Positions 1 through 64,000 of a DNA stretch of 64,000 bases are shown piece after piece. This DNA is from Fodinibius salsisoli. GTDB taxonomy: Bacteria > Bacteroidota > Rhodothermia > Balneolales > Balneolaceae. Position 1 is the stretch's first letter. Every line of letters begins with the position of its first letter. The DNA is taken from positions 62,001-126,000 of the forward strand of contig NZ_JAGGJA010000002.1 in the NCBI RefSeq assembly GCF_026229185.1, given 5' to 3'. The translations under genes were made by a program, and so were the position numbers. Below the pieces are notes generated by a model that saw only the letters and a list, made by a program, of their open reading frames with translations, did no database searches and was not told the DNA's origin.

Positions 1-790
1 CAACGCTATCAGGGCGTTGCGGGATCGGCCATGACCGTAAATTATAATGCGAGAAGGGTCGGTTGATAAATCGTGGTGCCAGCCCACCGGGGAAAGCCCC
101 TGTCGCCAAAGCTACGTTTTGCAACAGTTTCCAGCCCGGAGCTTGGTCATCACCGGGATTCAGCCATATCGTTTCCCCTGAGGCCGGCTCCTGAAGGCTG
201 AGTTGAAACTGAAAATAATCCGTATGCTGCTTAATGGTCTGTCCTTTACCGGACCCTCCCCTAAAATTGATATCATAGGGTACGCCCTGCAGGTTCGTAA
301 GCGTGAGGTACAGCTGTAACTGCTCGGCTATGTAGTCCGGCCGTTCCTCGTTTCCGTTAAATTGAATAGCCGAATCAGCGATCTCCTCCAGCACCGTGGA
401 ATCAAGGAGCGAGTTTACTTTGCCATCCGATTGTTTGAGATCCCGGGCCATTAACAGATCCGCTATATCAATCTGCTCTACCCACGAGCTATAGAGTTTA
501 TTTGCCTGCATTTCACTTGGATTGGGATCTCGTTCAGGCAGGCACCGGATGGGCGAAAACCGATCGTTAACCATTGCTGTAAGAATGGCGCCGGTCATGC
601 CTCCGGCTGAGGCACCCGCTATAACACTGATCTCTACCTTGTGCGGGGGTGCTTCTTTCTTTCCTCTTTTTTGGGCGTGTTCCCAAACGGTTAAAGCTTC
701 CAACAAAAAATCAATCACACCCGCAGTATAGGCACCGGCAGAAACGGCTCCGGCCATAACCAAGCCGATCTCAAACGTTTTTGAAGACAT
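1..790 (-). CDS. patatin-like phospholipase family protein (3' part beyond window)
   Basis: The frame stays open from an ATG at 790 to the left edge, so only the N-terminal 263 residues are visible. The start reads MSSKTFEIGLVMAGAVSAGAY, a Gly/Ala-rich oxyanion-type loop. About 40 residues later comes GASAGG, the GxSxG nucleophile elbow of patatin-like serine lipases (Ser-Asp dyad). The catalytic Asp is not visible. No signal peptide or membrane segment is seen, so the visible part looks cytoplasmic. Patatin families hydrolyse acyl esters of membrane lipids; the substrate here is unknown. A purine-rich stretch with GGGAG precedes the ATG, and a 15-bp palindrome lies about 42 bases upstream. 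Confidence 0.85.
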   Translation of the reverse strand, partial: MSSKTFEIGLVMAGAVSAGAYTAGVIDFLLEALTVWEHAQKRGKKEAPPHKVEISVIAGASAGGMTGAILTAMVNDRFSPIRCLPERDPNPSEMQANKLYSSWVEQIDIADLLMARDLKQSDGKVNSLLDSTVLEEIADSAIQFNGNEERPDYIAEQLQLYLTLTNLQGVPYDINFRGGSGKGQTIKQHTDYFQFQLSLQEPASGETIWLNPGDDQAPGWKLLQNVALATGAFPGGLAPRFINRPFSHYNLRSWPIPQRPDSV

Positions 791-831
791 ACCCTACTCC
801 CTTTACCTTAATTATTTAATCTATCCCGTTT

Positions 832-846
832 TACCTTGGCAAGGTA
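832..846. promoter_or_regulatory. 15-bp palindrome upstream of the patatin gene
   Basis: TACCTTG-G-CAAGGTA is a perfect 7-bp inverted repeat around one base, 42 bases upstream of the patatin-like start. Its size and position would suit a dimeric repressor operator. No cognate regulator is visible nearby, so the role is inference. Confidence 0.3.
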
Positions 847-1043
847 GATATAATTTCCAACAGATGATAACAGCCCAAAACTCTCTACACTTGGATTTCA
901 ATCCTTGTTTTAATGGATTGCTGTGTTAAAGATACCAGCCAACGCACAAATGAACATTACCACTAAGTGCAATAACTGTTATTCTCCTTTATACCATCCA
1001 AGGCCTTGCGGCTTTCCAAAAATTCCGCAAGATCTCTTCCACC

Positions 1044-1430
1044 TTACAGCCAGACTTCCACTTTCAGCATTTTCCACGGCTTTCGGTCGGGGTTTACTTC
1101 GATTACCTCGCAAAATAATGATACGTTCTGCTGTAGCATTCGGCTAATATGTTTGTTATCGGTGCGCGGTATGTGCCCAAGCATGATATCATTACGATAT
1201 ATTTCCACGGCAAACTTATCATACTCATTGTCTGGATAAACCACCAATATGAGTTGCTCGCCGACCTTTATTTCATCAATAAGAGAAGGCCCTTCGTAAT
1301 ACTGAAATCCGGTTACATAAAATTTATTGAGAAGATACTCCGGCTTGTCATTTTTTGACTGAAATAGCTTTGCTAAAACTCCTCCGAATGGCAAGCCGAA
1401 CAGAGTTTTAAAAAATGTGCTTCGTCTCAT
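1044..1430 (-). CDS. HIRAN domain protein
   Basis: 128 residues. Residues about 37-125 match the HIRAN pattern: FYVTGFQYYEG, then GEQLILVVYPDNEYDKFAVEI, then LGHIPRTDNKHISRML and a closing strand-rich tail. In eukaryotic HLTF/Rad5 the HIRAN domain binds 3'-ended single-stranded DNA. Stand-alone bacterial versions are common and mostly uncharacterised. The first 25 residues contain a hydrophobic patch (FFKTLFGLPFGGVLAKLF), which could be a weak anchor or simply helix. The gene is monocistronic, with intergenic space on both sides. A perfect palindrome lies 15 bases upstream of the ATG. Confidence 0.8.
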   Translation of the reverse strand: MRRSTFFKTLFGLPFGGVLAKLFQSKNDKPEYLLNKFYVTGFQYYEGPSLIDEIKVGEQLILVVYPDNEYDKFAVEIYRNDIMLGHIPRTDNKHISRMLQQNVSLFCEVIEVNPDRKPWKMLKVEVWL

Positions 1431-1444
1431 GATAGCTGACTTTT

Positions 1445-1459
1445 AAATACTGAGTATTT
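1445..1459. promoter_or_regulatory. palindrome just upstream of the HIRAN gene
   Basis: AAATACT-G-AGTATTT is a perfect 7-bp inverted repeat ending 15 bases before the HIRAN start codon. A protein bound here would sit on the leader or ribosome-binding region, so a repressor operator is possible. AT-rich palindromes also arise by chance. Confidence 0.3.
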
Positions 1460-1862
1460 GGAATTACTAATCGATTATTTTTCACTACTATCTTTCCATC
1501 CCTTAACTAAAATACTGAAACTGACACCTTGCTGCCATTCAACTCGAAAAGCTTACAAGCTGCCCAGGTAGACACTATTACAAAGTAGATATGCACTTCT
1601 TATTACACCAACTGGAATGACAACAAAAAAGTAACCAATAAATTAAGGTGTCCTTGAGGCTACTATCACCCCCCCCAAAAACCAATAACTAGCATCCGCC
1701 CTATCTTCTATTAAATTTCGTCGGAGTTGCTCTAAAATATATGAAACCCACCCTCATCCAATAGCTGCTATAGGATTCGGTCGAGAGCAATCGTTTTTTC
1801 ATTGATACCTTACCTCCTGATGCTTAAAAAATCCAGCATATAGATCCCTTGCTCACATATAA
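1460..1862. other. intergenic stretch, no gene recognised
   Basis: About 400 AT-rich bases between the MFS gene end and the HIRAN upstream region. It contains a run of eight C near 1669-1676 and no open frame with coding character on either strand. It must hold the HIRAN promoter, but I could not place one with confidence. Confidence 0.5.
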
Positions 1863-3149
1863 TCATTCCTCGGCTATGCCGGCCGGTGCTATTCCCTCTT
1901 GGTGCTTCTGCTGGTAGGCTTCTTCATTTTGTGTCACCGTCAAGTGCCAAATTACGCCCGTAACAGCAAGCAGGAAAGCAAAAAGCATAATCGTCTGCAT
2001 GATGGTGAGCCAATTGTTTTCCAGTATCCAGGAGGCAATCATAACCGATATGGATTGGGCAAGGGTAAACAGCAGCCATTCTGTACTAAACACTCTGCCC
2101 CGAAAAGTATCCGGCGTGCGACGCTGCAACAGGACGGTACTCATCACCCAGTTGGCCCCGGAGGCAGCATGAGCAATGAAAACAAAGAGCAGCATGACGG
2201 CCAGGCTTTCAGTAGCGCCGACCATGATATACATGGCCCCGCCAAAAATCATACAGAGCCCCATGGCACGCACCCAATCCGATTCATGGCGAAAGATACA
2301 CCGGCCTATTACCGGACCAATGCCGGTACCTACGCCCCGGGCCGAATAGAGCAACCCTATCCCGATACTCCCCATTAGCAGTACTTCTTCGGAAACCAAG
2401 ACCAGCATATAGGTGAGCGCTCCAAGAAACATGGTATAACAGCCTTTGGCCAGGATTGGCCGCAATACCTGGTCGTTATCAAACAGATACTGGAAGCCTT
2501 CCTTAATGCCCACCAGTGGATTGCTCGTCCGCTGACGCTCTTCTTCATCCATTTTTTCCTGCGGGATGACGGTGCGGTAAATAAACCAAGCCGAGACCAC
2601 GTAGGTGCAGGCGTCAATGATAAAGACCAGGTCCGTGCCCAACCAGGCGGTAGCCAACCCTCCAATTCCCATCCCGATGGTAAAAATAACGCTCCAGCTG
2701 GCTGCCGAGAGCACATTGGCATCCACCAGTTCCTGCTCGGTGGTTACATTGGGAATGGATGATGTTTTGGCCGGCTCAAAAATAGCGGATAGCATCATCT
2801 GGAAGGCGGTGAGCACATAGGCCAGCCACAAGGTGTCGTAGGATACAACCAACAGCAACCCCAGTACTAATACCCCCCGGAGCAGATCACAAGCCATCAT
2901 AATGCGGCGGCGATCAAAACGATCGGTGATATAGCCGGCAAAAGGCGAAAAACTGGCCAGGCTCATCATCTTGACGACGATAATCAGTCCCAGCAGAAAC
3001 TCGGAATCTGAGTAGCGGGTGATCAACGCATAGACGGCCAGCACCCCAAACCAGTCTCCAAAGTTGGATACAACCTGGCTTAGCCACAGCCGACGGTAGT
3101 CGGTGTTGTAGGATACCAGGTTAATATATGGACGTATCTTTTCGAGCAT
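1863..3149 (-). CDS. MFS transporter (EntS/MFS_3-like exporter)
   Basis: 428 residues with about 10-12 hydrophobic segments and the MFS loop 2-3 signature (GYITDRFDRRRIMMACDLLRG, about residues 73-93). The N-terminus (YRRLWLSQVVSNFGDWFGVLAVYAL) and the segment MMLSAIFEPAKTSSIPNV are typical of the MFS_3/EntS group of drug or siderophore exporters. It should act as a proton-coupled inner-membrane efflux protein; the substrate cannot be read from sequence. ATG at 3149 gives the family's usual length of about 420. It lies downstream of dut on the same strand, but 184 bases with an inverted repeat pair separate them. Confidence 0.85.
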   Translation of the reverse strand: MLEKIRPYINLVSYNTDYRRLWLSQVVSNFGDWFGVLAVYALITRYSDSEFLLGLIIVVKMMSLASFSPFAGYITDRFDRRRIMMACDLLRGVLVLGLLLVVSYDTLWLAYVLTAFQMMLSAIFEPAKTSSIPNVTTEQELVDANVLSAASWSVIFTIGMGIGGLATAWLGTDLVFIIDACTYVVSAWFIYRTVIPQEKMDEEERQRTSNPLVGIKEGFQYLFDNDQVLRPILAKGCYTMFLGALTYMLVLVSEEVLLMGSIGIGLLYSARGVGTGIGPVIGRCIFRHESDWVRAMGLCMIFGGAMYIMVGATESLAVMLLFVFIAHAASGANWVMSTVLLQRRTPDTFRGRVFSTEWLLFTLAQSISVMIASWILENNWLTIMQTIMLFAFLLAVTGVIWHLTVTQNEEAYQQKHQEGIAPAGIAEE

Positions 3150-3187
3150 TTTTTATCTTCTTATTAAGATGCAGACCTACTTCGTTT

Positions 3188-3334
3188 AGCCACAGATTGA
3201 CACAGATCTGTACTGATAAATTTATATTTATTGTCGCATCGGTCGTTTGTCAATTATTTATACAACAAACTCTGTATTCATAGAATCCAGATTGTAAAAA
3301 TCAAATCAGTGATAATCTGTGCAGATCTGTGGCC
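3188..3334. repeat. inverted pair of 'CCACAGAT...CACAGAT' repeats
   Basis: The left copy (3188-3217) and the reverse complement of the right copy (3306-3334) share GCCACAGAT, CACAGAT and ACTGA in the same order, about 29 bases each. The right copy runs into the dut stop codon. The unit resembles short 'ccacagat' intergenic repeats of Bacteroidota-like genomes. The pair could fold into a long stem in read-through RNA from dut toward the MFS gene. Confidence 0.6.
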
Positions 3335-3777
3335 TATTTCACCCCGGTACTGCCAAATCCGTCTTCTCCTCGCTCGGTCTCTGGCAGGCTTTCAGCACTT
3401 CTAACCTCTGCCTGTGTCACCGGTGCAATCACCATCTGTGCAATACGATCTCCGTGCTCGATAATAAAAGGCTCGTCTCCCAAATTGACAGCCAGCACTT
3501 TCACCTCTCCACGATAGTCCGCGTCGATAGTACCCGGCGTATTCAGCATGGTGATGCCGTTGCGGTAAGCCAGGCCACTACGGGGACGAATTTGAGCTTC
3601 ATACCCCATGGGCATAGCCATCCGCAGACCGGTGGGGATCAGTTTCCTATTGCCTGGCTGTAGCTTGATCGGTTCTTCAACGGCAGCACGGATATCCATA
3701 CCCGCAGCGTATTCTGATTCGTAGGATGGTAGTTCTAAATCCTCGGCATGAGGTAGTTTCTTAAAAATAATGTTCAT
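3334..3777 (-). CDS. dut: deoxyuridine 5'-triphosphate nucleotidohydrolase
   Basis: 147 residues, the normal size for a trimeric dUTPase, which hydrolyses dUTP to dUMP and pyrophosphate, keeping uracil out of DNA and feeding thymidylate synthesis. All five motifs are present in order: AGMDIRA (motif 1), RPRSGLA (2), [13 protein letters not shown] with the catalytic Asp (3), GDRIAQMV (4) and the glycine-rich [10 protein letters not shown] tail (5). ATG at 3777 begins MNIIFKKL, as usual. A two-domain dCTP deaminase and a class II ribonucleotide reductase also occur in this window, so dNTP metabolism is well represented though not clustered. Confidence 0.96.
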
Positions 3778-3821
3778 GGATCTATCGTTTTTTAAAAGTT
3801 GTATATTAAAACGCCTAACAA

Positions 3822-4001
3822 GATCAATCTCCCTAAACTACGCCAAGGCTTCGTCAAGCAGGCTAAATCCCTCTTCTCCAAAGCCTGTCCCGACCACAGT
3901 CGGGGAAGGACTTTTTAAAAGTAGCCAATATTGTAGTTCAAGAGTTCCTCCTTGCCGCGTCCCGAGCCATTCGGTGGGAGAAGGAGAACAGGAGGATTGA
4001 T
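3822..4001. repeat. MITE-like element, copy 1 (with two inserts)
   Basis: The ends are imperfect inverted repeats: GATCAATCTCCCTAA at the left and AGGAGGATTGATT at the right, with TCTTCTCC/GGAGAAGGA further in. An internal hairpin TCCCGAC/GTCGGGGA lies at 3888-3905. A second copy sits at 5985-6128. Compared with that copy, this one carries about 30 extra bases at 3838-3867 and about 23 extra bases near 3954-3977. No transposase frame is present, so the element would need a helper in trans. Confidence 0.7.
3838..3867. repeat. nested ~30-bp insert within the MITE-like element
   Basis: This stretch (CTACGCCAAGGCTTCG, then TCAAGCAGGCTAAA) interrupts the otherwise continuous CTCCCTAAA|TCCCTCTTC sequence seen in the other copy, with TAAA on both sides as a possible target duplication. 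A related sequence (CTATGCTAAAGCTTCGGC...) sits inside the attC-like repeat at 50097-50125. This points to a tiny dispersed element. Confidence 0.55.
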
Positions 4002-4048
4002 TTATTTTATTACCTATAATATCAAGCAGTCTTTTTATACAACCTCGT

Positions 4049-4912
4049 TTATGGTTTTCTTTTTACTTTTTGATAATCAATTAATCGAACTTTAACATTT
4101 CCGAGCCAGACTTTAGCGTGGGTTTCAAGAGGTACACGGAGATCATCTGCCATATACCAGGCTTTAAATTCTCCGCTAAATCCAAACGGTCCGTCGATAT
4201 TGGCATCACCCTCACTGTAATACGTTTTTATCGGATGCTCGAAGGCCTCATACTCACGCATCTCCGACTTTCGGGTGTTTTTTACGTCTATCAATCCTTT
4301 TTCGCCCTCTATATACACCGGCAGCTGATAGGGCTGGACCGATCCGGCAAACAGGCGTCCATAAAGTAAAATAAGTTGTCCAGAGGTAGACGGACCTTCT
4401 AAATCGAGGGTATCTTCGGGTTCTCCGGCCCTGGAAAGATAGACTTTTCCAGCCTCATAATCGAAGTCATACCGCTCGGCATTGTATTCATCTTCATCCA
4501 CATTATCGCGCCAGTAAAGCCGGGTATGCGGCAGGCTGTCGGTAGCCACGAACAAGGTGTTGTAATGATTCTCCTCCCTCCCCACAAAAGGCACTGATGG
4601 ATCCGAAATGATTTTTGAACGCAACCACCATAGATGTTCTCCCTGATATGTTGTATCCCGGATCACCTCTGTTTGTACTTCTCCAAGCTTGAATAAGCTA
4701 TACTTTACTTCATAGGTCAAGAGTTCTTTCCATTTTAACAGCTCTTGCATTGTCGGGGGGCTCTCCGGATGTTCGTACGTTACGGGCCCACGCTGAGCAT
4801 GAGCCGAACGCCATACTCCAACGGTAAACACTAATATTAAAAGGACTGCCGATATTGTTCGCTTAACCAAAGGGGCTCTGTTTTCTGAAATTAGTTTTAA
4901 ATAAGTGGCCAA
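4049..4912 (-). CDS. exported DUF3108-like protein
   Basis: 287 residues. A basic stretch ending VKR is followed by a hydrophobic segment (TISAVLLILVFTVG) and a cleavage-like RSAHA-Q site near residue 39, so the protein is probably exported to the periplasm. The mature part has the DUF3108 flavour: LLTYEVKYSLFKLGEVQTEV near the start and repeated amphipathic beta strands ending in VPLETHAKVWLGNVKVRLIDY. The molecular function of the family is unknown. The start is a TTG at 4912 because no ATG precedes the signal segment. The gene is divergent from the lipoprotein at 4960, with 47 bases between them. Confidence 0.7.
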   Translation of the reverse strand: MATYLKLISENRAPLVKRTISAVLLILVFTVGVWRSAHAQRGPVTYEHPESPPTMQELLKWKELLTYEVKYSLFKLGEVQTEVIRDTTYQGEHLWWLRSKIISDPSVPFVGREENHYNTLFVATDSLPHTRLYWRDNVDEDEYNAERYDFDYEAGKVYLSRAGEPEDTLDLEGPSTSGQLILLYGRLFAGSVQPYQLPVYIEGEKGLIDVKNTRKSEMREYEAFEHPIKTYYSEGDANIDGPFGFSGEFKAWYMADDLRVPLETHAKVWLGNVKVRLIDYQKVKRKP

Positions 4913-4959
4913 AGTTCGATATTATTCTTTGGAATCTGAAATATTATTGAAGGTATCAT

Positions 4960-5511
4960 ATGCTAAAATCGTTCATGCGCACCAAGATCATTTTACCAGC
5001 GCTGTTTCTGTGTATTTTTGGAGCTCTTATCCTTACCGGCTGCTCGAAAAGTGATGATCAAAAAAAGTTCGAGAATGAGGCATTTAAGCCTCCAAATAAG
5101 TACACAGAAACATTACAAGATGGTTCAATCAAAAATGAAGATCCAGACGACTGGCGCATTAGTCCTCGATATAGCGGTCTCATAACTATTGGAGAGCCGT
5201 TAACTGAACTACCCCATCCAAATCCTGTTTTATTTAATAGCCGATTAACAATTGATATATATCTTAGAAGCATTGAAACGCTATCTGCAATTGAAATTTA
5301 TCTATTAGACTTAGAATCTTCTTCGAACCCCCTTAGACCTCTTGACCAACGGACCGTTTCCTCAGGTCAATCTCAAACTACATTTACGCTGAGTGGAGAA
5401 CTCATCTCAGGTTCGACCGGGGGTAGTGATGCGGATGATTTATATCGCATATTAATTTATGATGATGGCAGAAGAAATCTCATTACCTATGGCGATGTAA
5501 AAGTTGAATAA
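4960..5511 (+). CDS. putative lipoprotein of unknown function
   Basis: 183 residues. After a short basic N-terminus and the hydrophobic run IILPALFLCIFGALI comes a lipobox LTGC near residue 28, so the protein should be lipid-anchored after cleavage before Cys. The mature protein is beta-rich with no motif I recognise. It ends in a strand-like LITYGDVKVE. GAAGG lies about 10 bases before the ATG; an internal Met at residue 6 is an alternative start. No function is assigned. Confidence 0.7.
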   Translation: MLKSFMRTKIILPALFLCIFGALILTGCSKSDDQKKFENEAFKPPNKYTETLQDGSIKNEDPDDWRISPRYSGLITIGEPLTELPHPNPVLFNSRLTIDIYLRSIETLSAIEIYLLDLESSSNPLRPLDQRTVSSGQSQTTFTLSGELISGSTGGSDADDLYRILIYDDGRRNLITYGDVKVE

Positions 5512-5583
5512 TGCGGGCAAGAATTGGCTTGTAGCCACCAACCGACCGCTGATTTTGCAACCAGTAGCAGTCACTCCCCCTTG

Positions 5584-5606
5584 TTAGCGGGAAAAATTCC
5601 CGCTAA
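5584..5606. terminator. perfect 10-bp hairpin after the lipoprotein gene
   Basis: TTAGCGGGAA, a three-A loop, then TTCCCGCTAA form a perfect stem 73 bases after the lipoprotein stop. There is no immediate T-run, so it may be a weak terminator or RNA-stabilising stem rather than a classical intrinsic terminator. Confidence 0.45.
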
Positions 5607-5870
5607 TGTACACTCTTTAAAAAATATACCTGATCATCCTCCTGTACCTCCTTCAGTTCACTTTACCAACCCTTCGAAGAAACTGCCAAAAGGAGGACTT
5701 TTTATGTGCTGTTTTATAGCCTATAAATTGTGTGTTGAAGCCAAAGGATATTGGTCATGCATTTTGTACCGGTTCTACTTGCTCAATATGGCTCAAAAGA
5801 AAAAGGACCATTAAAGTGCATATATCCTGCAGGCTAAAACGATCACACAATTTTCAGCCTTGACTTTTTC

Positions 5871-5898
5871 GTACCTTTTGTGTCAAGACAAAAGGTAC
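5871..5898. repeat. hairpin repeat (GTACCTTTTG / CAAAAGGTAC)
   Basis: A perfect 10-bp inverted repeat with loop TGTCAAGA, preceded by CTTGACTTTTTC. The arrangement (cttga...ttttt, hairpin, tcaag inside the loop) resembles short intergenic elements common in Bacteroidota-like genomes. No coding frame is associated with it. Confidence 0.5.
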
Positions 5899-5984
5899 AC
5901 TCTTAACATTATTGTCTCTCTGCTCCTCCTGCAAACATGCTTATTCGTTAGGGAACAGAGCTCCCTAACAGCTATAACAGGCAT

Positions 5985-6128
5985 TCAATCTCCCTAAATC
6001 CCTCTTCTCCAAAGCCTGTCCCGACCATTGTCGGGGAGGGACTTTGCGTTGATTGCCGGTAAACAACCTGTAGTACATATGTTAAACAACGAGTTCTTCC
6101 TTGGAGAAGGAGGACAGGAGGATTGATC
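5985..6128. repeat. MITE-like element, copy 2
   Basis: This 144-base copy has left end TTCAATCTCCCTAAATCC and right end GGACAGGAGGATTGATC, with inverted TCTTCTCC/GGAGAAGGA blocks and the same internal TCCCGAC/GTCGGGGA hairpin as copy 1 at 3822-4001. The centre between the conserved arms differs between copies. The surrounding 5512-6326 stretch has no convincing gene. Confidence 0.7.
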
Positions 6129-6326
6129 TACATCTAAACCAGACCTTTATAATCCATGATGTACTTTCAACTGCTAAACACCTTGACACATAATTTGTCA
6201 ATCATGGCTCCATCTGATGAATTTTGTCAAGCTCCCATTGAAATAATCGGGGAACGCCGTAGATCTCAGGTTGTTATATAGAAACAGTCGCTCTATCTTC
6301 GACCTTTCAAAAGATTAATATACACC

Positions 6327-6596
6327 ATGGGCAAACGAAAAATCTCAAAGTCAGAACGTAATGTATTGGAAAAGCTTATTTTTCCAGAGCGTTTCCAGGT
6401 GATTATGGAAGAAACCGGCCACCTGTACGGCGAACTGCGCGACGATCTCATTAACTTGCTTAGCTTTGGCTTTGTGGAGGCCTATGAACGGAATGGCTCC
6501 AAAATCACCCTTACCGGCTTTTATGATGCCGATAACCTGCAGGATTTCACCTTCCGTGCTACCAGCAAAGGACTCTCAGAAATAGAATCCCATTAA
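6327..6596 (+). CDS. small protein of unknown function
   Basis: 89 residues, cytoplasmic and charged. It has a predicted helix (ERNVLEKLIFPERFQVIMEETG) and a tail that looks like a strand-turn-strand winged unit (FGFVEAYERNGSKITLTGFYDADNLQDFTFRATSKG). The stop is two bases before the ATG of the biotinyl-carrier gene, so the two are very probably co-transcribed and perhaps translationally coupled. No family is recognised. Confidence 0.7.
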   Translation: MGKRKISKSERNVLEKLIFPERFQVIMEETGHLYGELRDDLINLLSFGFVEAYERNGSKITLTGFYDADNLQDFTFRATSKGLSEIESH

Positions 6597-6598
6597 TT

Positions 6599-7114
6599 AT
6601 GAAGTTTGAAACCCGTATCGATGAACAGACCATTGTACTCAATCTCGACGAGGAGGCCGGCGAAGCCCAGTTTGGGGATACTCCTCCTGCTCGCTCCTAT
6701 GATTTCAAACAACAGTCCAATGGGCGCTATCTGCTGCGGATGGGAACAAAGCTCTACAAAATTGATAATGTAGAGTACGACCAACACACGGTTACCTTCA
6801 CCCTCAATGGTCAGTGGTGTTCGGTGGATGTACGCAACGAGCAGGATCTGCTGCTCGATCGGCTGGGTTTTAAGACGGCAGCCGAGATCGGTGAAGGCGA
6901 ACTGAATGCTCCCATGCCCGGAAAGATTCTGGAAATTTTAGTCAAAGAAGGTGATGAAGTAGCCCTGGGTGATCCGGTGGCCATCCTGGAGGCTATGAAA
7001 ATGGAAAATGAACTTAAAGCACCGGTAAGCGGCATCATCAGCTCAATCGCTGTGGCCGAAAACGACTCCTTAGAAAAAAATGCTCTAATCTTAGAAATCG
7101 AAGCAAGTGGATAA
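6599..7114 (+). CDS. biotin/lipoyl-carrier (BCCP-like) protein
   Basis: 171 residues. The C-terminal half is a biotinyl domain: APMPGKILEILVKEGDEV followed by the biotinylation hairpin EAMKMEN (Lys134) and a second half APVSGIISSIAVAENDSLEKNALIL. The N-terminal 95 residues form a beta-rich domain like that preceding the biotin domain in propionyl/acyl-CoA carboxylase subunits. It should be biotinylated by BirA and carry CO2 for an acyl-CoA or pyruvate carboxylase, but no carboxylase subunits are nearby. The stop overlaps the murA start by 8 bases. Confidence 0.85.
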   Translation: MKFETRIDEQTIVLNLDEEAGEAQFGDTPPARSYDFKQQSNGRYLLRMGTKLYKIDNVEYDQHTVTFTLNGQWCSVDVRNEQDLLLDRLGFKTAAEIGEGELNAPMPGKILEILVKEGDEVALGDPVAILEAMKMENELKAPVSGIISSIAVAENDSLEKNALILEIEASG

Positions 7115-8378
7115 ATTTATTATAGAAGGACCGACCCCTCTCAAAGGTACTATACCCATCAGTGGATCCAAAAATGCAGCTTTGCCCTTAATGGCGGCGG
7201 CTATTTTAGGCGATTCCCCAACGACCATTACTAATGTCCCCAAACTGCGTGACATCTATACCTTTAATAATGTCATACGCGTAACGGGTACGCATGTCAA
7301 TTTTGATGAAGAAGCAGGTGAGCTTTCCATCGACCCGGCGAACCTCGCCCACCTGGAAGCTCCTTATGAGCTCGTCCGTAAAATGCGGGCTTCCTTTTAT
7401 ATGCTGGGGGCCCTACTTGGAAAATTCGGCCGCGCCAAGGTTTCACTACCCGGGGGCTGCGCCTGGGGACCCCGCCCCGTGGACCTGCACCTAAACGGGA
7501 TGCGTGAGATGGGCGCTGACATCAAGCTGGAAGAAGGCTATGTAATAGCCAACGCCCCCAAAGAGATGGAAGGCGGTACGTTTACCCTGGATCCCAGTAG
7601 TGTTGGGGCGACTATCAACCTGGTGCTGGCATCCGTGCTTCGGGCCAAAGAATTTACGATTAAGAACGCAGCCAAAGAGCCCGATGTGGTACTCTTATGC
7701 AATACGCTGGTCGAGATGGGGGCTGATATTGAAGGCATTGGCACCGATACGCTAACGATACGTGCCGTTGATCAGCTTGAGGGCATTACCGTTCGTAATG
7801 CTGCGGATCGCATCGAAACCGGTACCTTTATGATTGCTGCGGCTATGCACCCCGAATCGGATGTTACCCTAACCGGTGCTGATGTGGATGATTTGGGTCA
7901 TTTTCCAGAAGTATTCGAAAAGACCGGTGCTGATATGACGATTAAAAACGACACCATCCATATTGAAGCCCCGGACCAAATCAATGCCACTAATATTGAA
8001 ACCCAGATTTATCCGGGTTTCCCAACTGACCTGCAGGCTCAATGGGCCACGATGATGACCCAGGCGTCGGGTGAGTCATCGGTCACAGATACTATTTATT
8101 ACGACCGTTTTAGCTATGTTCCTGAAGTGACCCGGCTGGGAGCCGATATGGATGTGGATGAAAATACGGTTAACATAGCGGGCAAAACACCGCTTAAAGG
8201 GGCTTCGGTTATGAGTACAGATCTGCGTGCCAGCGTAAGCTTGGTTTTGGCAGGAATGATTGCGGAAGGCAAAACTGATGTGCTTCGTATTTATCACCTG
8301 GATCGCGGGTACGAAGATCTGGAAGAAAAGCTTACCGCTGTGGGAGCCAACATCAGGCGTGCCGGTCAGGAAGAGTAG
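7107..8378 (+). CDS. murA: UDP-N-acetylglucosamine 1-carboxyvinyltransferase
   Basis: 423 residues, matching the family length. MurA transfers enolpyruvate from PEP to UDP-GlcNAc, the first committed step of peptidoglycan synthesis. SKNAALP (about 21-27) is the substrate-binding Lys/Asn motif, and LPGGCAWGPRPVDLH holds the catalytic loop Cys118, the fosfomycin target. TDLRASVSLVLAGM near the C-terminus is the conserved late EPT-fold signature. The start is a GTG at 7107 overlapping the biotinyl-carrier gene, so coupling is likely. The only odd feature is AWG where many enzymes have A/T-I-G after the catalytic Cys. Confidence 0.96.
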   Translation: MDKFIIEGPTPLKGTIPISGSKNAALPLMAAAILGDSPTTITNVPKLRDIYTFNNVIRVTGTHVNFDEEAGELSIDPANLAHLEAPYELVRKMRASFYMLGALLGKFGRAKVSLPGGCAWGPRPVDLHLNGMREMGADIKLEEGYVIANAPKEMEGGTFTLDPSSVGATINLVLASVLRAKEFTIKNAAKEPDVVLLCNTLVEMGADIEGIGTDTLTIRAVDQLEGITVRNAADRIETGTFMIAAAMHPESDVTLTGADVDDLGHFPEVFEKTGADMTIKNDTIHIEAPDQINATNIETQIYPGFPTDLQAQWATMMTQASGESSVTDTIYYDRFSYVPEVTRLGADMDVDENTVNIAGKTPLKGASVMSTDLRASVSLVLAGMIAEGKTDVLRIYHLDRGYEDLEEKLTAVGANIRRAGQEE

Positions 8379-8402
8379 CAGTCTGCCTTTCATCGTAATG
8401 AG

Positions 8403-8428
8403 TAGCCCGGCTTCAAAAGCCCGGGCTA
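8403..8428. terminator. bidirectional intrinsic terminator between murA and GNAT gene
   Basis: TAGCCCGG, a 10-base loop, then CCGGGCTA, followed by TTTCTT. The convergent murA (+) and acetyltransferase (-) genes end on either side, so the stem can serve both. Confidence 0.85.
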
Positions 8429-8452
8429 TTTCTTAAGTATGTTACATTATTC

Positions 8453-9007
8453 CTAACGATCCATCCGGTTAAATTCCTTCCGGGTCAACCGATACTGGAC
8501 GACATCAATATACTCCTCGCCTTTCCGAATATGTTCGACGAGCTCTGCTTCTTTGACCATGCCATTCTTGGTCATCACCTTTCCTGAAGCTGGATTCTTA
8601 ACCATATGGAAGGCAAAAATTTTATTAAGCTCAAGCTCGTTAAATCCAAATTCCAACACCGCTTCTACCCCTTCTGTAATATAACCCTTACTCCAGAAGG
8701 GCTCTCCCAGCCAAAATCCGAGTTCAGCACGATTAAACCGCTTATTAACCTTTAATCCAATGCCGCCCATTACCTTATCAGTCTGCAGCGAACAAATGCC
8801 AAAAACATAGTGCCTCTCTTCAGAAAAGCCCTCATGGGCGGTAGCAAGCCAGGAAACAGCATCCTTCTCCCCGTACGGAAAAGGCATATTCAGGGTCATT
8901 TCTTCAATTTTTGGATTATTGGCATATTGCACAATACGGTCGATATCTCGCGCCATCAGTTGGCGCAATCGCAGCCTGTCGGTCTCTAAAACCGGAAATT
9001 CTTTCAT
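8453..9007 (-). CDS. GNAT family N-acetyltransferase (RimJ/RimL type)
   Basis: 184 residues of one GNAT_3 domain. ETDRLRLRQLMARDID near the start is the classic RimJ/RimL opening. AELGFWLGEPFWSKGYITEGVEAVLEFGFNEL is the acetyl-CoA binding region (motif A), and NPASGKVMTKNGMVKEAEL is motif B. Such enzymes acetylate protein N-termini or small amines; the substrate is not predictable. ATG at 9007 is the only good start. It is monocistronic and convergent with murA. Confidence 0.88.
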   Translation of the reverse strand: MKEFPVLETDRLRLRQLMARDIDRIVQYANNPKIEEMTLNMPFPYGEKDAVSWLATAHEGFSEERHYVFGICSLQTDKVMGGIGLKVNKRFNRAELGFWLGEPFWSKGYITEGVEAVLEFGFNELELNKIFAFHMVKNPASGKVMTKNGMVKEAELVEHIRKGEEYIDVVQYRLTRKEFNRMDR

Positions 9008-9491
9008 CCCAAGTGACTCTATTTCTTTAAAAAACGCATTAATTCAAAATAGTGAAATGAAAGAAGCAAATCGAACATTACGTTTACATAATAGCAAAAC
9101 TACTTGTATATTAATGTAATGTTTCTTCAGTATTCAGAGATTTTAAACAATTTTTTAGGTTTACCTTTGCAGCGACTCTCAGCTACTCGAGTATTTATGA
9201 TCTTTATTGACCTTGTTATAAGTCAATTTCTTATTTCTTTGTACCACTTGGTGGATACTATAGCATCCACTGTGGCTGATGAGTATGCTCCGCAAACAAG
9301 CTCTTTTACTGAAAATACAAGAATTGTACAACCAAATTTTTATCCTAATAGGAATTATAATATAGCGGTTGCTGCACCTCCGCTGTTGCAATTGAATGTT
9401 AATACTGCTTTATCTGTAATGATGACAATTAATTATTTGAACAGGACATTAAGGCCGGGGATCAGCAGCTGCTCGAAAGAAGAGTATTTCA
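9008..9491 (+). other. long region upstream of RNase E/G, with possible promoter
   Basis: 484 bases without a convincing gene; the open frames across it have poor coding character. At 9162-9169 TACCTTTG fits the Bacteroidota-type -7 box (TAnnTTTG), although no clear TTG lies at the usual upstream spacing. If used, it would give the RNase gene a leader of roughly 315 bases. In Escherichia coli the rne leader is of similar length and mediates autoregulation; whether that holds here is unknown. Confidence 0.35.
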
Positions 9492-11243
9492 ATGAAAAAT
9501 CAAATCATTATTCACGCTTCGGGAAAGCAGACCCGGATAGCGTTGCTGGAAAACGGCGAACTTGCCCAACTATTTATAGAGTCTGATGAAAACCAACGTA
9601 CCGTTGGCAACATCTATTTAGCGAATGTCCACAAGGTAATGAGTGGTATTCGTGCGGCTTTTATTGATATGGGGACGCCCAAAGATGCCTTTCTGCACTT
9701 TTCTGATGCCGGTGACCACCTGAAAGATTACGTGCAAATGCTGAATGGCAAAGATGCTATTCAAAAGAATGTTCGGGACGACCTTAAGAAGACGAACTTT
9801 AATAAGATCCCGAATTATGAGAAGCAGAAATGGGCCGGCAAAATGTTACGTCCGGGCCAGCAGCTCATGGTGCAAATCGTTAAGGAGCCTATTGGTTCCA
9901 AAGGTCCCCGCGTCTCTACGGATATTACCGTTGCCGGGCGTTTTCTGGTGCTTATCCCGATGGGCGAATATATTGCGGTATCACGGAAAATCAACAACTA
10001 CAAAGAGCGCCGACGCTTGAAAAGTGCCGTTGGATCTATGCTCCCCGATGGATTTGGAGTCATCATCCGAACAGTGGCCAAGGGCAAAGACAAGGAAGCC
10101 ATCGAAGATGATATGCGTAATGTTCTCAAGAAATGGGAGCGCATTTTAGAACGACTGGAGACCGCTCAGCCCCCCGAACTGCTGTACAAGGATTTGGATA
10201 TGACCGAAAGCCTGGTCCGTGATCTTTTTGCTAAGCAGTACGACCGCGTACTGGTGGATGATCCGGATATGCATAAGCAGATAAAGTCTTATGTAAGCCA
10301 GGTTGCTCCACAGATGATCCCCAATGTGGAACTCTATAATGGCCGCGAGCATATCTTTGACTTTATGAAGGTAGCCAAAGACGTGGACTCTATCTTTAGC
10401 CCACGTGTGCGTATGCCATCAGGCGGGTACCTGATACTTGAACAGACGGAAGCCATGTATGTGGTGGATGTCAACTCGGGACCCTATGCCGCCAAGAAGA
10501 AGCAGGAAGACAACTCGCTGAAAACGAACCTGGAGGCTGCCCGTGAGGTTGCCAAGCAGCTTCGCCTGCGCGATATTGGGGGAATTATTGTCGTTGACTT
10601 TATTGACCTCCGCAGCGGCAAGAATCGAAAGAAAATCTATGACGAGCTCAAAAAAGAGTTTAAAAAAGACCCTGCCAAGACCAACGTTATTGGAATGAGC
10701 GACTTTGGGCTGGTTCAAATAACGCGCCAGCGTATCCGCCCAAGCGTAGTCAACTCTGTTTCCAAGCTGTGCCCCACCTGTGGTGGGTCCGGGAATGTAG
10801 TGACTCAAAATACCATCATCGCCGACCTGGATGCCTGGCTTAGTAAATTCCGCACCACTACGGACTACCGCGCTGTAGACATTTATATTAATCCTTATCT
10901 TAAAGCCTATTTGGAGCAAGGTTTTCCCAGCATCAAGTGGAAATGGATGTTCCGCTATTGGCTTAAGATTTCGCTTATAGCTGACGATACGGTATCTCTT
11001 AACGAATATAAGGCTACCATCGCTGGCTCCGATATCGACATTACGGATGTTGTAATGCAAGAAAAAGATATTGATGAACTTATCGGAAATAATGAAGACA
11101 AAGCGATTGCTTCTGCCAAGAACCGCAAAAACCTTGACTATTATAAAAAAGGAAATAATGGCAGCAAGGAAAAGGATACCCGCAAGCCCCGGCCTACCCG
11201 ATCCAAGCGGTCCAAATCTAAGTATTACAAGAATTCGAATTAA
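9492..11243 (+). CDS. rng: ribonuclease E/G family protein
   Basis: 583 residues. The N-terminal part holds an S1-like RNA-binding domain (GNIYLANVHKVMSGIRAAFIDMG, about 40-62), interrupted by an insert, then the RNase-H-like and DNase-I-like catalytic parts. The Mg2+ ligands are visible as DVNSG (Asp326) and VVDFIDL (Asp369). CPTCGGSG (Cys427, Cys430) is the zinc-link that joins protomers. The C-terminal 70 residues are basic and low in complexity (RKPRPTRSKRSKSK), a likely RNA-contact tail. The family processes rRNA and starts mRNA decay. The length is nearer RNase G than RNase E. hslV follows after 42 bases. Confidence 0.94.
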   Translation: MKNQIIIHASGKQTRIALLENGELAQLFIESDENQRTVGNIYLANVHKVMSGIRAAFIDMGTPKDAFLHFSDAGDHLKDYVQMLNGKDAIQKNVRDDLKKTNFNKIPNYEKQKWAGKMLRPGQQLMVQIVKEPIGSKGPRVSTDITVAGRFLVLIPMGEYIAVSRKINNYKERRRLKSAVGSMLPDGFGVIIRTVAKGKDKEAIEDDMRNVLKKWERILERLETAQPPELLYKDLDMTESLVRDLFAKQYDRVLVDDPDMHKQIKSYVSQVAPQMIPNVELYNGREHIFDFMKVAKDVDSIFSPRVRMPSGGYLILEQTEAMYVVDVNSGPYAAKKKQEDNSLKTNLEAAREVAKQLRLRDIGGIIVVDFIDLRSGKNRKKIYDELKKEFKKDPAKTNVIGMSDFGLVQITRQRIRPSVVNSVSKLCPTCGGSGNVVTQNTIIADLDAWLSKFRTTTDYRAVDIYINPYLKAYLEQGFPSIKWKWMFRYWLKISLIADDTVSLNEYKATIAGSDIDITDVVMQEKDIDELIGNNEDKAIASAKNRKNLDYYKKGNNGSKEKDTRKPRPTRSKRSKSKYYKNSN

Positions 11244-11285
11244 GAAATCTAATCTTCTTTTTAGAAACTTACGTATCTGTTTACT

Positions 11286-11834
11286 ATGAGTATAGCTGAT
11301 TTAAAAGCAACAACAGTGGTGGGTATTATCCATAACGGAGAAGCTGCCATCGCGGGAGACGGTCAGGCTACGATGGGTGAGACCGTGATGAAAGCCACCG
11401 TCAATAAGGTTCGTCATCTGTATGATGGCAAAATTGCTGCCGGTTTCGCCGGTTCTACTGCCGATGCCTTTACCCTCTTTGAGAAGTATGAAGAGAAATT
11501 AAAGCAGTATAACGGCAACCTGCAACGTGCCGCTGTAGAGATGGCCAAAGAATGGCGTAACGATAAATTTTTACGCAAGCTTGAGGCTTTGCTGATCGTT
11601 ATGAGTAAGGAAAAGGCATTGCTCATCTCGGGCCAGGGCGATGTTATTGAACCCGATGACCAAATTTTAACCATTGGAAGCGGCGGCTCTTATGCCCTTG
11701 CGGCGGCCCGTGCGCTAAAAGAAAGTGCCCCGAATTTATCGGCTCGCGAGATTGCTGAAAAATCACTCCATCTTGCCGCTGATATCTGTATTTATACGAA
11801 TCACAACTTGAGTATCTTAGAACTTGAAGACTAA
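11286..11834 (+). CDS. hslV: ATP-dependent protease subunit HslV
   Basis: 182 residues, the standard size for the bacterial proteasome-like peptidase. After a short propeptide the mature N-terminus is TTVVGI (Thr9, catalytic nucleophile), followed by [19 protein letters not shown] and the late [14 protein letters not shown] motif. HslV forms a dodecamer capped by HslU hexamers and degrades misfolded and regulatory proteins in the cytoplasm. The stop lies 7 bases before the preferred hslU start, so the two form one operon. Confidence 0.97.
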
Positions 11835-11841
11835 CAATTCG

Positions 11842-13257
11842 ATGCAAAAGACTGTTCAACATAAGAATTTAACACCACGACAAATTGTGGCCGAGCTGGA
11901 TAAGTATATCGTCGGCCAGGATGAAGCAAAGCGTTCTGTATCTATCGCCCTGCGTAACCGCTGGCGGCGGATGAACGCTGACAAAGAAATCCGGGATGAA
12001 ATTCTCCCCAACAATATCCTGCTTATTGGACCTACCGGCGTTGGAAAGACCGAAATTGCCCGCCGACTGGCCAAACTTGCTGAGGCTCCCTTTATGAAGG
12101 TAGAAGCCAGTAAGTTTACTGAAGTTGGATATGTGGGACGTGACGTAGAATCCATGATCCGCGACCTGACCGATATTGCTATCAACATGGTGAAGACGGA
12201 GATGCAGGAACGCGTTAAAGAAAAAGCGGAGAAAGTTGTAGAAAAACGTATTCTCGACATCCTTATTCCGCCGGTTACCCAACCTTCGAACGACTCTGCT
12301 GGTTTTCAAAAGGACGATAACTTTAACCCCGAGCAAGCCTCGGACCAAGAGCTTAATAAGCGTACACGCGAAAAGTTCCGGGAAAAACTGCAGAATGGCG
12401 AGCTCGAAGATCGCGAAATAGAGATTGAAGTCCAGAAGTCCAGCAAGGCCCCGATGATGCAGGTATTCGGTCCCCAGGGCGGCATGGAAGAGATGGGCAT
12501 CAATCTGCAGGATATGCTTGGCAATTTAGGTGGACAGCAGAAGTCCAAGCGCACAGTCACGATCGAAGAAGCCCGTGAACTGCTGCTTGAGGAAGAAGCC
12601 GAAAAACTTATTGACCATGATGCTGCTGTCCAAGAAGCGCTTGAACGCGTGCAAAAGCACGGCATTGTATTTATTGACGAAATCGATAAAGTTGCCGAGT
12701 CCTCTGGTGATGGCAAAGGAGGCGGTGGTCCGGATGTAAGCCGACAAGGCGTACAGCGCGACCTGCTCCCCATTGTAGAAGGAAGTAATGTTTCGACCAA
12801 GCACGGCATGGTAAAGACAGATCACATCCTGTTTATTGGCTCAGGAGCCTTCCACGTGTCCAAGCCATCGGACCTTATCCCAGAGCTACAGGGACGATTT
12901 CCTATTCGTGTGGAACTGAACTCACTGACCGAACAAGACTTCTTCGATATCCTGACGCAGCCCAAGAATGCTCTTACCAAGCAGTACCAGGCGATGCTTA
13001 AGTCAGAAGGCGTGGAGGTAGAATTTACCCAAGAGGCAATCAAGGAAGTGGCGGCTATCGCTGCGCAAGTCAATGAACGGGTCGAAAATATTGGCGCTCG
13101 TCGTCTGCATACTATACTCTCCTCCCTACTGGATGAGCTCCTTTTTGCTATTCCCGACGACATCAGCTCGGGCGATATCACTATCGATCAGGAGTATGTG
13201 AACAAACAGCTGGATAATCTTGTTAAGGATAAAGATTTAAGCCAATATATTTTATAA
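11842..13257 (+). CDS. hslU: ATP-dependent protease ATPase subunit HslU
   Basis: 471 residues of an AAA+ unfoldase. [22 protein letters not shown] opens the domain. Walker A is GPTGVGKT (about 63-70) and Walker B is [10 protein letters not shown]. The I-domain between them is long and charged, and the protein ends in DLSQYIL, the tail that docks into HslV. A TTG at 11824 would extend the frame into hslV, but the ATG at 11842 gives the usual N-terminus and is preferred. It unfolds substrates using ATP and passes them to HslV. Confidence 0.97.
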
Positions 13258-13392
13258 TAGTGTAGAGGTGTTAAATGCAGTTAAACGTTTTATATTAAAA
13301 TATATCGGCAAGTCAATTAATTGAATAATTAATTAGCTTAGCGCACGTTTAAAAATCTCTATAGCTAAATAACGATTAAGTATAGAATCATT

Positions 13393-15294
13393 ATGAGCGT
13401 CAAAAAATTTTTAGCCCCCAATGTTGCAATTCTTATTGCGCTTTCCATCTTCTGGTTTGCCGGAGTGGAGACCGTCGTTCAGAACGGTGATGAGGATCAG
13501 AAAAACATCAAAAAATATGCCCAGACCCAACAGCGTATTATTGATAATTATGTTGATCCTATTAACCTAACAAGCCTTTATAAAAGCAGCATCAAGGGTC
13601 TGGTTTCCGGCTTAAAAGACAGTACTATCAACCTCAAAGATACGCCCCTGGATACCACCTCCAATCCAAAAGTTGATGGACTTAGTGAGTCGATCCAGCT
13701 CTTTGAGCGCGCTTATAAATATCTGTCCAATAACTTTCCGGATGAGGATATGACCAAAAATACCGAGAATGCGCTTGAGAGTATGTTTCGGTCCCTCGAT
13801 CCCCATTCCATTTATATTGAGCCCAAAACCAGTGATGCCATTGAGGATGAGTTTGCCGGCAAATTTCAGGGTGTGGGTATCCAATTTAATGTCATCCAGG
13901 ATACCATAACGGTAGTTACTGCCATTTCCGGTGGGCCGAGTGATCAGTTGGGCATCCAATCGGGCGACCGCATTATCGCTATAGATGACAGCAGCGCCAT
14001 CGGGTTTAGCAATGAAGATGTTCGTAACAGCCTGCGCGGTCCCAAAGGCTCGAAGGTAGATGTCACGATCAAGAGACCGCACGAAAAAGAACTTTTAGAA
14101 TTTACCATCACCCGCGATGATATCCCGCTTTATACGGTCGATACTTCCTATATGCTGGACCAGCAGACCGGTTATGTAAAAATCAATCGTTTTGCGGCTA
14201 CCACGCACGAGGAATTCATGGATGCTATGAAAGGTCTTCGTGAAAAAGGCATGGGGCGTGCTGTTATCGATCTGAGGGGAAATCCGGGAGGATACCTGGG
14301 ACAGGCCATTGCCATTTCGGAAGAATTCTTCCCACGCGGTACCAAAATTGTTTCTACCAAAAGCCGCCATAGCCGTTTTACCAGCGCCTATTTTTCACGG
14401 CGTGATGGCAAGTTCAAAGACCTGCCGGTTATCGTGCTTGTCAATGAAGGATCTGCTTCGGCCAGTGAAATTGTGAGTGGAGCCATACAGGATCACGACC
14501 GCGGTTTAATCGTCGGTCAGCGAACCTACGGCAAAGGGCTGGTACAGCAGCAGTACGAGCTGGTGGATAAGAGTAATATTCGCGTTACCATTTCGAAATA
14601 TTACACCCCTTCGGGGCGGCTCATCCAAAAACCCTATTCCGAGAAAGGAGGCACTGAATATGCCTATGAGATCTATAAACGAAGTTCAAATGCCAAGAGT
14701 GATGTGCAAGAGTTTCTTTCGCACGTTCCGGATTCACTGCGCTTCTCCACCGATGCGGGGCGTAATGTATATGGAGGCGGAGGTATCGTACCCGATCATA
14801 TTGTCCAGGAAGACACCTCACAATCGGCCGCGGTCTTAAACTATATGCGCCGTAAAGGGGTTGGTTTTGACTACGTTCGGAACTACCTTGATGACAATGG
14901 GGAATCCTTCCGCTCGAAGTGGGAAAATGACTATCAGCGATTCCGTCAGGAGTTTAAGTGGTCGGATAAGGATATGACAACCGTGTTCAACAACCTCAAG
15001 GAGAATAACCTTGTGGTAAGCGATAGCGACACTCTTAAAAAACCTGACTTTAAGTCCGACACCTTATACATCCCCCAAAATCACTGGGAGCAAGTATCAT
15101 GGATGTCTGAAGGTGCTATGAAAGCCCGACTAGCATTGCAAGTATGGGGCTTGAAAAAGTATTATCCCGTGATTAATGATGTGTTTGACAATACCCTTGA
15201 AAAAGCCATGGGGTTATGGGATGAGGTCACTCAGCTGAAAGAATATGCGGCCAATCATACGAATGAATCTCAAAATAAGATAGAGTTTGAATAA
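13393..15294 (+). CDS. S41 family C-terminal processing peptidase
   Basis: 633 residues. An uncleaved N-terminal anchor (VAILIALSIFWFAGV) suggests periplasmic membrane tethering. A PDZ domain lies at about 150-240 (FQGVGIQFNVIQDTITVV, GIQSGDRIIAIDD). The S41 catalytic domain follows, with the Ser-Lys dyad in NEGSASASEIVSG (Ser356) and TYGKGL (Lys381). The extra 170 residues after the catalytic core are typical of Bacteroidota-like CtpA proteins. The family trims C-termini of envelope proteins. It has its own AT-rich 135-base upstream region, so it is probably transcribed separately from hslVU. Confidence 0.93.
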   Translation: MSVKKFLAPNVAILIALSIFWFAGVETVVQNGDEDQKNIKKYAQTQQRIIDNYVDPINLTSLYKSSIKGLVSGLKDSTINLKDTPLDTTSNPKVDGLSESIQLFERAYKYLSNNFPDEDMTKNTENALESMFRSLDPHSIYIEPKTSDAIEDEFAGKFQGVGIQFNVIQDTITVVTAISGGPSDQLGIQSGDRIIAIDDSSAIGFSNEDVRNSLRGPKGSKVDVTIKRPHEKELLEFTITRDDIPLYTVDTSYMLDQQTGYVKINRFAATTHEEFMDAMKGLREKGMGRAVIDLRGNPGGYLGQAIAISEEFFPRGTKIVSTKSRHSRFTSAYFSRRDGKFKDLPVIVLVNEGSASASEIVSGAIQDHDRGLIVGQRTYGKGLVQQQYELVDKSNIRVTISKYYTPSGRLIQKPYSEKGGTEYAYEIYKRSSNAKSDVQEFLSHVPDSLRFSTDAGRNVYGGGGIVPDHIVQEDTSQSAAVLNYMRRKGVGFDYVRNYLDDNGESFRSKWENDYQRFRQEFKWSDKDMTTVFNNLKENNLVVSDSDTLKKPDFKSDTLYIPQNHWEQVSWMSEGAMKARLALQVWGLKKYYPVINDVFDNTLEKAMGLWDEVTQLKEYAANHTNESQNKIEFE

Positions 15295-15316
15295 ACGCAG
15301 GAACTCATTTTCTGAT

Positions 15317-15344
15317 AAAAGCCCGGCTACTTGGTCGGGCTTTT
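15317..15344. terminator. bidirectional intrinsic terminator
   Basis: AAAAGCCCG, a 10-base loop and CGGGCTTTT followed by further T residues. It lies between the convergent S41 peptidase (+) and rsmE (-), and the A- and T-rich flanks make it functional in both directions. Confidence 0.92.
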
Positions 15345-15349
15345 TTATT

Positions 15350-16051
15350 TCAGGAAAGAAATTGGCTCATCAAGGCTACTACTGCGGTCTCTGCTCGTAA
15401 GCGATGGCTTCCTAATGAAGCAAGCTCAGCACCGGCGTCAACCATTTTGTCTACTTCTGCATCTGCAAATCCACCTTCCGGCCCTACCATTAATAAAATG
15501 GGTTGGTCCTTACCTTCAGCCAAGTGAGCAAAAGACATTTTGGAAGGACTTACTTTTTCATGAGCCAGTACACATTGGGCTTCAGGGAAAGACGCTATCA
15601 CCTCCTCAATTGAATGAAAAAGAGTGACTTCTGGCCGCCATGTCCGCAGGCTCTGTTTCATCGCAGAAAGTGTGATAGACTCCAGACGATCCATCCGAAC
15701 GTTTTCCTTGATGGTCCGACGGCTTCGAAACAACGCAATGTGTGCGGCTCCCAGCTCAACGGCTTTTTCAACCGCAAACTCCAGACGATCACGCTTCTTG
15801 ATGATCCCCATCCCCAGTAGCAGTTCCGGTTGGGGCTTGTCAAAATACTGCGACTCCTGAATCTCAATTTGCACCGACTGCTTCGTAATTCTCCGTATAG
15901 GGCCCTCGTACCGTCCGCCTTTTCCATCCACAATGACCAGCTGATCCCCCTCGCGGGCACGCATCACTTTTGAAGCATGCCGAGCTTCCTGATCGAGAAG
16001 TTCGGCCGCTGTGCCATGAATTTGGGCGGGTGGGGCATAATAAATATTCAT
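15350..16051 (-). CDS. rsmE: 16S rRNA (uracil(1498)-N(3))-methyltransferase
   Basis: 233 residues with the N-terminal PUA-like RNA-binding domain (HASKVMRAREGDQLVIVDGKG) and a SPOUT C-terminal domain. The SAM-binding knot signatures are LLMVGPEGGFADAEV and SLGSHRLRAETAVVALMS. It should methylate N3 of the 16S rRNA uridine equivalent to E. coli U1498. The start overlaps the stop of the upstream BFD gene by 4 bases (ATGA type), so the two are translationally coupled. Confidence 0.95.
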   Translation of the reverse strand: MNIYYAPPAQIHGTAAELLDQEARHASKVMRAREGDQLVIVDGKGGRYEGPIRRITKQSVQIEIQESQYFDKPQPELLLGMGIIKKRDRLEFAVEKAVELGAAHIALFRSRRTIKENVRMDRLESITLSAMKQSLRTWRPEVTLFHSIEEVIASFPEAQCVLAHEKVSPSKMSFAHLAEGKDQPILLMVGPEGGFADAEVDKMVDAGAELASLGSHRLRAETAVVALMSQFLS

Positions 16052-16272
16052 GATACTGAATCTTTTTGGAAAGGTTCACCGGGAAAAAAGCTCAACTGTC
16101 CAGACGTTAATACCTCTTTGATATAGGGGATACAGAGACCGCATCCATTGCTGCAAAAATCATGTTGTTGAAGCTCTTCTACTGAATGGATCTGGTGTTT
16201 CCGGGCAAAAGCTTGCACCTCTTTAAAGGTCCGCCCGTGACAAATGCACCGTGTCACTTTGTTCCCTGCCAT
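16048..16272 (-). CDS. BFD-like [2Fe-2S]-binding small protein
   Basis: 74 residues with four cysteines in the bacterioferritin-associated ferredoxin pattern: CIC early and CSNGCGLC later, followed by IPYIKEVL. These would bind a [2Fe-2S] cluster. In BFD proteins this domain passes electrons to bacterioferritin for iron release; many free-standing versions have unknown partners. It sits between the dCTP deaminase and rsmE with 4-base spacing and a 4-base overlap, so all three form an operon. No bacterioferritin is seen nearby. Confidence 0.85.
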   Translation of the reverse strand: MAGNKVTRCICHGRTFKEVQAFARKHQIHSVEELQQHDFCSNGCGLCIPYIKEVLTSGQLSFFPGEPFQKDSVS

Positions 16273-16276
16273 TGCC

Positions 16277-17485
16277 CTACTGCTTAAAATGCTTTCCTAA
16301 CCGAAGCTCCTGCCCCTGGTAGTTACTTTTGATATCTTCTCCGTAGATAGTTTCCGGAACTTCAGTATTAGGTTCAAACTTCATGCTACAAAAGGTTTGC
16401 CCATCTTCGATAAGGAAGGGCACATCGTGGGAACGTACTTCGAGCACCGCTCGGGCCCCCTGATCTTTAATGCGCCCGCCAAATCCACTGTCAAAAAAAC
16501 CCGCGTAATGAGTTCGGAGTTCTCCGGAGCCCGTATCGTAGGCAATCATCTCAGCAGCCAGGTGTTCCGGGATACGGCAGCGTTCTTTGGATGCAAAAAT
16601 ATAAAAGGCTTCGGGTTCTAAAATCATATGGTCATCATGCTGGGCATAAATAGGCTCCCAGAATTCCGAAACTTCATAGTGGTTAATATTATCCAGGTCG
16701 ATATAATCGCGATGCTTTTTGGCTTTATAGCCCACGATCTGTCCTTTCTTACCGTGCAGATGTACACTTAAAAACAATCCCGCATTCACCTTCAGATCAT
16801 CAACCGGCAGAGGATTGCCATTCTCTTTGAACAGCAACGGATTGGAGCTGTGCGTGCGTAAAATATCCTGATCTGATAACAGCGTATAGCCATGTCGCAG
16901 GCGAAGCTGGTTCAACCGGTGACCGGTTTTAACGCGAATGGGGAACGATTTAGGAACCACTTCGAGGTAGAGCTGCCCCTTATAGCCTGAACGAATTTCT
17001 TCAAACCGGTGCGAATGATCGGTAATCACACGCGTAAATACATCCAGACGGCCCGTTGTACTTTTGGGATTGGCTTTGGCCGACAAATGCTCACCGGATA
17101 TGACGCGATAGCTTGTTCCGTCTTCATTGCCATCAAACAGCGTTTGCTGGGGCGAAATATGCGACGGGAGATGCAGTTTTTCCAGCAGCGGAATAATATA
17201 CACACAATTAGGCTCCAAGATGGCTCCATCGGTGAGGGATATCTCATACTGACTCAACCGCTCCAGCTTATCCTCTACCGTCTCATCTTCGGGCAGAAAA
17301 CTGCATCGCACGCGGTAGGCTTTTTCTCCAAGGCGTAAATCAATGGAGTTAGGCTGGAACTGATCCTCTTCTAAAGGATATCCTTCATCAGCCGAGATGA
17401 TACCTGCCTCTGATAGCAGGCGTAATTTCTGAACCGGCAGGATGCCTTTTGTTCGCAAATAAACTTCTTTTGTGTTGCTGCTCAT
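16277..17485 (-). CDS. dcd: two-domain dCTP deaminase
   Basis: 402 residues, about twice a classical Dcd, with two copies of the dUTPase/Dcd fold. Domain 1 has FQPNSIDLRLG (about 42-52) and SAKANPKSTTGRLDVFTRVI. Domain 2 has FASKERCRIPEHLAAEM, then HYAGFFDSGFGG, the conserved Dcd end motif. A fused double Dcd is known, for example in alphaproteobacteria. The family deaminates dCTP to dUTP, which dUTPase (3334-3777) can convert to dUMP. Gene order is dcd-BFD-rsmE on the minus strand. Confidence 0.88.
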   Translation of the reverse strand: MSSNTKEVYLRTKGILPVQKLRLLSEAGIISADEGYPLEEDQFQPNSIDLRLGEKAYRVRCSFLPEDETVEDKLERLSQYEISLTDGAILEPNCVYIIPLLEKLHLPSHISPQQTLFDGNEDGTSYRVISGEHLSAKANPKSTTGRLDVFTRVITDHSHRFEEIRSGYKGQLYLEVVPKSFPIRVKTGHRLNQLRLRHGYTLLSDQDILRTHSSNPLLFKENGNPLPVDDLKVNAGLFLSVHLHGKKGQIVGYKAKKHRDYIDLDNINHYEVSEFWEPIYAQHDDHMILEPEAFYIFASKERCRIPEHLAAEMIAYDTGSGELRTHYAGFFDSGFGGRIKDQGARAVLEVRSHDVPFLIEDGQTFCSMKFEPNTEVPETIYGEDIKSNYQGQELRLGKHFKQ

Positions 17486-17656
17486 CGAATCAAAAAATTA
17501 AATTTAGTACCAAAATTTCGTTTTCCCGTTCGCGCAAATCTTATATTTTACCGGAAAGCAATCGCTGTGAAATATAGGAATTCAGCAGTCAGAATCCAGA
17601 ATATCTCAAGAATAAATTCTGGTATGGATTTGCGACATATTTAAAATCTATTTACG

Positions 17657-18232
17657 ATGGATATTATCTTCTGGAGCGGTGGAAAAGATGCCTACCTGGC
17701 CTTTGAATACCACCGGCGTAACCATCCGGAACGGCCCCTTCAGCTTTTGACTACCTACGAAGAACAGTCCGGCATTGTTCCCCATCAAAATATTCCCCTT
17801 TCTCATATTCGCAAGCAGGCGGCCCATCTGAAGTTGGAACTCATTGCTGTGCCCCTGCCCCCGGAATGCCCCAATGAAACGTATCTGCAAAAGGTAGAAG
17901 AGGCGCTATCCAAGCAACAAGATATCAATCATCTTGTTTTTGGGGATTGGCACCTGCAGGATATTCGAGCGTGGCGGGAAAAGGTATTTCGCAATATGGG
18001 CTATGACTGCCTCTTTCCCATCTGGGAAAAAAGCATTCACGACTTGTTGCCTATCCTGCAGTTAAAGCCCGTTCGCATTGAAATTAGCGCTGTAAAGGAA
18101 GAATACCAACCGCTATTGAAAGTGGGTGAGCCTTTTGACCAGGCGCTAATGCTTCAACTACAGCACCTGCCCGATATCGACCCTATGGGAGAAAATGGGG
18201 AGTTTCATACAAAACTTATTTTCAAAAAATGA
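17657..18232 (+). CDS. Dph6-related ATP-pyrophosphatase family protein
   Basis: 191 residues. FWSGGKDAYLAFEYHRR at the start is the PP-loop (SGGxDS-like) of adenine nucleotide alpha hydrolases. The C-terminal DPMGENGEFHT is the signature of the Dph6/DUF71 group. LVFGDWHLQDIRAWREKV is the middle motif. Eukaryotic Dph6 ligates ammonia to diphthine. Bacteria lack diphthamide, so bacterial members act on other, mostly unknown substrates. It is monocistronic, with no visible partner genes. Confidence 0.85.
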   Translation: MDIIFWSGGKDAYLAFEYHRRNHPERPLQLLTTYEEQSGIVPHQNIPLSHIRKQAAHLKLELIAVPLPPECPNETYLQKVEEALSKQQDINHLVFGDWHLQDIRAWREKVFRNMGYDCLFPIWEKSIHDLLPILQLKPVRIEISAVKEEYQPLLKVGEPFDQALMLQLQHLPDIDPMGENGEFHTKLIFKK

Positions 18233-18624
18233 CCGGGCAAGGGGCATACCTATGGATAGTCTCCAGCTGTTTGAGGAATAGTAAGCCTTACCTGAAATAG
18301 TAATCTCATCAGACCTTTTTTAAAAAGGACTGATCAACTCTCTATGCTTAAAACCTGATAATCGTTGAAAAAGCAGACCAATCTCTTTCTGCATGACAGG
18401 GAGCAAACAACCACACCGTGTAAGTGATAGCACTACATGACGCCAAGCTAATTGACTATACCCAAATAGCTGCCTTCTATGGTTATTAACTTGTAGAGCG
18501 GGATGGATAACACATCCAGATGTGCATCATATAATTTTAAATTCTAAACTATTGGTATTTAGCTACTAAAAGAGCTCTTAACTCTTTCAGCAGTTTAACA
18601 TTCCAATCAAGCAATGAACTACTT
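18233..18624. other. intergenic stretch with one palindromic hairpin
   Basis: About 390 bases without a convincing gene. At 18309-18333 a near-perfect palindrome (TCAG, A, CCTTTTT, T, AAAAAGG, A, CTGA) lies 77 bases downstream of the Dph6-like gene and could act as a bidirectional terminator. I saw nothing else of note. Confidence 0.4.
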
Positions 18625-18936
18625 ATGTATAATAATTATAACACTCCTGAAGAACTCAATAATTTAACATTTTCTATATGGGATGCAGATAATCCGTATG
18701 GGCATGCTTTGTTTGCAGGCAACCTTATGGAAACATCCTACTATCTTGAAAACAACAGTATCGAATATTTGGAAGTTTCGGGTTTGGATTTACAAAATAT
18801 GGAATCATATCAACCAGTAACCGCCGAACGTTGGCTTGACTGGTATTACCTGGTGGCTTTATCTGTTCTTGAAGAAACCAGTGTGGATCAGATCAACCAA
18901 TTTTCGACAACACTGGCAACAGAGGTAGAGTGGTAG
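18625..18936 (+). CDS. hypothetical protein
   Basis: 103 residues, acidic, tyrosine- and tryptophan-rich (ERWLDWYYLVALSVLEETSVDQINQF). No signal peptide, membrane segment or known motif is seen. Codon use and the absence of long overlapping frames make it plausible as a gene. No strong Shine-Dalgarno precedes the ATG. I do not recognise the family. Confidence 0.55.
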   Translation: MYNNYNTPEELNNLTFSIWDADNPYGHALFAGNLMETSYYLENNSIEYLEVSGLDLQNMESYQPVTAERWLDWYYLVALSVLEETSVDQINQFSTTLATEVEW

Positions 18937-19048
18937 AGTAAGCTACAAGCTTTTAAAGAAAAGGCTGTCTTCAGTAACATCGTTTAGTGTTCAGCCCTTA
19001 CTTGGTTTAATTAGAAAGCATCCGTAGCACCACAAATACTCATTGGTC

Positions 19049-19348
19049 TTATCTTTTTTTAACGTGGATACTGTAAATATCACCGCCTTTGATATCTTCC
19101 TTATGATGGTGATGGAATACATTCGCGATAAATAAAAAAGCCAGAGTATAAACAAGGGCAAATAATAAACCGTCTCCAAAGCCAAAAAACATACCGATTA
19201 TGCCGGTTAAGACGGAAGCAAATGTGCCCCACATTATATTAGCCCAAAGAGGGATGCCCTCTTTTTTTATGATCATGCCAAAAGCCCAGCCTATTGCGAG
19301 CCCCAACGCGATGAACCAAAATAGTGCCGTTCCGCTGAATAAAATCAT
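19049..19348 (-). CDS. small membrane protein, YeaQ/GlsB-like
   Basis: 99 residues with three hydrophobic segments (ALFWFIALGLAIGWAFGMII, ANIMWGTFASVLTGIIGMFFGF, GLLFALVYTLAFLFIANVF). The Gly-rich packing resembles the transglycosylase-associated YeaQ/YmgE/GlsB family, usually induced in general stress. The tail is His- and Lys-rich (HHHHKED). GGGAGG lies 7 bases before the ATG, one of the best ribosome-binding sites in the window. Its place beside hemG and the stress island fits a stress role, but the family has no settled biochemical function. Confidence 0.65.
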   Translation of the reverse strand: MILFSGTALFWFIALGLAIGWAFGMIIKKEGIPLWANIMWGTFASVLTGIIGMFFGFGDGLLFALVYTLAFLFIANVFHHHHKEDIKGGDIYSIHVKKR

Positions 19349-19518
19349 AACAACCTCCCTTTTATAATTATGGGTTCTGTTATCATGATATAAAAGTATT
19401 TTCTAACTCCGTGTAAGGAAATCCCGCTTATGGATACCGGGCTTTGATAACTCTCCAAACTATTAAATAGGTCACTGTATGGTGCTAATCCTAACCTTAG
19501 CTATCCATAAAAAACATT

Positions 19519-19536
19519 CCTGTAGGGAAATTTACT
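19519..19536 (-). promoter_or_regulatory. TTTCCCTACA motif, site a
   Basis: On the minus strand this reads AGTAAATTTCCCTACAGG. Related sequences occur at 33541, 37371, 38667 and 45045. The site lies about 98 bases upstream of hemG and about 170 bases upstream of the YeaQ-like gene, in a divergent space. Confidence 0.35.
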
Positions 19537-19633
19537 ATGCTAAATACCTGTATTCCCCTTAGAATAATTGAATGAGGAACAAATGATTTTATAAACAAAT
19601 GTAATCAGGTCAATTTTAACATACTGTGTGATA

Positions 19634-20173
19634 ATGAAGCTACTGATCGTATATGGAACAACAGAAGGACAAACGCGCAAGATATGTACTTTTCTGCGGG
19701 ATGAGGCAAAGAAAGCAGGCCACGAGGTATCCCTTAATGATACTACCCGGACCGTCCTTCATCCGGATGGATTCGATGCTATCGTAGTAGGCGCATCACT
19801 ACATGCAGAAAAATACCAGTCCTCTGTAAAACATTATATCCGGGAACACAGTGAGGTTCTAAACAATATGTTAGGGGTATTTATGTCGGTAAGCCTCACC
19901 GCCGCTGCTAATGAACCCGAATCATGGGAAGAGCTCAAAACAATTACCGATGAGTTTCTCAAAGTAACGGGCTGGCAACCGGACTATGTGGAACAGGTAG
20001 CCGGGGCCCTTCGCTACTCCAAATATAATTTCTTTAAAAAATTCATCATGCGGATGATCGCCCAAAAATCAGGTGGAGATACTGATCCTTCCAAAGATTA
20101 TGAATACACCGACTGGGAACAGGTAAAAGCAATTGTAGCAAAATTGGAAAAAGATTTTATAGAACAGTCGTAG
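19634..20173 (+). CDS. hemG: menaquinone-dependent protoporphyrinogen IX dehydrogenase (HemG)
   Basis: 179 residues of long-chain flavodoxin type. LLIVYGTTEGQTRKI is the FMN phosphate loop. The C-terminal half closely follows E. coli HemG: GWQPDYVEQVAGALRYSKYNFFKKFIMRMIAQKSGGDTD and YTDWEQV. HemG oxidises protoporphyrinogen IX to protoporphyrin IX and passes electrons to quinone. A GTG six bases upstream (19628) is possible, but the ATG at 19634 gives the normal MKLLIVYG start. No other heme genes are adjacent; the neighbours are stress genes. Confidence 0.9.
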   Translation: MKLLIVYGTTEGQTRKICTFLRDEAKKAGHEVSLNDTTRTVLHPDGFDAIVVGASLHAEKYQSSVKHYIREHSEVLNNMLGVFMSVSLTAAANEPESWEELKTITDEFLKVTGWQPDYVEQVAGALRYSKYNFFKKFIMRMIAQKSGGDTDPSKDYEYTDWEQVKAIVAKLEKDFIEQS

Positions 20174-20484
20174 TTTCATAACATTTATCCCCCCTGATAT
20201 CCGATAGCATCTAACAAAATACCTCAATGAACTTGCTTCCCTGCGAACACCCCAACCCAAACCTCAATATTGATATACCGGGCTTTCACAGAATAAATAT
20301 TATCTGCTCATTTCTTCTATAAAAAAATCGCTTATATCTCTTACGTTAAGGCCAATATTCACAACTGCTTAATGCGCAGACTTTGTCTGTCATCTAACAA
20401 TTTGTTATTATAGAATTACTTACCCATTAAAACATATCTGCAGAAACGGTTATTCCCAATAATCGTTACTCCAAAAGGGAGGAA
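20174..20484. other. intergenic stretch with a hairpin in the downstream leader
   Basis: About 310 AT-rich bases without a gene. AACGGTTATT-CCC-AATAATCGTT at 20445-20467 forms a 10-bp stem with one G-T pair, 17 bases before the next ATG and just before the GGGAGG ribosome-binding site (20477-20482). It could modulate translation of the following, frameshifted gene. Confidence 0.4.
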
Positions 20485-20864
20485 ATGATGACTGAAGATA
20501 TGGAGGATAAGCACGTTTTGGTTGATGATTTGCTCAAATTGCTGAAGCGGTTGCATTTTTCTGATATTCACATAAAATATCACGCCGAATATCCCGACCC
20601 CCGCTCGATCAATGCTAATAATGGCTTCCAATACATTCCAGCACTGATGGCCCAAAAAACGGGAGGAATTATTTTTTTGAAGTTGTGTCGGTCAACAAAC
20701 TGAAATCAGATTATATCCATGAAAAGATACAGGCCATAAACCATCATATTGATGGTTCGAATAATGCCGACCTTATCTTGGTTGCTAAATATGGTCAAAA
20801 AGAAAAAGTCATAGCATGGTGCAAGAAAAATGACGTAGATCCCATTCACATTTGGGAATTTTAA
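20485..20864 (+). pseudogene. small gene broken by a -1 frameshift in a T run
   Basis: The first frame (from ATG at 20485, after GGGAGG) runs 72 residues to a stop at 20701. The second frame takes over at the T7 run near 20672-20678 (EVVSVNKLKSDYIHEKIQ...) and continues to 20864, ending DVDPIHIWEF. One additional T would fuse them into a protein of about 125 residues. The joined sequence, with IPALMAQKTGGIIFFEVV, looks like a small nuclease-type or restriction-fold protein, but I assign no function. It may be a real pseudogene, a slippage site or a sequencing error. Confidence 0.65.
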
Positions 20865-20940
20865 TTAAAGAATGAATTGTACCTAACATCAATCCGGGCA
20901 GCAGGAAGATAACAGCTTAGCTTACCTGCTAACGTTTGGT

Positions 20941-22774
20941 ATGGATAATAATTTCTTTCATACTTCCATCTCTCACCACATTTGGGATACCAAATACCGG
21001 TATCGTAAAGATGGGGAAATCGTAGATCAAACACCGGATGACACCTGGCGCCGCATAGCACACGCCTTAGCTTCCATTGAGAAAGAGGACGCTGCCTATT
21101 GGGAACAAGCATTTTATAATGTATTAAGCAATTTGCAATTTCTGCCCGGGGGACGAATTATTGCCGGGGCCGGTACCGATCATAAGGTTACGCTTTTCAA
21201 CTGCTTTGTGATGGGCATGATTCAGGATAGCATTCCCTCTATTTTTGAAAATCTCAAAGAAGGCGCGCTGACGATGCAGCAAGGAGGAGGAATTGGATAC
21301 GACTTTTCCACACTTCGACCGGAGGGCTCCCTTGCTAAAAGTAGTAATAATGTTTCATCCGGTCCGGTTTCGTTCATGAAGATATGGGACACCATGTGTG
21401 CTACTATGCTCTCTATCGGTGCCCGTCGAGGCGCTATGATGGCAACTCTGCGGTGTGACCATCCCGATATTATGGCGTTTGTAACGGCCAAACAAACCCC
21501 CGAAACCTTAAAGAACTTTAACCTCTCCGTAATGGCTTCTGATTCTTTCATGGAAGCCGTTAACAAGGATACCGACTGGCCGCTGGTATTTCCCGCTAAA
21601 GAACTAAGCAGCAAAACCTCTTCGCATGACCGTATCATACACCGCCAATGGAGTGGAACCGATGGCCCCATCCCCTGTAAAGTTGTCGATACCATCAGGG
21701 CCCGGGCATTGTGGAAAGCCATCATGAATTCGACTTATAATTATGCTGAACCAGGCATACTATTCATTGATCGTATTAACGAACAGAATAACCTCAGCTA
21801 TTACGAGCAGATATCGGCTACCAACCCGTGTGGAGAAGTCCCGCTTCCTCCCTATGGAGCCTGCAACCTTGGTTCTCTCAATTTAACTCAATTTGTACGA
21901 CATCCCTTTTCGAATAACGCTAAAATGAATATGGAAGAACTTCGTAAAACGGTACAGATAGCTGTTCGTTTGCTGGATAACGTAATTGATGCTTCACAGT
22001 TCCCCCTGAATAAACAACAAGTACAAGCACAGGATAGCCGGCGCATTGGCCTTGGAATAATGGGACTGGCTGATACGCTCATCATGTTGGGGCTGCATTA
22101 TGGAAGTGCTGAGGGTCGCCAGACAGCCGCAACAATTATGAAAACAATTTGTCACACCGCCTACCCCACTTCCGTTTGATCTTGCCAAAGAAAAAAATGC
22201 TTTTCCCCTGTTTCAAAAGGAGGCCTACCTCGATCAGCCCTTCATTAATCGACTTCCTGTGAACATTCGCGAAGAAATAGCAACCCACGGAATTCGGAAC
22301 AGTCATCTGCTTTCCATCGCCCCCACAGGCAGCATCAGCATACTGGCCAATAATATTTCGGGCGGCCTGGAGCCGGCTTTTGATTTCACCTATAACCGAA
22401 AAGTGCTGAATGCCGACGGAACCAGGACAACCCATACGGTCGTTGATTATGCCTACCAGCTGTGGAAGAATAAATATAAATCTGAAACACCCTTGCCGGA
22501 TTATTTTGTCAACGCAAATCAGCTTTCCCCCGGAGAGCATCTTAAGATGCAGGCAGCCCTTCAGCCTTATGTGGATCATTCTATCTCTAAGACCATCAAC
22601 ATTCCGGAAAACTTCTCCTTTGAAGCCTTTGAAAATGTATATCAGTCAGCTTATAACAAAGGACTGAAAGGATGCACGACCTTTCGCCCAAACCCCGTGA
22701 CTGGGGCCATTCTCGAGCAGTCTGACCAAGGCGCTCAAGTGCATTGCTGTACCCTGGACCGGGAAGCAGACTGA
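20941..22774 (+). pseudogene. nrdJ: class II (B12-dependent) ribonucleotide reductase, frameshifted
   Basis: Frame 1 covers residues 1-412 (to 22179) and frame 2 the remainder to 22774. Removing one T from TTT at 22175-22177 gives a continuous protein of 610 residues reading ...AYPTSVDLAKEKNAFPLF..., exactly the family consensus at that point. Class II features are present: FLPGGRIIAGAGT, LFNCFVMG (active-site Cys), NPCGEVPLPPYGACNLGS (radical/catalytic loop) and SIAPTGSISILA. The C-terminus GCTTFRPNPVTGA...CCTLDREAD is normal. The enzyme would reduce ribonucleotides using adenosylcobalamin, independently of oxygen. Either it is inactivated or the read is in error. The gene is convergent with atpG, 11 bases away. 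Confidence 0.85.
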
Positions 22775-22785
22775 TGGTATTACCC

Positions 22786-23658
22786 TTATTTAATTGCTTC
22801 GAAGCCCGCCATGATGTCCAGCAGTTCATCGGTAATAGTAGACTGGCGTTCATTCCTGAAGGCCTGTTGGAGTTGTTCCAGCCGCTCCTCAATCTTTTGT
22901 TCAGCCCGTTGCATCGCTGACAAGCGGCCGCTATACTCCGCAGCCAGCGACTCGGCAATGCCGCGAAACAGGGAAACAAACAGGTACTGCCGCAGCAGAG
23001 CCATAAACAAAGTATGGGAATCGTCCCCATACTGGGGCAGATTGTTCGTTGGCCAAGGCTGTTGCATCAGGTGTTCGAGCCATGCTGTATTGAGCGGCAA
23101 CAGATGCTGTGTACGTGGCATAAAGCCTTTCCTGGGAACCGGCTTATTATGAAGAATCCGTACCGAACGTATTTGCTGGTCCATCCATTGCTCCATTCCT
23201 GAAAGCAACTCAAGCACCAAGGCATTTATTCCGTTTACAGAGCCCGGCATCTCAAACGTACGGTCGATAATCAACTCTTGTTGCTGCAGGTATCCGGCCA
23301 GCCGCTCTCCTAACACATAGATACGGACATCCGACCATTTTTCATTTCTTATTTGTTCAAGGGTGTAAGAAGATATTGTTTCGTCAAAGGGACCGCAGAG
23401 GGCCTGGCCCGCCCCCATGATAATGAGCCCAACCTTTTCTTGTGAGTCTTCTTGTATAAAGGGCTTGGCTTCACTGAACGCTTTTTGCAATACAACTTGC
23501 AATCCCCTTTCAAGCGTATCGTAATATTCACTAAGAGACTCTACAGCCTGCTCAAATTGATGAATGCCTACTGCAGCCATTACTTTCATAGTACGAACAA
23601 TAGACTGCAGGTCTTCTGCACTTCTTATCTTTCGTTGTAGCTTCTCCAGTTTTTGCAT
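22786..23658 (-). CDS. atpG: N-ATPase subunit gamma
   Basis: 290 residues, last gene of the N-type ATPase operon. LEKLQRKIRSAEDLQSIVRTMKVMA at the start and the C-terminal RNERQSTITDELLDIMAGFEAI helix are the two coiled-coil strands of the gamma rotor shaft. The middle is divergent from F-type gamma, as usual in N-ATPases. Gamma rotates inside the alpha3beta3 head and couples it to the c-ring. It starts 4 bases downstream of the atpA stop. Confidence 0.9.
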   Translation of the reverse strand: MQKLEKLQRKIRSAEDLQSIVRTMKVMAAVGIHQFEQAVESLSEYYDTLERGLQVVLQKAFSEAKPFIQEDSQEKVGLIIMGAGQALCGPFDETISSYTLEQIRNEKWSDVRIYVLGERLAGYLQQQELIIDRTFEMPGSVNGINALVLELLSGMEQWMDQQIRSVRILHNKPVPRKGFMPRTQHLLPLNTAWLEHLMQQPWPTNNLPQYGDDSHTLFMALLRQYLFVSLFRGIAESLAAEYSGRLSAMQRAEQKIEERLEQLQQAFRNERQSTITDELLDIMAGFEAIK

Positions 23659-23662
23659 AACC

Positions 23663-25204
23663 TTACTTTTCCTTTATTGATGCGATGGCTTCTTCAGCAA
23701 TCTGTAGTAGCTGCCAGCGGCTCTCATCACTGAGTATTGTATTCCAATCAATAGCTTTTTTGAGGTCATCTGCCTGCTCTTTGATCGCTTTTTGTATACT
23801 TTCTTTGGCTTGCTCAACCTTTTCCAATGGTGTATCATCCAGCTGCCCAGATGTTACGGCCAACAACAACACAATCTGCTCGTCAATCTGAAGAGGGGCG
23901 AACTGGGGTTGTTTTAAAATCTCACGGATCAGCTTTCCGCGTTCCAGAACCATACGCGTCTGTTCGTCAAGACGAGCGCTAAAACGTGAAAAAGCCTCCA
24001 GCTCTTCGAATTGAGCATATGCCAGGCGCAGTTTTTTTGTTACGGATCGGTAGGCCGCCCGTTGAGCAGCTCCCCCGACTCTCGAAACCGATTTACCCGG
24101 ATCAATGGCAGGGAGTATATCCTTTCTAAACAATTCCGGTGACAGATATAGCTGGCCATCCGTAATTGAAATAAGATTTGTGGGTATGAAAGCCGAAATA
24201 TTTTGTGCCTGTGTTTCGATAATCGGAAGTGCAGTCAGAGAGCCTCCGCCAAATTCAGGCTTTAACCGGGTTGAACGTTCAAGTAATCGTGAATGAATGT
24301 AAAAAATATCACCCGGATAGGCCTCCCGTCCCGGTGGACGCCTAAGAAGCAGTGCCAACTCTCGATAGGCCCGGGCATGCCACGTCAGGTCATCATACAC
24401 AATAAGCACATCGCGGCCTTGCTCCATAAAATATTCTGCCATACTGGTCGCAGCATACGGAGCAATATATTGTAAGCCAACCGGGTCTTCACTGCTTGCC
24501 GATACGACTATGGAGTACTCCATAGCCCCATACTCACGTAAATCGGCAATAAGGCGGGCTACAGCCGCCTTCTGCTTACCTATCGCACAGTAGATACAAA
24601 TCACTTCCTTGTCGTGTTGGTTGATTATGGTATCCACGGCGATGGCCGTTTTACCGGTCTGACGATCACCGAAAATTAGCTCCCGCTGCCCCCGGCCTAT
24701 TGGGAAAAGAGCGTCCACAATTTTTATACCTGTCTGCAGCGGGGTTTCCACAGGCGCCCGGTGGATGATCGGTGGCGCCGGACGTTCTACCGGCATCCGT
24801 TCATCAGTATATAACGCTTTGCTGCTGTCAAGCGGGCGTCCCATAGCATCAACAACACGACCCAACAGTGGCTCGCCGACCGGCACACTTAGAATATTAC
24901 CGGAGCGATACACCTGGGCCCCGGCCTCAACTTTTTCTTCTTCATCCAGTAGTATAATACCGACTTCCCGGGCATCAAGATTATAAACTATCCCGGGCGT
25001 ATTCCCGCGCCCCGAAGAAACATATACCAGCTCTTCTGTTCCCACTTCAGGCAATCCATTGGCATGGACAAAGCCCTCGCCCACGGATGTAACGGTCCCA
25101 AATTCCCTGAGACGAAGTTTGGGCTTCTCTCCCACTACCTCCTGAAGCAGACCCAGCGATTTGTCAATCAGCTGTAAAAGGGAGTCGTTATTCATTTTGT
25201 TCAT
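23663..25204 (-). CDS. atpA: N-ATPase subunit alpha
   Basis: 513 residues. Walker A is GDRQTGKT (about residue 168-175) followed by AVDTIINQ. The signatures [19 protein letters not shown] and [21 protein letters not shown] are standard alpha-subunit motifs. It forms the noncatalytic nucleotide-binding part of the alpha3beta3 head. The start overlaps the atpF stop by 4 bases. N-ATPase alpha subunits are divergent from housekeeping F-type; the operon order confirms the assignment. Confidence 0.95.
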
Positions 25205-25968
25205 TGTTTCAGTGATACTTCACTTACGTCAAAAATAGCCTTAAGATGCGATCGCAATTCATCCATATAGGTTTTCATGCTCCATCCCAACTTCCATCCT
25301 CCAGATCGTATCTCGATACCAAAACCCAACTCTGGCATGATCTTAAAATTGCAGGTAACCTTCTCCGAAAATACCCTTTGGATGATATCATCAATTTCTC
25401 TCCTGCCCTTTTCATCCACAGGAAACGCCGTAATCACTTCAATACTCCCATTGGCCGATACTTGGATTCGTTCTTTTTCTGCAGGATCCATCTTCTTTAA
25501 CTTTTCGACGCATCTTTCCAATGCTTGCTGTTCCAGCGACTGATTAGCCAGTTCTGTCACGATGGTTTCTGCGATATCAATAATGTTATCTATTGACCGT
25601 TTCTCTATCTCTTTAAGAAAGGTCTCCTGCTCTGTTTCCATCTTTCTCAGCCATTTCGCTTGTGTCTGTTCTACTTCGGTACGGGCCGATTCTAACAGCT
25701 CCTTCCGATAGGTCTCGGCCTCTTGCCTGGCTTTTTCGGTCCATTCATCCTTCTGTTCTTCAAACTGGTTTAATTTATCCTGGTAGGCTGCTGCTTTTTC
25801 TTCTGCTTCCAGAAGTTTAAGACGGGCTTCCTCCAGGCGGGAAGTAATTTCTTCCTCTCTGTTTTTCATGACGTTCAGCACAGGCCCATACAGGAACTTC
25901 CGCAAGAGCAGAAGCAGTATCAGGAAATTGATAATCTGGGCCGAAAATGTGAACCAATCGATCTGCAC
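25201..25968 (-). CDS. atpF: N-ATPase subunit b
   Basis: 255 residues, longer than F-type b. One N-terminal membrane segment ([23 protein letters not shown]) is followed by a long charged coiled coil (about 30-150) and a folded C-terminal part. That part probably replaces delta, since N-ATPase operons lack atpH. The start is GTG at 25968 with GGAGG six bases upstream, the clearest Shine-Dalgarno of the operon. It forms the stator linking a to the alpha3beta3 head. Confidence 0.93.
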
Positions 25969-25969
25969 G

Positions 25970-26239
25970 TTAACCTCCTATTACGAAATCCCAAAAAGGG
26001 TTGGCAAAAATGATGATCAATGCTACGACAAAGCAGTATATAGCGGTTGATTCTACCATAGCAAGGCCGACGAACAAGGTGCGCGTAATGGTCGGGGTTT
26101 CATCGGGTTGCTGAGCTATGGCCAACAGAGCCTGGGCCAGCGCGCGGCCTTCACCGAGAGCCGGGGCGATGGATCCCAGAGCAATGGTCAACCCTGCAGT
26201 GATGATAGATACCATTCCGATGATGCTTATACTGTCCAT
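25970..26239 (-). CDS. atpE: N-ATPase subunit c with Na+-type ligand set
   Basis: 89 residues forming two helices. Helix 1 contains GSIAPALGEGRALAQAL with a carboxylate (Glu30). Helix 2 contains MVESTAIYCF with Glu63, Ser64/Thr65 and Tyr68. A Glu followed by Ser/Thr, with a second helix-1 Glu, is the pattern described for Na+-binding c subunits of N-ATPases. The ring should therefore translocate Na+ rather than H+, although sequence alone cannot prove it. Confidence 0.95.
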   Translation of the reverse strand: MDSISIIGMVSIITAGLTIALGSIAPALGEGRALAQALLAIAQQPDETPTITRTLFVGLAMVESTAIYCFVVALIIIFANPFWDFVIGG

Positions 26240-26269
26240 GGTTGTTATATTAATTTTATGATTATCATA

Positions 26270-26962
26270 TTATGTAATTGAGGCTGAGGTACTACCGTTA
26301 TGGATGCCTGCGGCCGAAGCGATATAAACCAGGGCCAGGATAGCAAAGACATATGCTTGTATGACCCCAATCAGTAGTCCAAAGGCCTGCATCAGGACCG
26401 GAAAAAGGAGTGGACTCAGGCTGAGCAGAATGGCAACAATCAGGCTTCCACTCATGATGTTCCCGAATAGACGTATAGCCAATGCCAGCGTCCGCGAGAA
26501 TTCACCAATGATGTTAAAGGGCAGCATCAGAGGCGTAGGCTGCAGGTAATAACGAAAATAGTTTCGGGCTCCCCTCGTCATCACCCCAAAAACAGGAACC
26601 GCAACAAATACACAAGAAGCCAGGGCCGCTGTGGTCGACAAAGAGGCTGTTGGCGAATATGCCCCGGGGACGACACCTATCACATTTGATATCACGATAA
26701 ACAGAAAGAGCGTACTGATGAACGGAAAATATTTGTCGGCCTTTTCTTGGGTAGCTTCCTCAATCTGCTGCTTGATAATCACAACAAGAGACTCCAACAA
26801 GGCCTGCCAGCGTGACATTTTTCTGCCCGGCGTCAGATCCCGTTTTAATAGCCATGCCCCGGCTACCAACAGAAGCATAATCAGCCATGAAAACAGAAGC
26901 GTCGCATTCAGCTTAAAAAAGCCCCACTCCCAATAGATAATTTGGTCGATGTTAATTTCCAT
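26270..26962 (-). CDS. atpB: N-ATPase subunit a
   Basis: 230 residues, about five to six membrane helices. FSRTLALAIRLFGNIMSGSL carries the essential Arg in the a-subunit ion channel, and LIGVIQAYVFAILALVYIASA is the last helix with the conserved Gln. It provides the half-channels by which ions reach the c-ring. It lies 5 bases downstream of atpR and about 30 bases upstream of atpE. Confidence 0.95.
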   Translation of the reverse strand: MEINIDQIIYWEWGFFKLNATLLFSWLIMLLLVAGAWLLKRDLTPGRKMSRWQALLESLVVIIKQQIEEATQEKADKYFPFISTLFLFIVISNVIGVVPGAYSPTASLSTTAALASCVFVAVPVFGVMTRGARNYFRYYLQPTPLMLPFNIIGEFSRTLALAIRLFGNIMSGSLIVAILLSLSPLLFPVLMQAFGLLIGVIQAYVFAILALVYIASAAGIHNGSTSASIT

Positions 26963-26967
26963 GACAG

Positions 26968-27255
26968 TTATTCATATATGATGTTTGCTGGCTTTCCTAT
27001 TTTATGGATAATCATCTGCCGGGTAAGCAGAAACGTCAAAAATGCCAGTATTAGGTATGACCAGTGCAATAGCACCAACAGGTAGAAACCAAACAGCACA
27101 AGCGAGATACGTATAACAAAGCTGCAAAAGACCAACAGGTAAGGCCGACCTTTGCCAGTTATTTTCTTGACGGTGTACCATAAACCCATAAAGTAGATGG
27201 TTCCAAGCAACAACCCTGCAATTAGTGAGATTAGTATATAGTATGATGTATCCAT
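26968..27255 (-). CDS. atpR: N-ATPase subunit AtpR
   Basis: 95 residues with three hydrophobic helices (ISLIAGLLLGTIYFMGLWYTV, LLVFCSFVIRISLVLFGFYLLVL, YLILAFLTFLLTRQMII). The Arg in helix 2 (FVIRIS) is the residue discussed in AtpR as a partner for the c-ring carboxylates. A longer frame begins at 27345 inside atpQ, but the ATG at 27255, after AAGGGTAAGG, gives the usual AtpR N-terminus. AtpR is diagnostic of N-ATPases. Confidence 0.88.
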   Translation of the reverse strand: MDTSYYILISLIAGLLLGTIYFMGLWYTVKKITGKGRPYLLVFCSFVIRISLVLFGFYLLVLLHWSYLILAFLTFLLTRQMIIHKIGKPANIIYE

Positions 27256-27260
27256 ATTCC

Positions 27261-27560
27261 TTACCCTTCTGATTCTCGTTTTATCCAATACCAGGCATTC
27301 ATGCAGCCTAAGCAGATGCCGATAACCAACATCATCAATGTCCATGAATACTTGCTTTCATACGTACCATCAATCCATATACCCAGAAGCAGCAGCAGTA
27401 GTGTGGGAGTAGCAACGGACCAGCCGACCAGCCCAAACATCCCCAGCCCATGCCAAAGTCCTTTGCGCTTTTCTTTTTGGCTACGAATTTTACGCAAAGA
27501 TTTTTCCCGGATCTCTTCAGCAAACTCTTCGGGTTTATGTTCCTCATTAGCAGTACTCAT
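27261..27560 (-). CDS. atpQ: N-ATPase subunit AtpQ (AtpI-like)
   Basis: 99 residues. A charged N-terminus is followed by two hydrophobic segments (GLVGWSVATPTLLLLLLGIWIDG and SWTLMMLVIGICLGCMNAWYWI). This matches AtpQ/AtpI, a two-helix protein proposed to help assemble the c-ring or carry Mg2+. Its place between atpC and atpR matches the canonical N-ATPase order. Confidence 0.88.
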   Translation of the reverse strand: MSTANEEHKPEEFAEEIREKSLRKIRSQKEKRKGLWHGLGMFGLVGWSVATPTLLLLLLGIWIDGTYESKYSWTLMMLVIGICLGCMNAWYWIKRESEG

Positions 27561-27573
27561 CGGCCCCTTACCT

Positions 27574-29423
<1,850 letters not shown>

Positions 29424-31814
29424 CTATATAGTAATCTTTTGTTCTGCCTGTATAATTTTTTCTATCGCGTTGGTTACACTGTCGGGATTCAGCGAAATAG
29501 AATCGATCCCACATTCTATGAGAAAAGCGGCATAACTGGGATCATCGCTGGGGGCTTGCCCGCAAAAGCCGACGTTACAACCGACGGAGTGAGCAGTACT
29601 GATGATTTCACGCACCGCTTTTTTTACCGCCGGATCGTTTTCATTAAAGAGGTACGACAGCTGGGCTGAATCGCGATCGACCCCCAGTATAAGTTGGGTG
29701 AGATCGTTAGACCCAATCGAAAATCCGTCAAAATAATGGGCAAACTCTTTCAATAGAATATAATTGGAGGGTATTTCACACATCATATACACCTGCAGGC
29801 CATGCTTCCCCCTTTCTAAGCCGTGCCCTTTCATCTCCTCTTGTACCCACTCTGCTTCTTGTAGCGTACGGCAAAAAGGAATCATAACCACTACATTCTC
29901 AAATCCAATTTCTTCCCGCACCTTGCGAAGTGCCCTGCACTCAAGGGCAAATCCATCGCGATAGCCTTCGCTGTAATACCGGCAAGCGCCCCGCCAGCCC
30001 AGCATAGGATTTTCTTCGTGCGGTTCAAATCCTTTGCCTCCTATAAGTTCGGCGTATTCGTTCGTTTTAAAATCACTGGTGCGTACAATAACCTTATGTG
30101 GATATTGTGAAGCCGCAATTTTGGCAATACCGCTGGCCAGCTTATCTACAAAATATTCTTTAGTCCCGCTATAGCCTTTGGTAAGCTTTCTGATCTTAGC
30201 GCTCTCCTCCTCATCGCTGATGCGGTCGGGATGAGCCAGTGCCATGGGATGGATTTGGATATGCTGACTGATAATAAATTCCATCCGGGCCAGCCCTACC
30301 CCCCGCGTTGGTAGCTTCCACCATTTAAAAGCTGACTCCGGAGTTGCCAGGTTTAACATGATGTCAGTTTTTGCAGGTCTCAATTTACTTAAATCAACTT
30401 CATGGACATTAAAATCGATGAGCCCTTCATATATTTTGCCCTCTTCTCCTTCTGCGCTGGAAAGGGTAATACGCTGATTCTCTTTCAGTACTTTAGTGGC
30501 ATTTCCGGTTCCCACTACGGCCGGAATACCCAATTCCCGGCTCACGATGGCCGCATGGCAAGTTCGTCCCCCAAAGTCTGTAACGATGCCGGCCACATTT
30601 TTCAGTGCAGGCACCCAGTCGGGTTCGGTCATTGCTGTCACAAGAATATGGTTCGGCTTCAGATCGCTTAAATCGGTAGCATCTTGCACGTGCTTTACCA
30701 CTCCATGCACAATGGTACTGCCGATACTTAGCCCCTTAACCAAAGTTCTTGTTTTAGCTGTTCCCAGACTAAACGTCTTGAAGTGGCCGTTACTACCAGC
30801 ATGTACGGTTTCGGGGCGGGCCTGTACGATATACAGCTCTCCGGTTTTATCTTCCTTGACCCACTCGATATCCATAGGTTTTTCGTAATGCTGTTCTATT
30901 TTTTGGGCCCACCCTGCAAGGCGTAAAATTTCTTCATCGTTCAGAACGAAAATCTGCCGCTCTACCGGGGTTGTAGGTATATTTTGAGTACGGCTATCCG
31001 CGTCGGACCTGTAAATCATTTTGAGTTTCTTGCTGCCCTTGACTTTCTCGATGATCGGATGCTTATTGGGGTCACCAATAAATGGTTTAAAAACGTAAAA
31101 CTGATCGGGATTTACCGTGCCCTGCACGATATTTTCGCCCAATCCCCATGATCCGTTGATAAGTACGACGTCCGGAAAACCCGATTCGGTATCAATCGTA
31201 AATATCACTCCCGAGCAAGCATTATCGGCCCGCACCATCTTTTGCACTCCAATAGAAAGGGCGACCTTCATATGATTGAATTCTTTTTCCTCGCGATAGG
31301 ATATGGCCCGATCGGTAAAAAGAGAAGCAAGACATTTCTTACACGCACCTAACAGCTCATCTTCGCTCCTGATATTCAAAAAGGTCTCCTGAAGTCCCGC
31401 GAAACTGGCCTGAGGCAGGTCCTCGGCCGTAGCACTACTTCGTACCGCTACATCTACATTGTAGGTGTCGTACTGAACGGATAATTCTGAATAGGCAGTC
31501 CTTATACTTTCCGCCAGAGAAGTGGGAAATATTCCTTTTTTTACCTTCTGACGTATACTACGGCCACATTCTTCCAAAGAGACATCTCCCCTGGCATACC
31601 GTCGTAACTGCTCAGTGATCGGTTGCTCCAGCTGATTGTCTCTTATAAACTTCCAATAAGCCTTGCTGGTGGTAGCAAAACCGTCTGGTACATTAATACC
31701 CAACGGCTTCAAATGCCTGAGCATCTCCCCAAGTGAAGCATTCTTGCCCCCTACTTCACCTATGTCTTTAAGATCAACCTCTTTAAACCAACGAATATAT
31801 TTATCTTGATTCAT
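29424..31814 (-). CDS. ppsA: phosphoenolpyruvate synthase
   Basis: 796 residues. The N-terminal nucleotide-binding domain opens with VGGKNASLGEML and has AVRSSATAEDLPQASFAGLQETFLN. The phosphohistidine domain carries GGRTCHAAIVSRELGIPAVVG (His about 420). The PEP/pyruvate domain has GSNDLTQLILGVDRDS and GFCGQAPSDDP. It makes PEP from pyruvate and ATP in gluconeogenesis. It sits directly upstream of the N-ATPase genes and downstream of an SDR gene, all on the minus strand. In this stress island it could support carbon rerouting when energy is low; that is inference. Confidence 0.96.
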   Translation of the reverse strand: MNQDKYIRWFKEVDLKDIGEVGGKNASLGEMLRHLKPLGINVPDGFATTSKAYWKFIRDNQLEQPITEQLRRYARGDVSLEECGRSIRQKVKKGIFPTSLAESIRTAYSELSVQYDTYNVDVAVRSSATAEDLPQASFAGLQETFLNIRSEDELLGACKKCLASLFTDRAISYREEKEFNHMKVALSIGVQKMVRADNACSGVIFTIDTESGFPDVVLINGSWGLGENIVQGTVNPDQFYVFKPFIGDPNKHPIIEKVKGSKKLKMIYRSDADSRTQNIPTTPVERQIFVLNDEEILRLAGWAQKIEQHYEKPMDIEWVKEDKTGELYIVQARPETVHAGSNGHFKTFSLGTAKTRTLVKGLSIGSTIVHGVVKHVQDATDLSDLKPNHILVTAMTEPDWVPALKNVAGIVTDFGGRTCHAAIVSRELGIPAVVGTGNATKVLKENQRITLSSAEGEEGKIYEGLIDFNVHEVDLSKLRPAKTDIMLNLATPESAFKWWKLPTRGVGLARMEFIISQHIQIHPMALAHPDRISDEEESAKIRKLTKGYSGTKEYFVDKLASGIAKIAASQYPHKVIVRTSDFKTNEYAELIGGKGFEPHEENPMLGWRGACRYYSEGYRDGFALECRALRKVREEIGFENVVVMIPFCRTLQEAEWVQEEMKGHGLERGKHGLQVYMMCEIPSNYILLKEFAHYFDGFSIGSNDLTQLILGVDRDSAQLSYLFNENDPAVKKAVREIISTAHSVGCNVGFCGQAPSDDPSYAAFLIECGIDSISLNPDSVTNAIEKIIQAEQKITI

Positions 31815-31849
31815 TTTTATGCTCTTGTGTCATCTTGGTTAAACCATTA

Positions 31850-32605
31850 CTATTGAGCCATATACCCTCCGTCAACGGCTAACGTCTGTCCTGTTACAAA
31901 AGAAGCCTTTTCTGAGCAGAGCCATACTACAGCCTCGGCCACCTCTTCCGGCCGGCCCATTCTTCCCATAGGGTGTTGGGCAACCAGGTTTTGGCGTTCT
32001 TCGGTTTCTTCTCCAACAAAACGATCTATCATCGGAGTCTGTATGGCGCCGGGGCAGATAGCATTAACACGTATTCCCTGACCCGCATATTCCAAAGCTG
32101 CCGTTTTTGTCAAGCCATTGATGCCGTGTTTACTGGATACATAAGCCGGTATGCCCGGGAACCCTATCAACCCGGCTATTGATGAAATATTGACGATAGC
32201 ACCTCCTCCCCCTTTTAGCATTTCGGCAATCTCATATTTCATACACAACCATGTTCCCTGCAGGTTAATGTCAATGACCTTGCTCCAGTTGTCCGAAGTG
32301 CATTCGCTTGTGATGCCCTGCTCTCCCTCTATTCCAGCATTATTACAGGCAAAATCCAGCTGACCAAACCGGTCAACGGTTTCCGCAACCATTCTTTTTA
32401 TTTGCTGCTCTGAAGAAATATCAGCCTTTAGATCCAGCACTTCTGCTCCCGCCTCTCTAACAAGTTCTGCTGTATCGCGTAATTTTTGCTTATCAACATC
32501 ACTGATCACTAGCTGGGCCCCCTCTCGGGCAAAAGCGATAGCCGTAGCCCGGCCTATGCCCGAAGCAGCACCTGTGACAAGCGCAATTTTATCATTCATC
32601 ATCAT
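31850..32605 (-). CDS. SDR family oxidoreductase
   Basis: 251 residues from the chosen ATG; a TTG at 32614 is an alternative. A classical short-chain dehydrogenase: TGAASGIGRATA is the NAD(P) loop, NNAG and the catalytic Ser (NISSIAG) and YVSSK Tyr/Lys are present, and PGAIQTPM and the C-terminal VTGQTLAVDGGY complete it. Asp after beta-2 (VISDVDKQ) favours NAD+. The substrate is unknown; glucose or other alcohol dehydrogenases look like this. It belongs to a minus-strand run hsp20-DUF2892-SDR-ppsA-atp. Confidence 0.92.
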   Translation of the reverse strand: MMMNDKIALVTGAASGIGRATAIAFAREGAQLVISDVDKQKLRDTAELVREAGAEVLDLKADISSEQQIKRMVAETVDRFGQLDFACNNAGIEGEQGITSECTSDNWSKVIDINLQGTWLCMKYEIAEMLKGGGGAIVNISSIAGLIGFPGIPAYVSSKHGINGLTKTAALEYAGQGIRVNAICPGAIQTPMIDRFVGEETEERQNLVAQHPMGRMGRPEEVAEAVVWLCSEKASFVTGQTLAVDGGYMAQ

Positions 32606-32628
32606 TTCTCTCAATTACGATTTACCTT

Positions 32629-32832
32629 TTACCTTTCTTTAACTCTGTGAAATCCATGATAGGACGATATTCCCAGTAGTGAATAGATAGGGCAATACTC
32701 AATAGTACCTGTGATTAAAGGAATAAGGCCTACTGTTCCCCACCAGTTCTGATAATACACGCCTAAAACAAGAATAAAAGTACCCAGCATCAGCCGGATT
32801 ATTCGATCAATATTTCCGATATTTGTTTCCAT
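32629..32832 (-). CDS. YgaP-like DUF2892 membrane protein
   Basis: 67 residues, METNIGNIDRIIRLMLGTFILVLG then GLIPLITGTIEYCPIYSLLGIS: the two-helix DUF2892 module with conserved CPIY motif. The longer frame starting at 32889 adds 19 residues of poor character, so the ATG at 32832 is preferred. The function is unclear; in YgaP it is fused to a rhodanese domain. It lies downstream of hsp20. Confidence 0.82.
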   Translation of the reverse strand: METNIGNIDRIIRLMLGTFILVLGVYYQNWWGTVGLIPLITGTIEYCPIYSLLGISSYHGFHRVKER

Positions 32833-32931
32833 TTTCTCATCAGTATTTGTGTAGTAAAACTGCGTAATAAAATAGAACCAATCGGTCAAAACTGATTCTA
32901 TAAAAGTGATTTTATAGCTTCTTGATATTGG

Positions 32932-33378
32932 TTAATCGATGGCAACGGTTTTGGGTTTACTGGTTTCCGCTTTGGGCACATTGACGGTTAAAACGCCATC
33001 TTTGAAGCTGGCTTTAATTTTATCGTCTTTTACCGCAGACGGAAGAGTAAAGGAGCGTACAAACTTGCCGACATACCGTTCCTTGCGGATATAATCTTCG
33101 TCTTTCTTTTCTTCCTCACTCTTGCGCTCGCCACTAATGACCAACCGTTTGTCCTGAAAGCTCACTTCCACATCTTCTTTAGGAACACCCGGCAGATCTA
33201 CCGTAATGGAATAAGCATCATCGGTTTCACTCATATCGGTTTCGGGGGCCCAAAGTGCTAACTTCCTGCCATCTCCCGGTTTTCTTGAAAAGGGGGTCAT
33301 ATCATCAAAAAAACGATCCATTTCTCGTCGTATGGTTTCCATCGGTGTCAAACCCGAATATCTTTCAACTGCTTTCAT
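32932..33378 (-). CDS. small heat-shock protein, Hsp20/alpha-crystallin family
   Basis: 148 residues. The alpha-crystallin domain spans about 40-140: WAPETDMSETDDAYSITVDLPGVPKEDVEVSFQDKRLVISGERK, then FVRSFTLPSAVKDDKIKASFKDGVLTVNVPKAE. It should form oligomers that hold unfolded proteins. The start at 33378 is chosen because AAGGAGT lies 8 bases upstream; the longer frame from 33399 would run through that ribosome-binding site. A strong inverted repeat lies in the leader region. Confidence 0.95.
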   Translation of the reverse strand: MKAVERYSGLTPMETIRREMDRFFDDMTPFSRKPGDGRKLALWAPETDMSETDDAYSITVDLPGVPKEDVEVSFQDKRLVISGERKSEEEKKDEDYIRKERYVGKFVRSFTLPSAVKDDKIKASFKDGVLTVNVPKAETSKPKTVAID

Positions 33379-33415
33379 AATGTTACTCCTTAAATTCAAA
33401 TTACATGATTCAAAA

Positions 33416-33464
33416 TTAACTGTACGTCCAGACTAAAGGTGGACTACATATTTTGTACAGTTAA
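33416..33464 (-). promoter_or_regulatory. nested inverted repeat upstream of hsp20
   Basis: TTAACTGTAC (33416-33425) and GTACAGTTAA (33455-33464) are a perfect 10-bp inverted repeat. Inside it GTCCA/TGGAC (33426-33430, 33440-33444) forms a second stem. It lies 38 bases upstream of the hsp20 ATG. It could be an operator for a heat-shock repressor, or, if transcribed, an RNA stem in the leader. Confidence 0.5.
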
Positions 33465-33540
33465 AAGAAAAACAAATTAGCCTTTATGGGGTGCAGTATG
33501 ATCCTTAGCACTATTGTAGGAGAAGGGCGATGACTATTGC

Positions 33541-33559
33541 TAAGGGATTTCCCTACAGG
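33541..33559 (+). promoter_or_regulatory. TTTCCCTACA motif, site b
   Basis: TAAGGGATTTCCCTACAGG shares the ATTTCCCTACAGG core with site a. It lies about 163 bases upstream of hsp20 and just beyond the response-regulator gene end. Confidence 0.35.
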
Positions 33560-33621
33560 GGGGATGGGGAGGGGCCGAACTATTGATGGGCGGCGTCAAT
33601 AATGGCACATATCATTTAAGC

Positions 33622-33662
33622 TCCGAAAGCTTGGTTTGTCGCCCAAACCATTGGCCTTCGGA
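33622..33662. terminator. hairpin after the response-regulator gene
   Basis: TCCGAAAGC...GGTTTG and CAAACC...GGCCTTCGGA form a long imperfect stem about 34 bases after the stop of the minus-strand regulator gene. No strong T-run follows, so termination efficiency is uncertain. Confidence 0.45.
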
Positions 33663-33695
33663 AGCCGTGGATTGAATAAAACGGAATTAATGGAG

Positions 33696-34364
33696 TTATT
33701 TCCCTTCGCCTTCTACCCATTTTACGGCATGCATCATCAGTTCGGTAGCGTTCTCCAGGTTAAGCTTGGTTTTGATCCGGGCGCGGTACGATTCCACCGT
33801 TTTTACGGAGAGGTGGAGTTTTTCGGCAATTTCACGCGTCTTGTTTCCTTTGCCTGTAAGTTCAAAGACCTCCAATTCCCGGTCACTTAACTGGTCCATC
33901 GGCGATTTATAAATGTCTCTCTGTCCCTGGGCCATGCCCAACAGCAGCTTCTCACTGACGGTATCGCTCACATAAATTCTACCATTAAGAATCTTTCGGA
34001 CGGCTTTGATCAGGACTTCCCCGGCCTCCTGTTTCATCACATACCCTTTAGCACCAGCCCTGATAACCCGTTCCGCATAGAGCGTTTCTTCGTGGCGAGA
34101 GACCACCAAAATTTTTAAGTCCGGATCGCGGGTAATCAGATGTTTTATTAGTTCCAATCCGCTCATCCCGTCCAGTGAAATATCAACGATGGCCAAATCG
34201 GGAGACAGTTCCGTATACTTTTGGATGACTTCTTCCGCTCGTTCTAATTGAGCGACCACCTCCAGGCCATACTCTGCATCCAAGGTCGTAACCAACCCTT
34301 TGCGCATCATAGGATGATCATCTACCACAATAACCCTCTGCCTGTTGATCTTACTCATAACCAT
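33696..34364 (-). CDS. NarL/FixJ-type response regulator
   Basis: 222 residues. The receiver domain (about 10-125) has the acidic pair VVDDHP and phosphoacceptor Asp61 in DISLDG, plus the Lys in GYVMK. The C-terminal LuxR-type HTH (about 155-215) contains LSDRELEVFELTGKGNKTREIAEKLHLSVKTVESYRARIK. It lies 4 bases downstream of the histidine kinase gene, so it is its likely partner. The cluster of stress genes around it (hsp20, DUF892, universal stress proteins) makes it the best candidate for the local regulator. Confidence 0.94.
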   Translation of the reverse strand: MVMSKINRQRVIVVDDHPMMRKGLVTTLDAEYGLEVVAQLERAEEVIQKYTELSPDLAIVDISLDGMSGLELIKHLITRDPDLKILVVSRHEETLYAERVIRAGAKGYVMKQEAGEVLIKAVRKILNGRIYVSDTVSEKLLLGMAQGQRDIYKSPMDQLSDRELEVFELTGKGNKTREIAEKLHLSVKTVESYRARIKTKLNLENATELMMHAVKWVEGEGK

Positions 34365-34368
34365 TTTA

Positions 34369-35802
34369 TTAGATTTTGGTTACTATTTCTAAATTCGTCA
34401 ATGGGATAGTACACACTACTTGTGCCCCTCCTTCGGCGGCCTCAGCAAAATCCATGTTGCCCCCCAGGGTATGAGCCCGGTATTGCATGGTTCTCATCCC
34501 CATACCCTTTATTTCATTCATTTTATTCCCATCGAGAAATCCCGAACCATTGTCTTCTATGATTAGCCGCAAATATTGCTCTTTTACATGCAAACGAACA
34601 ATAATGATGCTGGGCTTGCCATGTCTATGGGCATTACTGATTGCCTCCTGGACAATCCTGTAAAGATGCAGGATCACTCTTTTTGTTTTTGGCTCAAGAT
34701 TATTGTCACATTCGAACCTACATCGAATATCCGAGAATTTTTCGAATCGTTTACAAAGCTGTGCGAGGGCGGCCCCTAACCCCTCATTTTCGAGCTCAAT
34801 GTGTGCCAACCCGTGGGCAAGCTTACGAGCACGCTCATCCGTCTCTCGGATCATATCAGCTATTTCCATTACCTCATCGGCGACCGGCAGGCCATTGGCT
34901 TTTAGTTTACGGGCCAGGTTCCGGGTAATAAGACTTATACCGGAAAGCATTTGTCCAAAATCATCGTGCAGTTCCTGGCCTATGCGTCGGCGTTCGTCTT
35001 CGGCAATCTCCAGTACTTCATTTTCTAACTTCCTCCGCTCGCTGATATCTTTGATCATGCCCGTAAAAATTATTTCATTGTCGAACTTTGTCTCGCTTAC
35101 GGCCAAATCGATGGGAAATATAGTCCCATCTTTCTTTTTACCCCGTACTTCTCTTCCAAGACCGATAATTTTGCGTTCTCCCGTCTCTAAATAGTTAGAT
35201 ATATACTGATCGTGATTCTCTTGGTAAGGGGCCGGCATTAAGACACTTACATTTTTCCCAATCACTTCTGAAGCATGGTATTGAAACATTTCTTCTGCCG
35301 CCTTGTTAAAGCTCTTGATAATCCCTCTTTTGCTAATAGTAATAATGCCTTCTACGGTTGTCTCCAGGATAGCTTCTATACGCGCTCTGCTCTGGGCCAA
35401 GTCAAATTCTGCCTTTTTCTGTAAACTTATATCACTTATGGTGCCCAATATAACCGGTTCCTCCTTGCTGTTTTTGATTAAAACCTTCTTTACTTCTATC
35501 CAGATCCGGGAGCCATCATGACGTACCCCTTCTGTTTCAAATGATAAGTTTGAGGTATCTCCCAAAACCTTGAGTTCCTCCCTAAATTCAGACTGTCCCC
35601 GATTGGCATAGAGCATCCATGTAGGTTGACCTACGATCTCTGAAGCTGAATATCCAAAAACTTTTTCGCCCCCCTCATTCCAATAGGTGATCGTTCCGTC
35701 CAGATCAATAAGCGTAACTAACGTGGGCAGACTGTCCAGAATGGTTGAAAGATCTTCTTCCGGAACAGAACTTATCAAAGAATCATCATTATGTGAACTC
35801 AT
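34369..35802 (-). CDS. PAS-domain sensor histidine kinase (HisKA_3)
   Basis: 477 residues, no membrane segments, so probably cytoplasmic. Two PAS domains (about 15-130 and 135-255) precede the dimerisation domain with phosphoacceptor DERRRIGQELHDDFGQ (His about 276) and a NarX-type ATPase domain (RIVQEAISNAHRHG, IIEDNGSGF, GMGMRTMQYRAHTLGG). The second PAS region (GIIKSFNKAAEEMFQYHASEVIGKNVSVLM) is like FixL-type sensors, which can bind heme, so oxygen or redox sensing is possible. It is paired with the regulator at 33696. Confidence 0.92.
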   Translation of the reverse strand: MSSHNDDSLISSVPEEDLSTILDSLPTLVTLIDLDGTITYWNEGGEKVFGYSASEIVGQPTWMLYANRGQSEFREELKVLGDTSNLSFETEGVRHDGSRIWIEVKKVLIKNSKEEPVILGTISDISLQKKAEFDLAQSRARIEAILETTVEGIITISKRGIIKSFNKAAEEMFQYHASEVIGKNVSVLMPAPYQENHDQYISNYLETGERKIIGLGREVRGKKKDGTIFPIDLAVSETKFDNEIIFTGMIKDISERRKLENEVLEIAEDERRRIGQELHDDFGQMLSGISLITRNLARKLKANGLPVADEVMEIADMIRETDERARKLAHGLAHIELENEGLGAALAQLCKRFEKFSDIRCRFECDNNLEPKTKRVILHLYRIVQEAISNAHRHGKPSIIIVRLHVKEQYLRLIIEDNGSGFLDGNKMNEIKGMGMRTMQYRAHTLGGNMDFAEAAEGGAQVVCTIPLTNLEIVTKI

Positions 35803-36125
35803 GTCGGCCCCTTCATATTATTAAAAAGCCAAATAAATCTATGTGTTATTGATTTCAAACCCTATAAAATATGCCGTGTTTTTTTATTTAGTGGAATCCC
35901 CCACACACGCTTCCTCTTTTCCCTTATCCATTGTATGGCTTTTCTCTTCTTTCAAAGCACAAAAGCTATGTCAATACTATAAATGACTTTACCTGCTGTA
36001 GTTTACAAACAGGATACATATAAACAAAAAAAGAATCTATGCCGTCAAACCTTTTTACGGCTTAACATGTATTCTTCTGCAGCATAATAAAAAACAACAA
36101 CTGTGTTGCTTTAAAAACCGTATTT
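35803..36125. other. divergent promoter region, kinase / DUF892
   Basis: About 320 AT-rich bases between divergent genes. It holds a possible weak relative of the TTTCCCTACA motif near 35890-35906 (AGTGGAATCCCCCACAC), but I would not call a site there. No gene is seen. Confidence 0.35.
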
Positions 36126-36674
36126 ATGATGAAAGAACAAGATATTTTGGATCTATACGACCTCATGCTTGAGCAAATTCGTGATTTATATGATGGCGAA
36201 CGCCAGCAGCTTACTTTTCTGCCTAAAGCAAGCGAACGGGCTGCATCCTGGGAGCTCGATGAGATCATTCAGCTGCACCAGAAGGAAACCAAACGACAGT
36301 TAGGACGCTTGGAACACATATTTGACATCCTCGATGAAGAGCCCACCGGGGAACAGTGTGACGGCATAAAGGGCCTGGTTAAAGAAGCCCTTAAGTTAGC
36401 TGACCGTTGTAAGAATCCTGAGGTTTGCGATGCGGGGCTTATCGCCTCTATCCAACATATTAATCATTATGAGATTGCTGGCTATGGCACGGCCATTTCT
36501 TATGCCAAGGCCCATGATCGCCATGAAATAGCCGAACCTCTCCTCGATACGCTCCGAGAAGAAAAAAGAGCCGATATGGGACTTAGTGATCTCGCCGAAC
36601 AACATATCAACCCGGATGCAAAATGGATTTCCATCGTTAAAAAAGTTGAAGACAGAAAAGAAGAGAGCCTGTAG
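36126..36674 (+). CDS. DUF892 (YciF-like) ferritin-like protein
   Basis: 182 residues of a four-helix bundle. ILDLYDLMLEQIRDLYDGERQQL opens, followed by the metal-ligand style helices HQKETKRQLGRLEHIF and HINHYEIAGYGTAISYAK, and later LREEKRADMGLSDLA. YciF/DUF892 proteins are induced by general stress and probably bind iron or manganese. It is monocistronic and divergent from the sensor kinase operon. Confidence 0.9.
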   Translation: MMKEQDILDLYDLMLEQIRDLYDGERQQLTFLPKASERAASWELDEIIQLHQKETKRQLGRLEHIFDILDEEPTGEQCDGIKGLVKEALKLADRCKNPEVCDAGLIASIQHINHYEIAGYGTAISYAKAHDRHEIAEPLLDTLREEKRADMGLSDLAEQHINPDAKWISIVKKVEDRKEESL

Positions 36675-36741
36675 AAGGCTGATGCCTACCATACAATAGC
36701 TGATTTCTTAGCGTAAAAAGAGCCTTTTATAGATTCCGCAC

Positions 36742-37218
36742 TTATTTAATGGGGGTCCATCCATACCAATATGGATTTCCATCGCTATCTCTTAACCCCA
36801 GCCTCATGCTATCGCGCTGAATCTGGGCCGCTACCATAACCTGTTGCTTATGGTAATCGGTACGAGATCCTTTTACTGTGATTTTTTCACCGGCCTTGGG
36901 CAGCTTTCTCTGCCGGTTGATGTACCAGGCCGGTCCCAAGTGTACCGGCAAAGTCTCATCCGGTGTCTGTACTATAAGATACACTCCCTGCTCTTCGTCA
37001 CTTCTTTCATTCGAATGCTCCACCGATAAAACCTTACCCTCAATCTCTTGATAGGTTTCCGGATTGAATGGCCGCCTGTATGTTCTGGCATATTTCAGGC
37101 TTTTCACAATAGCATAGGCAATGCCTCCGACCGATAATAAAGCCATGCCGGCACCCCAAAGCTTCAAACGGTTGATAACTTCTCGTGTATTCATAGATAT
37201 GATTTTCTTGTGTTCCAT
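36742..37218 (-). CDS. membrane-anchored protein of unknown function
   Basis: 158 residues. One membrane segment at about 20-38 (LWGAGMALLSVGGIAYAIV) is followed by a soluble beta-rich domain (YQEIEGKVLSVEHSNE, VYLIVQTPDETLPVHLGPAWYINRQRKLPKAGEKITVKGSRTDY) that reads like a small OB-type barrel. The HLGPAWY segment is distinctive, but I cannot name the family with confidence. The ATG at 37194 is an alternative start. It is convergent with the DUF892 gene. Confidence 0.65.
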   Translation of the reverse strand: MEHKKIISMNTREVINRLKLWGAGMALLSVGGIAYAIVKSLKYARTYRRPFNPETYQEIEGKVLSVEHSNERSDEEQGVYLIVQTPDETLPVHLGPAWYINRQRKLPKAGEKITVKGSRTDYHKQQVMVAAQIQRDSMRLGLRDSDGNPYWYGWTPIK

Positions 37219-37644
37219 TAATACTCTGATTGACTGTTAACCTAATAGCTACAAAGGCCTGGATATTATGCTATTCTTTCGTATTAATACCCGGTTAAAT
37301 AATGACCATAATAAAGACTACCTCTTGAAGCCCCTGCCCTGAATGTATTGTAGTTCGATGATACCGATAGCGTGTAGGGCAATATCTTACAGGTTTTTTA
37401 AAGTAGATATGTGCGGGTTACCCCCACATACTAATTCTGCTTTCCACCTGCTCACCATTCGGTTTGCTTTATATATTATTTCATGAAACACATTGGCTTA
37501 GGGATAAAAAGTATTTTAAAACGACAACCCAAAAGTCATCCCGGGGAGCAAATATGAACTATGGTCGGCAAACAGCTGAACTATTAGCCTAAAGCTACCT
37601 TCTTCTCTATTTGAAATGAATTCTTAACATTGATTACTACTGAT
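37219..37644. other. intergenic stretch before the universal stress gene
   Basis: About 425 bases without a gene, between divergent genes. It contains motif site d at 37371-37388 and GTGCGGGTTACCCCCACAT near 37411-37429, a partial inverted repeat. It probably contains promoters for both flanking genes. Confidence 0.4.
37371..37388 (-). promoter_or_regulatory. TTTCCCTACA-like motif, site d
   Basis: On the minus strand AAGATATTGCCCTACACG; it matches the CCCTACA core but has G in place of one T. It lies about 257 bases upstream of the universal stress gene and 153 bases upstream of the 36742-37218 gene. Confidence 0.25.
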
Positions 37645-38511
37645 ATGAATGCGAATCTTGAACAGGTTTATTTTCCTACTGATTTTTCAAAACATGCTAA
37701 TAATGTTTTGCCCTATGCAGCAGAAATTGCCCTGCAGACCGGATCTAAGCTGGTCCTGATGCATGCTATACAGTATGTGGTTGAAATTGCCCCCAGCTTC
37801 GAAGACCTCAAGGAACAATTTGTACAGACGGCCAACGAACAATTTGACCGGTATATCAATCAACTATTACAGGATACACGATTTAAGGAACTCGAGATTT
37901 CTACGGTACTGTTGTGGGGCAACCCGGTTGTTAATGTACTGAAACAGGTACAGATGCATGAGCAGGGACTTATTATCATGGGAACCAAGGGCGCTACGGC
38001 GGACAGAAATGCGTTGTTGGGCAGCACTACTTCCGGAATTATTAAAAAATCTACTATTCCGGTCCTCGCCGTTCCTTATGGCAGTAAGTTCGACAAATTT
38101 CCGCATATTACTTTTACCACTGATTACAAAGAGGGAGATCTGGCCGCATTGAAGCAAATCGTTCATTTTGCAAAGCTCTTCGATTCAACTATTGATATCA
38201 GCCACATTGATGAGGGCCTCCATACCAGTGACAACGAAACTCTTGAGGATGAAATAAAGTTCAGGGGGTTTTGTGACTTGGTAAAATCCAGTATCGACTA
38301 TGATGACATTCACTTCAGCAGGAAGCATGAGAATGATTTTTATACCGGCATTGCTGATTATTTGAGTGAATCTTCCACCTCTTTACTGGTCATGATCAAA
38401 TACAAGAAATCGTTTTTTGAAGCCCTTGCTGAACGAAACCATATCCGCGAGATGGCCCTGTATTCGAAGGTCCCACTGCTGATATTAATCGGTAATCCTC
38501 CTCAAAAATAA
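37645..38511 (+). CDS. universal stress protein (tandem UspA)
   Basis: 288 residues holding two Usp units. Unit 1 begins VYFPTDFSKHANNVLPYAAEIA and has the nucleotide-binding GTKGATADRNALLGSTTSGIIKKSTIPVLAVP. Unit 2 (about 150-288) is degenerate and lacks the glycine loop. The upstream TTG (37630) is less likely than ATG at 37645. Tandem Usp proteins are typical of hypoxia or starvation regulons. It is the first gene after the upstream motif. Confidence 0.9.
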   Translation: MNANLEQVYFPTDFSKHANNVLPYAAEIALQTGSKLVLMHAIQYVVEIAPSFEDLKEQFVQTANEQFDRYINQLLQDTRFKELEISTVLLWGNPVVNVLKQVQMHEQGLIIMGTKGATADRNALLGSTTSGIIKKSTIPVLAVPYGSKFDKFPHITFTTDYKEGDLAALKQIVHFAKLFDSTIDISHIDEGLHTSDNETLEDEIKFRGFCDLVKSSIDYDDIHFSRKHENDFYTGIADYLSESSTSLLVMIKYKKSFFEALAERNHIREMALYSKVPLLILIGNPPQK

Positions 38512-38666
38512 AACGTTCATTCCGGATAGACACCGGAGACTAATTTATTTAGCTCAACCTCCTATTTAATAAGCAGGGATCAATAAGTGTAAAAGTAATC
38601 TCTTGGTTTATCCGGAATTCTTTAATCCGCTGATGCGATCCTATCCCCTACCTATTTTCAACATAT

Positions 38667-38684
38667 CAGTTTTTTCCCTACAAG
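38667..38684 (+). promoter_or_regulatory. TTTCCCTACA motif, site c
   Basis: CAGTTTTTTCCCTACAAG. It is followed about 26 bases later by ATGGATAGC. The minus-strand copy at 19519 is likewise followed by ATGGATAGC, so similarity extends beyond the core. It is about 89 bases upstream of the 38773 gene. Confidence 0.4.
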
Positions 38685-38772
38685 TTTTATCTGTAAAAGC
38701 GCTACTATGGATAGCCGTTGAGGTCTTAACTTTAGTGGTATTTAAACAAATTCAAAATAATTTTCTGTGACC

Positions 38773-39015
38773 ATGCCTCCTACGTCAATCAAAATAAAAG
38801 TTGAAGATCATAGTTATACCAAAGAAGATATTGAGGACTTGGCACGATGGGAAAACGAAGGTGGAATGCCCACGAACACCACCAGCCAAGATAGCTCATC
38901 AGTGAACCTTCCCATAAAGCCCGGTGAAGTTTTTAAAGTGGCAAAAAGCGACCTCGTTTATGAGGATGGTAAGTTATACCTACAAGCTCAAATCGATCGT
39001 CTTCCCCAACATTGA
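38773..39015 (+). CDS. small hypothetical protein
   Basis: 80 residues, acidic and strongly charged (IKIKVEDHSYTKEDIEDLARWENEGG). No membrane segment or known motif. A GTG six bases upstream is the alternative start. It lies in the stress island and follows motif site c. Confidence 0.55.
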   Translation: MPPTSIKIKVEDHSYTKEDIEDLARWENEGGMPTNTTSQDSSSVNLPIKPGEVFKVAKSDLVYEDGKLYLQAQIDRLPQH

Positions 39016-39064
39016 TATTGATATCCTTTTTTATGTGCTTGGCCTTTTTGCTAATATGGTATGT

Positions 39065-39586
39065 CTAAGGAGTGTTGGTTTTCAGGCAATCGTCCCATAA
39101 CTGCTTGATATCTTTGGGCATGGTTGCATAAATATCGTTCAACTCTCCCTTGCTGATATGCTTGTAGAGCACCTGTAACACCGCTTTAAACGCTTGCTTG
39201 GCATCGACCGGAAATGCCACAGCAGCCTTTATGCGCTTTTCAAGCTCTTCGACATGAAATTTTTCAGGTTTATCACCATAATGATACCCTTCAAAATACA
39301 GGCCCCGAATCAACATCGGTAGTTGAGCCGATAGCTGAAACATCTCCTCCGGGATTAGTCGGTCTCTGATGGCATGTAAAACACCACGCAAAACACTCCA
39401 GGCTATATCTTTTCGTTCCTGCTCTTCCAACTCTACCGATACCTCTTCGATCCACTGATAGGCATCTGCCGCATACTTCGCCAGGCTGACCTTCTTTTGA
39501 TCCTCTTTATCACTCCCTTCCTCAGCCGTTGAAAAATCAGGCTCTACATTTTCATACCAGTGAAGCTCTTTTCTTTCTTTTTCCAT
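39065..39586 (-). CDS. DUF2267 protein
   Basis: 173 residues. The DUF2267 region covers about 35-150: YAADAYQWIEEVSVELEEQERKDIAWSVLRGVLHAIRDRLIPEEMFQLSAQLPMLIRGLYFEGY, an all-helical pattern. The biochemical role is unknown; members often occur beside Usp proteins and ion pumps in bacterial stress islands, as here. It is cytoplasmic, with no signal. Confidence 0.88.
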   Translation of the reverse strand: MEKERKELHWYENVEPDFSTAEEGSDKEDQKKVSLAKYAADAYQWIEEVSVELEEQERKDIAWSVLRGVLHAIRDRLIPEEMFQLSAQLPMLIRGLYFEGYHYGDKPEKFHVEELEKRIKAAVAFPVDAKQAFKAVLQVLYKHISKGELNDIYATMPKDIKQLWDDCLKTNTP

Positions 39587-39818
39587 AACTACCTTATTTT
39601 CGATTTAACCAAGATTCTATTTTAGCAAGCTCCGAGCATTCGGAGACGATGTGTTTATAAACGACTATTTACCCCAAAATAAATGACAGTATTTCTCTGT
39701 CCGTCAATGAAGGAGGATCCACTACATCTCCAGCCTTACCTACGGTTTTACCATTTATCAGAAACACTCCTCACTTTTATCAAAAAATTTGCCGTCCTCC
39801 TATTTGAAATACTCCTGT

Positions 39819-42521
39819 TTACGTTCGTGCCTTTTGAGTGAACTTCACGGCCAGTATTTTTTGTAGCTGACCAACCACAAGCGGGACCAGGCTCATACCT
39901 ACAACGATGATCCAGCCCTCTCTTCCGGGCGGGGTTAAATCCAGGACTTCGGCAACGGGCCCAACGTAGACTGCACCAAAGATGATGAGCAGACATAACA
40001 TAATGGCTCCCCAAACCCAGGGGTTACGAACAATAGAATTGTGGAACAGGCTGGAGTTGTTGCTTCGCATGTTAAACACATGCCAAAGCTGGGCGAAGGC
40101 CAGTGTCAGGAAGCTCAACGTAACGGCTTCGTTTTGTATGAGGTCCAATTCATACATGCCCAAAAACAACGCCCCAAGCACCGAAGCTGTTATGACCAGC
40201 CCGTAGCTGCCAATTCCCATCCAGTGCTTACGGTTCAATATAGGTTCATCAGATTTCCGCGGAGGCTGCTGCATCGCATGTTCTGACTCTTCACCCACCC
40301 CAAGGGCCAGTGCGGGGAAAACATCTGTAACTAAATTCAGGAACAAGATCTGCAGGGGCAAGAGTGGCAGCGGCAGCCCGATCAGGGCAGCCAGCCCCAC
40401 GACCAGCACTTCGCTGACGTTGCAGGAAAGAAGATAATAGACAAACCGACGAATGTTACTAAAGATAGCACGTCCCTGTTTAATGGCAGAGACAATCGTC
40501 GAAAAGGCATCGTCGGTCAGCACCATATCGGCGGCTTCCCGGGCTACCTGGGTGCCCCGCTTACCCATAGCGATGCCAATATCCGCTTTTTTCAGGGCGG
40601 GGGCATCATTGACGCCATCCCCGGTCATTGCCACAATGTGCCCGTTTTTTTGATACAACTCAATGAGATCCAGTTTCTGCCGGGGACTAATACGGGCAAA
40701 AATATTAGCCTTCATTACATGATCCATTTCATCGGCAGAAGAGGCTAACTTTTCGGGTGAAGGTAAATCCTTTCCATGAATGATTGTCGCCTGATCATCC
40801 ATAACCAGTCCGACCGACCTGGCAATATAGTGTGAGGTTGCGGGCTGATCTCCGGTAACCATAACCACACGAATACCCGCTTCTTTACAGGCTTCCATAG
40901 CCTCTTTCACATCTTTTCGGGGCGGATCAAGCAGCCCGGCCAGCCCCAGAAAGGTCAACTCTTCATAGGGATGACCTTCCATAGTGTCTGTTTCCCGAAA
41001 AGCCAGCGCAATGACCCGTAATCCGTCGGCAGCGAGGGTATGATTTATGGACTCCCATTTTTCGCGTTCTTCCTTTGAAAACGGCTGTTGCTCTCCATTT
41101 TGGAGCATTGATTGGCATCGATCCCATACCGCATCGGGGGCTCCTTTTACGGAGATACGAAAACGCTCTGGATTAACCTCGTTCCATGTAGCCATCATTT
41201 TCACTTCAGGATCAAAGGCCTCTTCCCGCACCTCCGGATAATGATCGGTAAGCTGGGCCTGTTCAATTCCAGCCAGGTACCCCACCTCCAGCAGCGCTAC
41301 TTCCAGTGGATCTCCACTGCCGTTATTAGCCCCCTCATTCGAAAAAGTCGCATTATTACATAGCATCCCGGTTTCCAGTGCCAGTCTCACATCCCGGTTC
41401 GTTCCATTTTCTTTAGGTCCGTATGTATCCGTAAATCCGGACGTTACATCAATTTCTTTAGCCGGCAGGAATAATCGGACGACGCTCATTCTATTTTCAG
41501 TAAGAGTGCCTGTCTTATCCGTAAAGATGGTCTCCGTAGCGCCCAGTGTCTCTACGGAGGAGAGCCGGTTGACGAGAGCATTTTTCTCAGCCATGATGCG
41601 CAATCCCTTGGCCAGCGCTATCGTCGCTACAATCGGTAGGCCTTCGGGAATAGCAGCCACCGCCAGAGCGATGCCCGTCTCAATCATCAGCAGTGTGCTC
41701 TTGCCGGATAAGATACCGGTAATTGAAATAAAAAAGGCAATGATAAGGGTGAGGATAATCAAGCGATAGCCCAACCGGTCCAGCCGTTTTTCCAGCGGTG
41801 TCTGCTCATCATCAGCTTCCTCAACCAGCAAAGAAATCTGTCCCAATTCGGTCTCCAATCCGGTGGAAACGACTACGCCTTCACCGGAACCCCTGGTCAC
41901 CCAGGTACCCTTATAGAGCATGCTTGATCGCTCAGCCAGCACGGTATCGGGGGCAACGGCCTCCGCCTTTTTGCTGACGGGCAGGCTCTCTCCCGTCAGG
42001 GCAGACTCGTCCGCCTGCAATTTGGATGCTTCGATAATTCGGAGGTCCGCGGTTATCACATCTCCCCCCTCAAACAGTACAATATCTCCGGGCACCAGTT
42101 CTGGCGCCGGGATAAGCTCTACGGCTCCCTTCCGGCGTACCCTGGTTTCGACTTTTCCGAGTTTAAAGAGGGATTCCATAGATCGGACGGCCCGCAACTC
42201 GGTAAAAAAACCTATGGCGGTGTTGATGACAATCACAATCACAATGGCCCAGCCTTCCAGTATCTCGTTATAAAGGAAGGATACAATGGTGGCTATGACG
42301 AGTAATAAAATGATCAGGCTTTTAACCTGGTCCGCCAGTATATGCCATAAGCTCTTATTCTTATGTTCTTTTAACTGGTTGGGGCCAAACTGTTTCAGTC
42401 GCCTTGCGATCTCGCCCTGGCTCAGGCCTTCTTCCTTGTTGCTTTGCAACTCAGCCAACAGCTCTTCAGGCGCGGCGGCCCATATCTCATCAGGAACGGT
42501 AAGCGACGATTGGCTGCTCAT
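39819..42521 (-). CDS. P-type Ca2+ ATPase (PacL/SERCA-like)
   Basis: 900 residues. An N-terminal cation-ATPase domain is followed by helices M1-M10. Phosphorylation motif DKTGTLTENRMS (Asp about 335), TGES (actuator loop), MVTGD and GDGVNDAPALKKADIGIAMG are intact. AVAAIPEGLP in M4 is the Ca2+-ligand helix of SERCA-type (P2A) pumps, and the C-terminus NEAVTLSFLTLAFAQLWHVFNM is P2A-like. It should export Ca2+ or Mn2+ using ATP. It sits between the DUF2267 and UspA genes. Confidence 0.93.
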   Translation of the reverse strand: MSSQSSLTVPDEIWAAAPEELLAELQSNKEEGLSQGEIARRLKQFGPNQLKEHKNKSLWHILADQVKSLIILLLVIATIVSFLYNEILEGWAIVIVIVINTAIGFFTELRAVRSMESLFKLGKVETRVRRKGAVELIPAPELVPGDIVLFEGGDVITADLRIIEASKLQADESALTGESLPVSKKAEAVAPDTVLAERSSMLYKGTWVTRGSGEGVVVSTGLETELGQISLLVEEADDEQTPLEKRLDRLGYRLIILTLIIAFFISITGILSGKSTLLMIETGIALAVAAIPEGLPIVATIALAKGLRIMAEKNALVNRLSSVETLGATETIFTDKTGTLTENRMSVVRLFLPAKEIDVTSGFTDTYGPKENGTNRDVRLALETGMLCNNATFSNEGANNGSGDPLEVALLEVGYLAGIEQAQLTDHYPEVREEAFDPEVKMMATWNEVNPERFRISVKGAPDAVWDRCQSMLQNGEQQPFSKEEREKWESINHTLAADGLRVIALAFRETDTMEGHPYEELTFLGLAGLLDPPRKDVKEAMEACKEAGIRVVMVTGDQPATSHYIARSVGLVMDDQATIIHGKDLPSPEKLASSADEMDHVMKANIFARISPRQKLDLIELYQKNGHIVAMTGDGVNDAPALKKADIGIAMGKRGTQVAREAADMVLTDDAFSTIVSAIKQGRAIFSNIRRFVYYLLSCNVSEVLVVGLAALIGLPLPLLPLQILFLNLVTDVFPALALGVGEESEHAMQQPPRKSDEPILNRKHWMGIGSYGLVITASVLGALFLGMYELDLIQNEAVTLSFLTLAFAQLWHVFNMRSNNSSLFHNSIVRNPWVWGAIMLCLLIIFGAVYVGPVAEVLDLTPPGREGWIIVVGMSLVPLVVGQLQKILAVKFTQKART

Positions 42522-42614
42522 TATTCTTGACTACAAGCTTGATTGTTTATTGTTAGTTTCTAAGTGAATAGTAGTCCGTCAGCAAAGGGTTTTCACCTGT
42601 AATACGCCATAGCC

Positions 42615-43469
42615 TTAGTGACACAAAAACAAGGGAGCCGAGCTCTTGGTCATCAGGTGATGCGTGGTAGAACCAAGCGTTAGTCGGCGTATGGCCGATA
42701 CCGAATGCGCCCCCAGTAGTATAAGGTCTGCCCCTATCGATTGTTGGTGTTCAAGCAGCCGTCCTCCCGGCTTTCCTTTTCCCAGGATAGTCCTGTTGAT
42801 CTGTTGAAACCCATGGACCTCTAAATAGTTTTCGACCTGCTGTAACAACAGATCCGATCGATCCCTGCCTGCCTCTGACTGATCCGAATTAACATGCACT
42901 AATTCCAACTCAAGGTTCTTTCCAAAAGGCAACAGATGTATAAACCACTGCAATGTTCGGGCCGCGGCTGAACTGCCGTCAAAAGCAACCAACACCCGCT
43001 TTACCGGATGATATTCTTCCGTTATAGCCAAGGTGGGAGCATTGCCTTTTTTAATGAGGCGGGCCAGCGTCTTTGTATCTTCATCAGCATGATTATAAAA
43101 GAAATGAGCGTTGCGGCCTACCACCAGCAAGTCATGATATTTCATATCTTCGATGATTCTTTCATAGGGCACTCCCTCCCGCAAAACTTCGGTGTGGTTT
43201 ATGCCTGCTTCACTTACGGCCGTTTCAAAGGCCTGCAGAAGCTTTTCTGCCACTCCCTTCGATGTATCGCTCATCGTATCGTACAGCTGTTTGGTGTAAT
43301 AGATCGTACCAATACCGCCGCCCCAGCTGTCCCAGGCAATACGATTGGTGTCCACAACGGCCAGACCTGTTAGCCTTGCATCTACATTTTTTGCCAGTTC
43401 GATGGCATATTTGGTAGCTACGGGCGTATCCTCATCGGGATCAAGGGCTACTAAAATACGTTTAATCAT
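42615..43469 (-). CDS. universal stress protein (tandem UspA)
   Basis: 284 residues with two Usp units. Unit 1 begins MIKRILVALDPDEDTPVATKYAIELA; unit 2 begins VKRVLVAFDGSSAAARTLQWF and ends with GAHSVSAIRRLTLGSTTHHLMTKSSAPLFL, which is the intact ATP-type glycine loop. The GTG at 43517 would add 16 residues of unlikely character, so the ATG at 43469 is chosen. It is probably cytoplasmic, adjacent to the Ca2+ ATPase. Confidence 0.9.
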   Translation of the reverse strand: MIKRILVALDPDEDTPVATKYAIELAKNVDARLTGLAVVDTNRIAWDSWGGGIGTIYYTKQLYDTMSDTSKGVAEKLLQAFETAVSEAGINHTEVLREGVPYERIIEDMKYHDLLVVGRNAHFFYNHADEDTKTLARLIKKGNAPTLAITEEYHPVKRVLVAFDGSSAAARTLQWFIHLLPFGKNLELELVHVNSDQSEAGRDRSDLLLQQVENYLEVHGFQQINRTILGKGKPGGRLLEHQQSIGADLILLGAHSVSAIRRLTLGSTTHHLMTKSSAPLFLCH

Positions 43470-43576
43470 AGGTATTGGATTAAAGATATAATCATTATCA
43501 AATACGTAGTCGGGCACTCAGGCAACAGCCCCTTCAAGTAGCGGGGAAGCTACATCGCATATGTCTACACAGCTCC

Positions 43577-44719
43577 TTAAATGTATCTAACCCTCTCGGT
43601 ATCTATTGAATGGTTCTCCCACCGGCTTGCCTGCTTTTTTCGGGCCAAAAACGTTCGTTTAACAATTTCATCAGCGATCTGTTCAGCCGGATAATATTGA
43701 TGGGCCAAACCGGACTGCAACATCGATAGCGGCAGTTCACCGACCAGGGCATTTTGAGGATTCTGTACAATCACTTCTCCTCCTACTTCTTGGATCATCT
43801 TCGCTCCGGTGATACCATCAGCCCCATGACCGCTCAAAATCACTCCAAGCACCGACAGTCCATACAGTCGGGCGGCAGATCGGAATAGCACATCAGCCGA
43901 GGGACGAACCCCATTTTCTCTTGGTCCCTGGTGTACCTTCAACAGAGACCTGTTGCCATACTGCTGAACTTCACAATGATAGCCGCCCGGGGCCAGCCAG
44001 GCAATGCCGGGTTCCAGTTCGGCCCCGTCATGGGCTTCCTTAACCGTAATGTTAGATAGCTTATTCAAAGAATGCGCTAATACACTGGTATAGGTTTTAG
44101 GAAAATGTTGGGCTATCACAACCGGAGCCGACAAATAGGCTGGAAAGCGTTTAAAGATCGTAAAGAGTGCTTTTGGACCTCCTGTGCAGCCCTGCATCGC
44201 TATAAGATTGACAGAACGCCGGTAGCTTTTGGGAAACAAAGTCTTTTCCCGCTCCTGTTGGGAGTCATCAACGTCCGTATTTACAGCTTGCCTGTCAACC
44301 GTACCAGTGTCAATCATTTGACTTACGATGCTGATAATCGGTAGCAGTCGTTTTTTTAGATGGTTATCAGCAAATAACAGCGCATAATTTTGCTCGGGTT
44401 TTGTTATCACATCAATGGCCCCATTTTGCAGGGCATAAAGGGCGGCCCGGGCCCCCTCTTCCGATCGTGGACTTAGCACAACTACCGGAGTTTTAGGAAA
44501 TCGTACCCGCAGGGTGTTGAAAAATGAAAAATTATCCGGAGCCAGGGAACCAACATCCAACAAAACGATATCAGGGTTTTCATGCTCAATGAGTTTTTCA
44601 CTCTCATGTAGATCTCCACTAACGCGAAGCTCTACCTCAGGTTCACTGCTCAGTATACGTGCGAGCGCACGTCGAACTAAAATATCCTCATCTATCACAA
44701 GTATTTTTATCAATTCCAT
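43577..44719 (-). CDS. CheB-like response regulator methylesterase with Ser-to-Cys active site
   Basis: 380 residues. An N-terminal receiver (ILVIDEDILVRRALARIL; phosphoacceptor in IVLLDVG) precedes a CheB_methylest domain. The catalytic His is in VIAQHFPKTYTSVLAHSLN and the Asp in SGHGADGITGAK. The position of the nucleophilic Ser in the usual G-A-S-T-G-G-P motif is Cys178 here (QGCTGGPKA). The classical enzyme demethylates chemoreceptors, but no chemotaxis genes are nearby. The ATG at 44719 is preferred over 44737. Confidence 0.85.
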   Translation of the reverse strand: MELIKILVIDEDILVRRALARILSSEPEVELRVSGDLHESEKLIEHENPDIVLLDVGSLAPDNFSFFNTLRVRFPKTPVVVLSPRSEEGARAALYALQNGAIDVITKPEQNYALLFADNHLKKRLLPIISIVSQMIDTGTVDRQAVNTDVDDSQQEREKTLFPKSYRRSVNLIAMQGCTGGPKALFTIFKRFPAYLSAPVVIAQHFPKTYTSVLAHSLNKLSNITVKEAHDGAELEPGIAWLAPGGYHCEVQQYGNRSLLKVHQGPRENGVRPSADVLFRSAARLYGLSVLGVILSGHGADGITGAKMIQEVGGEVIVQNPQNALVGELPLSMLQSGLAHQYYPAEQIADEIVKRTFLARKKQASRWENHSIDTERVRYI

Positions 44720-45044
44720 AATGCAATACACCTTCATTATTATATTCCAACCCTCCCAAGCAGAGGGCCTTAACTTTTGAATAAAACCTACTCTCTTTTC
44801 TATGTTCTGTGTGAATACTGCATCAACAATAAATGACGTGTAACCCTTTTTCTTACAAAAACGTAAAGCCGCTGAGCATTCATGCCACTTCTTAACCCAT
44901 GCCTTTGGCTAACACTTCTAATCGATCCTTGATCTCTGACACGATTACCAGTATACATTCCTTTTCACTTTCTTTATGTACGGACTTTGGAGTGCGTCTG
45001 TGTGAGAAAAAATCCTACATGATTTACCAGGTAGTAAAGAAGTT

Positions 45045-45062
45045 CAGTAAATCCCCTACATC
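45045..45062 (+). promoter_or_regulatory. TTTCCCTACA-like motif, site e
   Basis: CAGTAAATCCCCTACATC resembles site a with one base fewer between AGTAAAT and CCCTACA. It is about 326 bases upstream of the CheB-like gene on the other side, so a functional link to it is uncertain. Confidence 0.25.
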
Positions 45063-45585
45063 CACATCAGCCGATATACTGCAAAGCCATTGCTTCTGGT
45101 TTTGTATGCTATGTGTAGAGTTATTTGACTTGCATCATTGTGAAGAAGAGCGAAGAGCACAGTCCGTCGCAATGCTATGGCATTGCAATGGATCAGTTAG
45201 AAAAATATCCGCTGACTATTCTTTTGATACTCTTGAAAAAAGAGATTAAAAAATGTGCTCCGGTTCTTTTTTTATTAGATTCCCACCCCAAGTTACTCGC
45301 TGATATTTATCTTCGAAAAAAGCAGATAAATACCCTCTTACTTTGTTGATTCCTTACCGGTTTGACCAGCATTTATTTTCAATATTCGGCCAAAATCTAT
45401 GCGTATACTTCCTCCCTGCCAAATCCCTACCTCGTCCACTGCCTGTAGGAGTTGGTACGGAGAAGGTACGGAGGAAACAAGGAGTTGATCCCGGCCAAAC
45501 AGTGATGGAATGGCTACCGTAACCGAATATCCACTTTGGGATGGCCAGGAAAATGAAACAATAAGTAGAAGAACCTTCAACCTAT

Positions 45586-45629
45586 TGCTTGATGATGCTT
45601 CAACCTACTACTTGAAACATCATCAAGCA
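45586..45629. repeat. long hairpin (17 pairs, one mismatch)
   Basis: TGCTTGATGATG-C-TTCAA, loop CCTACTAC, TTGAA-A-CATCATCAAGCA. Two short tandem repeats (CTTCAACCTA) lie in and beside it. It is about 260 bases before the first gene of the cassette-like region. Confidence 0.6.
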
Positions 45630-45886
45630 GTAAAGAGAATATGGTTAAAGCCCATAAGTAAACCTGAAGCTGCCAAACTTTCATAGGATGTGTAAGGCGG
45701 AGATACCACCGTCAACTCGTACATATAATATCTGTTATATGGCTTGGTAATACTTCAATAATAGAAATTGTCTTATTTCCCCTTTGGCAATGTCGTAATT
45801 CCCCCGTGCGAATGGTCTTTCCAACTGATATAATTAAAACGTCCGATTTCTTTGAAGCAATGATAACCTATATTGAATAAAATAGT

Positions 45887-46453
45887 ATGAGAAAACTAAT
45901 TGCCGCAATCAATACGACACTTGACGGGATATGCGACCATACAGCAGGAATTCCAGATGAAGAAATACATCAGCATTATACAGAATTATTAAGGCAGGGA
46001 GACGCAATTCTGTATGGCAGGACCACCTATGAACTTATGGAATTTTGGCGAACGTTGTTAGAAAACCCTTCAGAAGAAAAACCAATGAATGACTTTGCTA
46101 AAGCTATAGACAAAATTCCGAAAATAGTTTTCTCCAGCACGCTTAAAAATGTAGATTGGGAAAGTGCAACCATAGCAAAGTGTGATTTAAAAGAAAAAGT
46201 TTTAGAACTCAAGCAACAATCAGGTAAAGATATTTTAGTTGGCAGTCGGAGTTTAATTATACAGCTGATGAAACTTAATTTAATTGATGAATACCAATTT
46301 TGTGTTCATCCTGTTGTTGCAGGAAGTGGGCTCCCATTATTTGAAAATATAAACGACAGGACTATTCTTAAACTCATAAAGACTAAAACCTTTAGTGGTG
46401 GTGCAGTAACACTTTACTATGAACCGACAAACGAAAAAACAATGAACAGCTAA
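45887..46453 (+). CDS. dihydrofolate reductase/RibD C-terminal-like reductase
   Basis: 188 residues of the RibD_C/DHFR fold: RKLIAAINTTLDG at the start, ILYGRTTYELMEFW, KIPKIVFSSTLKNVDW, and KDILVGSRSLIIQLMKLNLIDEYQFCVHPVVAGSGLPLF with the glycine of NADPH binding. Such stand-alone proteins are common integron cassette genes, although the natural substrate is usually unknown. It is followed by the attC-like repeat at 46486. No ribosome-binding consensus precedes it. Confidence 0.85.
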   Translation: MRKLIAAINTTLDGICDHTAGIPDEEIHQHYTELLRQGDAILYGRTTYELMEFWRTLLENPSEEKPMNDFAKAIDKIPKIVFSSTLKNVDWESATIAKCDLKEKVLELKQQSGKDILVGSRSLIIQLMKLNLIDEYQFCVHPVVAGSGLPLFENINDRTILKLIKTKTFSGGAVTLYYEPTNEKTMNS

Positions 46454-46485
46454 CATTGTATAATACATTCTCACGCAAGAGCCGC

Positions 46486-46614
46486 TATATAACCAGCGCG
46501 TCAACGCGGACGCATCTCGCCCCACTCTGCCAACTTTTGGCTTTTTAGCTCTTCGTTCATTATTTAACAAATCAACATTAATGCGTGCGCACCTTATGCG
46601 CAATGACGTTAGGT
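46486..46614 (+). repeat. attC-like recombination site 1
   Basis: A 129-base imperfect inverted repeat. The left arm TATATAAC-CAGCGCGTCA-ACGCGGACGCAT pairs with the reverse complement of the right arm (GTGCGCACCTTATGCGC then GTTAGGT). GTTAGGT fits the GTTRRRY core. Unpaired bases between the arm segments match the usual attC layout. The centre (CTCGCCC...TTTTGG) is shared with the attC-like sequences at 48994, 50061 and 51846. Confidence 0.75.
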
Positions 46615-46627
46615 ATTCTTAAACAAG

Positions 46628-46865
46628 ATGAGCAGAATTCAAACAATTTTAGATTTCATTCTTGAGAATTTTGACAAATGCACCTATCAGGGAAGCTTAC
46701 ACAAACGGCTGTAATGTTGATGTAACGTACATGTTGGGCTATGGAGGAAGTTCTGTGCTTTTTCTGCCGAGTGAAGCCATCATATTTCGATTCATGGATG
46801 AATACGATCTGGATTTTGGTAATTTGGTACAAGTGGTGGAGAGGGTAAAACCATCATGTCAATAG
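46628..46865 (+). pseudogene. small cassette gene, frameshifted
   Basis: Frame 1 from ATG at 46628 reads MSRIQTILDFILENFDKCTY and stops at 46714. A frame shifted relative to it reads NAPIREAYTNGCNVDVTYMLGYGGSSVLFLPSEAIIFRFMDEYDLDFGNLVQVVE to 46865. The two look like halves of one small protein of roughly 75-80 residues, with the junction near 46670. I do not recognise the family. Confidence 0.55.
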
Positions 46866-46953
46866 AATCAAATAAAAAGCATAATATCGAACTTAGGCTT
46901 TAAGCTCATTACATCATCACGTATAACAAAGCAAAAAAAGAAGGCCATTAGCC

Positions 46954-48246
46954 ATGAAAGCACTCTTATTCTCAATAGGCACGAGGGGTGATATTGAACC
47001 ATTTCTTGCAATTGCGGAGCTACTAAAAGACAGAGATTGGGATGTGGTCTGTGTTTTTCCTGAGCAATTTAGAGCAACGGTAGAAAGTATGGGGCTTCCT
47101 TTCTACGGATTCAGCAGAGCCTTTCTTGATATGCTGGATAGCAAAGAAGCCAAAATGTTTATGGGTGGTCAGGGTTCATTTTTAAAACGGATTAAATTCC
47201 TGATAAAAATGGCTCGGTTTGGCTTGAAGCTGTCAAAGGATATTTTGGAGCTGCATCACAGGGTACAAAAAGAAGAAAGTCCGGATAGAGTTCTATACCA
47301 TCCGAAATGTAATTATAGCCTTATCTGGGGAATGGCGAATCCGGGTAAATCCATATTGGTAAGTCCTATTCCCGGGGTATGTCATACCATTAACCATCTG
47401 ACCATATTGGGTGATTATGGAAAAACCTTGAATAAATTAAGTTTTTGGGCACAAAACACGTTAAAGGCTTTAATGCTCTGGAAATTTTCCAAGCGATATC
47501 GTCAAGATTATCCCGATTTAAAAATTACAGTGTCGTCTATTAAAAAGGCGATGCTGAAAAAAGAGAAGACGTTGTATGCTATTTCTCCTTCGTTATTTCC
47601 CAAACCTGAATATTGGCCTTCATCGGCTCATATAGCCGGATATTATAAAAGGGACAAAACGGTTAACTGGAAGCCGGATGAAGCATTAACTTCATTTGTT
47701 AATGAGCATAACAAAATTGTCTTTGTCACTTTTGGGAGTATGTCAAATGCCCGTCCCAGGGAAACTACCAATATCTTAGTTGATGTATTGGAAAGAAATA
47801 ATATCTCAGCGATTATAAATACTTCATCAGGAGGATTGGAAAAGACGGCGGAATCTTTGGATAGTATTCATTTTGTGAACGACCTCCCATACGACTGGTT
47901 ATTTCCAAAAATCCAGGCAGTTGTTCATCATGGTGGCTCAGGAACCACGCATACCGCTTTAAAATATGGTTGCCCAAGTTTGATTATCCCTCATATTCTG
48001 GATCAATTCTTTTGGAATGAGACCATTTCAAGATTACAACTCGGGCCAAAGGGTATGTCTATAAAAAAACTGGATCAAAACAACTTTGAAAGCAAATTGT
48101 TAGACTTGGTTAACAATGATTCTTATAAAAACAATGCAGAACGAATGGCGGAAAAAATGAACACCGAAAGTAATAAGAATAAACTGTATGAATTAATCAT
48201 ATCCCGAAAGGACGGTAAAACCTTACAGGATTCGCCAAGGTGGTAA
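46954..48246 (+). CDS. GT1-family glycosyltransferase (UDP-glucosyltransferase-like)
   Basis: 430 residues, GT-B fold. The N-terminus (ALLFSIGTRGDIEPFLAIAELL) and the C-terminal donor motif (PYDWLFPKIQAVVHHGGSGTTHTALKYGCPSLIIPHILDQFFWN) with the HHGGSGTT loop match bacterial sterol, glycopeptide or flavonoid glucosyltransferases. It should transfer a sugar from a nucleotide donor; the acceptor is unknown. AT-rich codon use fits neighbouring cassettes. It starts 88 bases after the broken gene, and an attC-like site follows. Confidence 0.88.
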   Translation: MKALLFSIGTRGDIEPFLAIAELLKDRDWDVVCVFPEQFRATVESMGLPFYGFSRAFLDMLDSKEAKMFMGGQGSFLKRIKFLIKMARFGLKLSKDILELHHRVQKEESPDRVLYHPKCNYSLIWGMANPGKSILVSPIPGVCHTINHLTILGDYGKTLNKLSFWAQNTLKALMLWKFSKRYRQDYPDLKITVSSIKKAMLKKEKTLYAISPSLFPKPEYWPSSAHIAGYYKRDKTVNWKPDEALTSFVNEHNKIVFVTFGSMSNARPRETTNILVDVLERNNISAIINTSSGGLEKTAESLDSIHFVNDLPYDWLFPKIQAVVHHGGSGTTHTALKYGCPSLIIPHILDQFFWNETISRLQLGPKGMSIKKLDQNNFESKLLDLVNNDSYKNNAERMAEKMNTESNKNKLYELIISRKDGKTLQDSPRW

Positions 48247-48251
48247 AATAC

Positions 48252-48378
48252 GTATAATCAGCGCTTCAAGGGTAAAAGGTCTCGCCATTGGTTGCTCAGC
48301 TAAAGTTTTATGCCTAAAATTACACTACTAAATAATCCACGCAGGTCTGCCTGCACCTTAAGTGTAGGGGCGTTATAC
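48252..48378 (+). repeat. attC-like recombination site 2
   Basis: 127 bases. Left core GTATAAT followed by CAGCGCTTCAAGGGTA; right end CACCTTAAGTGTAGGGGC then core GTTATAC. The left and inverted right ends share GTATAA(T/C) and a CRCTTMAGG arm. The next gene starts 26 bases later. Confidence 0.65.
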
Positions 48379-48403
48379 CGCAATCAATATACGAGGCATT
48401 GAT

Positions 48404-48970
48404 ATGGGAAAATCAATTTCAAGGAAAGGTTTTTTAACTTCGACAACATTTCTTGGTATGAGTAGCATTCTCCCACAAATACCCATTATGGAACAAAATA
48501 CTGTCGTCGAAGCAAATCCCGATTTAATCCTCGATCCGGACGATGGGGAAGTATATATAATTGGGAAGCGCCAAGCTCGAGTAACCATTAAGGTGGACAA
48601 ACGACATAAAGGTATTGAAACGATGTCACTTCTTACTGAAGATATTAAGCCAAACGATGGAATCCCGGTTCACAAACATTCTTCGGAGGAGGAATTAATA
48701 TTTATAGAAAAAGGAACCGGAATATTAACATTTGGAGATGAGCAATATGAAGTTACATCAGGAAGCATGGCATTGGTTCCAAGAACAGTATGGCACGGAC
48801 TCCAGAACAAAAGCAATGAAATGTTGAGAATGGTATTTGGTTACACCCCTTCGGGATTTGAAGACTACTTCCGGGCTATTGGTGTAAAACCTGGAGAACC
48901 GTGGAAAGAACTAACGAGCGAAGATTGGCAACAAATCAATAATAAATTTGGAGTTGTGTATCGTGATTAA
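48404..48970 (+). CDS. cupin domain protein
   Basis: 188 residues. The cupin core spans about 85-150: the metal-ligand histidines are in PVHKHSSEEELIFIEKGTGILTF, with the second motif MALVPRTVWHGLQN. An N-terminal SRKGFLTSTTFLG segment resembles a Tat-type signal without the second Arg, so export is uncertain. A metal-dependent small-molecule enzyme or binding protein is likely, without known substrate. It is flanked by attC-like sites on both sides, so it looks like a single-gene cassette. Confidence 0.82.
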   Translation: MGKSISRKGFLTSTTFLGMSSILPQIPIMEQNTVVEANPDLILDPDDGEVYIIGKRQARVTIKVDKRHKGIETMSLLTEDIKPNDGIPVHKHSSEEELIFIEKGTGILTFGDEQYEVTSGSMALVPRTVWHGLQNKSNEMLRMVFGYTPSGFEDYFRAIGVKPGEPWKELTSEDWQQINNKFGVVYRD

Positions 48971-48993
48971 GCCTGACCATAAAAAGTGATGCG

Positions 48994-49120
48994 GTATAAC
49001 CAGCACATCAAGCTGACGTGCCTCGCCCTCTCCTGCCGATTTTGGGTTTGGCAATTTCTGTAGTACATTTTTTAAGTGTAACGCTGGCCTGCACACTGGT
49101 TACGCGTGGGGCTGTTATAG
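48994..49120 (+). repeat. attC-like recombination site 3
   Basis: 127 bases. Left core GTATAAC followed by CAGCACATCAAGCTGACGTGC; right end with TGCACACTGGTTACGCGTGG then core GTTATAG. The inverted ends align through TATAAC, CAC(A/G) and GTGC blocks. The centre at 49021-49096 is closely similar to that at 51894-51966. Confidence 0.75.
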
Positions 49121-49160
49121 GATCACCATGAGTTTCACCTTAAAATGACAATTAGTCTAA

Positions 49161-50039
49161 ATGGTTAAAGAAAGCATCTTGAAAATATTATTCGGTATTC
49201 TTTCTTCTGTCGGAATCATGGCAGCAGGATTCTATTTCTTTCTTTTTGCCAACCCCATTCATCTTCATCAGGCAAATCTCTTGAAATGGATCCCAATACT
49301 CATTTGCTTTCTGGCCTTATTTATAAGTGGGAAAATTAATAAAGAAACGCCTGTTGGATATCTGCCTTTGTTATTTATACCATTTGTCATTTTTGACCTG
49401 TTTAACTTTCTTTATTTCCCATTCATTATTGTTTTGACTATCACTGGAATAGTAGCTCTACTTATTTCAAGAGATGAAATCAGCAAAAATCTAAAAGTAG
49501 TTTCCGCCATATCAGTAGTTGGAATTTTCATCTATTACCTATTAGCTCAACCATTAATTATAGAGCAACAAGGGTTTGGGCGTAATGTGGATGGAGAATT
49601 AGTAAATGCAACTGTTTTGTGGAATCCTTCGGAAGAAGGACTCCAACCTCTGCCAACTCACATCTTGGTTGACGACGATAACAATAAGTTTCAGCTACAG
49701 AATATAGCCGGCAAGACACATTTTATTGCCTTTTGGGCAACGTGGTGTGGCCCATGTCTTGAAGAAAAACCTCAACTGGATTCTTTGAAACAAGCATACC
49801 AGGGAGATATTGAATTTATCGATATATCTATTGATGAAGACAAAGATAAGTGGCGGTCATTTATCGACAAGTACAACCCAGCTGGCTTGCAACTCATTAC
49901 AAATAATGTAGATAAAACCAGAAGGGATCTTAATATCAGTTCTCTTCCTCTCCACTTTATTGTTAACCAGAAAGGTGAATACCATTCATTTACCTCCTTA
50001 GATAAAGCTATGAAAGTACTTTCCCAAACCATTGAGTAA
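49161..50039 (+). CDS. TlpA-like thioredoxin-domain membrane protein
   Basis: 292 residues. Four to five membrane segments lie in the first 140 residues, followed by a periplasmic thioredoxin fold with WCGPC (Cys196, Cys199) in FIAFWATWCGPCLEEKPQLDSLK and cis-Pro region ISSLPLHFIV. It should reduce or isomerise disulfides on the periplasmic side. Such a fusion is unusual in size but TlpA-like. It is flanked by attC-like repeats, AT-rich, and looks like a cassette. Confidence 0.85.
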   Translation: MVKESILKILFGILSSVGIMAAGFYFFLFANPIHLHQANLLKWIPILICFLALFISGKINKETPVGYLPLLFIPFVIFDLFNFLYFPFIIVLTITGIVALLISRDEISKNLKVVSAISVVGIFIYYLLAQPLIIEQQGFGRNVDGELVNATVLWNPSEEGLQPLPTHILVDDDNNKFQLQNIAGKTHFIAFWATWCGPCLEEKPQLDSLKQAYQGDIEFIDISIDEDKDKWRSFIDKYNPAGLQLITNNVDKTRRDLNISSLPLHFIVNQKGEYHSFTSLDKAMKVLSQTIE

Positions 50040-50060
50040 CGTACTGGCAACAAGTTGGCC

Positions 50061-50252
50061 TTATAATCTGCACATTAAATGGAATGGTGCTCTCTCCTAT
50101 GCTAAAGCTTCGGCAGACAAGCGCCTCATCTTCTGGCTTTTATTTTTTCATTCAATATTTATTAACACCACATTTTTGGGCGCACCTTATGTACGTACAA
50201 CCTCCGTAGCGGTGTTACTTCGGTATAGGAGTCCGCAAGGCGGTCGTTAAAA
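50061..50252 (+). repeat. attC-like recombination site 4, interrupted and degenerate
   Basis: The left arm TTATAATCTGCACATTAAA... is similar to site 3, and the right arm GCGCACCTTATG (50180-50191) matches site 1. An insert of about 29 bases lies at 50097-50125. The right core is uncertain: GTTACTT (50214) or GTTAAAA (50246). A stretch AACCTCCGTAGCGGTGTTAC beyond the right arm recurs at 51980 with few changes. Confidence 0.55.
50097..50125. repeat. short insert inside attC-like site 4
   Basis: CTATGCTAAAGCTTCGGCAG and following bases are related to the insert at 3838 in the MITE-like copy 1. The relation is at the level of about 70-80% over 26 bases by eye. Both lie inside other repeat structures. 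Confidence 0.5.
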
Positions 50253-50261
50253 CATCTTATA

Positions 50262-50497
50262 TCAGTCTTGAATATGGAAAAAATCGGTAAACTGAACTGT
50301 ACGAACAGCTTCTCCTTGCTGTATCCCCGGCTGAAACCTGGCTTCTTTTATAACTCTCAGAGCTTCTTCATTACAACCACCTTTGATCCCCCGAATTACC
50401 TGGGATTCTTGATATCTCCGGTTTCCGTTACAATAAACTGGACGATGACAAAGCTATTTCCCTTTTTGTTCCAGGCGATACACCGGACCGTTAGAGC
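50262..50497 (-). pseudogene. TonB C-terminal domain remnant, frameshifted
   Basis: Directly after the serine hydrolase stop, one frame reads ...KGNSFVIVQFIVTETGDIKNPR and stops. A second frame continues VIRGIKGGCNEEALRVIKEARFQPGIQQGEAVRTV and ends at 50262. Joined, this is the TonB C-terminal fold (FIVTETGDI, VIRGIKGGCNEEALRVIKEARFQPG). A one-base loss in an AGGG run explains the break. The N-terminal part is missing. Confidence 0.75.
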
Positions 50498-51802
50498 TCA
50501 CTCTGAAATAACTTCCGAAGAATCCGACTTGAAGTGATTAAAGAAGCCCGGTATTACGGTTAACGGATACCTTGAGGGGGTGTTAATGAGAATGCAGATT
50601 CCTACTCTGTCTTCAGGAGCAAAAGCGATTTCGCTGCGGTAGCCGTTTACATACCCTCCGTGGTATACGATCTTTTGTCCATGATTATCAAGTACTCTCC
50701 ACCCCATTCCATAATGCGATTCGTCTACTCCATCCCAATACCGGCTAAACCGTCGGTTATGGATGGTCACAAAGGGATCATAAATTTCTTCAAGCGTTTC
50801 CTCAGAAATAACGTCGGGATAGTGCCCTGTTAACAGAAGCAGCCATTGCCCCATATCTGAGGCAGAAGCATTGATCCCCCCGGAAGAAACCGCGTTATAA
50901 TATTTCTCAGAAATTGACGTGGCTACGCGTCCCCTTGAACGGGAATGAAACATATGCGGCAAGGCTGTATTCCCCGAATTCCGAATGCTGTCATAACTTG
51001 CCGAGGTATAATCCATCGATAATGGTTCCAAGAGCTTTTCATTCAGCAGTGTGTTAAAGTCAGTGTTGGTTTGGACTTCCAGCACTTTTTCAATCGTTGA
51101 ATAGGCCGCATTTTGATAGGCAAGCTGTTCGCCTTCTTTTGAGATCAGGGGAACTTGTTCCAACCGGGGAATGATACGGTCCAAAGAGAGCCCGTCTTCC
51201 ACCAAATTCGTATATGCATGGCGTGGCAATCCAGAGGTATGAGATAACAGATGCCTGATCTGAACCCGATCGGTTTGCCCTGGGTCATGCAGCTTAAACT
51301 TTGCTAAATAATGAGATACGGGATCGTCCCAGCTTACAACTCCTTCTTCCACCATCAATCCCGTTAGTACCGAAGCAAAGCCTTTGGAAACACTTCCCAA
51401 TCTAAATACGGTGTGTTCATCAACTTCTTCGGACGTCCCTCTTTCCTTTACCCCAAATCCTTTTTGAAGAACAACCCGACCATCCTTTACGATGGCAACC
51501 GCGGCCCCGGGTATTTGTTCGTCTTTGAGTCCGCCTTTAAAATCTTGTCCAAACTCTTTTAGGTAGGTAGACAGGGATTCATCCATCACCCATTCTTTAG
51601 GTTCGGATTCAGGCTCAACAACCTTAGGCTCTGGTTTGATGTCGGTAAAAGACAGATAAGATATGAGAGTAACAATCAGTAAAAGAAATGTTGAAAAAAA
51701 TCGGATCACAGAATTTAGATGTGTGGGATAAAAAAGAAGTTCCTGTTTCGGATAAGAAATATATCCAAGGATACTAAAAACTAACTTCGATATAAACAGC
51801 AT
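50498..51802 (-). CDS. serine hydrolase, beta-lactamase family
   Basis: 434 residues. Two N-terminal hydrophobic segments (LVFSILGYI; FFSTFLLLIVTLISYL) precede the class C beta-lactamase fold. The catalytic SxxK is GSVSK (Ser137, Lys140), YQN is in AYQNAAYST, and the third motif is VYHGGYVNGYRS. The family includes D-aminopeptidases, esterases and beta-lactamases, and sequence cannot say which. It is on the minus strand, opposite to most of the array. Confidence 0.88.
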   Translation of the reverse strand: MLFISKLVFSILGYISYPKQELLFYPTHLNSVIRFFSTFLLLIVTLISYLSFTDIKPEPKVVEPESEPKEWVMDESLSTYLKEFGQDFKGGLKDEQIPGAAVAIVKDGRVVLQKGFGVKERGTSEEVDEHTVFRLGSVSKGFASVLTGLMVEEGVVSWDDPVSHYLAKFKLHDPGQTDRVQIRHLLSHTSGLPRHAYTNLVEDGLSLDRIIPRLEQVPLISKEGEQLAYQNAAYSTIEKVLEVQTNTDFNTLLNEKLLEPLSMDYTSASYDSIRNSGNTALPHMFHSRSRGRVATSISEKYYNAVSSGGINASASDMGQWLLLLTGHYPDVISEETLEEIYDPFVTIHNRRFSRYWDGVDESHYGMGWRVLDNHGQKIVYHGGYVNGYRSEIAFAPEDRVGICILINTPSRYPLTVIPGFFNHFKSDSSEVISE

Positions 51803-51845
51803 TGAGCTAAAATTTTATTCCTGTAAATCAATTCAGGCGAAATGG

Positions 51846-51977
51846 TCTATACCATTATGGATACTCTTATTTGTGTCCTGCATCAAAAATCGGTCTTGCC
51901 CTATCCTGCCGATTTTTAGTTCCTGAATTTCTGTAGTACATTTTTTTAAATTAATACTGGCTCGCACGGCGTTTATG
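51846..51977 (+). repeat. attC-like recombination site 5, degenerate
   Basis: The centre at 51894-51966 (TTGCCCTATCCTGCCGATTTT ... TTCTGTAGTACATTTTTTT) closely matches site 3. The left core is unclear (TCTATAC) and the right core is GTTTATG at 51971. The methyltransferase gene follows within about 70 bases. Confidence 0.5.
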
Positions 51978-52045
51978 TATAACCTCCGTGGCGGTGCTAC
52001 TTTGGCGTGGTTGTACGCAAACAGTAAAAGAAGAAACCTTAAATT

Positions 52046-52624
52046 ATGGAGAACGACCCTACCAACGGCTATGAAGCAATTGCTCAGGATTTCATCGCCT
52101 ATCGCAGAAAATCAGCCATCGGTGTTGAAGCTGTCCGCTCATGGGCGCATACTTTGTTGCCGAACGCCACGATTCTGGATCTTGGTTGTGGCAACGGCAT
52201 TCCAATTACCGAAGCATTAGTCAAAGATGGCTATACCCCTTATGGAATTGATGCTTCCCCAACACTGGTAGCATCATTTCGGGACCATTTTCCTGACCTC
52301 ACCGTGGCATGCGAGTCTGCAGAAACGTCTGACTTTTTTGACCGGAAATTTGACGGCATAGTTGCCTGGGGCCTGATGTTTTTGCTATCGGAAAGCATCC
52401 AGACCATATTAATCAATCGCATCTCATCAACTCTTACCCCGGGCGGTCAGTTCTTATTTACATCTCCAGAACAGGCTTGCACGTGGACCGATATCATGAC
52501 TGGGGTAGAATCTCGGTCACTCGGAGCCGAAAAATATGAACGTATTTTATCATCCGCAGGCTTATCATTAATCAGCAACGATATGGATGAAGGTGAAAAC
52601 TATTATTATGTTGCCAAAAAGTAA
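52046..52624 (+). CDS. class I SAM-dependent methyltransferase
   Basis: 192 residues. The SAM-binding motif I is ILDLGCGNGIPI (about 51-62), then YGIDASPTLVASF and FDGIVAWGLMFLL (motif II/III) and LTPGGQFLF. It should methylate a small molecule; the substrate is unknown. It is a typical single-gene cassette product. A repeat-like sequence precedes it and no clear attC follows. Confidence 0.88.
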   Translation: MENDPTNGYEAIAQDFIAYRRKSAIGVEAVRSWAHTLLPNATILDLGCGNGIPITEALVKDGYTPYGIDASPTLVASFRDHFPDLTVACESAETSDFFDRKFDGIVAWGLMFLLSESIQTILINRISSTLTPGGQFLFTSPEQACTWTDIMTGVESRSLGAEKYERILSSAGLSLISNDMDEGENYYYVAKK

Positions 52625-53036
52625 TGGAAACGACAATCATGCAACGTTAAATACTTGTGGCCCAATACTTTAAAAGGATAATGACAATCCGCCGCCCGGC
52701 ATCCAACCACTATCTTGGGTATAAAACTTAGGGAAACATGCCTTAAGGATTACTTCTTAGATAATTAACCCTTTTGGGCAATGTAACCGTTGCTACCTTG
52801 CCCGCCTCCCATTTATTAGTTATATCTTTTATTAATAATCAGTTTCAAAAGATGACACCGGTCCTTATGAAATCCTGCAAAGTGGGGCAAGTAGTGGCAT
52901 TCTACAGGGCTGGAAGCTTATGTGCTGGGTCGTAATATCTCACCTTAACCGGGAAGATGCTTATTTTAGGTGGCTATGCTGAACGAACTCAGACCAGTGC
53001 CTCTGTGTGGTTCGTTCAAAACAAAAAACATAACAC
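52625..53036. other. intergenic stretch with gene debris and a hairpin
   Basis: About 410 bases. A short frame (DDTGPYEILQSGASSGILQGWK, then stop) may be a remnant. GAACGAAC...GTTCGTTC (52981-53017) forms a perfect 8-bp inverted repeat just before the next gene. CGTTAAAT near 52643 fits the GTTRRRY core, but no paired arm was found. Confidence 0.4.
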
Positions 53037-53588
53037 ATGATACCATCATACGCAGGGTTATGGATACGGGTGAAAGCATTCTTGGCTGATTACCTCTTCA
53101 TCGCCCTTTATATAGTATTCCTAACCATTTTAAGCAGTGTCATTCAATCGGTTTTTCCGGATATAATTGAAATACTGTTCGAAAACCCGCTATCCGGGCA
53201 GTTATCCGGATTTATTTTAATTACTTTACCAGTTACTCTTTATTTCACGCTCTTAGAATCTTCAGCACACCAGGCAACTTGGGGAAAGCGCTGGCAAGGA
53301 ATAAAAGTCATTTACAATGATGGCAAAAGGTTGAGTAAAACAAGAGCGTTGAGCCGAACAGCCCTAAAATTTATCCCCTGGGAGTTGGCCCATACTTGTA
53401 TCTGGCAAATGAGTGGTAATAGCCCGGAGCTCACACCGATAATCTTAGTCGGTTTTGTTCTCGTTTGGACCTTAGTTGGCGTTTATCTGCTAACACTTTG
53501 GATTGGTTCAAATAAACAACCACTCTACGACCGCATTACAAACACCTTCGTGGTTAAAACGAATAAAGATCCAGCTCCCCTCTCATAA
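53037..53588 (+). CDS. RDD family membrane protein
   Basis: 183 residues with four hydrophobic segments and RDD-like residues: MIPSYAGLWIRVKAFLADYL at the start, HQATWGKRWQGIKVI (the conserved G-K-x loop) and LYDRITNTFVV at the end. The family is thought to be transport-related. No partner is visible. It lies in the cassette-like region, and its flanking repeats are too degenerate to define ends. Confidence 0.82.
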   Translation: MIPSYAGLWIRVKAFLADYLFIALYIVFLTILSSVIQSVFPDIIEILFENPLSGQLSGFILITLPVTLYFTLLESSAHQATWGKRWQGIKVIYNDGKRLSKTRALSRTALKFIPWELAHTCIWQMSGNSPELTPIILVGFVLVWTLVGVYLLTLWIGSNKQPLYDRITNTFVVKTNKDPAPLS

Positions 53589-53859
53589 CTACAACGGTAC
53601 GTATTTTACCCAATATCAATCAGATCAATAGGGTATCCCTCTCCTACTCTAATATCTACCTCTCCATGTTTGAAAGCCTCAACTTAAGAGGCACTCTTTC
53701 TGTTGTTATAACTTTTCCAAAATTCCGGATTGTTAAAACGTGCTTCCAAGTGGAAATGACTCGCCGGCAGCCTGCCCTATCCTATAAACAAGGTGTAACT
53801 AATAATAGTATTTAGCGTAAGATTCGAACACTCCTAAAGCTAAAACCCTGATAAAGCCT
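53589..53859. other. intergenic stretch, no gene recognised
   Basis: About 270 bases. GTTATAA near 53708 and GTTAAAA near 53734 fit a loose integron core. The piece GCCTGCCCTATCCTATAAAC near 53771 is like part of sites 3 and 5. No complete attC could be drawn. Confidence 0.35.
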
Positions 53860-54357
53860 ATGCAGAAACCAATTACTTTAGTTGCACTATTTTTCTGTAT
53901 CTCTACGATTAGTTGTTTAGCTCAGGATTATGCTTCCCAAAGTCCCAGTGAATTACAAGCCCATAATCGGTTGCGAGCTGAAATTATAAAAATGGATAGC
54001 TTGCTATTTGAGGTGGCATTTAACAAGTGTAATTTACCGTTATATAAACAAATCGTTACGGATGATTTTGAGTTTTATGATGATCGATCGGGACTCAATA
54101 AATCGTTGGATAAAGAAATTATGTCTTTCCAAGACCGCTGTTCTAAACCTTACTCAGTAACGCGAAAGCTTATTACCTCTGAGGTTCATATCCTGGGTGA
54201 TTATGGAGCCCTTCAGACTGGTGAACATGAATTCTATGTAAACGATGAAAAGGTTCAAAAAGCAAAGTTTACAACTATCTGGGAAAAGCACAGAGAGTCT
54301 TGGATTATGAAGCGTGCGATAAGTTACGATCACCAGGATGTTAAGAATGACGATTAG
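53860..54357 (+). CDS. exported NTF2-like (DUF4440-type) protein
   Basis: 165 residues. A signal peptide (KPITLVALFFCISTISCLA, cleavage near QDY) is followed by an NTF2-like cone: EIIKMDSLLFEVAFNKCNLPLYKQIVTDDFEFYDDRSG and later FTTIWEKHRESWIMKRAISYDH. Ligand or enzyme role is unknown. It is AT-rich, as with neighbouring cassettes. Confidence 0.8.
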   Translation: MQKPITLVALFFCISTISCLAQDYASQSPSELQAHNRLRAEIIKMDSLLFEVAFNKCNLPLYKQIVTDDFEFYDDRSGLNKSLDKEIMSFQDRCSKPYSVTRKLITSEVHILGDYGALQTGEHEFYVNDEKVQKAKFTTIWEKHRESWIMKRAISYDHQDVKNDD

Positions 54358-54426
54358 TCTGATCTTTGATAGTCGGCACAGTTGCCCTATATAATCCGTA
54401 TTATAAGGTGCCCATTTATTAGTTAG

Positions 54427-54448
54427 GTCTCCTTGTACATAAGGAGAC
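54427..54448. terminator. hairpin after the NTF2-like gene
   Basis: GTCTCCTT, loop GTACAT, AAGGAGAC is a perfect 8-bp stem, preceded by GTTAGGT (a GTTRRRY core at 54422) and followed by GTTAAAC at 54459. It may be a terminator or part of a damaged attC. Confidence 0.4.
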
Positions 54449-54542
54449 ACTCCGGTGCGTTAAACACGAGAGCATTCGGTGTAACTTTTTGCAACAGAAT
54501 ATCGTCTACTCTTTTAATCCATGAACAAAATACGATAATACC

Positions 54543-54668
54543 ATGCTACATAATATTCATTTCCTCCAAGAAAGATTCCCAAATCAGTCCGATAACATCC
54601 TTTCAGTATCAATAATACTATTGACAAGTGCTCTGACCATAGGTGTTGGATTACTATTTTTGTTATAA
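54543..54668 (+). CDS. possible 41-residue membrane peptide
   Basis: MLHNIHFLQERFPNQSDN is followed by one hydrophobic helix ILSVSIILLTSALTIGVGLLFLL and stop. It ends 13 bases before the alpha/beta hydrolase gene, suggesting co-transcription. Single-helix micro-proteins can be real, but a chance frame cannot be excluded; no clear ribosome-binding site is seen. Confidence 0.35.
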   Translation: MLHNIHFLQERFPNQSDNILSVSIILLTSALTIGVGLLFLL

Positions 54669-54681
54669 GAATTATTAGATC

Positions 54682-55437
54682 ATGACCAAAATGCGGAAAT
54701 ACATCCACATTGGATTGGGGGTATTCTGGCTCGGTGTTACTGCGTGGCTTTTTTATAATATGCAGGCTCATGGACTGGAATCATCCGTAATGGATAGCAA
54801 TGAAAAGGTTCATGTCCAGCGTTCATCCAACGCCTTTATATTTACCCCGGCTGTTGATACAATGGAAGCTGCGCTGATTTTTTATCCCGGTGCCCTGGTT
54901 GATCCAAAAGCTTATGCCCCGATGGCAAAAGCCATTACAGAGGTCGGTTTTAAGACCATCATCTTAGCATTGCCTTATCGAATGGCTTTGTTTCAATCAC
55001 AGCAGGATAACGTATTTCAACGCACATTGGAGTACATTGAAGGTGATTCACTGCAACGAAACTGGATTGTCGGCGGACACTCTCGGGGTGGGAAACTTGC
55101 TACACTATTTGCCCGGGATCACAGCAATGCCCTTGGTGGATTATTACTCGTTGGCACATCACATCCCAGGGAGCTTGATCTTTCCAACCTGACGATTGAT
55201 GTGACCAAAATATATGGTTCCAATGATGGGCTGGCCAGCGAAGAGGAAATAGAAAGATTTGCTATAAATCTTCCTGCTCATATGCATCGTGAAAGAATTG
55301 CAGGTGGCAATCATCGACAATTTGGATATTACGGTTATCAACTTGGGGATGGCTCAGCTGAAATATCCCGCCAAGAGCAACAAGATATTATGACCCTCGC
55401 TATAATTAAGCAACTTCGTAGGGTTCGAGTCCGCTAA
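54682..55437 (+). CDS. alpha/beta hydrolase with N-terminal anchor
   Basis: 251 residues. One N-terminal membrane segment (YIHIGLGVFWLGVTAWLFYNM) is followed by a compact alpha/beta hydrolase (FIFTPAVDTMEAALIFYPGALVDPKAYAPMAKAI). The nucleophile is in GGHSRGGKLA (Ser134), the acid in YGSNDGL and the His in IAGGNHRQFG. The family hydrolyses esters; the substrate is unknown. Likely membrane tethered. Confidence 0.85.
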   Translation: MTKMRKYIHIGLGVFWLGVTAWLFYNMQAHGLESSVMDSNEKVHVQRSSNAFIFTPAVDTMEAALIFYPGALVDPKAYAPMAKAITEVGFKTIILALPYRMALFQSQQDNVFQRTLEYIEGDSLQRNWIVGGHSRGGKLATLFARDHSNALGGLLLVGTSHPRELDLSNLTIDVTKIYGSNDGLASEEEIERFAINLPAHMHRERIAGGNHRQFGYYGYQLGDGSAEISRQEQQDIMTLAIIKQLRRVRVR

Positions 55438-55491
55438 AAACGATATATTTTGGTTAGGCGAACCACATAGCTTGTATTATGTGGCTGCTCG

Positions 55492-56532
55492 ATGATAGCT
55501 TATATACGCCCAAAATCAATGACCGTATCTTACCCTCAAACTCTGGAGCTACCATTGAAGAAGGTTTTTTTAATCATATTCTCTATCCTAATTATTGGAT
55601 GCCAAGATAATAAACGGATACCCATACTAGATGACGGATATATAACCGGTGCAGAGGGAGCACAAATATACTACCAAGTGATGGGAAGCGGGCAAGACTC
55701 CATTGTGGTAATACATGGTGGACCGGGGGCCGGCATGCATTCTGTGCTTCCTTCGGTCAGGCCTTTAGCTCAACATTATGTACTGATATTCTATGATCAA
55801 AGAGGAGGTGGAAAGTCGGAGCTCCCGGCAGATACGACAAAATTACAGCCCTCATATTTTGTTGAAGATCTTGAGGCAGTACGCCAACATTTTGGCCTGG
55901 AAAAAATGAATGTACTCACTCATTCCTTTGGCTCCGTCTTGGTAGCTCAGTATGCCCAAAATTATCCTGAACATTTGAAGAGACTGGTCTTTCATGGTGC
56001 AACAGGCCCCGACCTCCAACAGGAACTTACATTACGAAAATTAAAGGCATCCCGGGCGCCACCTTCGCCAGATACGACCCTCTCGAACCGTGCCTCTGAA
56101 CTACTGCAGAAACTGCTTAAGGGAACAGCCTCTAATCCTGTGGAAACTTGCCAAGAGTATGAAAACATCAATAAAAAGCTGGCTATGGCTCGTGGGGATA
56201 CCATCACCTATAAAGGCACAACATGTAACGCTCCCCCCGAAGCCGTTCATTATTACTACCGATATACGGCTCAACTTGCCCCTCGATATTATAATGGCTG
56301 GGACTTTACCACTAAACTGGATCAGCTTAGGGCCCCTCTTTTAGTTGTTTATGGAAAAGAAGATTCCTCAATGATACCTGCACAACGTTCCTGGGCTTCT
56401 TCTATCCCCAATGGGCGCCTGCTGCTGATACCCAGCGCCGGAAAGGCCGCCTTTTCTGATAATCCCGGGTTTGTATTTCCTGCCATCGATATGTTTTTCA
56501 GTGGCAAGTGGCCCCAAAATGTGACCCCATAG
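55492..56532 (+). CDS. lipoprotein alpha/beta hydrolase with altered catalytic site
   Basis: 346 residues. Near residue 37 LIIGCQD forms a lipobox after a hydrophobic run. The fold is proline-iminopeptidase-like: VVIHGGPGAGMHSV, FYDQRGGGKSE, nucleophile THSFGS (Ser145; T where G is usual), acid in YGKEDSS. At the His position (usual G-A-G-H) the sequence is SAGKAAF, with Lys318. The enzyme may be inactive or use another base. An alternative Met lies at residue 10. Confidence 0.78.
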   Translation: MIAYIRPKSMTVSYPQTLELPLKKVFLIIFSILIIGCQDNKRIPILDDGYITGAEGAQIYYQVMGSGQDSIVVIHGGPGAGMHSVLPSVRPLAQHYVLIFYDQRGGGKSELPADTTKLQPSYFVEDLEAVRQHFGLEKMNVLTHSFGSVLVAQYAQNYPEHLKRLVFHGATGPDLQQELTLRKLKASRAPPSPDTTLSNRASELLQKLLKGTASNPVETCQEYENINKKLAMARGDTITYKGTTCNAPPEAVHYYYRYTAQLAPRYYNGWDFTTKLDQLRAPLLVVYGKEDSSMIPAQRSWASSIPNGRLLLIPSAGKAAFSDNPGFVFPAIDMFFSGKWPQNVTP

Positions 56533-56600
56533 TCTGATGGAGCATCCTTCTTTCAGGTTATCCCGTCGAAAACCAGCCCCTCATGCTCCTGGAATAACGA

Positions 56601-59600
56601 CTAATCATGTTGTTTATCCACCAGTTGTAGCACCACCGAATGATTTTGGTTATCGTTTTTCAGTTTAACTTTGGCAACGCCTTCAGGAAAGCTTACCAAC
56701 TGCTCATCAATAGTCCCTTCAAGCCCTCCTGATTCCAGCCCATTCGGATTCTGTACTTCTACATCATAAACGGTGCGCCCATCTTCTGACTTCCACCGGA
56801 TGCTGTAGTCCTCCCATTCCGGTGAAATAACCGGTTGAATGGTCATCGTATTTCCTTTCAGCCGGATCCCCAGGATAGATTCCAGGGCTACCCGGTACAT
56901 CCACCCAGCCGATCCGGTGTACCAGCTCCACCCACCCTGTCCCACATGGGGAGGTTCGCCGTACACATCTCCAGCTACTACGTAGGGTTCCACTTTGTAC
57001 AGGTCGGCCGCTTTCTGTTCCCGGGCATGATTTATTGGATTTATCATCCGTAAATATTTGACAGCCTTCTCCCCGGATCCCATCTCCGCAAACGCTCTGA
57101 CGGTCCAGAGTGCAGCGTGGGTATATTGGCCTCCGTTCTCTCGCACCCCGGGAATATATCCTTTGATGTATCCCGGATTCCGCTTCGTTTGATCAAACGG
57201 GGGCGTTAACAGGCGAATAAGGCCATCTTGTTCTGATATCAAGTACTCTTCTAACGCCGCGAGGGCTTTCCGTTTTTTCTCTTCAGGAGCCGCCCCTGAT
57301 ATCACGGACCATGCCTGGGCTACGGCATCGATACGGCACTCATTATTTTGGGCAGACCCCAGGGGCGTGCCATTGTCATAAAAAGCCCGGATGTACCAGT
57401 TCCCATCCCACCCCTCCTGATTGAGATGTTTGGCCAGTTTGTGGGCTGACTTTTGATACCGTTCTGCTCGCTCTTCATCCCCCATTTGCTTGCAGTACGG
57501 GATGAATGTTTGCAAAATAGAATACATAAAGAAACCTAACCAGACGCTTTCCCCCTGCCCTTCGTGTCCCACTCGGTTCATTCCGTCGTTCCAGTCTCCA
57601 GCGCCAATCAGGGGCAATCCATGCGCGCCCATTTTTAACGTAATGTCAATTGCTTTGATACAGTGTTCATAGAGTGAGCCACTGATATTTGTATCTGACA
57701 ATCCTGAAAGAGGCCTTCGCGAGGGCTGCAAGTACGCCTCATGTTCATGGTCCGCCAGTTTTCGGGCTTCCAAATAAGAAATCGTTTCATCCAGAATCGC
57801 TTCATCTCCTGTCGATTCTATATAAAAGGCGGTTACATATGGCAGCCAAAGCCGGTCATCCGAAATCTTGGTTCTAACTCCCCGTCCCGTTGGCGGGTGC
57901 CACCAGTGCTGCACATCGCCTTTAATGAATTGACGGGAAGCATGCAGCAGGATCTGATCCCGTGTCATCTGAGGATCCACGTAGAGAGCCGCCATTGCAT
58001 CCTGAAGCTGATCACGAAATCCATAAGCCCCGCCGGCCTGATAAAAGGCTGCACGCGACCACATCCGGCAGGCGATTGTTTGATATAGCAGCCAACCGTT
58101 CATCATGAGGTTTAGGGCCGGGTCAGGTGTTTGAATATCAATGCGCCCCAGACTATGGGTCCAAAATTCGCGGACCTCCTCAAAAGCTTTTTCAACCTGT
58201 TGATGATCTCTGTATCTTTGGGCCAGCTGCTCTGCCTCCTTAGCTGTGTCTCCTTCCCCCATCAGGGCTATGCATTCGATCTTTTCTTCGGGTTCCAATG
58301 TTATGGTAAGTTGAAAGGCAGCGCAGGGATCGCCGCCTATTTTCACTTCGTTATCAAGCTGTGTCTGTTCCGCCACCGCTCGCGGCCGTTTTAATGAGCA
58401 GTTTCGGCCGATAAACTTCTCCCGGTCTGTCGTAAAGGCCAGTCCTTTTTCCTCTACATAATGCGGGCTGGAACGAGGAACGGGCAGGAAGCTCGAAAAG
58501 GCCATACGACCAGCGAATTCATTATTATAATGATTCCTGGCATAGATCGTATCGCCCTCTTGGTTTGCTTCCTGAACGATATAACGCGCAGATGCTTCCC
58601 TGTTAATCCCCAGTACCCATGCCTGGTAACTAAACAGCGAAAGATGGCGTTTTTTCGAACTCTTATTGCATATGGACAGTTTAGAAATTTTAACCGGATC
58701 TTCGCGGGGAACGAACTGCAGCAATTCAGATTCTATACCATATGACGTATGTCGATGCCGCGTATATCCAAACCCATGTGATACTTCATAACGGCCATGG
58801 CCCGGTACCGGACCTGCTGTAGGCGACCAATAGGTCTGGCGTTCTTCATCGCGTATATAGAATGCTTCCGAATGGGGATCAAGGGTAGGGTCGTTTGACC
58901 AGGAAGACAACTTATTTTCGCGACTGTTTTCACTCCAGGTGTACCCAGCCCCGGTTTCTGTAGCTATAAAGCCAAAAGAGGGATTGGCAATTATATTTAT
59001 CCAGGGGGCTGGGGGTAATTGGTGTAACCCTCTATCCGGATCAGGCTTTAGCAAGATGCGATACTCATTATCTTCTTTCGAAAATCCCCCATATCCATTA
59101 AAGAACTGAAGCTCTGTTTTGCTATCCATTATATCTGTAACGGTACTCTCTGCTATGGAAGCCCTACTATAGGTTACAGCATCCACTCCTTTATGAAAAG
59201 AATCTACTTTTTGTTTCTGGATCAGATCATCAATTTTTGGAAGGCTCCCCTCTAAGACTACTGAAGCAACCGTCAATATAAGAACAAGATCATCTTCGGG
59301 CAGGCGATCTGAACGTAAGACAAACACATTGTCATTTTCATGCCCCTGGTAGCGACTATATGAACTTTCCACCGTTTGCTGTAAACCTTGCTGCAGTTCA
59401 TCAACATAGCCGGACATGTGATCATTTAAAATGACTAAATCAGTTTGGAGTCCCCTCTGCTTCCATAACAGATGGCCTTTTAACATCCTTTCGACCGATT
59501 TCAGCTGCTCTGACTTGTCGATACGAAAAACAATCACCGGGTGGTCTCCCGAAATGCCGTAAGTCCATAGATTAGACTGTTTAAGGTAGTTTTGGCTTAA

Positions 59601-62600
59601 TATTTCAGCACTGGATCTGAGGTGAGAATCGTTATAAAGCATGTAGGAAGCCAGTTTTTGGAAATACTGAAATCGCTCACTGCTGATGCCTATATGATCC
59701 AGTTCAACTGTGTTGTAGATGGATGATAAATCAAAGGCCCGATCAACCGCATAGGGATTATCAAACCTATCGACCAGTTCTACGGCTTCTTTGCGGGACC
59801 CGGCCCACCCGATTCCATAGGTGACCTGTATTTTTTCACCGGCCTTTAGGTTCACTACCCGCCGCAGGCTCATAACCGGATCCGAGACATTACCGATGGA
59901 GCCACTCAGCCTGTATCCCTCCTGCATAGCCTGTGGGTTCAACAAGCTACGTCCCCGGCCTATAAAGTTAGACCGTTCTGTCTCGAACTGTAGTGGTTCC
60001 GTCAGGTTCTCCAAATCATAACTGGCTACGGTATGAACCATAAACTTGGGCTGTTCGCTATCCATCCGGGGCCTCCTCCAGGCAATAAGACCATGATGCT
60101 CGGCCAGGTAATCGGTCTGTACAAACAGTTTGGAGAAGGCAGGATGGGCGTTATGATGTTGAGCCTGGTTAAGGACTACTTCGGCGTAACTGGTCAGTTC
60201 AAGCGTTCTGCGGCGATCAGAATAGTTGGTAAGCGTTATCTTTCTGAGCTCAATGGGATGCTCGGGAGATACACATATTTCTGTGGTTGTTTCAAGCCAT
60301 TCATCCACTCGTGATGTCTGTACTTTCCCGTTGTGAAACCAGCTATCATAACGATCGGGCTTACGTTTAACCGGCTGATGGAATGCCGACCAATATTCTC
60401 CCGTTTCTCGATCTTTGATATAAACAAATAAGCCCAGTGGATCTTCTGTGGGATCCGCCTTCCAGCCGGTTAGCATAATATCATTATAATATGAACTGCC
60501 TGTGCCGCTATGGCTTACGAACGTATGGTATTGCCCATTCGACAGCAGATGAACCCGCGGCGGGGCGTCATCCAGGTTATTTATACCGGCGTGCTCAACT
60601 ACATAATGCATACTATGCTGTTCACCGGGCTCCATCTCTACATCAATTGGGTGCGGTTCTTTTATAGGAATGCCCCGCGGGATACGCTCTTGCAGGAGGA
60701 GTTCACAGGCTTTGATCTGAGGATCGGCATGAAAATAGTTATGAATCGTCCAGCCGTTAAGTACGTTTAAAAAAGCAATAAGGCTCATCCCGTGGTGGTG
60801 GGCCATATACGTTTTAACCACACGGTATGGTTCCAATTCCGGCAGGTGATCCGGGGTAAAATCAATAGCATCGTAATATCCCCTGAGACCGAGTCCTCCA
60901 ATGTCTTTTAGCACCTCCAGGTTATCCAACGCATCTTTAGGATCTACCATTAGAGCCAACGCTGATGCATAGGGGGCTACCACAAACTCTTCGGCCAGCC
61001 CCCGTTTTAATCCCAGGCCCGGGGCGCCAAAGGCACGGTATTGATAGTTCAAATCGATGTTAAGAATGTTATAAGCACTCTCTGAGAACCCCCAGGGGCG
61101 GTCAAACTTTTGACTGTATTCACGTTGCCATTCCACAATCCGCGCGTAGGTATGGCTTAACAAGGTGTATGGATAAGAGCGCATAAATAACAACGGCATT
61201 AAGTACTCAAAGGTCGTACCGCCCCATGAAAGCAGAAATTCATCATTATTCCTGCTCGTCAACCGGCGGCTCAATCGAAACCAGTGTTCGGAGGGCACAT
61301 CCCCTTTTGCGATGGCAACAATGGAAGCAATACGGGCCTCGCTGGCCAATAAATCATATGTTCCTTTATCCAGTTCTGCTTTCTCGACATTATAGCCGAT
61401 GTTAAACAATCCCTTTTTCTTGTTATAAATAAACCTAAAATCCATCTCCGCAACCAGCTGCTCACAGATAGAGGTGATGGAGTGGACCTGTCTCGTCCAT
61501 TGCTTTAACATCCTGTATTCTTCGGAGTCTTTGGATTGTTCCAGCTTCTCCAGTCGTTTGGCAGGCGGAACCTCTAACCCAGAATCATCCGCTGTTGAAT
61601 AGGTATATCCGGATAGTTCCTTCTTGTAACTTTCGACCTGTCTCAGTGGGCTTTCAAGCCAAAAGAGCAGGTCGTCAACGCGGGCATCTCCTAATGAGCT
61701 ACGAAATTTCATAAGGTTATTCCCGCATAGCGTACAGGCTGATTCTTTAAGTTCGTTCAATAGTCTAATGCTTTCTGAAATGGTCGCTGGGCTCTCTCTT
61801 CCATTCAGCTTGTTTAACATCCGGCTGATACTGGTTTTTATTTGTCGGCAGACGTCTTCATAACCATTTTCATTTCCCTGAGGTTCGAGATCAGAAAAAA
61901 TAGCATGCACTGTTTCCAAGGTATCTTCCAACCCTTTCCAGAAAGCCGCATTGGGATTTTCTTGTCTTAGCAACTGCCCAACGGCTTGTTTGACAACAAT
62001 AAGTCCGGCGGCAAGGTTACCCGAGTCGACGGTTGATACATATTTAGGATTAAGTACTTCTCCCAGCCGTATATCATACCAGTTATAAAAATGCCCGTTG
62101 TACCGATCCAGTTGCATCAGTGAATTTAACGTCCTCTCCAGGCGCGATAAAAGTTCGCTCAAGGTTATATAGCCCATTTCGTATGCTGCCTGGGTGGCAA
62201 CCAATGTCAGCCCGATATTAGTAGGCGAGGTTCGGGCGACGGGAGGCAACAGCGGATCTTCCTGGTAGTAATCCGGTGGCAGCCACGAATATTCTTCGTT
62301 CACCAGGCGCTCAAAGTAAAACCAAGTCCGACGGGCATATCTTCGCAGTTTCGATTTGTCGTCTCCAGAAAGCCCGTTTTTAGAAGACAAATGCGGATGT
62401 GGATGACTAAAATACCATGCAAAGCCGGGCGAACTTATCCAGAGTAATGAAAATGGAACAACAATCCAGAGGCTTCCCGGGTCAATAAGAAGAGCCGTTA
62501 TCAAAACAGCAATCCCTAACAATACAGATATCCCCATTAATCGGATGTACTCATAAACGGTATTTGAGCTCAAGGCTTCAGCCCGGGAAGCTGATGTCCA

Positions 62601-64000
62601 CTCTAACAAATGTTTTTTTGAAATCAATAATCGCCAAATGACCCGAAATATAGCATCCAGATGAATAACGGCCTGGTGAGGTAAGATAGCCAGCGTTGAA
62701 ATTGCCTGGAAGGTATTAATCTTCAGGTTAGAACGGACTTTTTCAAAGTACAGCTTCCATTTAATACGGGCCGGTCGGTTTAACACATCCGTGGAAAAGC
62801 TGACGTAAATAGGAAAAGCAAGGATGCCGAAGGCTGCTGCGGTCCAGAGTAAGGCTGTTCCGGGAAGCCAAAACCATCCGGCAACAAAAAAGATAGTCAA
62901 GAAAAGGGGCGTCAGTGATCGGCGCAGATTGTCAAAAATTTTCCAACGTGCTAACAGATGGAGAGGATTTTTTGCGGTTCCGTCAGCTGCTGGTACATCT
63001 CCAAACAGCCAGCTCGCGATTTGCCAGTCTCCTCTTGTCCACCGGTGGTTTCTTTTACAGTAGCTGGCATAGCTTGTGGGGTAATCATCAAACAGCTCGA
63101 TATCCGTACTTAGCGCAGCCCGAACGTAGTTACTTTCAATGAGGTCGTGAGAAAGTATTCTATTTTCAGGAAAACGGTTGTCCAATACGGTATGAAAAGC
63201 ACGGACATCATAGATGCCCTTCCCTGTAAAGACGGCCTCTCCCATCATATCCTGATAAATATCGGACACAGCGGTGGTATAGATATCGATACCCACATTA
63301 CCCGAAAATATACGGGTAAAATACGTTTTTTGGGCCGTATCCGGAGGAATGGATATCCGGGGCTGAATGATCCCATAGCCTTTGGTAATACGGCCTTTAT
63401 TCTTATCGTACCATGCTCTGTTCAGTGGATGTGAGGCCACTCGGACCAAGTCGATGACGCTATCCGGAGGTGTGCGGGTATCGGCATCGAGCGTCAAGAT
63501 AAACTGTACGGGCATACTTTGGATTGAGGATATAAAGTCGCCATAGATGGTCGAAAATGAGTGATCGGCTGACGGATCACAAAGAAGTTCGTTCAGCTTT
63601 TCCAGTTTACCCCGTTTCCGTTCCCATCCCATCCATACTCTTTCTTTGGGATTCCATTTTCGGCAGCGATGAAGTAGAAAAAACTTCTGTCCATACCGGG
63701 AAGTGTACTTCTTATTCAGTTCTTCAATGATATGTTTTGCTTCGTTGAGAATTGCAGCATCGTCCGGCATCTGTTCCTGATCGGCGTCAGTAAAATCAGA
63801 TAGCAGGACAAACTGCAGCCCGGGGTCAGGATTGGCCAATGCGGTAATCTCTAATTTTTCAAGCTGCCGTTTTACATCATCTGGCGAACTTAGCAGGGTG
63901 GGCACAACTACCATAGTACGCGCTTTATCCGGTATTCTATTGTCAATCTTCAGCTTGGGTAACCTGCGTGGAGGGAGCGTAAATGCAAAAAGACGGTTTA
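56601..64000 (-). CDS. cyclic beta-1,2-glucan synthase-like protein (N-terminus beyond window)
   Basis: The frame is open to the right edge; at least 2,466 residues are visible and the usual length of this family is about 2,800-2,900. The Met at 63914 is internal, because the frame continues to the edge (NRLFAFTLPPRRLP...). The first third holds the GT84 glycosyltransferase with LTLDADTRTPPDSV and KRNHRWTRGDWQ and several membrane helices (about 335-385 and 455-500, counted from that Met). A glycoamylase-like segment (about 945-985, DLNYQYRAFGAPGLGLKRG) follows. The C-terminal half is a GH94 phosphorylase domain with GAGDWNDGMN (near 2105). NdvB-type proteins build and close periplasmic cyclic beta-1,2-glucans, which act in osmoadaptation; this is inferred. 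Confidence 0.9.
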   Translation of the reverse strand, partial: NRLFAFTLPPRRLPKLKIDNRIPDKARTMVVVPTLLSSPDDVKRQLEKLEITALANPDPGLQFVLLSDFTDADQEQMPDDAAILNEAKHIIEELNKKYTSRYGQKFFLLHRCRKWNPKERVWMGWERKRGKLEKLNELLCDPSADHSFSTIYGDFISSIQSMPVQFILTLDADTRTPPDSVIDLVRVASHPLNRAWYDKNKGRITKGYGIIQPRISIPPDTAQKTYFTRIFSGNVGIDIYTTAVSDIYQDMMGEAVFTGKGIYDVRAFHTVLDNRFPENRILSHDLIESNYVRAALSTDIELFDDYPTSYASYCKRNHRWTRGDWQIASWLFGDVPAADGTAKNPLHLLARWKIFDNLRRSLTPLFLTIFFVAGWFWLPGTALLWTAAAFGILAFPIYVSFSTDVLNRPARIKWKLYFEKVRSNLKINTFQAISTLAILPHQAVIHLDAIFRVIWRLLISKKHLLEWTSASRAEALSSNTVYEYIRLMGISVLLGIAVLITALLIDPGSLWIVVPFSLLWISSPGFAWYFSHPHPHLSSKNGLSGDDKSKLRRYARRTWFYFERLVNEEYSWLPPDYYQEDPLLPPVARTSPTNIGLTLVATQAAYEMGYITLSELLSRLERTLNSLMQLDRYNGHFYNWYDIRLGEVLNPKYVSTVDSGNLAAGLIVVKQAVGQLLRQENPNAAFWKGLEDTLETVHAIFSDLEPQGNENGYEDVCRQIKTSISRMLNKLNGRESPATISESIRLLNELKESACTLCGNNLMKFRSSLGDARVDDLLFWLESPLRQVESYKKELSGYTYSTADDSGLEVPPAKRLEKLEQSKDSEEYRMLKQWTRQVHSITSICEQLVAEMDFRFIYNKKKGLFNIGYNVEKAELDKGTYDLLASEARIASIVAIAKGDVPSEHWFRLSRRLTSRNNDEFLLSWGGTTFEYLMPLLFMRSYPYTLLSHTYARIVEWQREYSQKFDRPWGFSESAYNILNIDLNYQYRAFGAPGLGLKRGLAEEFVVAPYASALALMVDPKDALDNLEVLKDIGGLGLRGYYDAIDFTPDHLPELEPYRVVKTYMAHHHGMSLIAFLNVLNGWTIHNYFHADPQIKACELLLQERIPRGIPIKEPHPIDVEMEPGEQHSMHYVVEHAGINNLDDAPPRVHLLSNGQYHTFVSHSGTGSSYYNDIMLTGWKADPTEDPLGLFVYIKDRETGEYWSAFHQPVKRKPDRYDSWFHNGKVQTSRVDEWLETTTEICVSPEHPIELRKITLTNYSDRRRTLELTSYAEVVLNQAQHHNAHPAFSKLFVQTDYLAEHHGLIAWRRPRMDSEQPKFMVHTVASYDLENLTEPLQFETERSNFIGRGRSLLNPQAMQEGYRLSGSIGNVSDPVMSLRRVVNLKAGEKIQVTYGIGWAGSRKEAVELVDRFDNPYAVDRAFDLSSIYNTVELDHIGISSERFQYFQKLASYMLYNDSHLRSSAEILSQNYLKQSNLWTYGISGDHPVIVFRIDKSEQLKSVERMLKGHLLWKQRGLQTDLVILNDHMSGYVDELQQGLQQTVESSYSRYQGHENDNVFVLRSDRLPEDDLVLILTVASVVLEGSLPKIDDLIQKQKVDSFHKGVDAVTYSRASIAESTVTDIMDSKTELQFFNGYGGFSKEDNEYRILLKPDPDRGLHQLPPAPWINIIANPSFGFIATETGAGYTWSENSRENKLSSWSNDPTLDPHSEAFYIRDEERQTYWSPTAGPVPGHGRYEVSHGFGYTRHRHTSYGIESELLQFVPREDPVKISKLSICNKSSKKRHLSLFSYQAWVLGINREASARYIVQEANQEGDTIYARNHYNNEFAGRMAFSSFLPVPRSSPHYVEEKGLAFTTDREKFIGRNCSLKRPRAVAEQTQLDNEVKIGGDPCAAFQLTITLEPEEKIECIALMGEGDTAKEAEQLAQRYRDHQQVEKAFEEVREFWTHSLGRIDIQTPDPALNLMMNGWLLYQTIACRMWSRAAFYQAGGAYGFRDQLQDAMAALYVDPQMTRDQILLHASRQFIKGDVQHWWHPPTGRGVRTKISDDRLWLPYVTAFYIESTGDEAILDETISYLEARKLADHEHEAYLQPSRRPLSGLSDTNISGSLYEHCIKAIDITLKMGAHGLPLIGAGDWNDGMNRVGHEGQGESVWLGFFMYSILQTFIPYCKQMGDEERAERYQKSAHKLAKHLNQEGWDGNWYIRAFYDNGTPLGSAQNNECRIDAVAQAWSVISGAAPEEKKRKALAALEEYLISEQDGLIRLLTPPFDQTKRNPGYIKGYIPGVRENGGQYTHAALWTVRAFAEMGSGEKAVKYLRMINPINHAREQKAADLYKVEPYVVAGDVYGEPPHVGQGGWSWYTGSAGWMYRVALESILGIRLKGNTMTIQPVISPEWEDYSIRWKSEDGRTVYDVEVQNPNGLESGGLEGTIDEQLVSFPEGVAKVKLKNDNQNHSVVLQLVDKQHD

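Follow-up and report, generated by a model that had tools for sequence, protein, structure and literature searches.

An attC cluster lacking a neighboring integrase in a Fodinibius genome of the Balneolaceae

The integron integrase, IntI, binds to the bottom strand of an attC site in its folded state, and strand exchange occurs at the G^TT triplet. The Bacteroidota are among the listed carriers of integrons (PMC8618304), and a complete integron is known in Salinibacter ruber M1 (PMC9024848). For clusters of attC sites without a neighboring integrase, referred to as CALINs, three routes of formation have been published, namely off-target insertion, loss of intI, and rearrangement (PMC8618304). 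An earlier reading of the DNA considered here, made from the sequence alone, had held that integrons are little described in the phylum. The reports just cited agree with that statement only in part. For the Balneolaceae, no description of integrons was found in the literature searched, the coverage of which was partial, such that this is no proof of novelty.

The window analyzed is the whole 64-kb stretch of DNA (C22:62001-126000) from a draft assembly of 43 contigs totaling 4.85 Mb. Its segment from 45,734 to ~56,530 is almost certainly a CALIN containing ~8-10 Balneolaceae integron cassettes; the gene cluster is a known kind of element in a Balneolaceae host. This reading follows from the matches to an attC covariance model, from a flanking gene pair that is split here but adjacent in the congeners carrying both, from the sharing of cassettes with edges at GTT, and from genes that occur as attC-flanked cassettes in relatives. 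The sequence-only reading had proposed a CALIN-like array, and the independent attC model, the break in synteny, and the GTT-edged sharing bear it out. The limits it gave, 45887-52045, have been revised: the left end lies at 45734, the cassette-derived stretch extends to ~56530, and it includes at least one further attC remnant, at 52797-52849.

The array is bordered by two genes that lie outside of it:

43577-44737, minus strand: left flank, CheB-type response-regulator methylesterase (PF01339)
56601-63914, minus strand: right flank, large GH94 glycosyl hydrolase, cyclic-glucan-synthase-like (PF17167)

These genes are neighbors, at most a few hundred bases apart, in all 10 of the 10 congeners that carry both, whereas the distance between them here is 11.9 kb. 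The GC content of the array is 41.0% as compared to 45.9% in the rest of the window, and the previous description of its genes as AT-rich applies to the array as a whole but not to every gene. Comparison with the empty sites did not yield exact insertion edges, the intergenic DNA being too diverged, with G011 alone slightly above shuffles.

The attC sites and remnants are as follows:

46486-46616, plus strand: attC site 1 (95.1 bits, E 5.5e-23; crossover GTT at 46608)
48251-48380, plus strand: attC site 2 (59.4 bits, E 1.7e-13; crossover GTT at 48372)
48993-49122, plus strand: attC site 3 (74.7 bits, E 1.4e-17; crossover GTT at 49114)
~50058-50254, plus strand: attC site 4, decayed or of an extended-arm type (8.8 bits, E 0.85; assigned by its cores, its position, and a 3'-arm insert that site 5 also carries)
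51844-52018, plus strand: attC site 5, truncated (29.8 bits over 51881-51977, E 1.2e-5)
52797-52849, plus strand: attC remnant (site 6), a core fragment only (83% identical to the attC core L274:1195-1246 within the attC at L274:1171-1265)

The covariance model was built from six attC sites situated beside the genome's own intI genes (loci L017, L018, and L025), and the window sites were left out. It is tuned to the genus Fodinibius and probably misses other attC types. In the entire 64-kb window it gave four matches at E-values of up to 10, all on the plus strand, corresponding to sites 1, 2, 3, and 5. A CALIN requires at least two clustered attC sites; here three strong sites lie within 2.7 kb, accompanied by one partial site. 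The covariance-model check that had been proposed for the array thus identified sites 1-3 as attC, as claimed, with 95, 59, and 75 bits from a model never trained on them. Two degenerate sites had likewise been proposed. Site 5 is indeed a truncated relative, but site 4 is unsupported by the model, lying below noise even with the filters turned off.

The sites display imperfect inverted arms (R''/L'' and L'/R') with extrahelical bases and AAC/GTT cores, except that the left core of site 2 reads AAT, not AAC. The 18-base motif at the left end of site 1, with up to three mismatches allowed, occurs three times in the window versus 0.05 expected from shuffles. Judging from their sequences, sites 1 and 3 look usable and sites 4-6 look degraded.

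Among the six training sites, 94.7% of the R/L arm cells pair, and seven pairs are changed on both sides. For 105 distinct sites of the family the corresponding value is 90.3%, a figure inflated by the fitting of the alignment to the structure, and 17 of the 22 pairs are changed on both sides, far above what is observed with shuffled or slid partners. When the partner is offset by one to three columns, arm pairing falls to 19-44% across both sets (19-41% for the training set). The bottom strand of site 1 by itself, when folded without constraints, has a minimum-energy fold that is not the canonical hairpin (z of -0.23 versus shuffles); those of the intI-adjacent sites A1, A2, B2, and B3 include the arm pairing. 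Given that unconstrained folding of site 1 does not favor the hairpin, the structural claim for attC rests on the comparative data.

A fold no better than shuffles would also be expected if the repeats were ordinary intergenic palindromes of the REP or MITE kind and not attC sites. That explanation is scarcely credible, however, in that a model derived from intI-adjacent sites recovers the window sites, the arms contain compensatory pair changes, the sharing of cassettes is edged at GTT, and attC is associated with intI over 89 genomes (see below; relatedness ignored). The model matches and the GTT-edged sharing already contradict it. An Rfam scan of 44-57 kb revealed a chance match to a microRNA family only. 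The sites of the array are members of the attC family that is found beside the IntI genes elsewhere in the genome.

A palindromic insert of ~36 bases (ACAGCCTACGTAGCCGTGCTACTTCGGCGTAGTAGTC) occupies a matching position within the 3' arm of at least seven attC-like sites of the genome, namely at 50200-50240 and 51975-52010 of the window and at L018:14658, L035:2423, L038:297, L042:143, and L280:5849. It is absent from the loci of the relatives examined. The insert may mark an attC subtype particular to this lineage, or it may be a very small element lodged inside attC.

The genes of the array, together with the left boundary of cassette 1, are listed below:

45734-45740, plus strand: left end of cassette 1, GTTATAT, with the G^TT triplet (DNA homology to three genomes starts at 45734, 45735, and 45736)
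45887-46453, plus strand: cassette 1 gene, RibD_C (dihydrofolate-reductase-like), 188 aa (PF01872, E 8.8e-18)
46954-48246, plus strand: cassette 2 gene, GT28/UDPGT-type glycosyltransferase, 430 aa (PF06722, PF03033, PF00201)
48404-48970, plus strand: cassette 3 gene, cupin, 188 aa (PF07883, E 4.9e-16)
49161-50039, plus strand: cassette 4 gene, TlpA/ResA-like thioredoxin fold with a hydrophobic N-terminal half, 292 aa (PF13905)
50498-51802, minus strand: serine β-lactamase-fold (AmpH/class C-like) protein, 434 aa (PF00144, E 1.3e-60)
52046-52624, plus strand: SAM-dependent methyltransferase, 192 aa (PF13649)
53037-53588, plus strand: RDD-family membrane protein, probably cassette-derived (PF06271)
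53860-54357, plus strand: DUF4440 protein, probably cassette-derived, from its position alone (PF14534)
54459-55439, plus strand: former cassette with an α/β-hydrolase gene at 54682-55437 (GTTAAAC boundary at 54459)
55492-56532, plus strand: former cassette, proline-iminopeptidase-like α/β-hydrolase (G025 relative in an attC array)

As the earlier reading had stated, the genes are functionally unrelated, here as judged by Pfam, and are mostly on one strand, the sole exception being the β-lactamase-fold gene. The cassette status of this gene is uncertain, and it may not be a cassette, because its close homologs are widespread in the family and it lies on the opposite strand. The stretch at 50260-50449, between site 4 and the β-lactamase-fold gene, is ~70% conserved in many genomes of the family and is possibly a gene fragment. 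Homologs of the cupin are present in only two other genomes of the family. The cargo is ordinary, consisting of a reductase, a glycosyltransferase, a cupin, a thioredoxin-like protein, and hydrolases.

Cassette 1 is shared with three genomes, G011, G016, and G025, the last of which belongs to another genus. Its protein copies are 94, 91, and 90% identical, respectively, and the DNA identities are 93.7, 86.2, and 88.9%, with the similarity starting in all three within two bases of the GTT at 45734. In G011 and G025 it ends at the left core of site 1 (~46484-46494), and in G016 it runs through the attC. The G011 copy is preceded by an apparent attC 3' half. In G011 and G016 the proteins on either side of the array show 45-72% identity, as opposed to 86-94% DNA identity for cassette 1. 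The cassettes have moved as units.

For three window genes besides cassette 1, the relatives adjoin attC or the similarity begins at GTT. A G091 homolog of the TlpA-like gene is 87% identical at the DNA level, with the similarity starting at the site-3 GTT (49113), and a relative in G024 is positioned directly after an attC (L273:2935-3027). The stretch containing the first hydrolase (54479-55439) has a counterpart in G011:C18 (L267:6869-7830) that is located between attC sites at 7827-7958 and 6728-6856; homology to G066 begins at 54460, the GTT being at 54459. The second hydrolase (55571-56524) has a homolog of 75% DNA identity in G025:C4 (L268:7472-8434), after an attC (L268:8550-8675) and in an attC array that lies 7 kb from intI. 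The RDD-family gene has a 75% DNA homolog elsewhere in G012. Loss of attC is nearly complete in the right half of the array (beyond 52 kb). The end of the array was placed at ~56530 on the basis that the genes there are attC-adjoining cassettes in relatives, although the local attC sites have decayed.

A complete integron has intI and attI beside its array, and no intI is present at this one. The three IntI proteins of the genome gave no meaningful tblastn match and no IntI coding remnant in the 64-kb window, and contig C22 contains no match to TIGR02249, in agreement with the original observation that no integrase is visible. The suggested search of the rest of the genome was positive. Two full-length IntI genes are located at C33:437206-438141 (~450 bits) and C40:113482-114420 (~433 bits), well above the TIGR02249 cut-off of 265; the proteins P0001 (~434 bits) and P0002 (~451 bits) are full length with the catalytic Tyr in MIYTHV. 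A third intI, at C40:302978-304219, is broken, its last 26 codons being separated from the rest by an interruption of ~290 bases, such that the main frame (C40:303347-304219, P0003) lacks the catalytic Tyr, and a fragment occurs at C33:227314. Searching the genome with the attC model gave 55 matches at E-values of up to 1, of which 49 were at 0.001 or better. Most of these lie in clusters, whether beside intI, at C22:23-43 kb, or on C10, C3, C12, C41, and C43. Outside of such settings, where the repeats would have counted against attC, only a few isolated matches occur.

Two additional features of these loci were noted. An IS110-family transposase gene (L020:2958-3980; PF01548, PF02371) is situated between two half attC sites, the element region L020:2690-4110 corresponding to C40 ~307.7-309.1 kb, and on C10 (L038) an attC is bordered by what looks like the right end of another copy. 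The C40 element is presumably akin to the IS1111/IS110 elements known to target attC. Among its cassettes, the third integron includes a TIR-domain and SIR2-like gene pair (L020:160-2676), possibly a phage-defense pair.

The left edge of the array is a bare GTT. The position 45734 scores -1.5 against a matrix of 22 family attI sites, for which most true sites score >15 when left out in turn and one attI with a shifted spacer scores -8.3. On its sequence, the half-site to the left of 45734 is not recognizable as either a clear attI or a clear attC. Farther to the left, a segment of 184 bases (45320-45503) is 77% identical, in the same order and orientation, to DNA on C40 that lies ~0.2-0.3 kb past the point where the broken third intI ends at its 3' side. 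It belongs to a short repeat with the core GTAGGAGTTGGTACGGAGAAGGTA, of which the genome holds four copies (45320-45503 of the window, C40:302562-302747, C12:50559, and C22:306126), three of them near integron parts. The segment was considered as proof of an intI deletion and was rejected as such for insufficient evidence. Between this segment and the GTT, 45504-45733 has no similarity above shuffles to the flanks of the three intI genes.

Several routes could have left the cluster without an integrase. That a complete integron at the site lost its intI and attI and left the cassettes behind is an almost evenly balanced proposition. It is consistent with the resemblance of 45320-45503 to the flank of the broken intI, with the location of two of the other three GTAGGAGTTGGTACGGAGAAGGTA copies near integron parts, with a right half that has lost its attC sites, as would happen in an array that is old and in decay, and with the broken and fragmentary intI in the genome. 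The missing coding remnant, the lack of above-chance similarity in 45504-45733, and the poor attI score argue against it, although one true attI scores lower still, and the shared repeat is of limited length and could be an intergenic element of a general kind.

The bare GTT, which has no recognizable attI or attC half, would suit a build-up in place, whereby an IntI acting in trans inserted cassettes off-target at a non-attI (attG-like) chromosomal site. With two full-length IntI and several isolated attC sites in the genome, this published route (PMC8618304) is a possible origin, but one regarded with some doubt. By itself it leaves unexplained both the non-coding interval of ~1 kb that separates cassette 1 from the CheB-like gene and the repeat common to the flank of the third intI.

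A second, larger CALIN, with ~15 attC matches on the minus strand, is present at C22:23228-43113, ~65-67 kb upstream of the window array. The cluster might be a piece of a larger array such as this one, moved by rearrangement, the two being on opposite strands of the same contig. No direct sign of such an event was noticed, and it is an unlikely origin.

By whichever of these routes the CALIN arose, all of its elements fit established integron biology, the recombination activity itself being presumed. From the homology that is bounded by GTT in several genomes we infer that recombination by IntI may have occurred between the G and the TT. An IntI encoded elsewhere in the genome would act in trans on the bottom strand of attC once it has folded, and strand exchange at the G^TT triplet would have joined the cassettes into the array. 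If such recombination continues at present, the cassettes with intact sites, at least, could still be excised. With an empty site, a shared cassette edged at GTT, and intI in trans, the locus provides a clean comparative case that bears on the origin of integrase-less clusters.

Within the family, 50 of 92 genomes encode an IntI above the cut-off, and attC matches occur in 58 of 89, including all 12 of the 12 from the genus. At least two attC sites are present in 40 of the 48 intI-positive genomes versus 11 of the 41 intI-negative ones (Fisher p 1e-7, relatedness ignored). The Balneolaceae, and Fodinibius especially, are probably integron-rich: they would have one attC family in common, each genome would carry several intI genes along with scattered CALINs, and cassettes would cross genera. 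If so, the family is a natural system outside of the Proteobacteria for observing CALIN formation. An integron system with dispersed cassette arrays is hereby placed in a halophilic family for which the literature searched holds no such description.

With respect to known systems, the closest solved relative of the genome's IntI (P0002) is IntI4 (2a3v; E 9e-88) from the sedentary chromosomal integron of Vibrio cholerae. The VCR-type attC sites of that organism are ~130 bases in length with a long center and form a genome-specific family, as in the array described here. The Fodinibius genome differs in its phylum and in having several separate arrays and intI genes, not one large array. The integron of Salinibacter ruber M1, likened here by its description, is likewise that of a halophile, placed in the Bacteroidetes by the paper that reports it, but the family is a different one (PMC9024848). 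The closest counterpart in kind is the CALIN as defined by IntegronFinder (PMC9024848), with at least two tandem attC sites, unrelated cassette genes mostly on one strand, and no intI nearby, from which the present cluster departs in its Balneolaceae host and in a right half nearly without attC.
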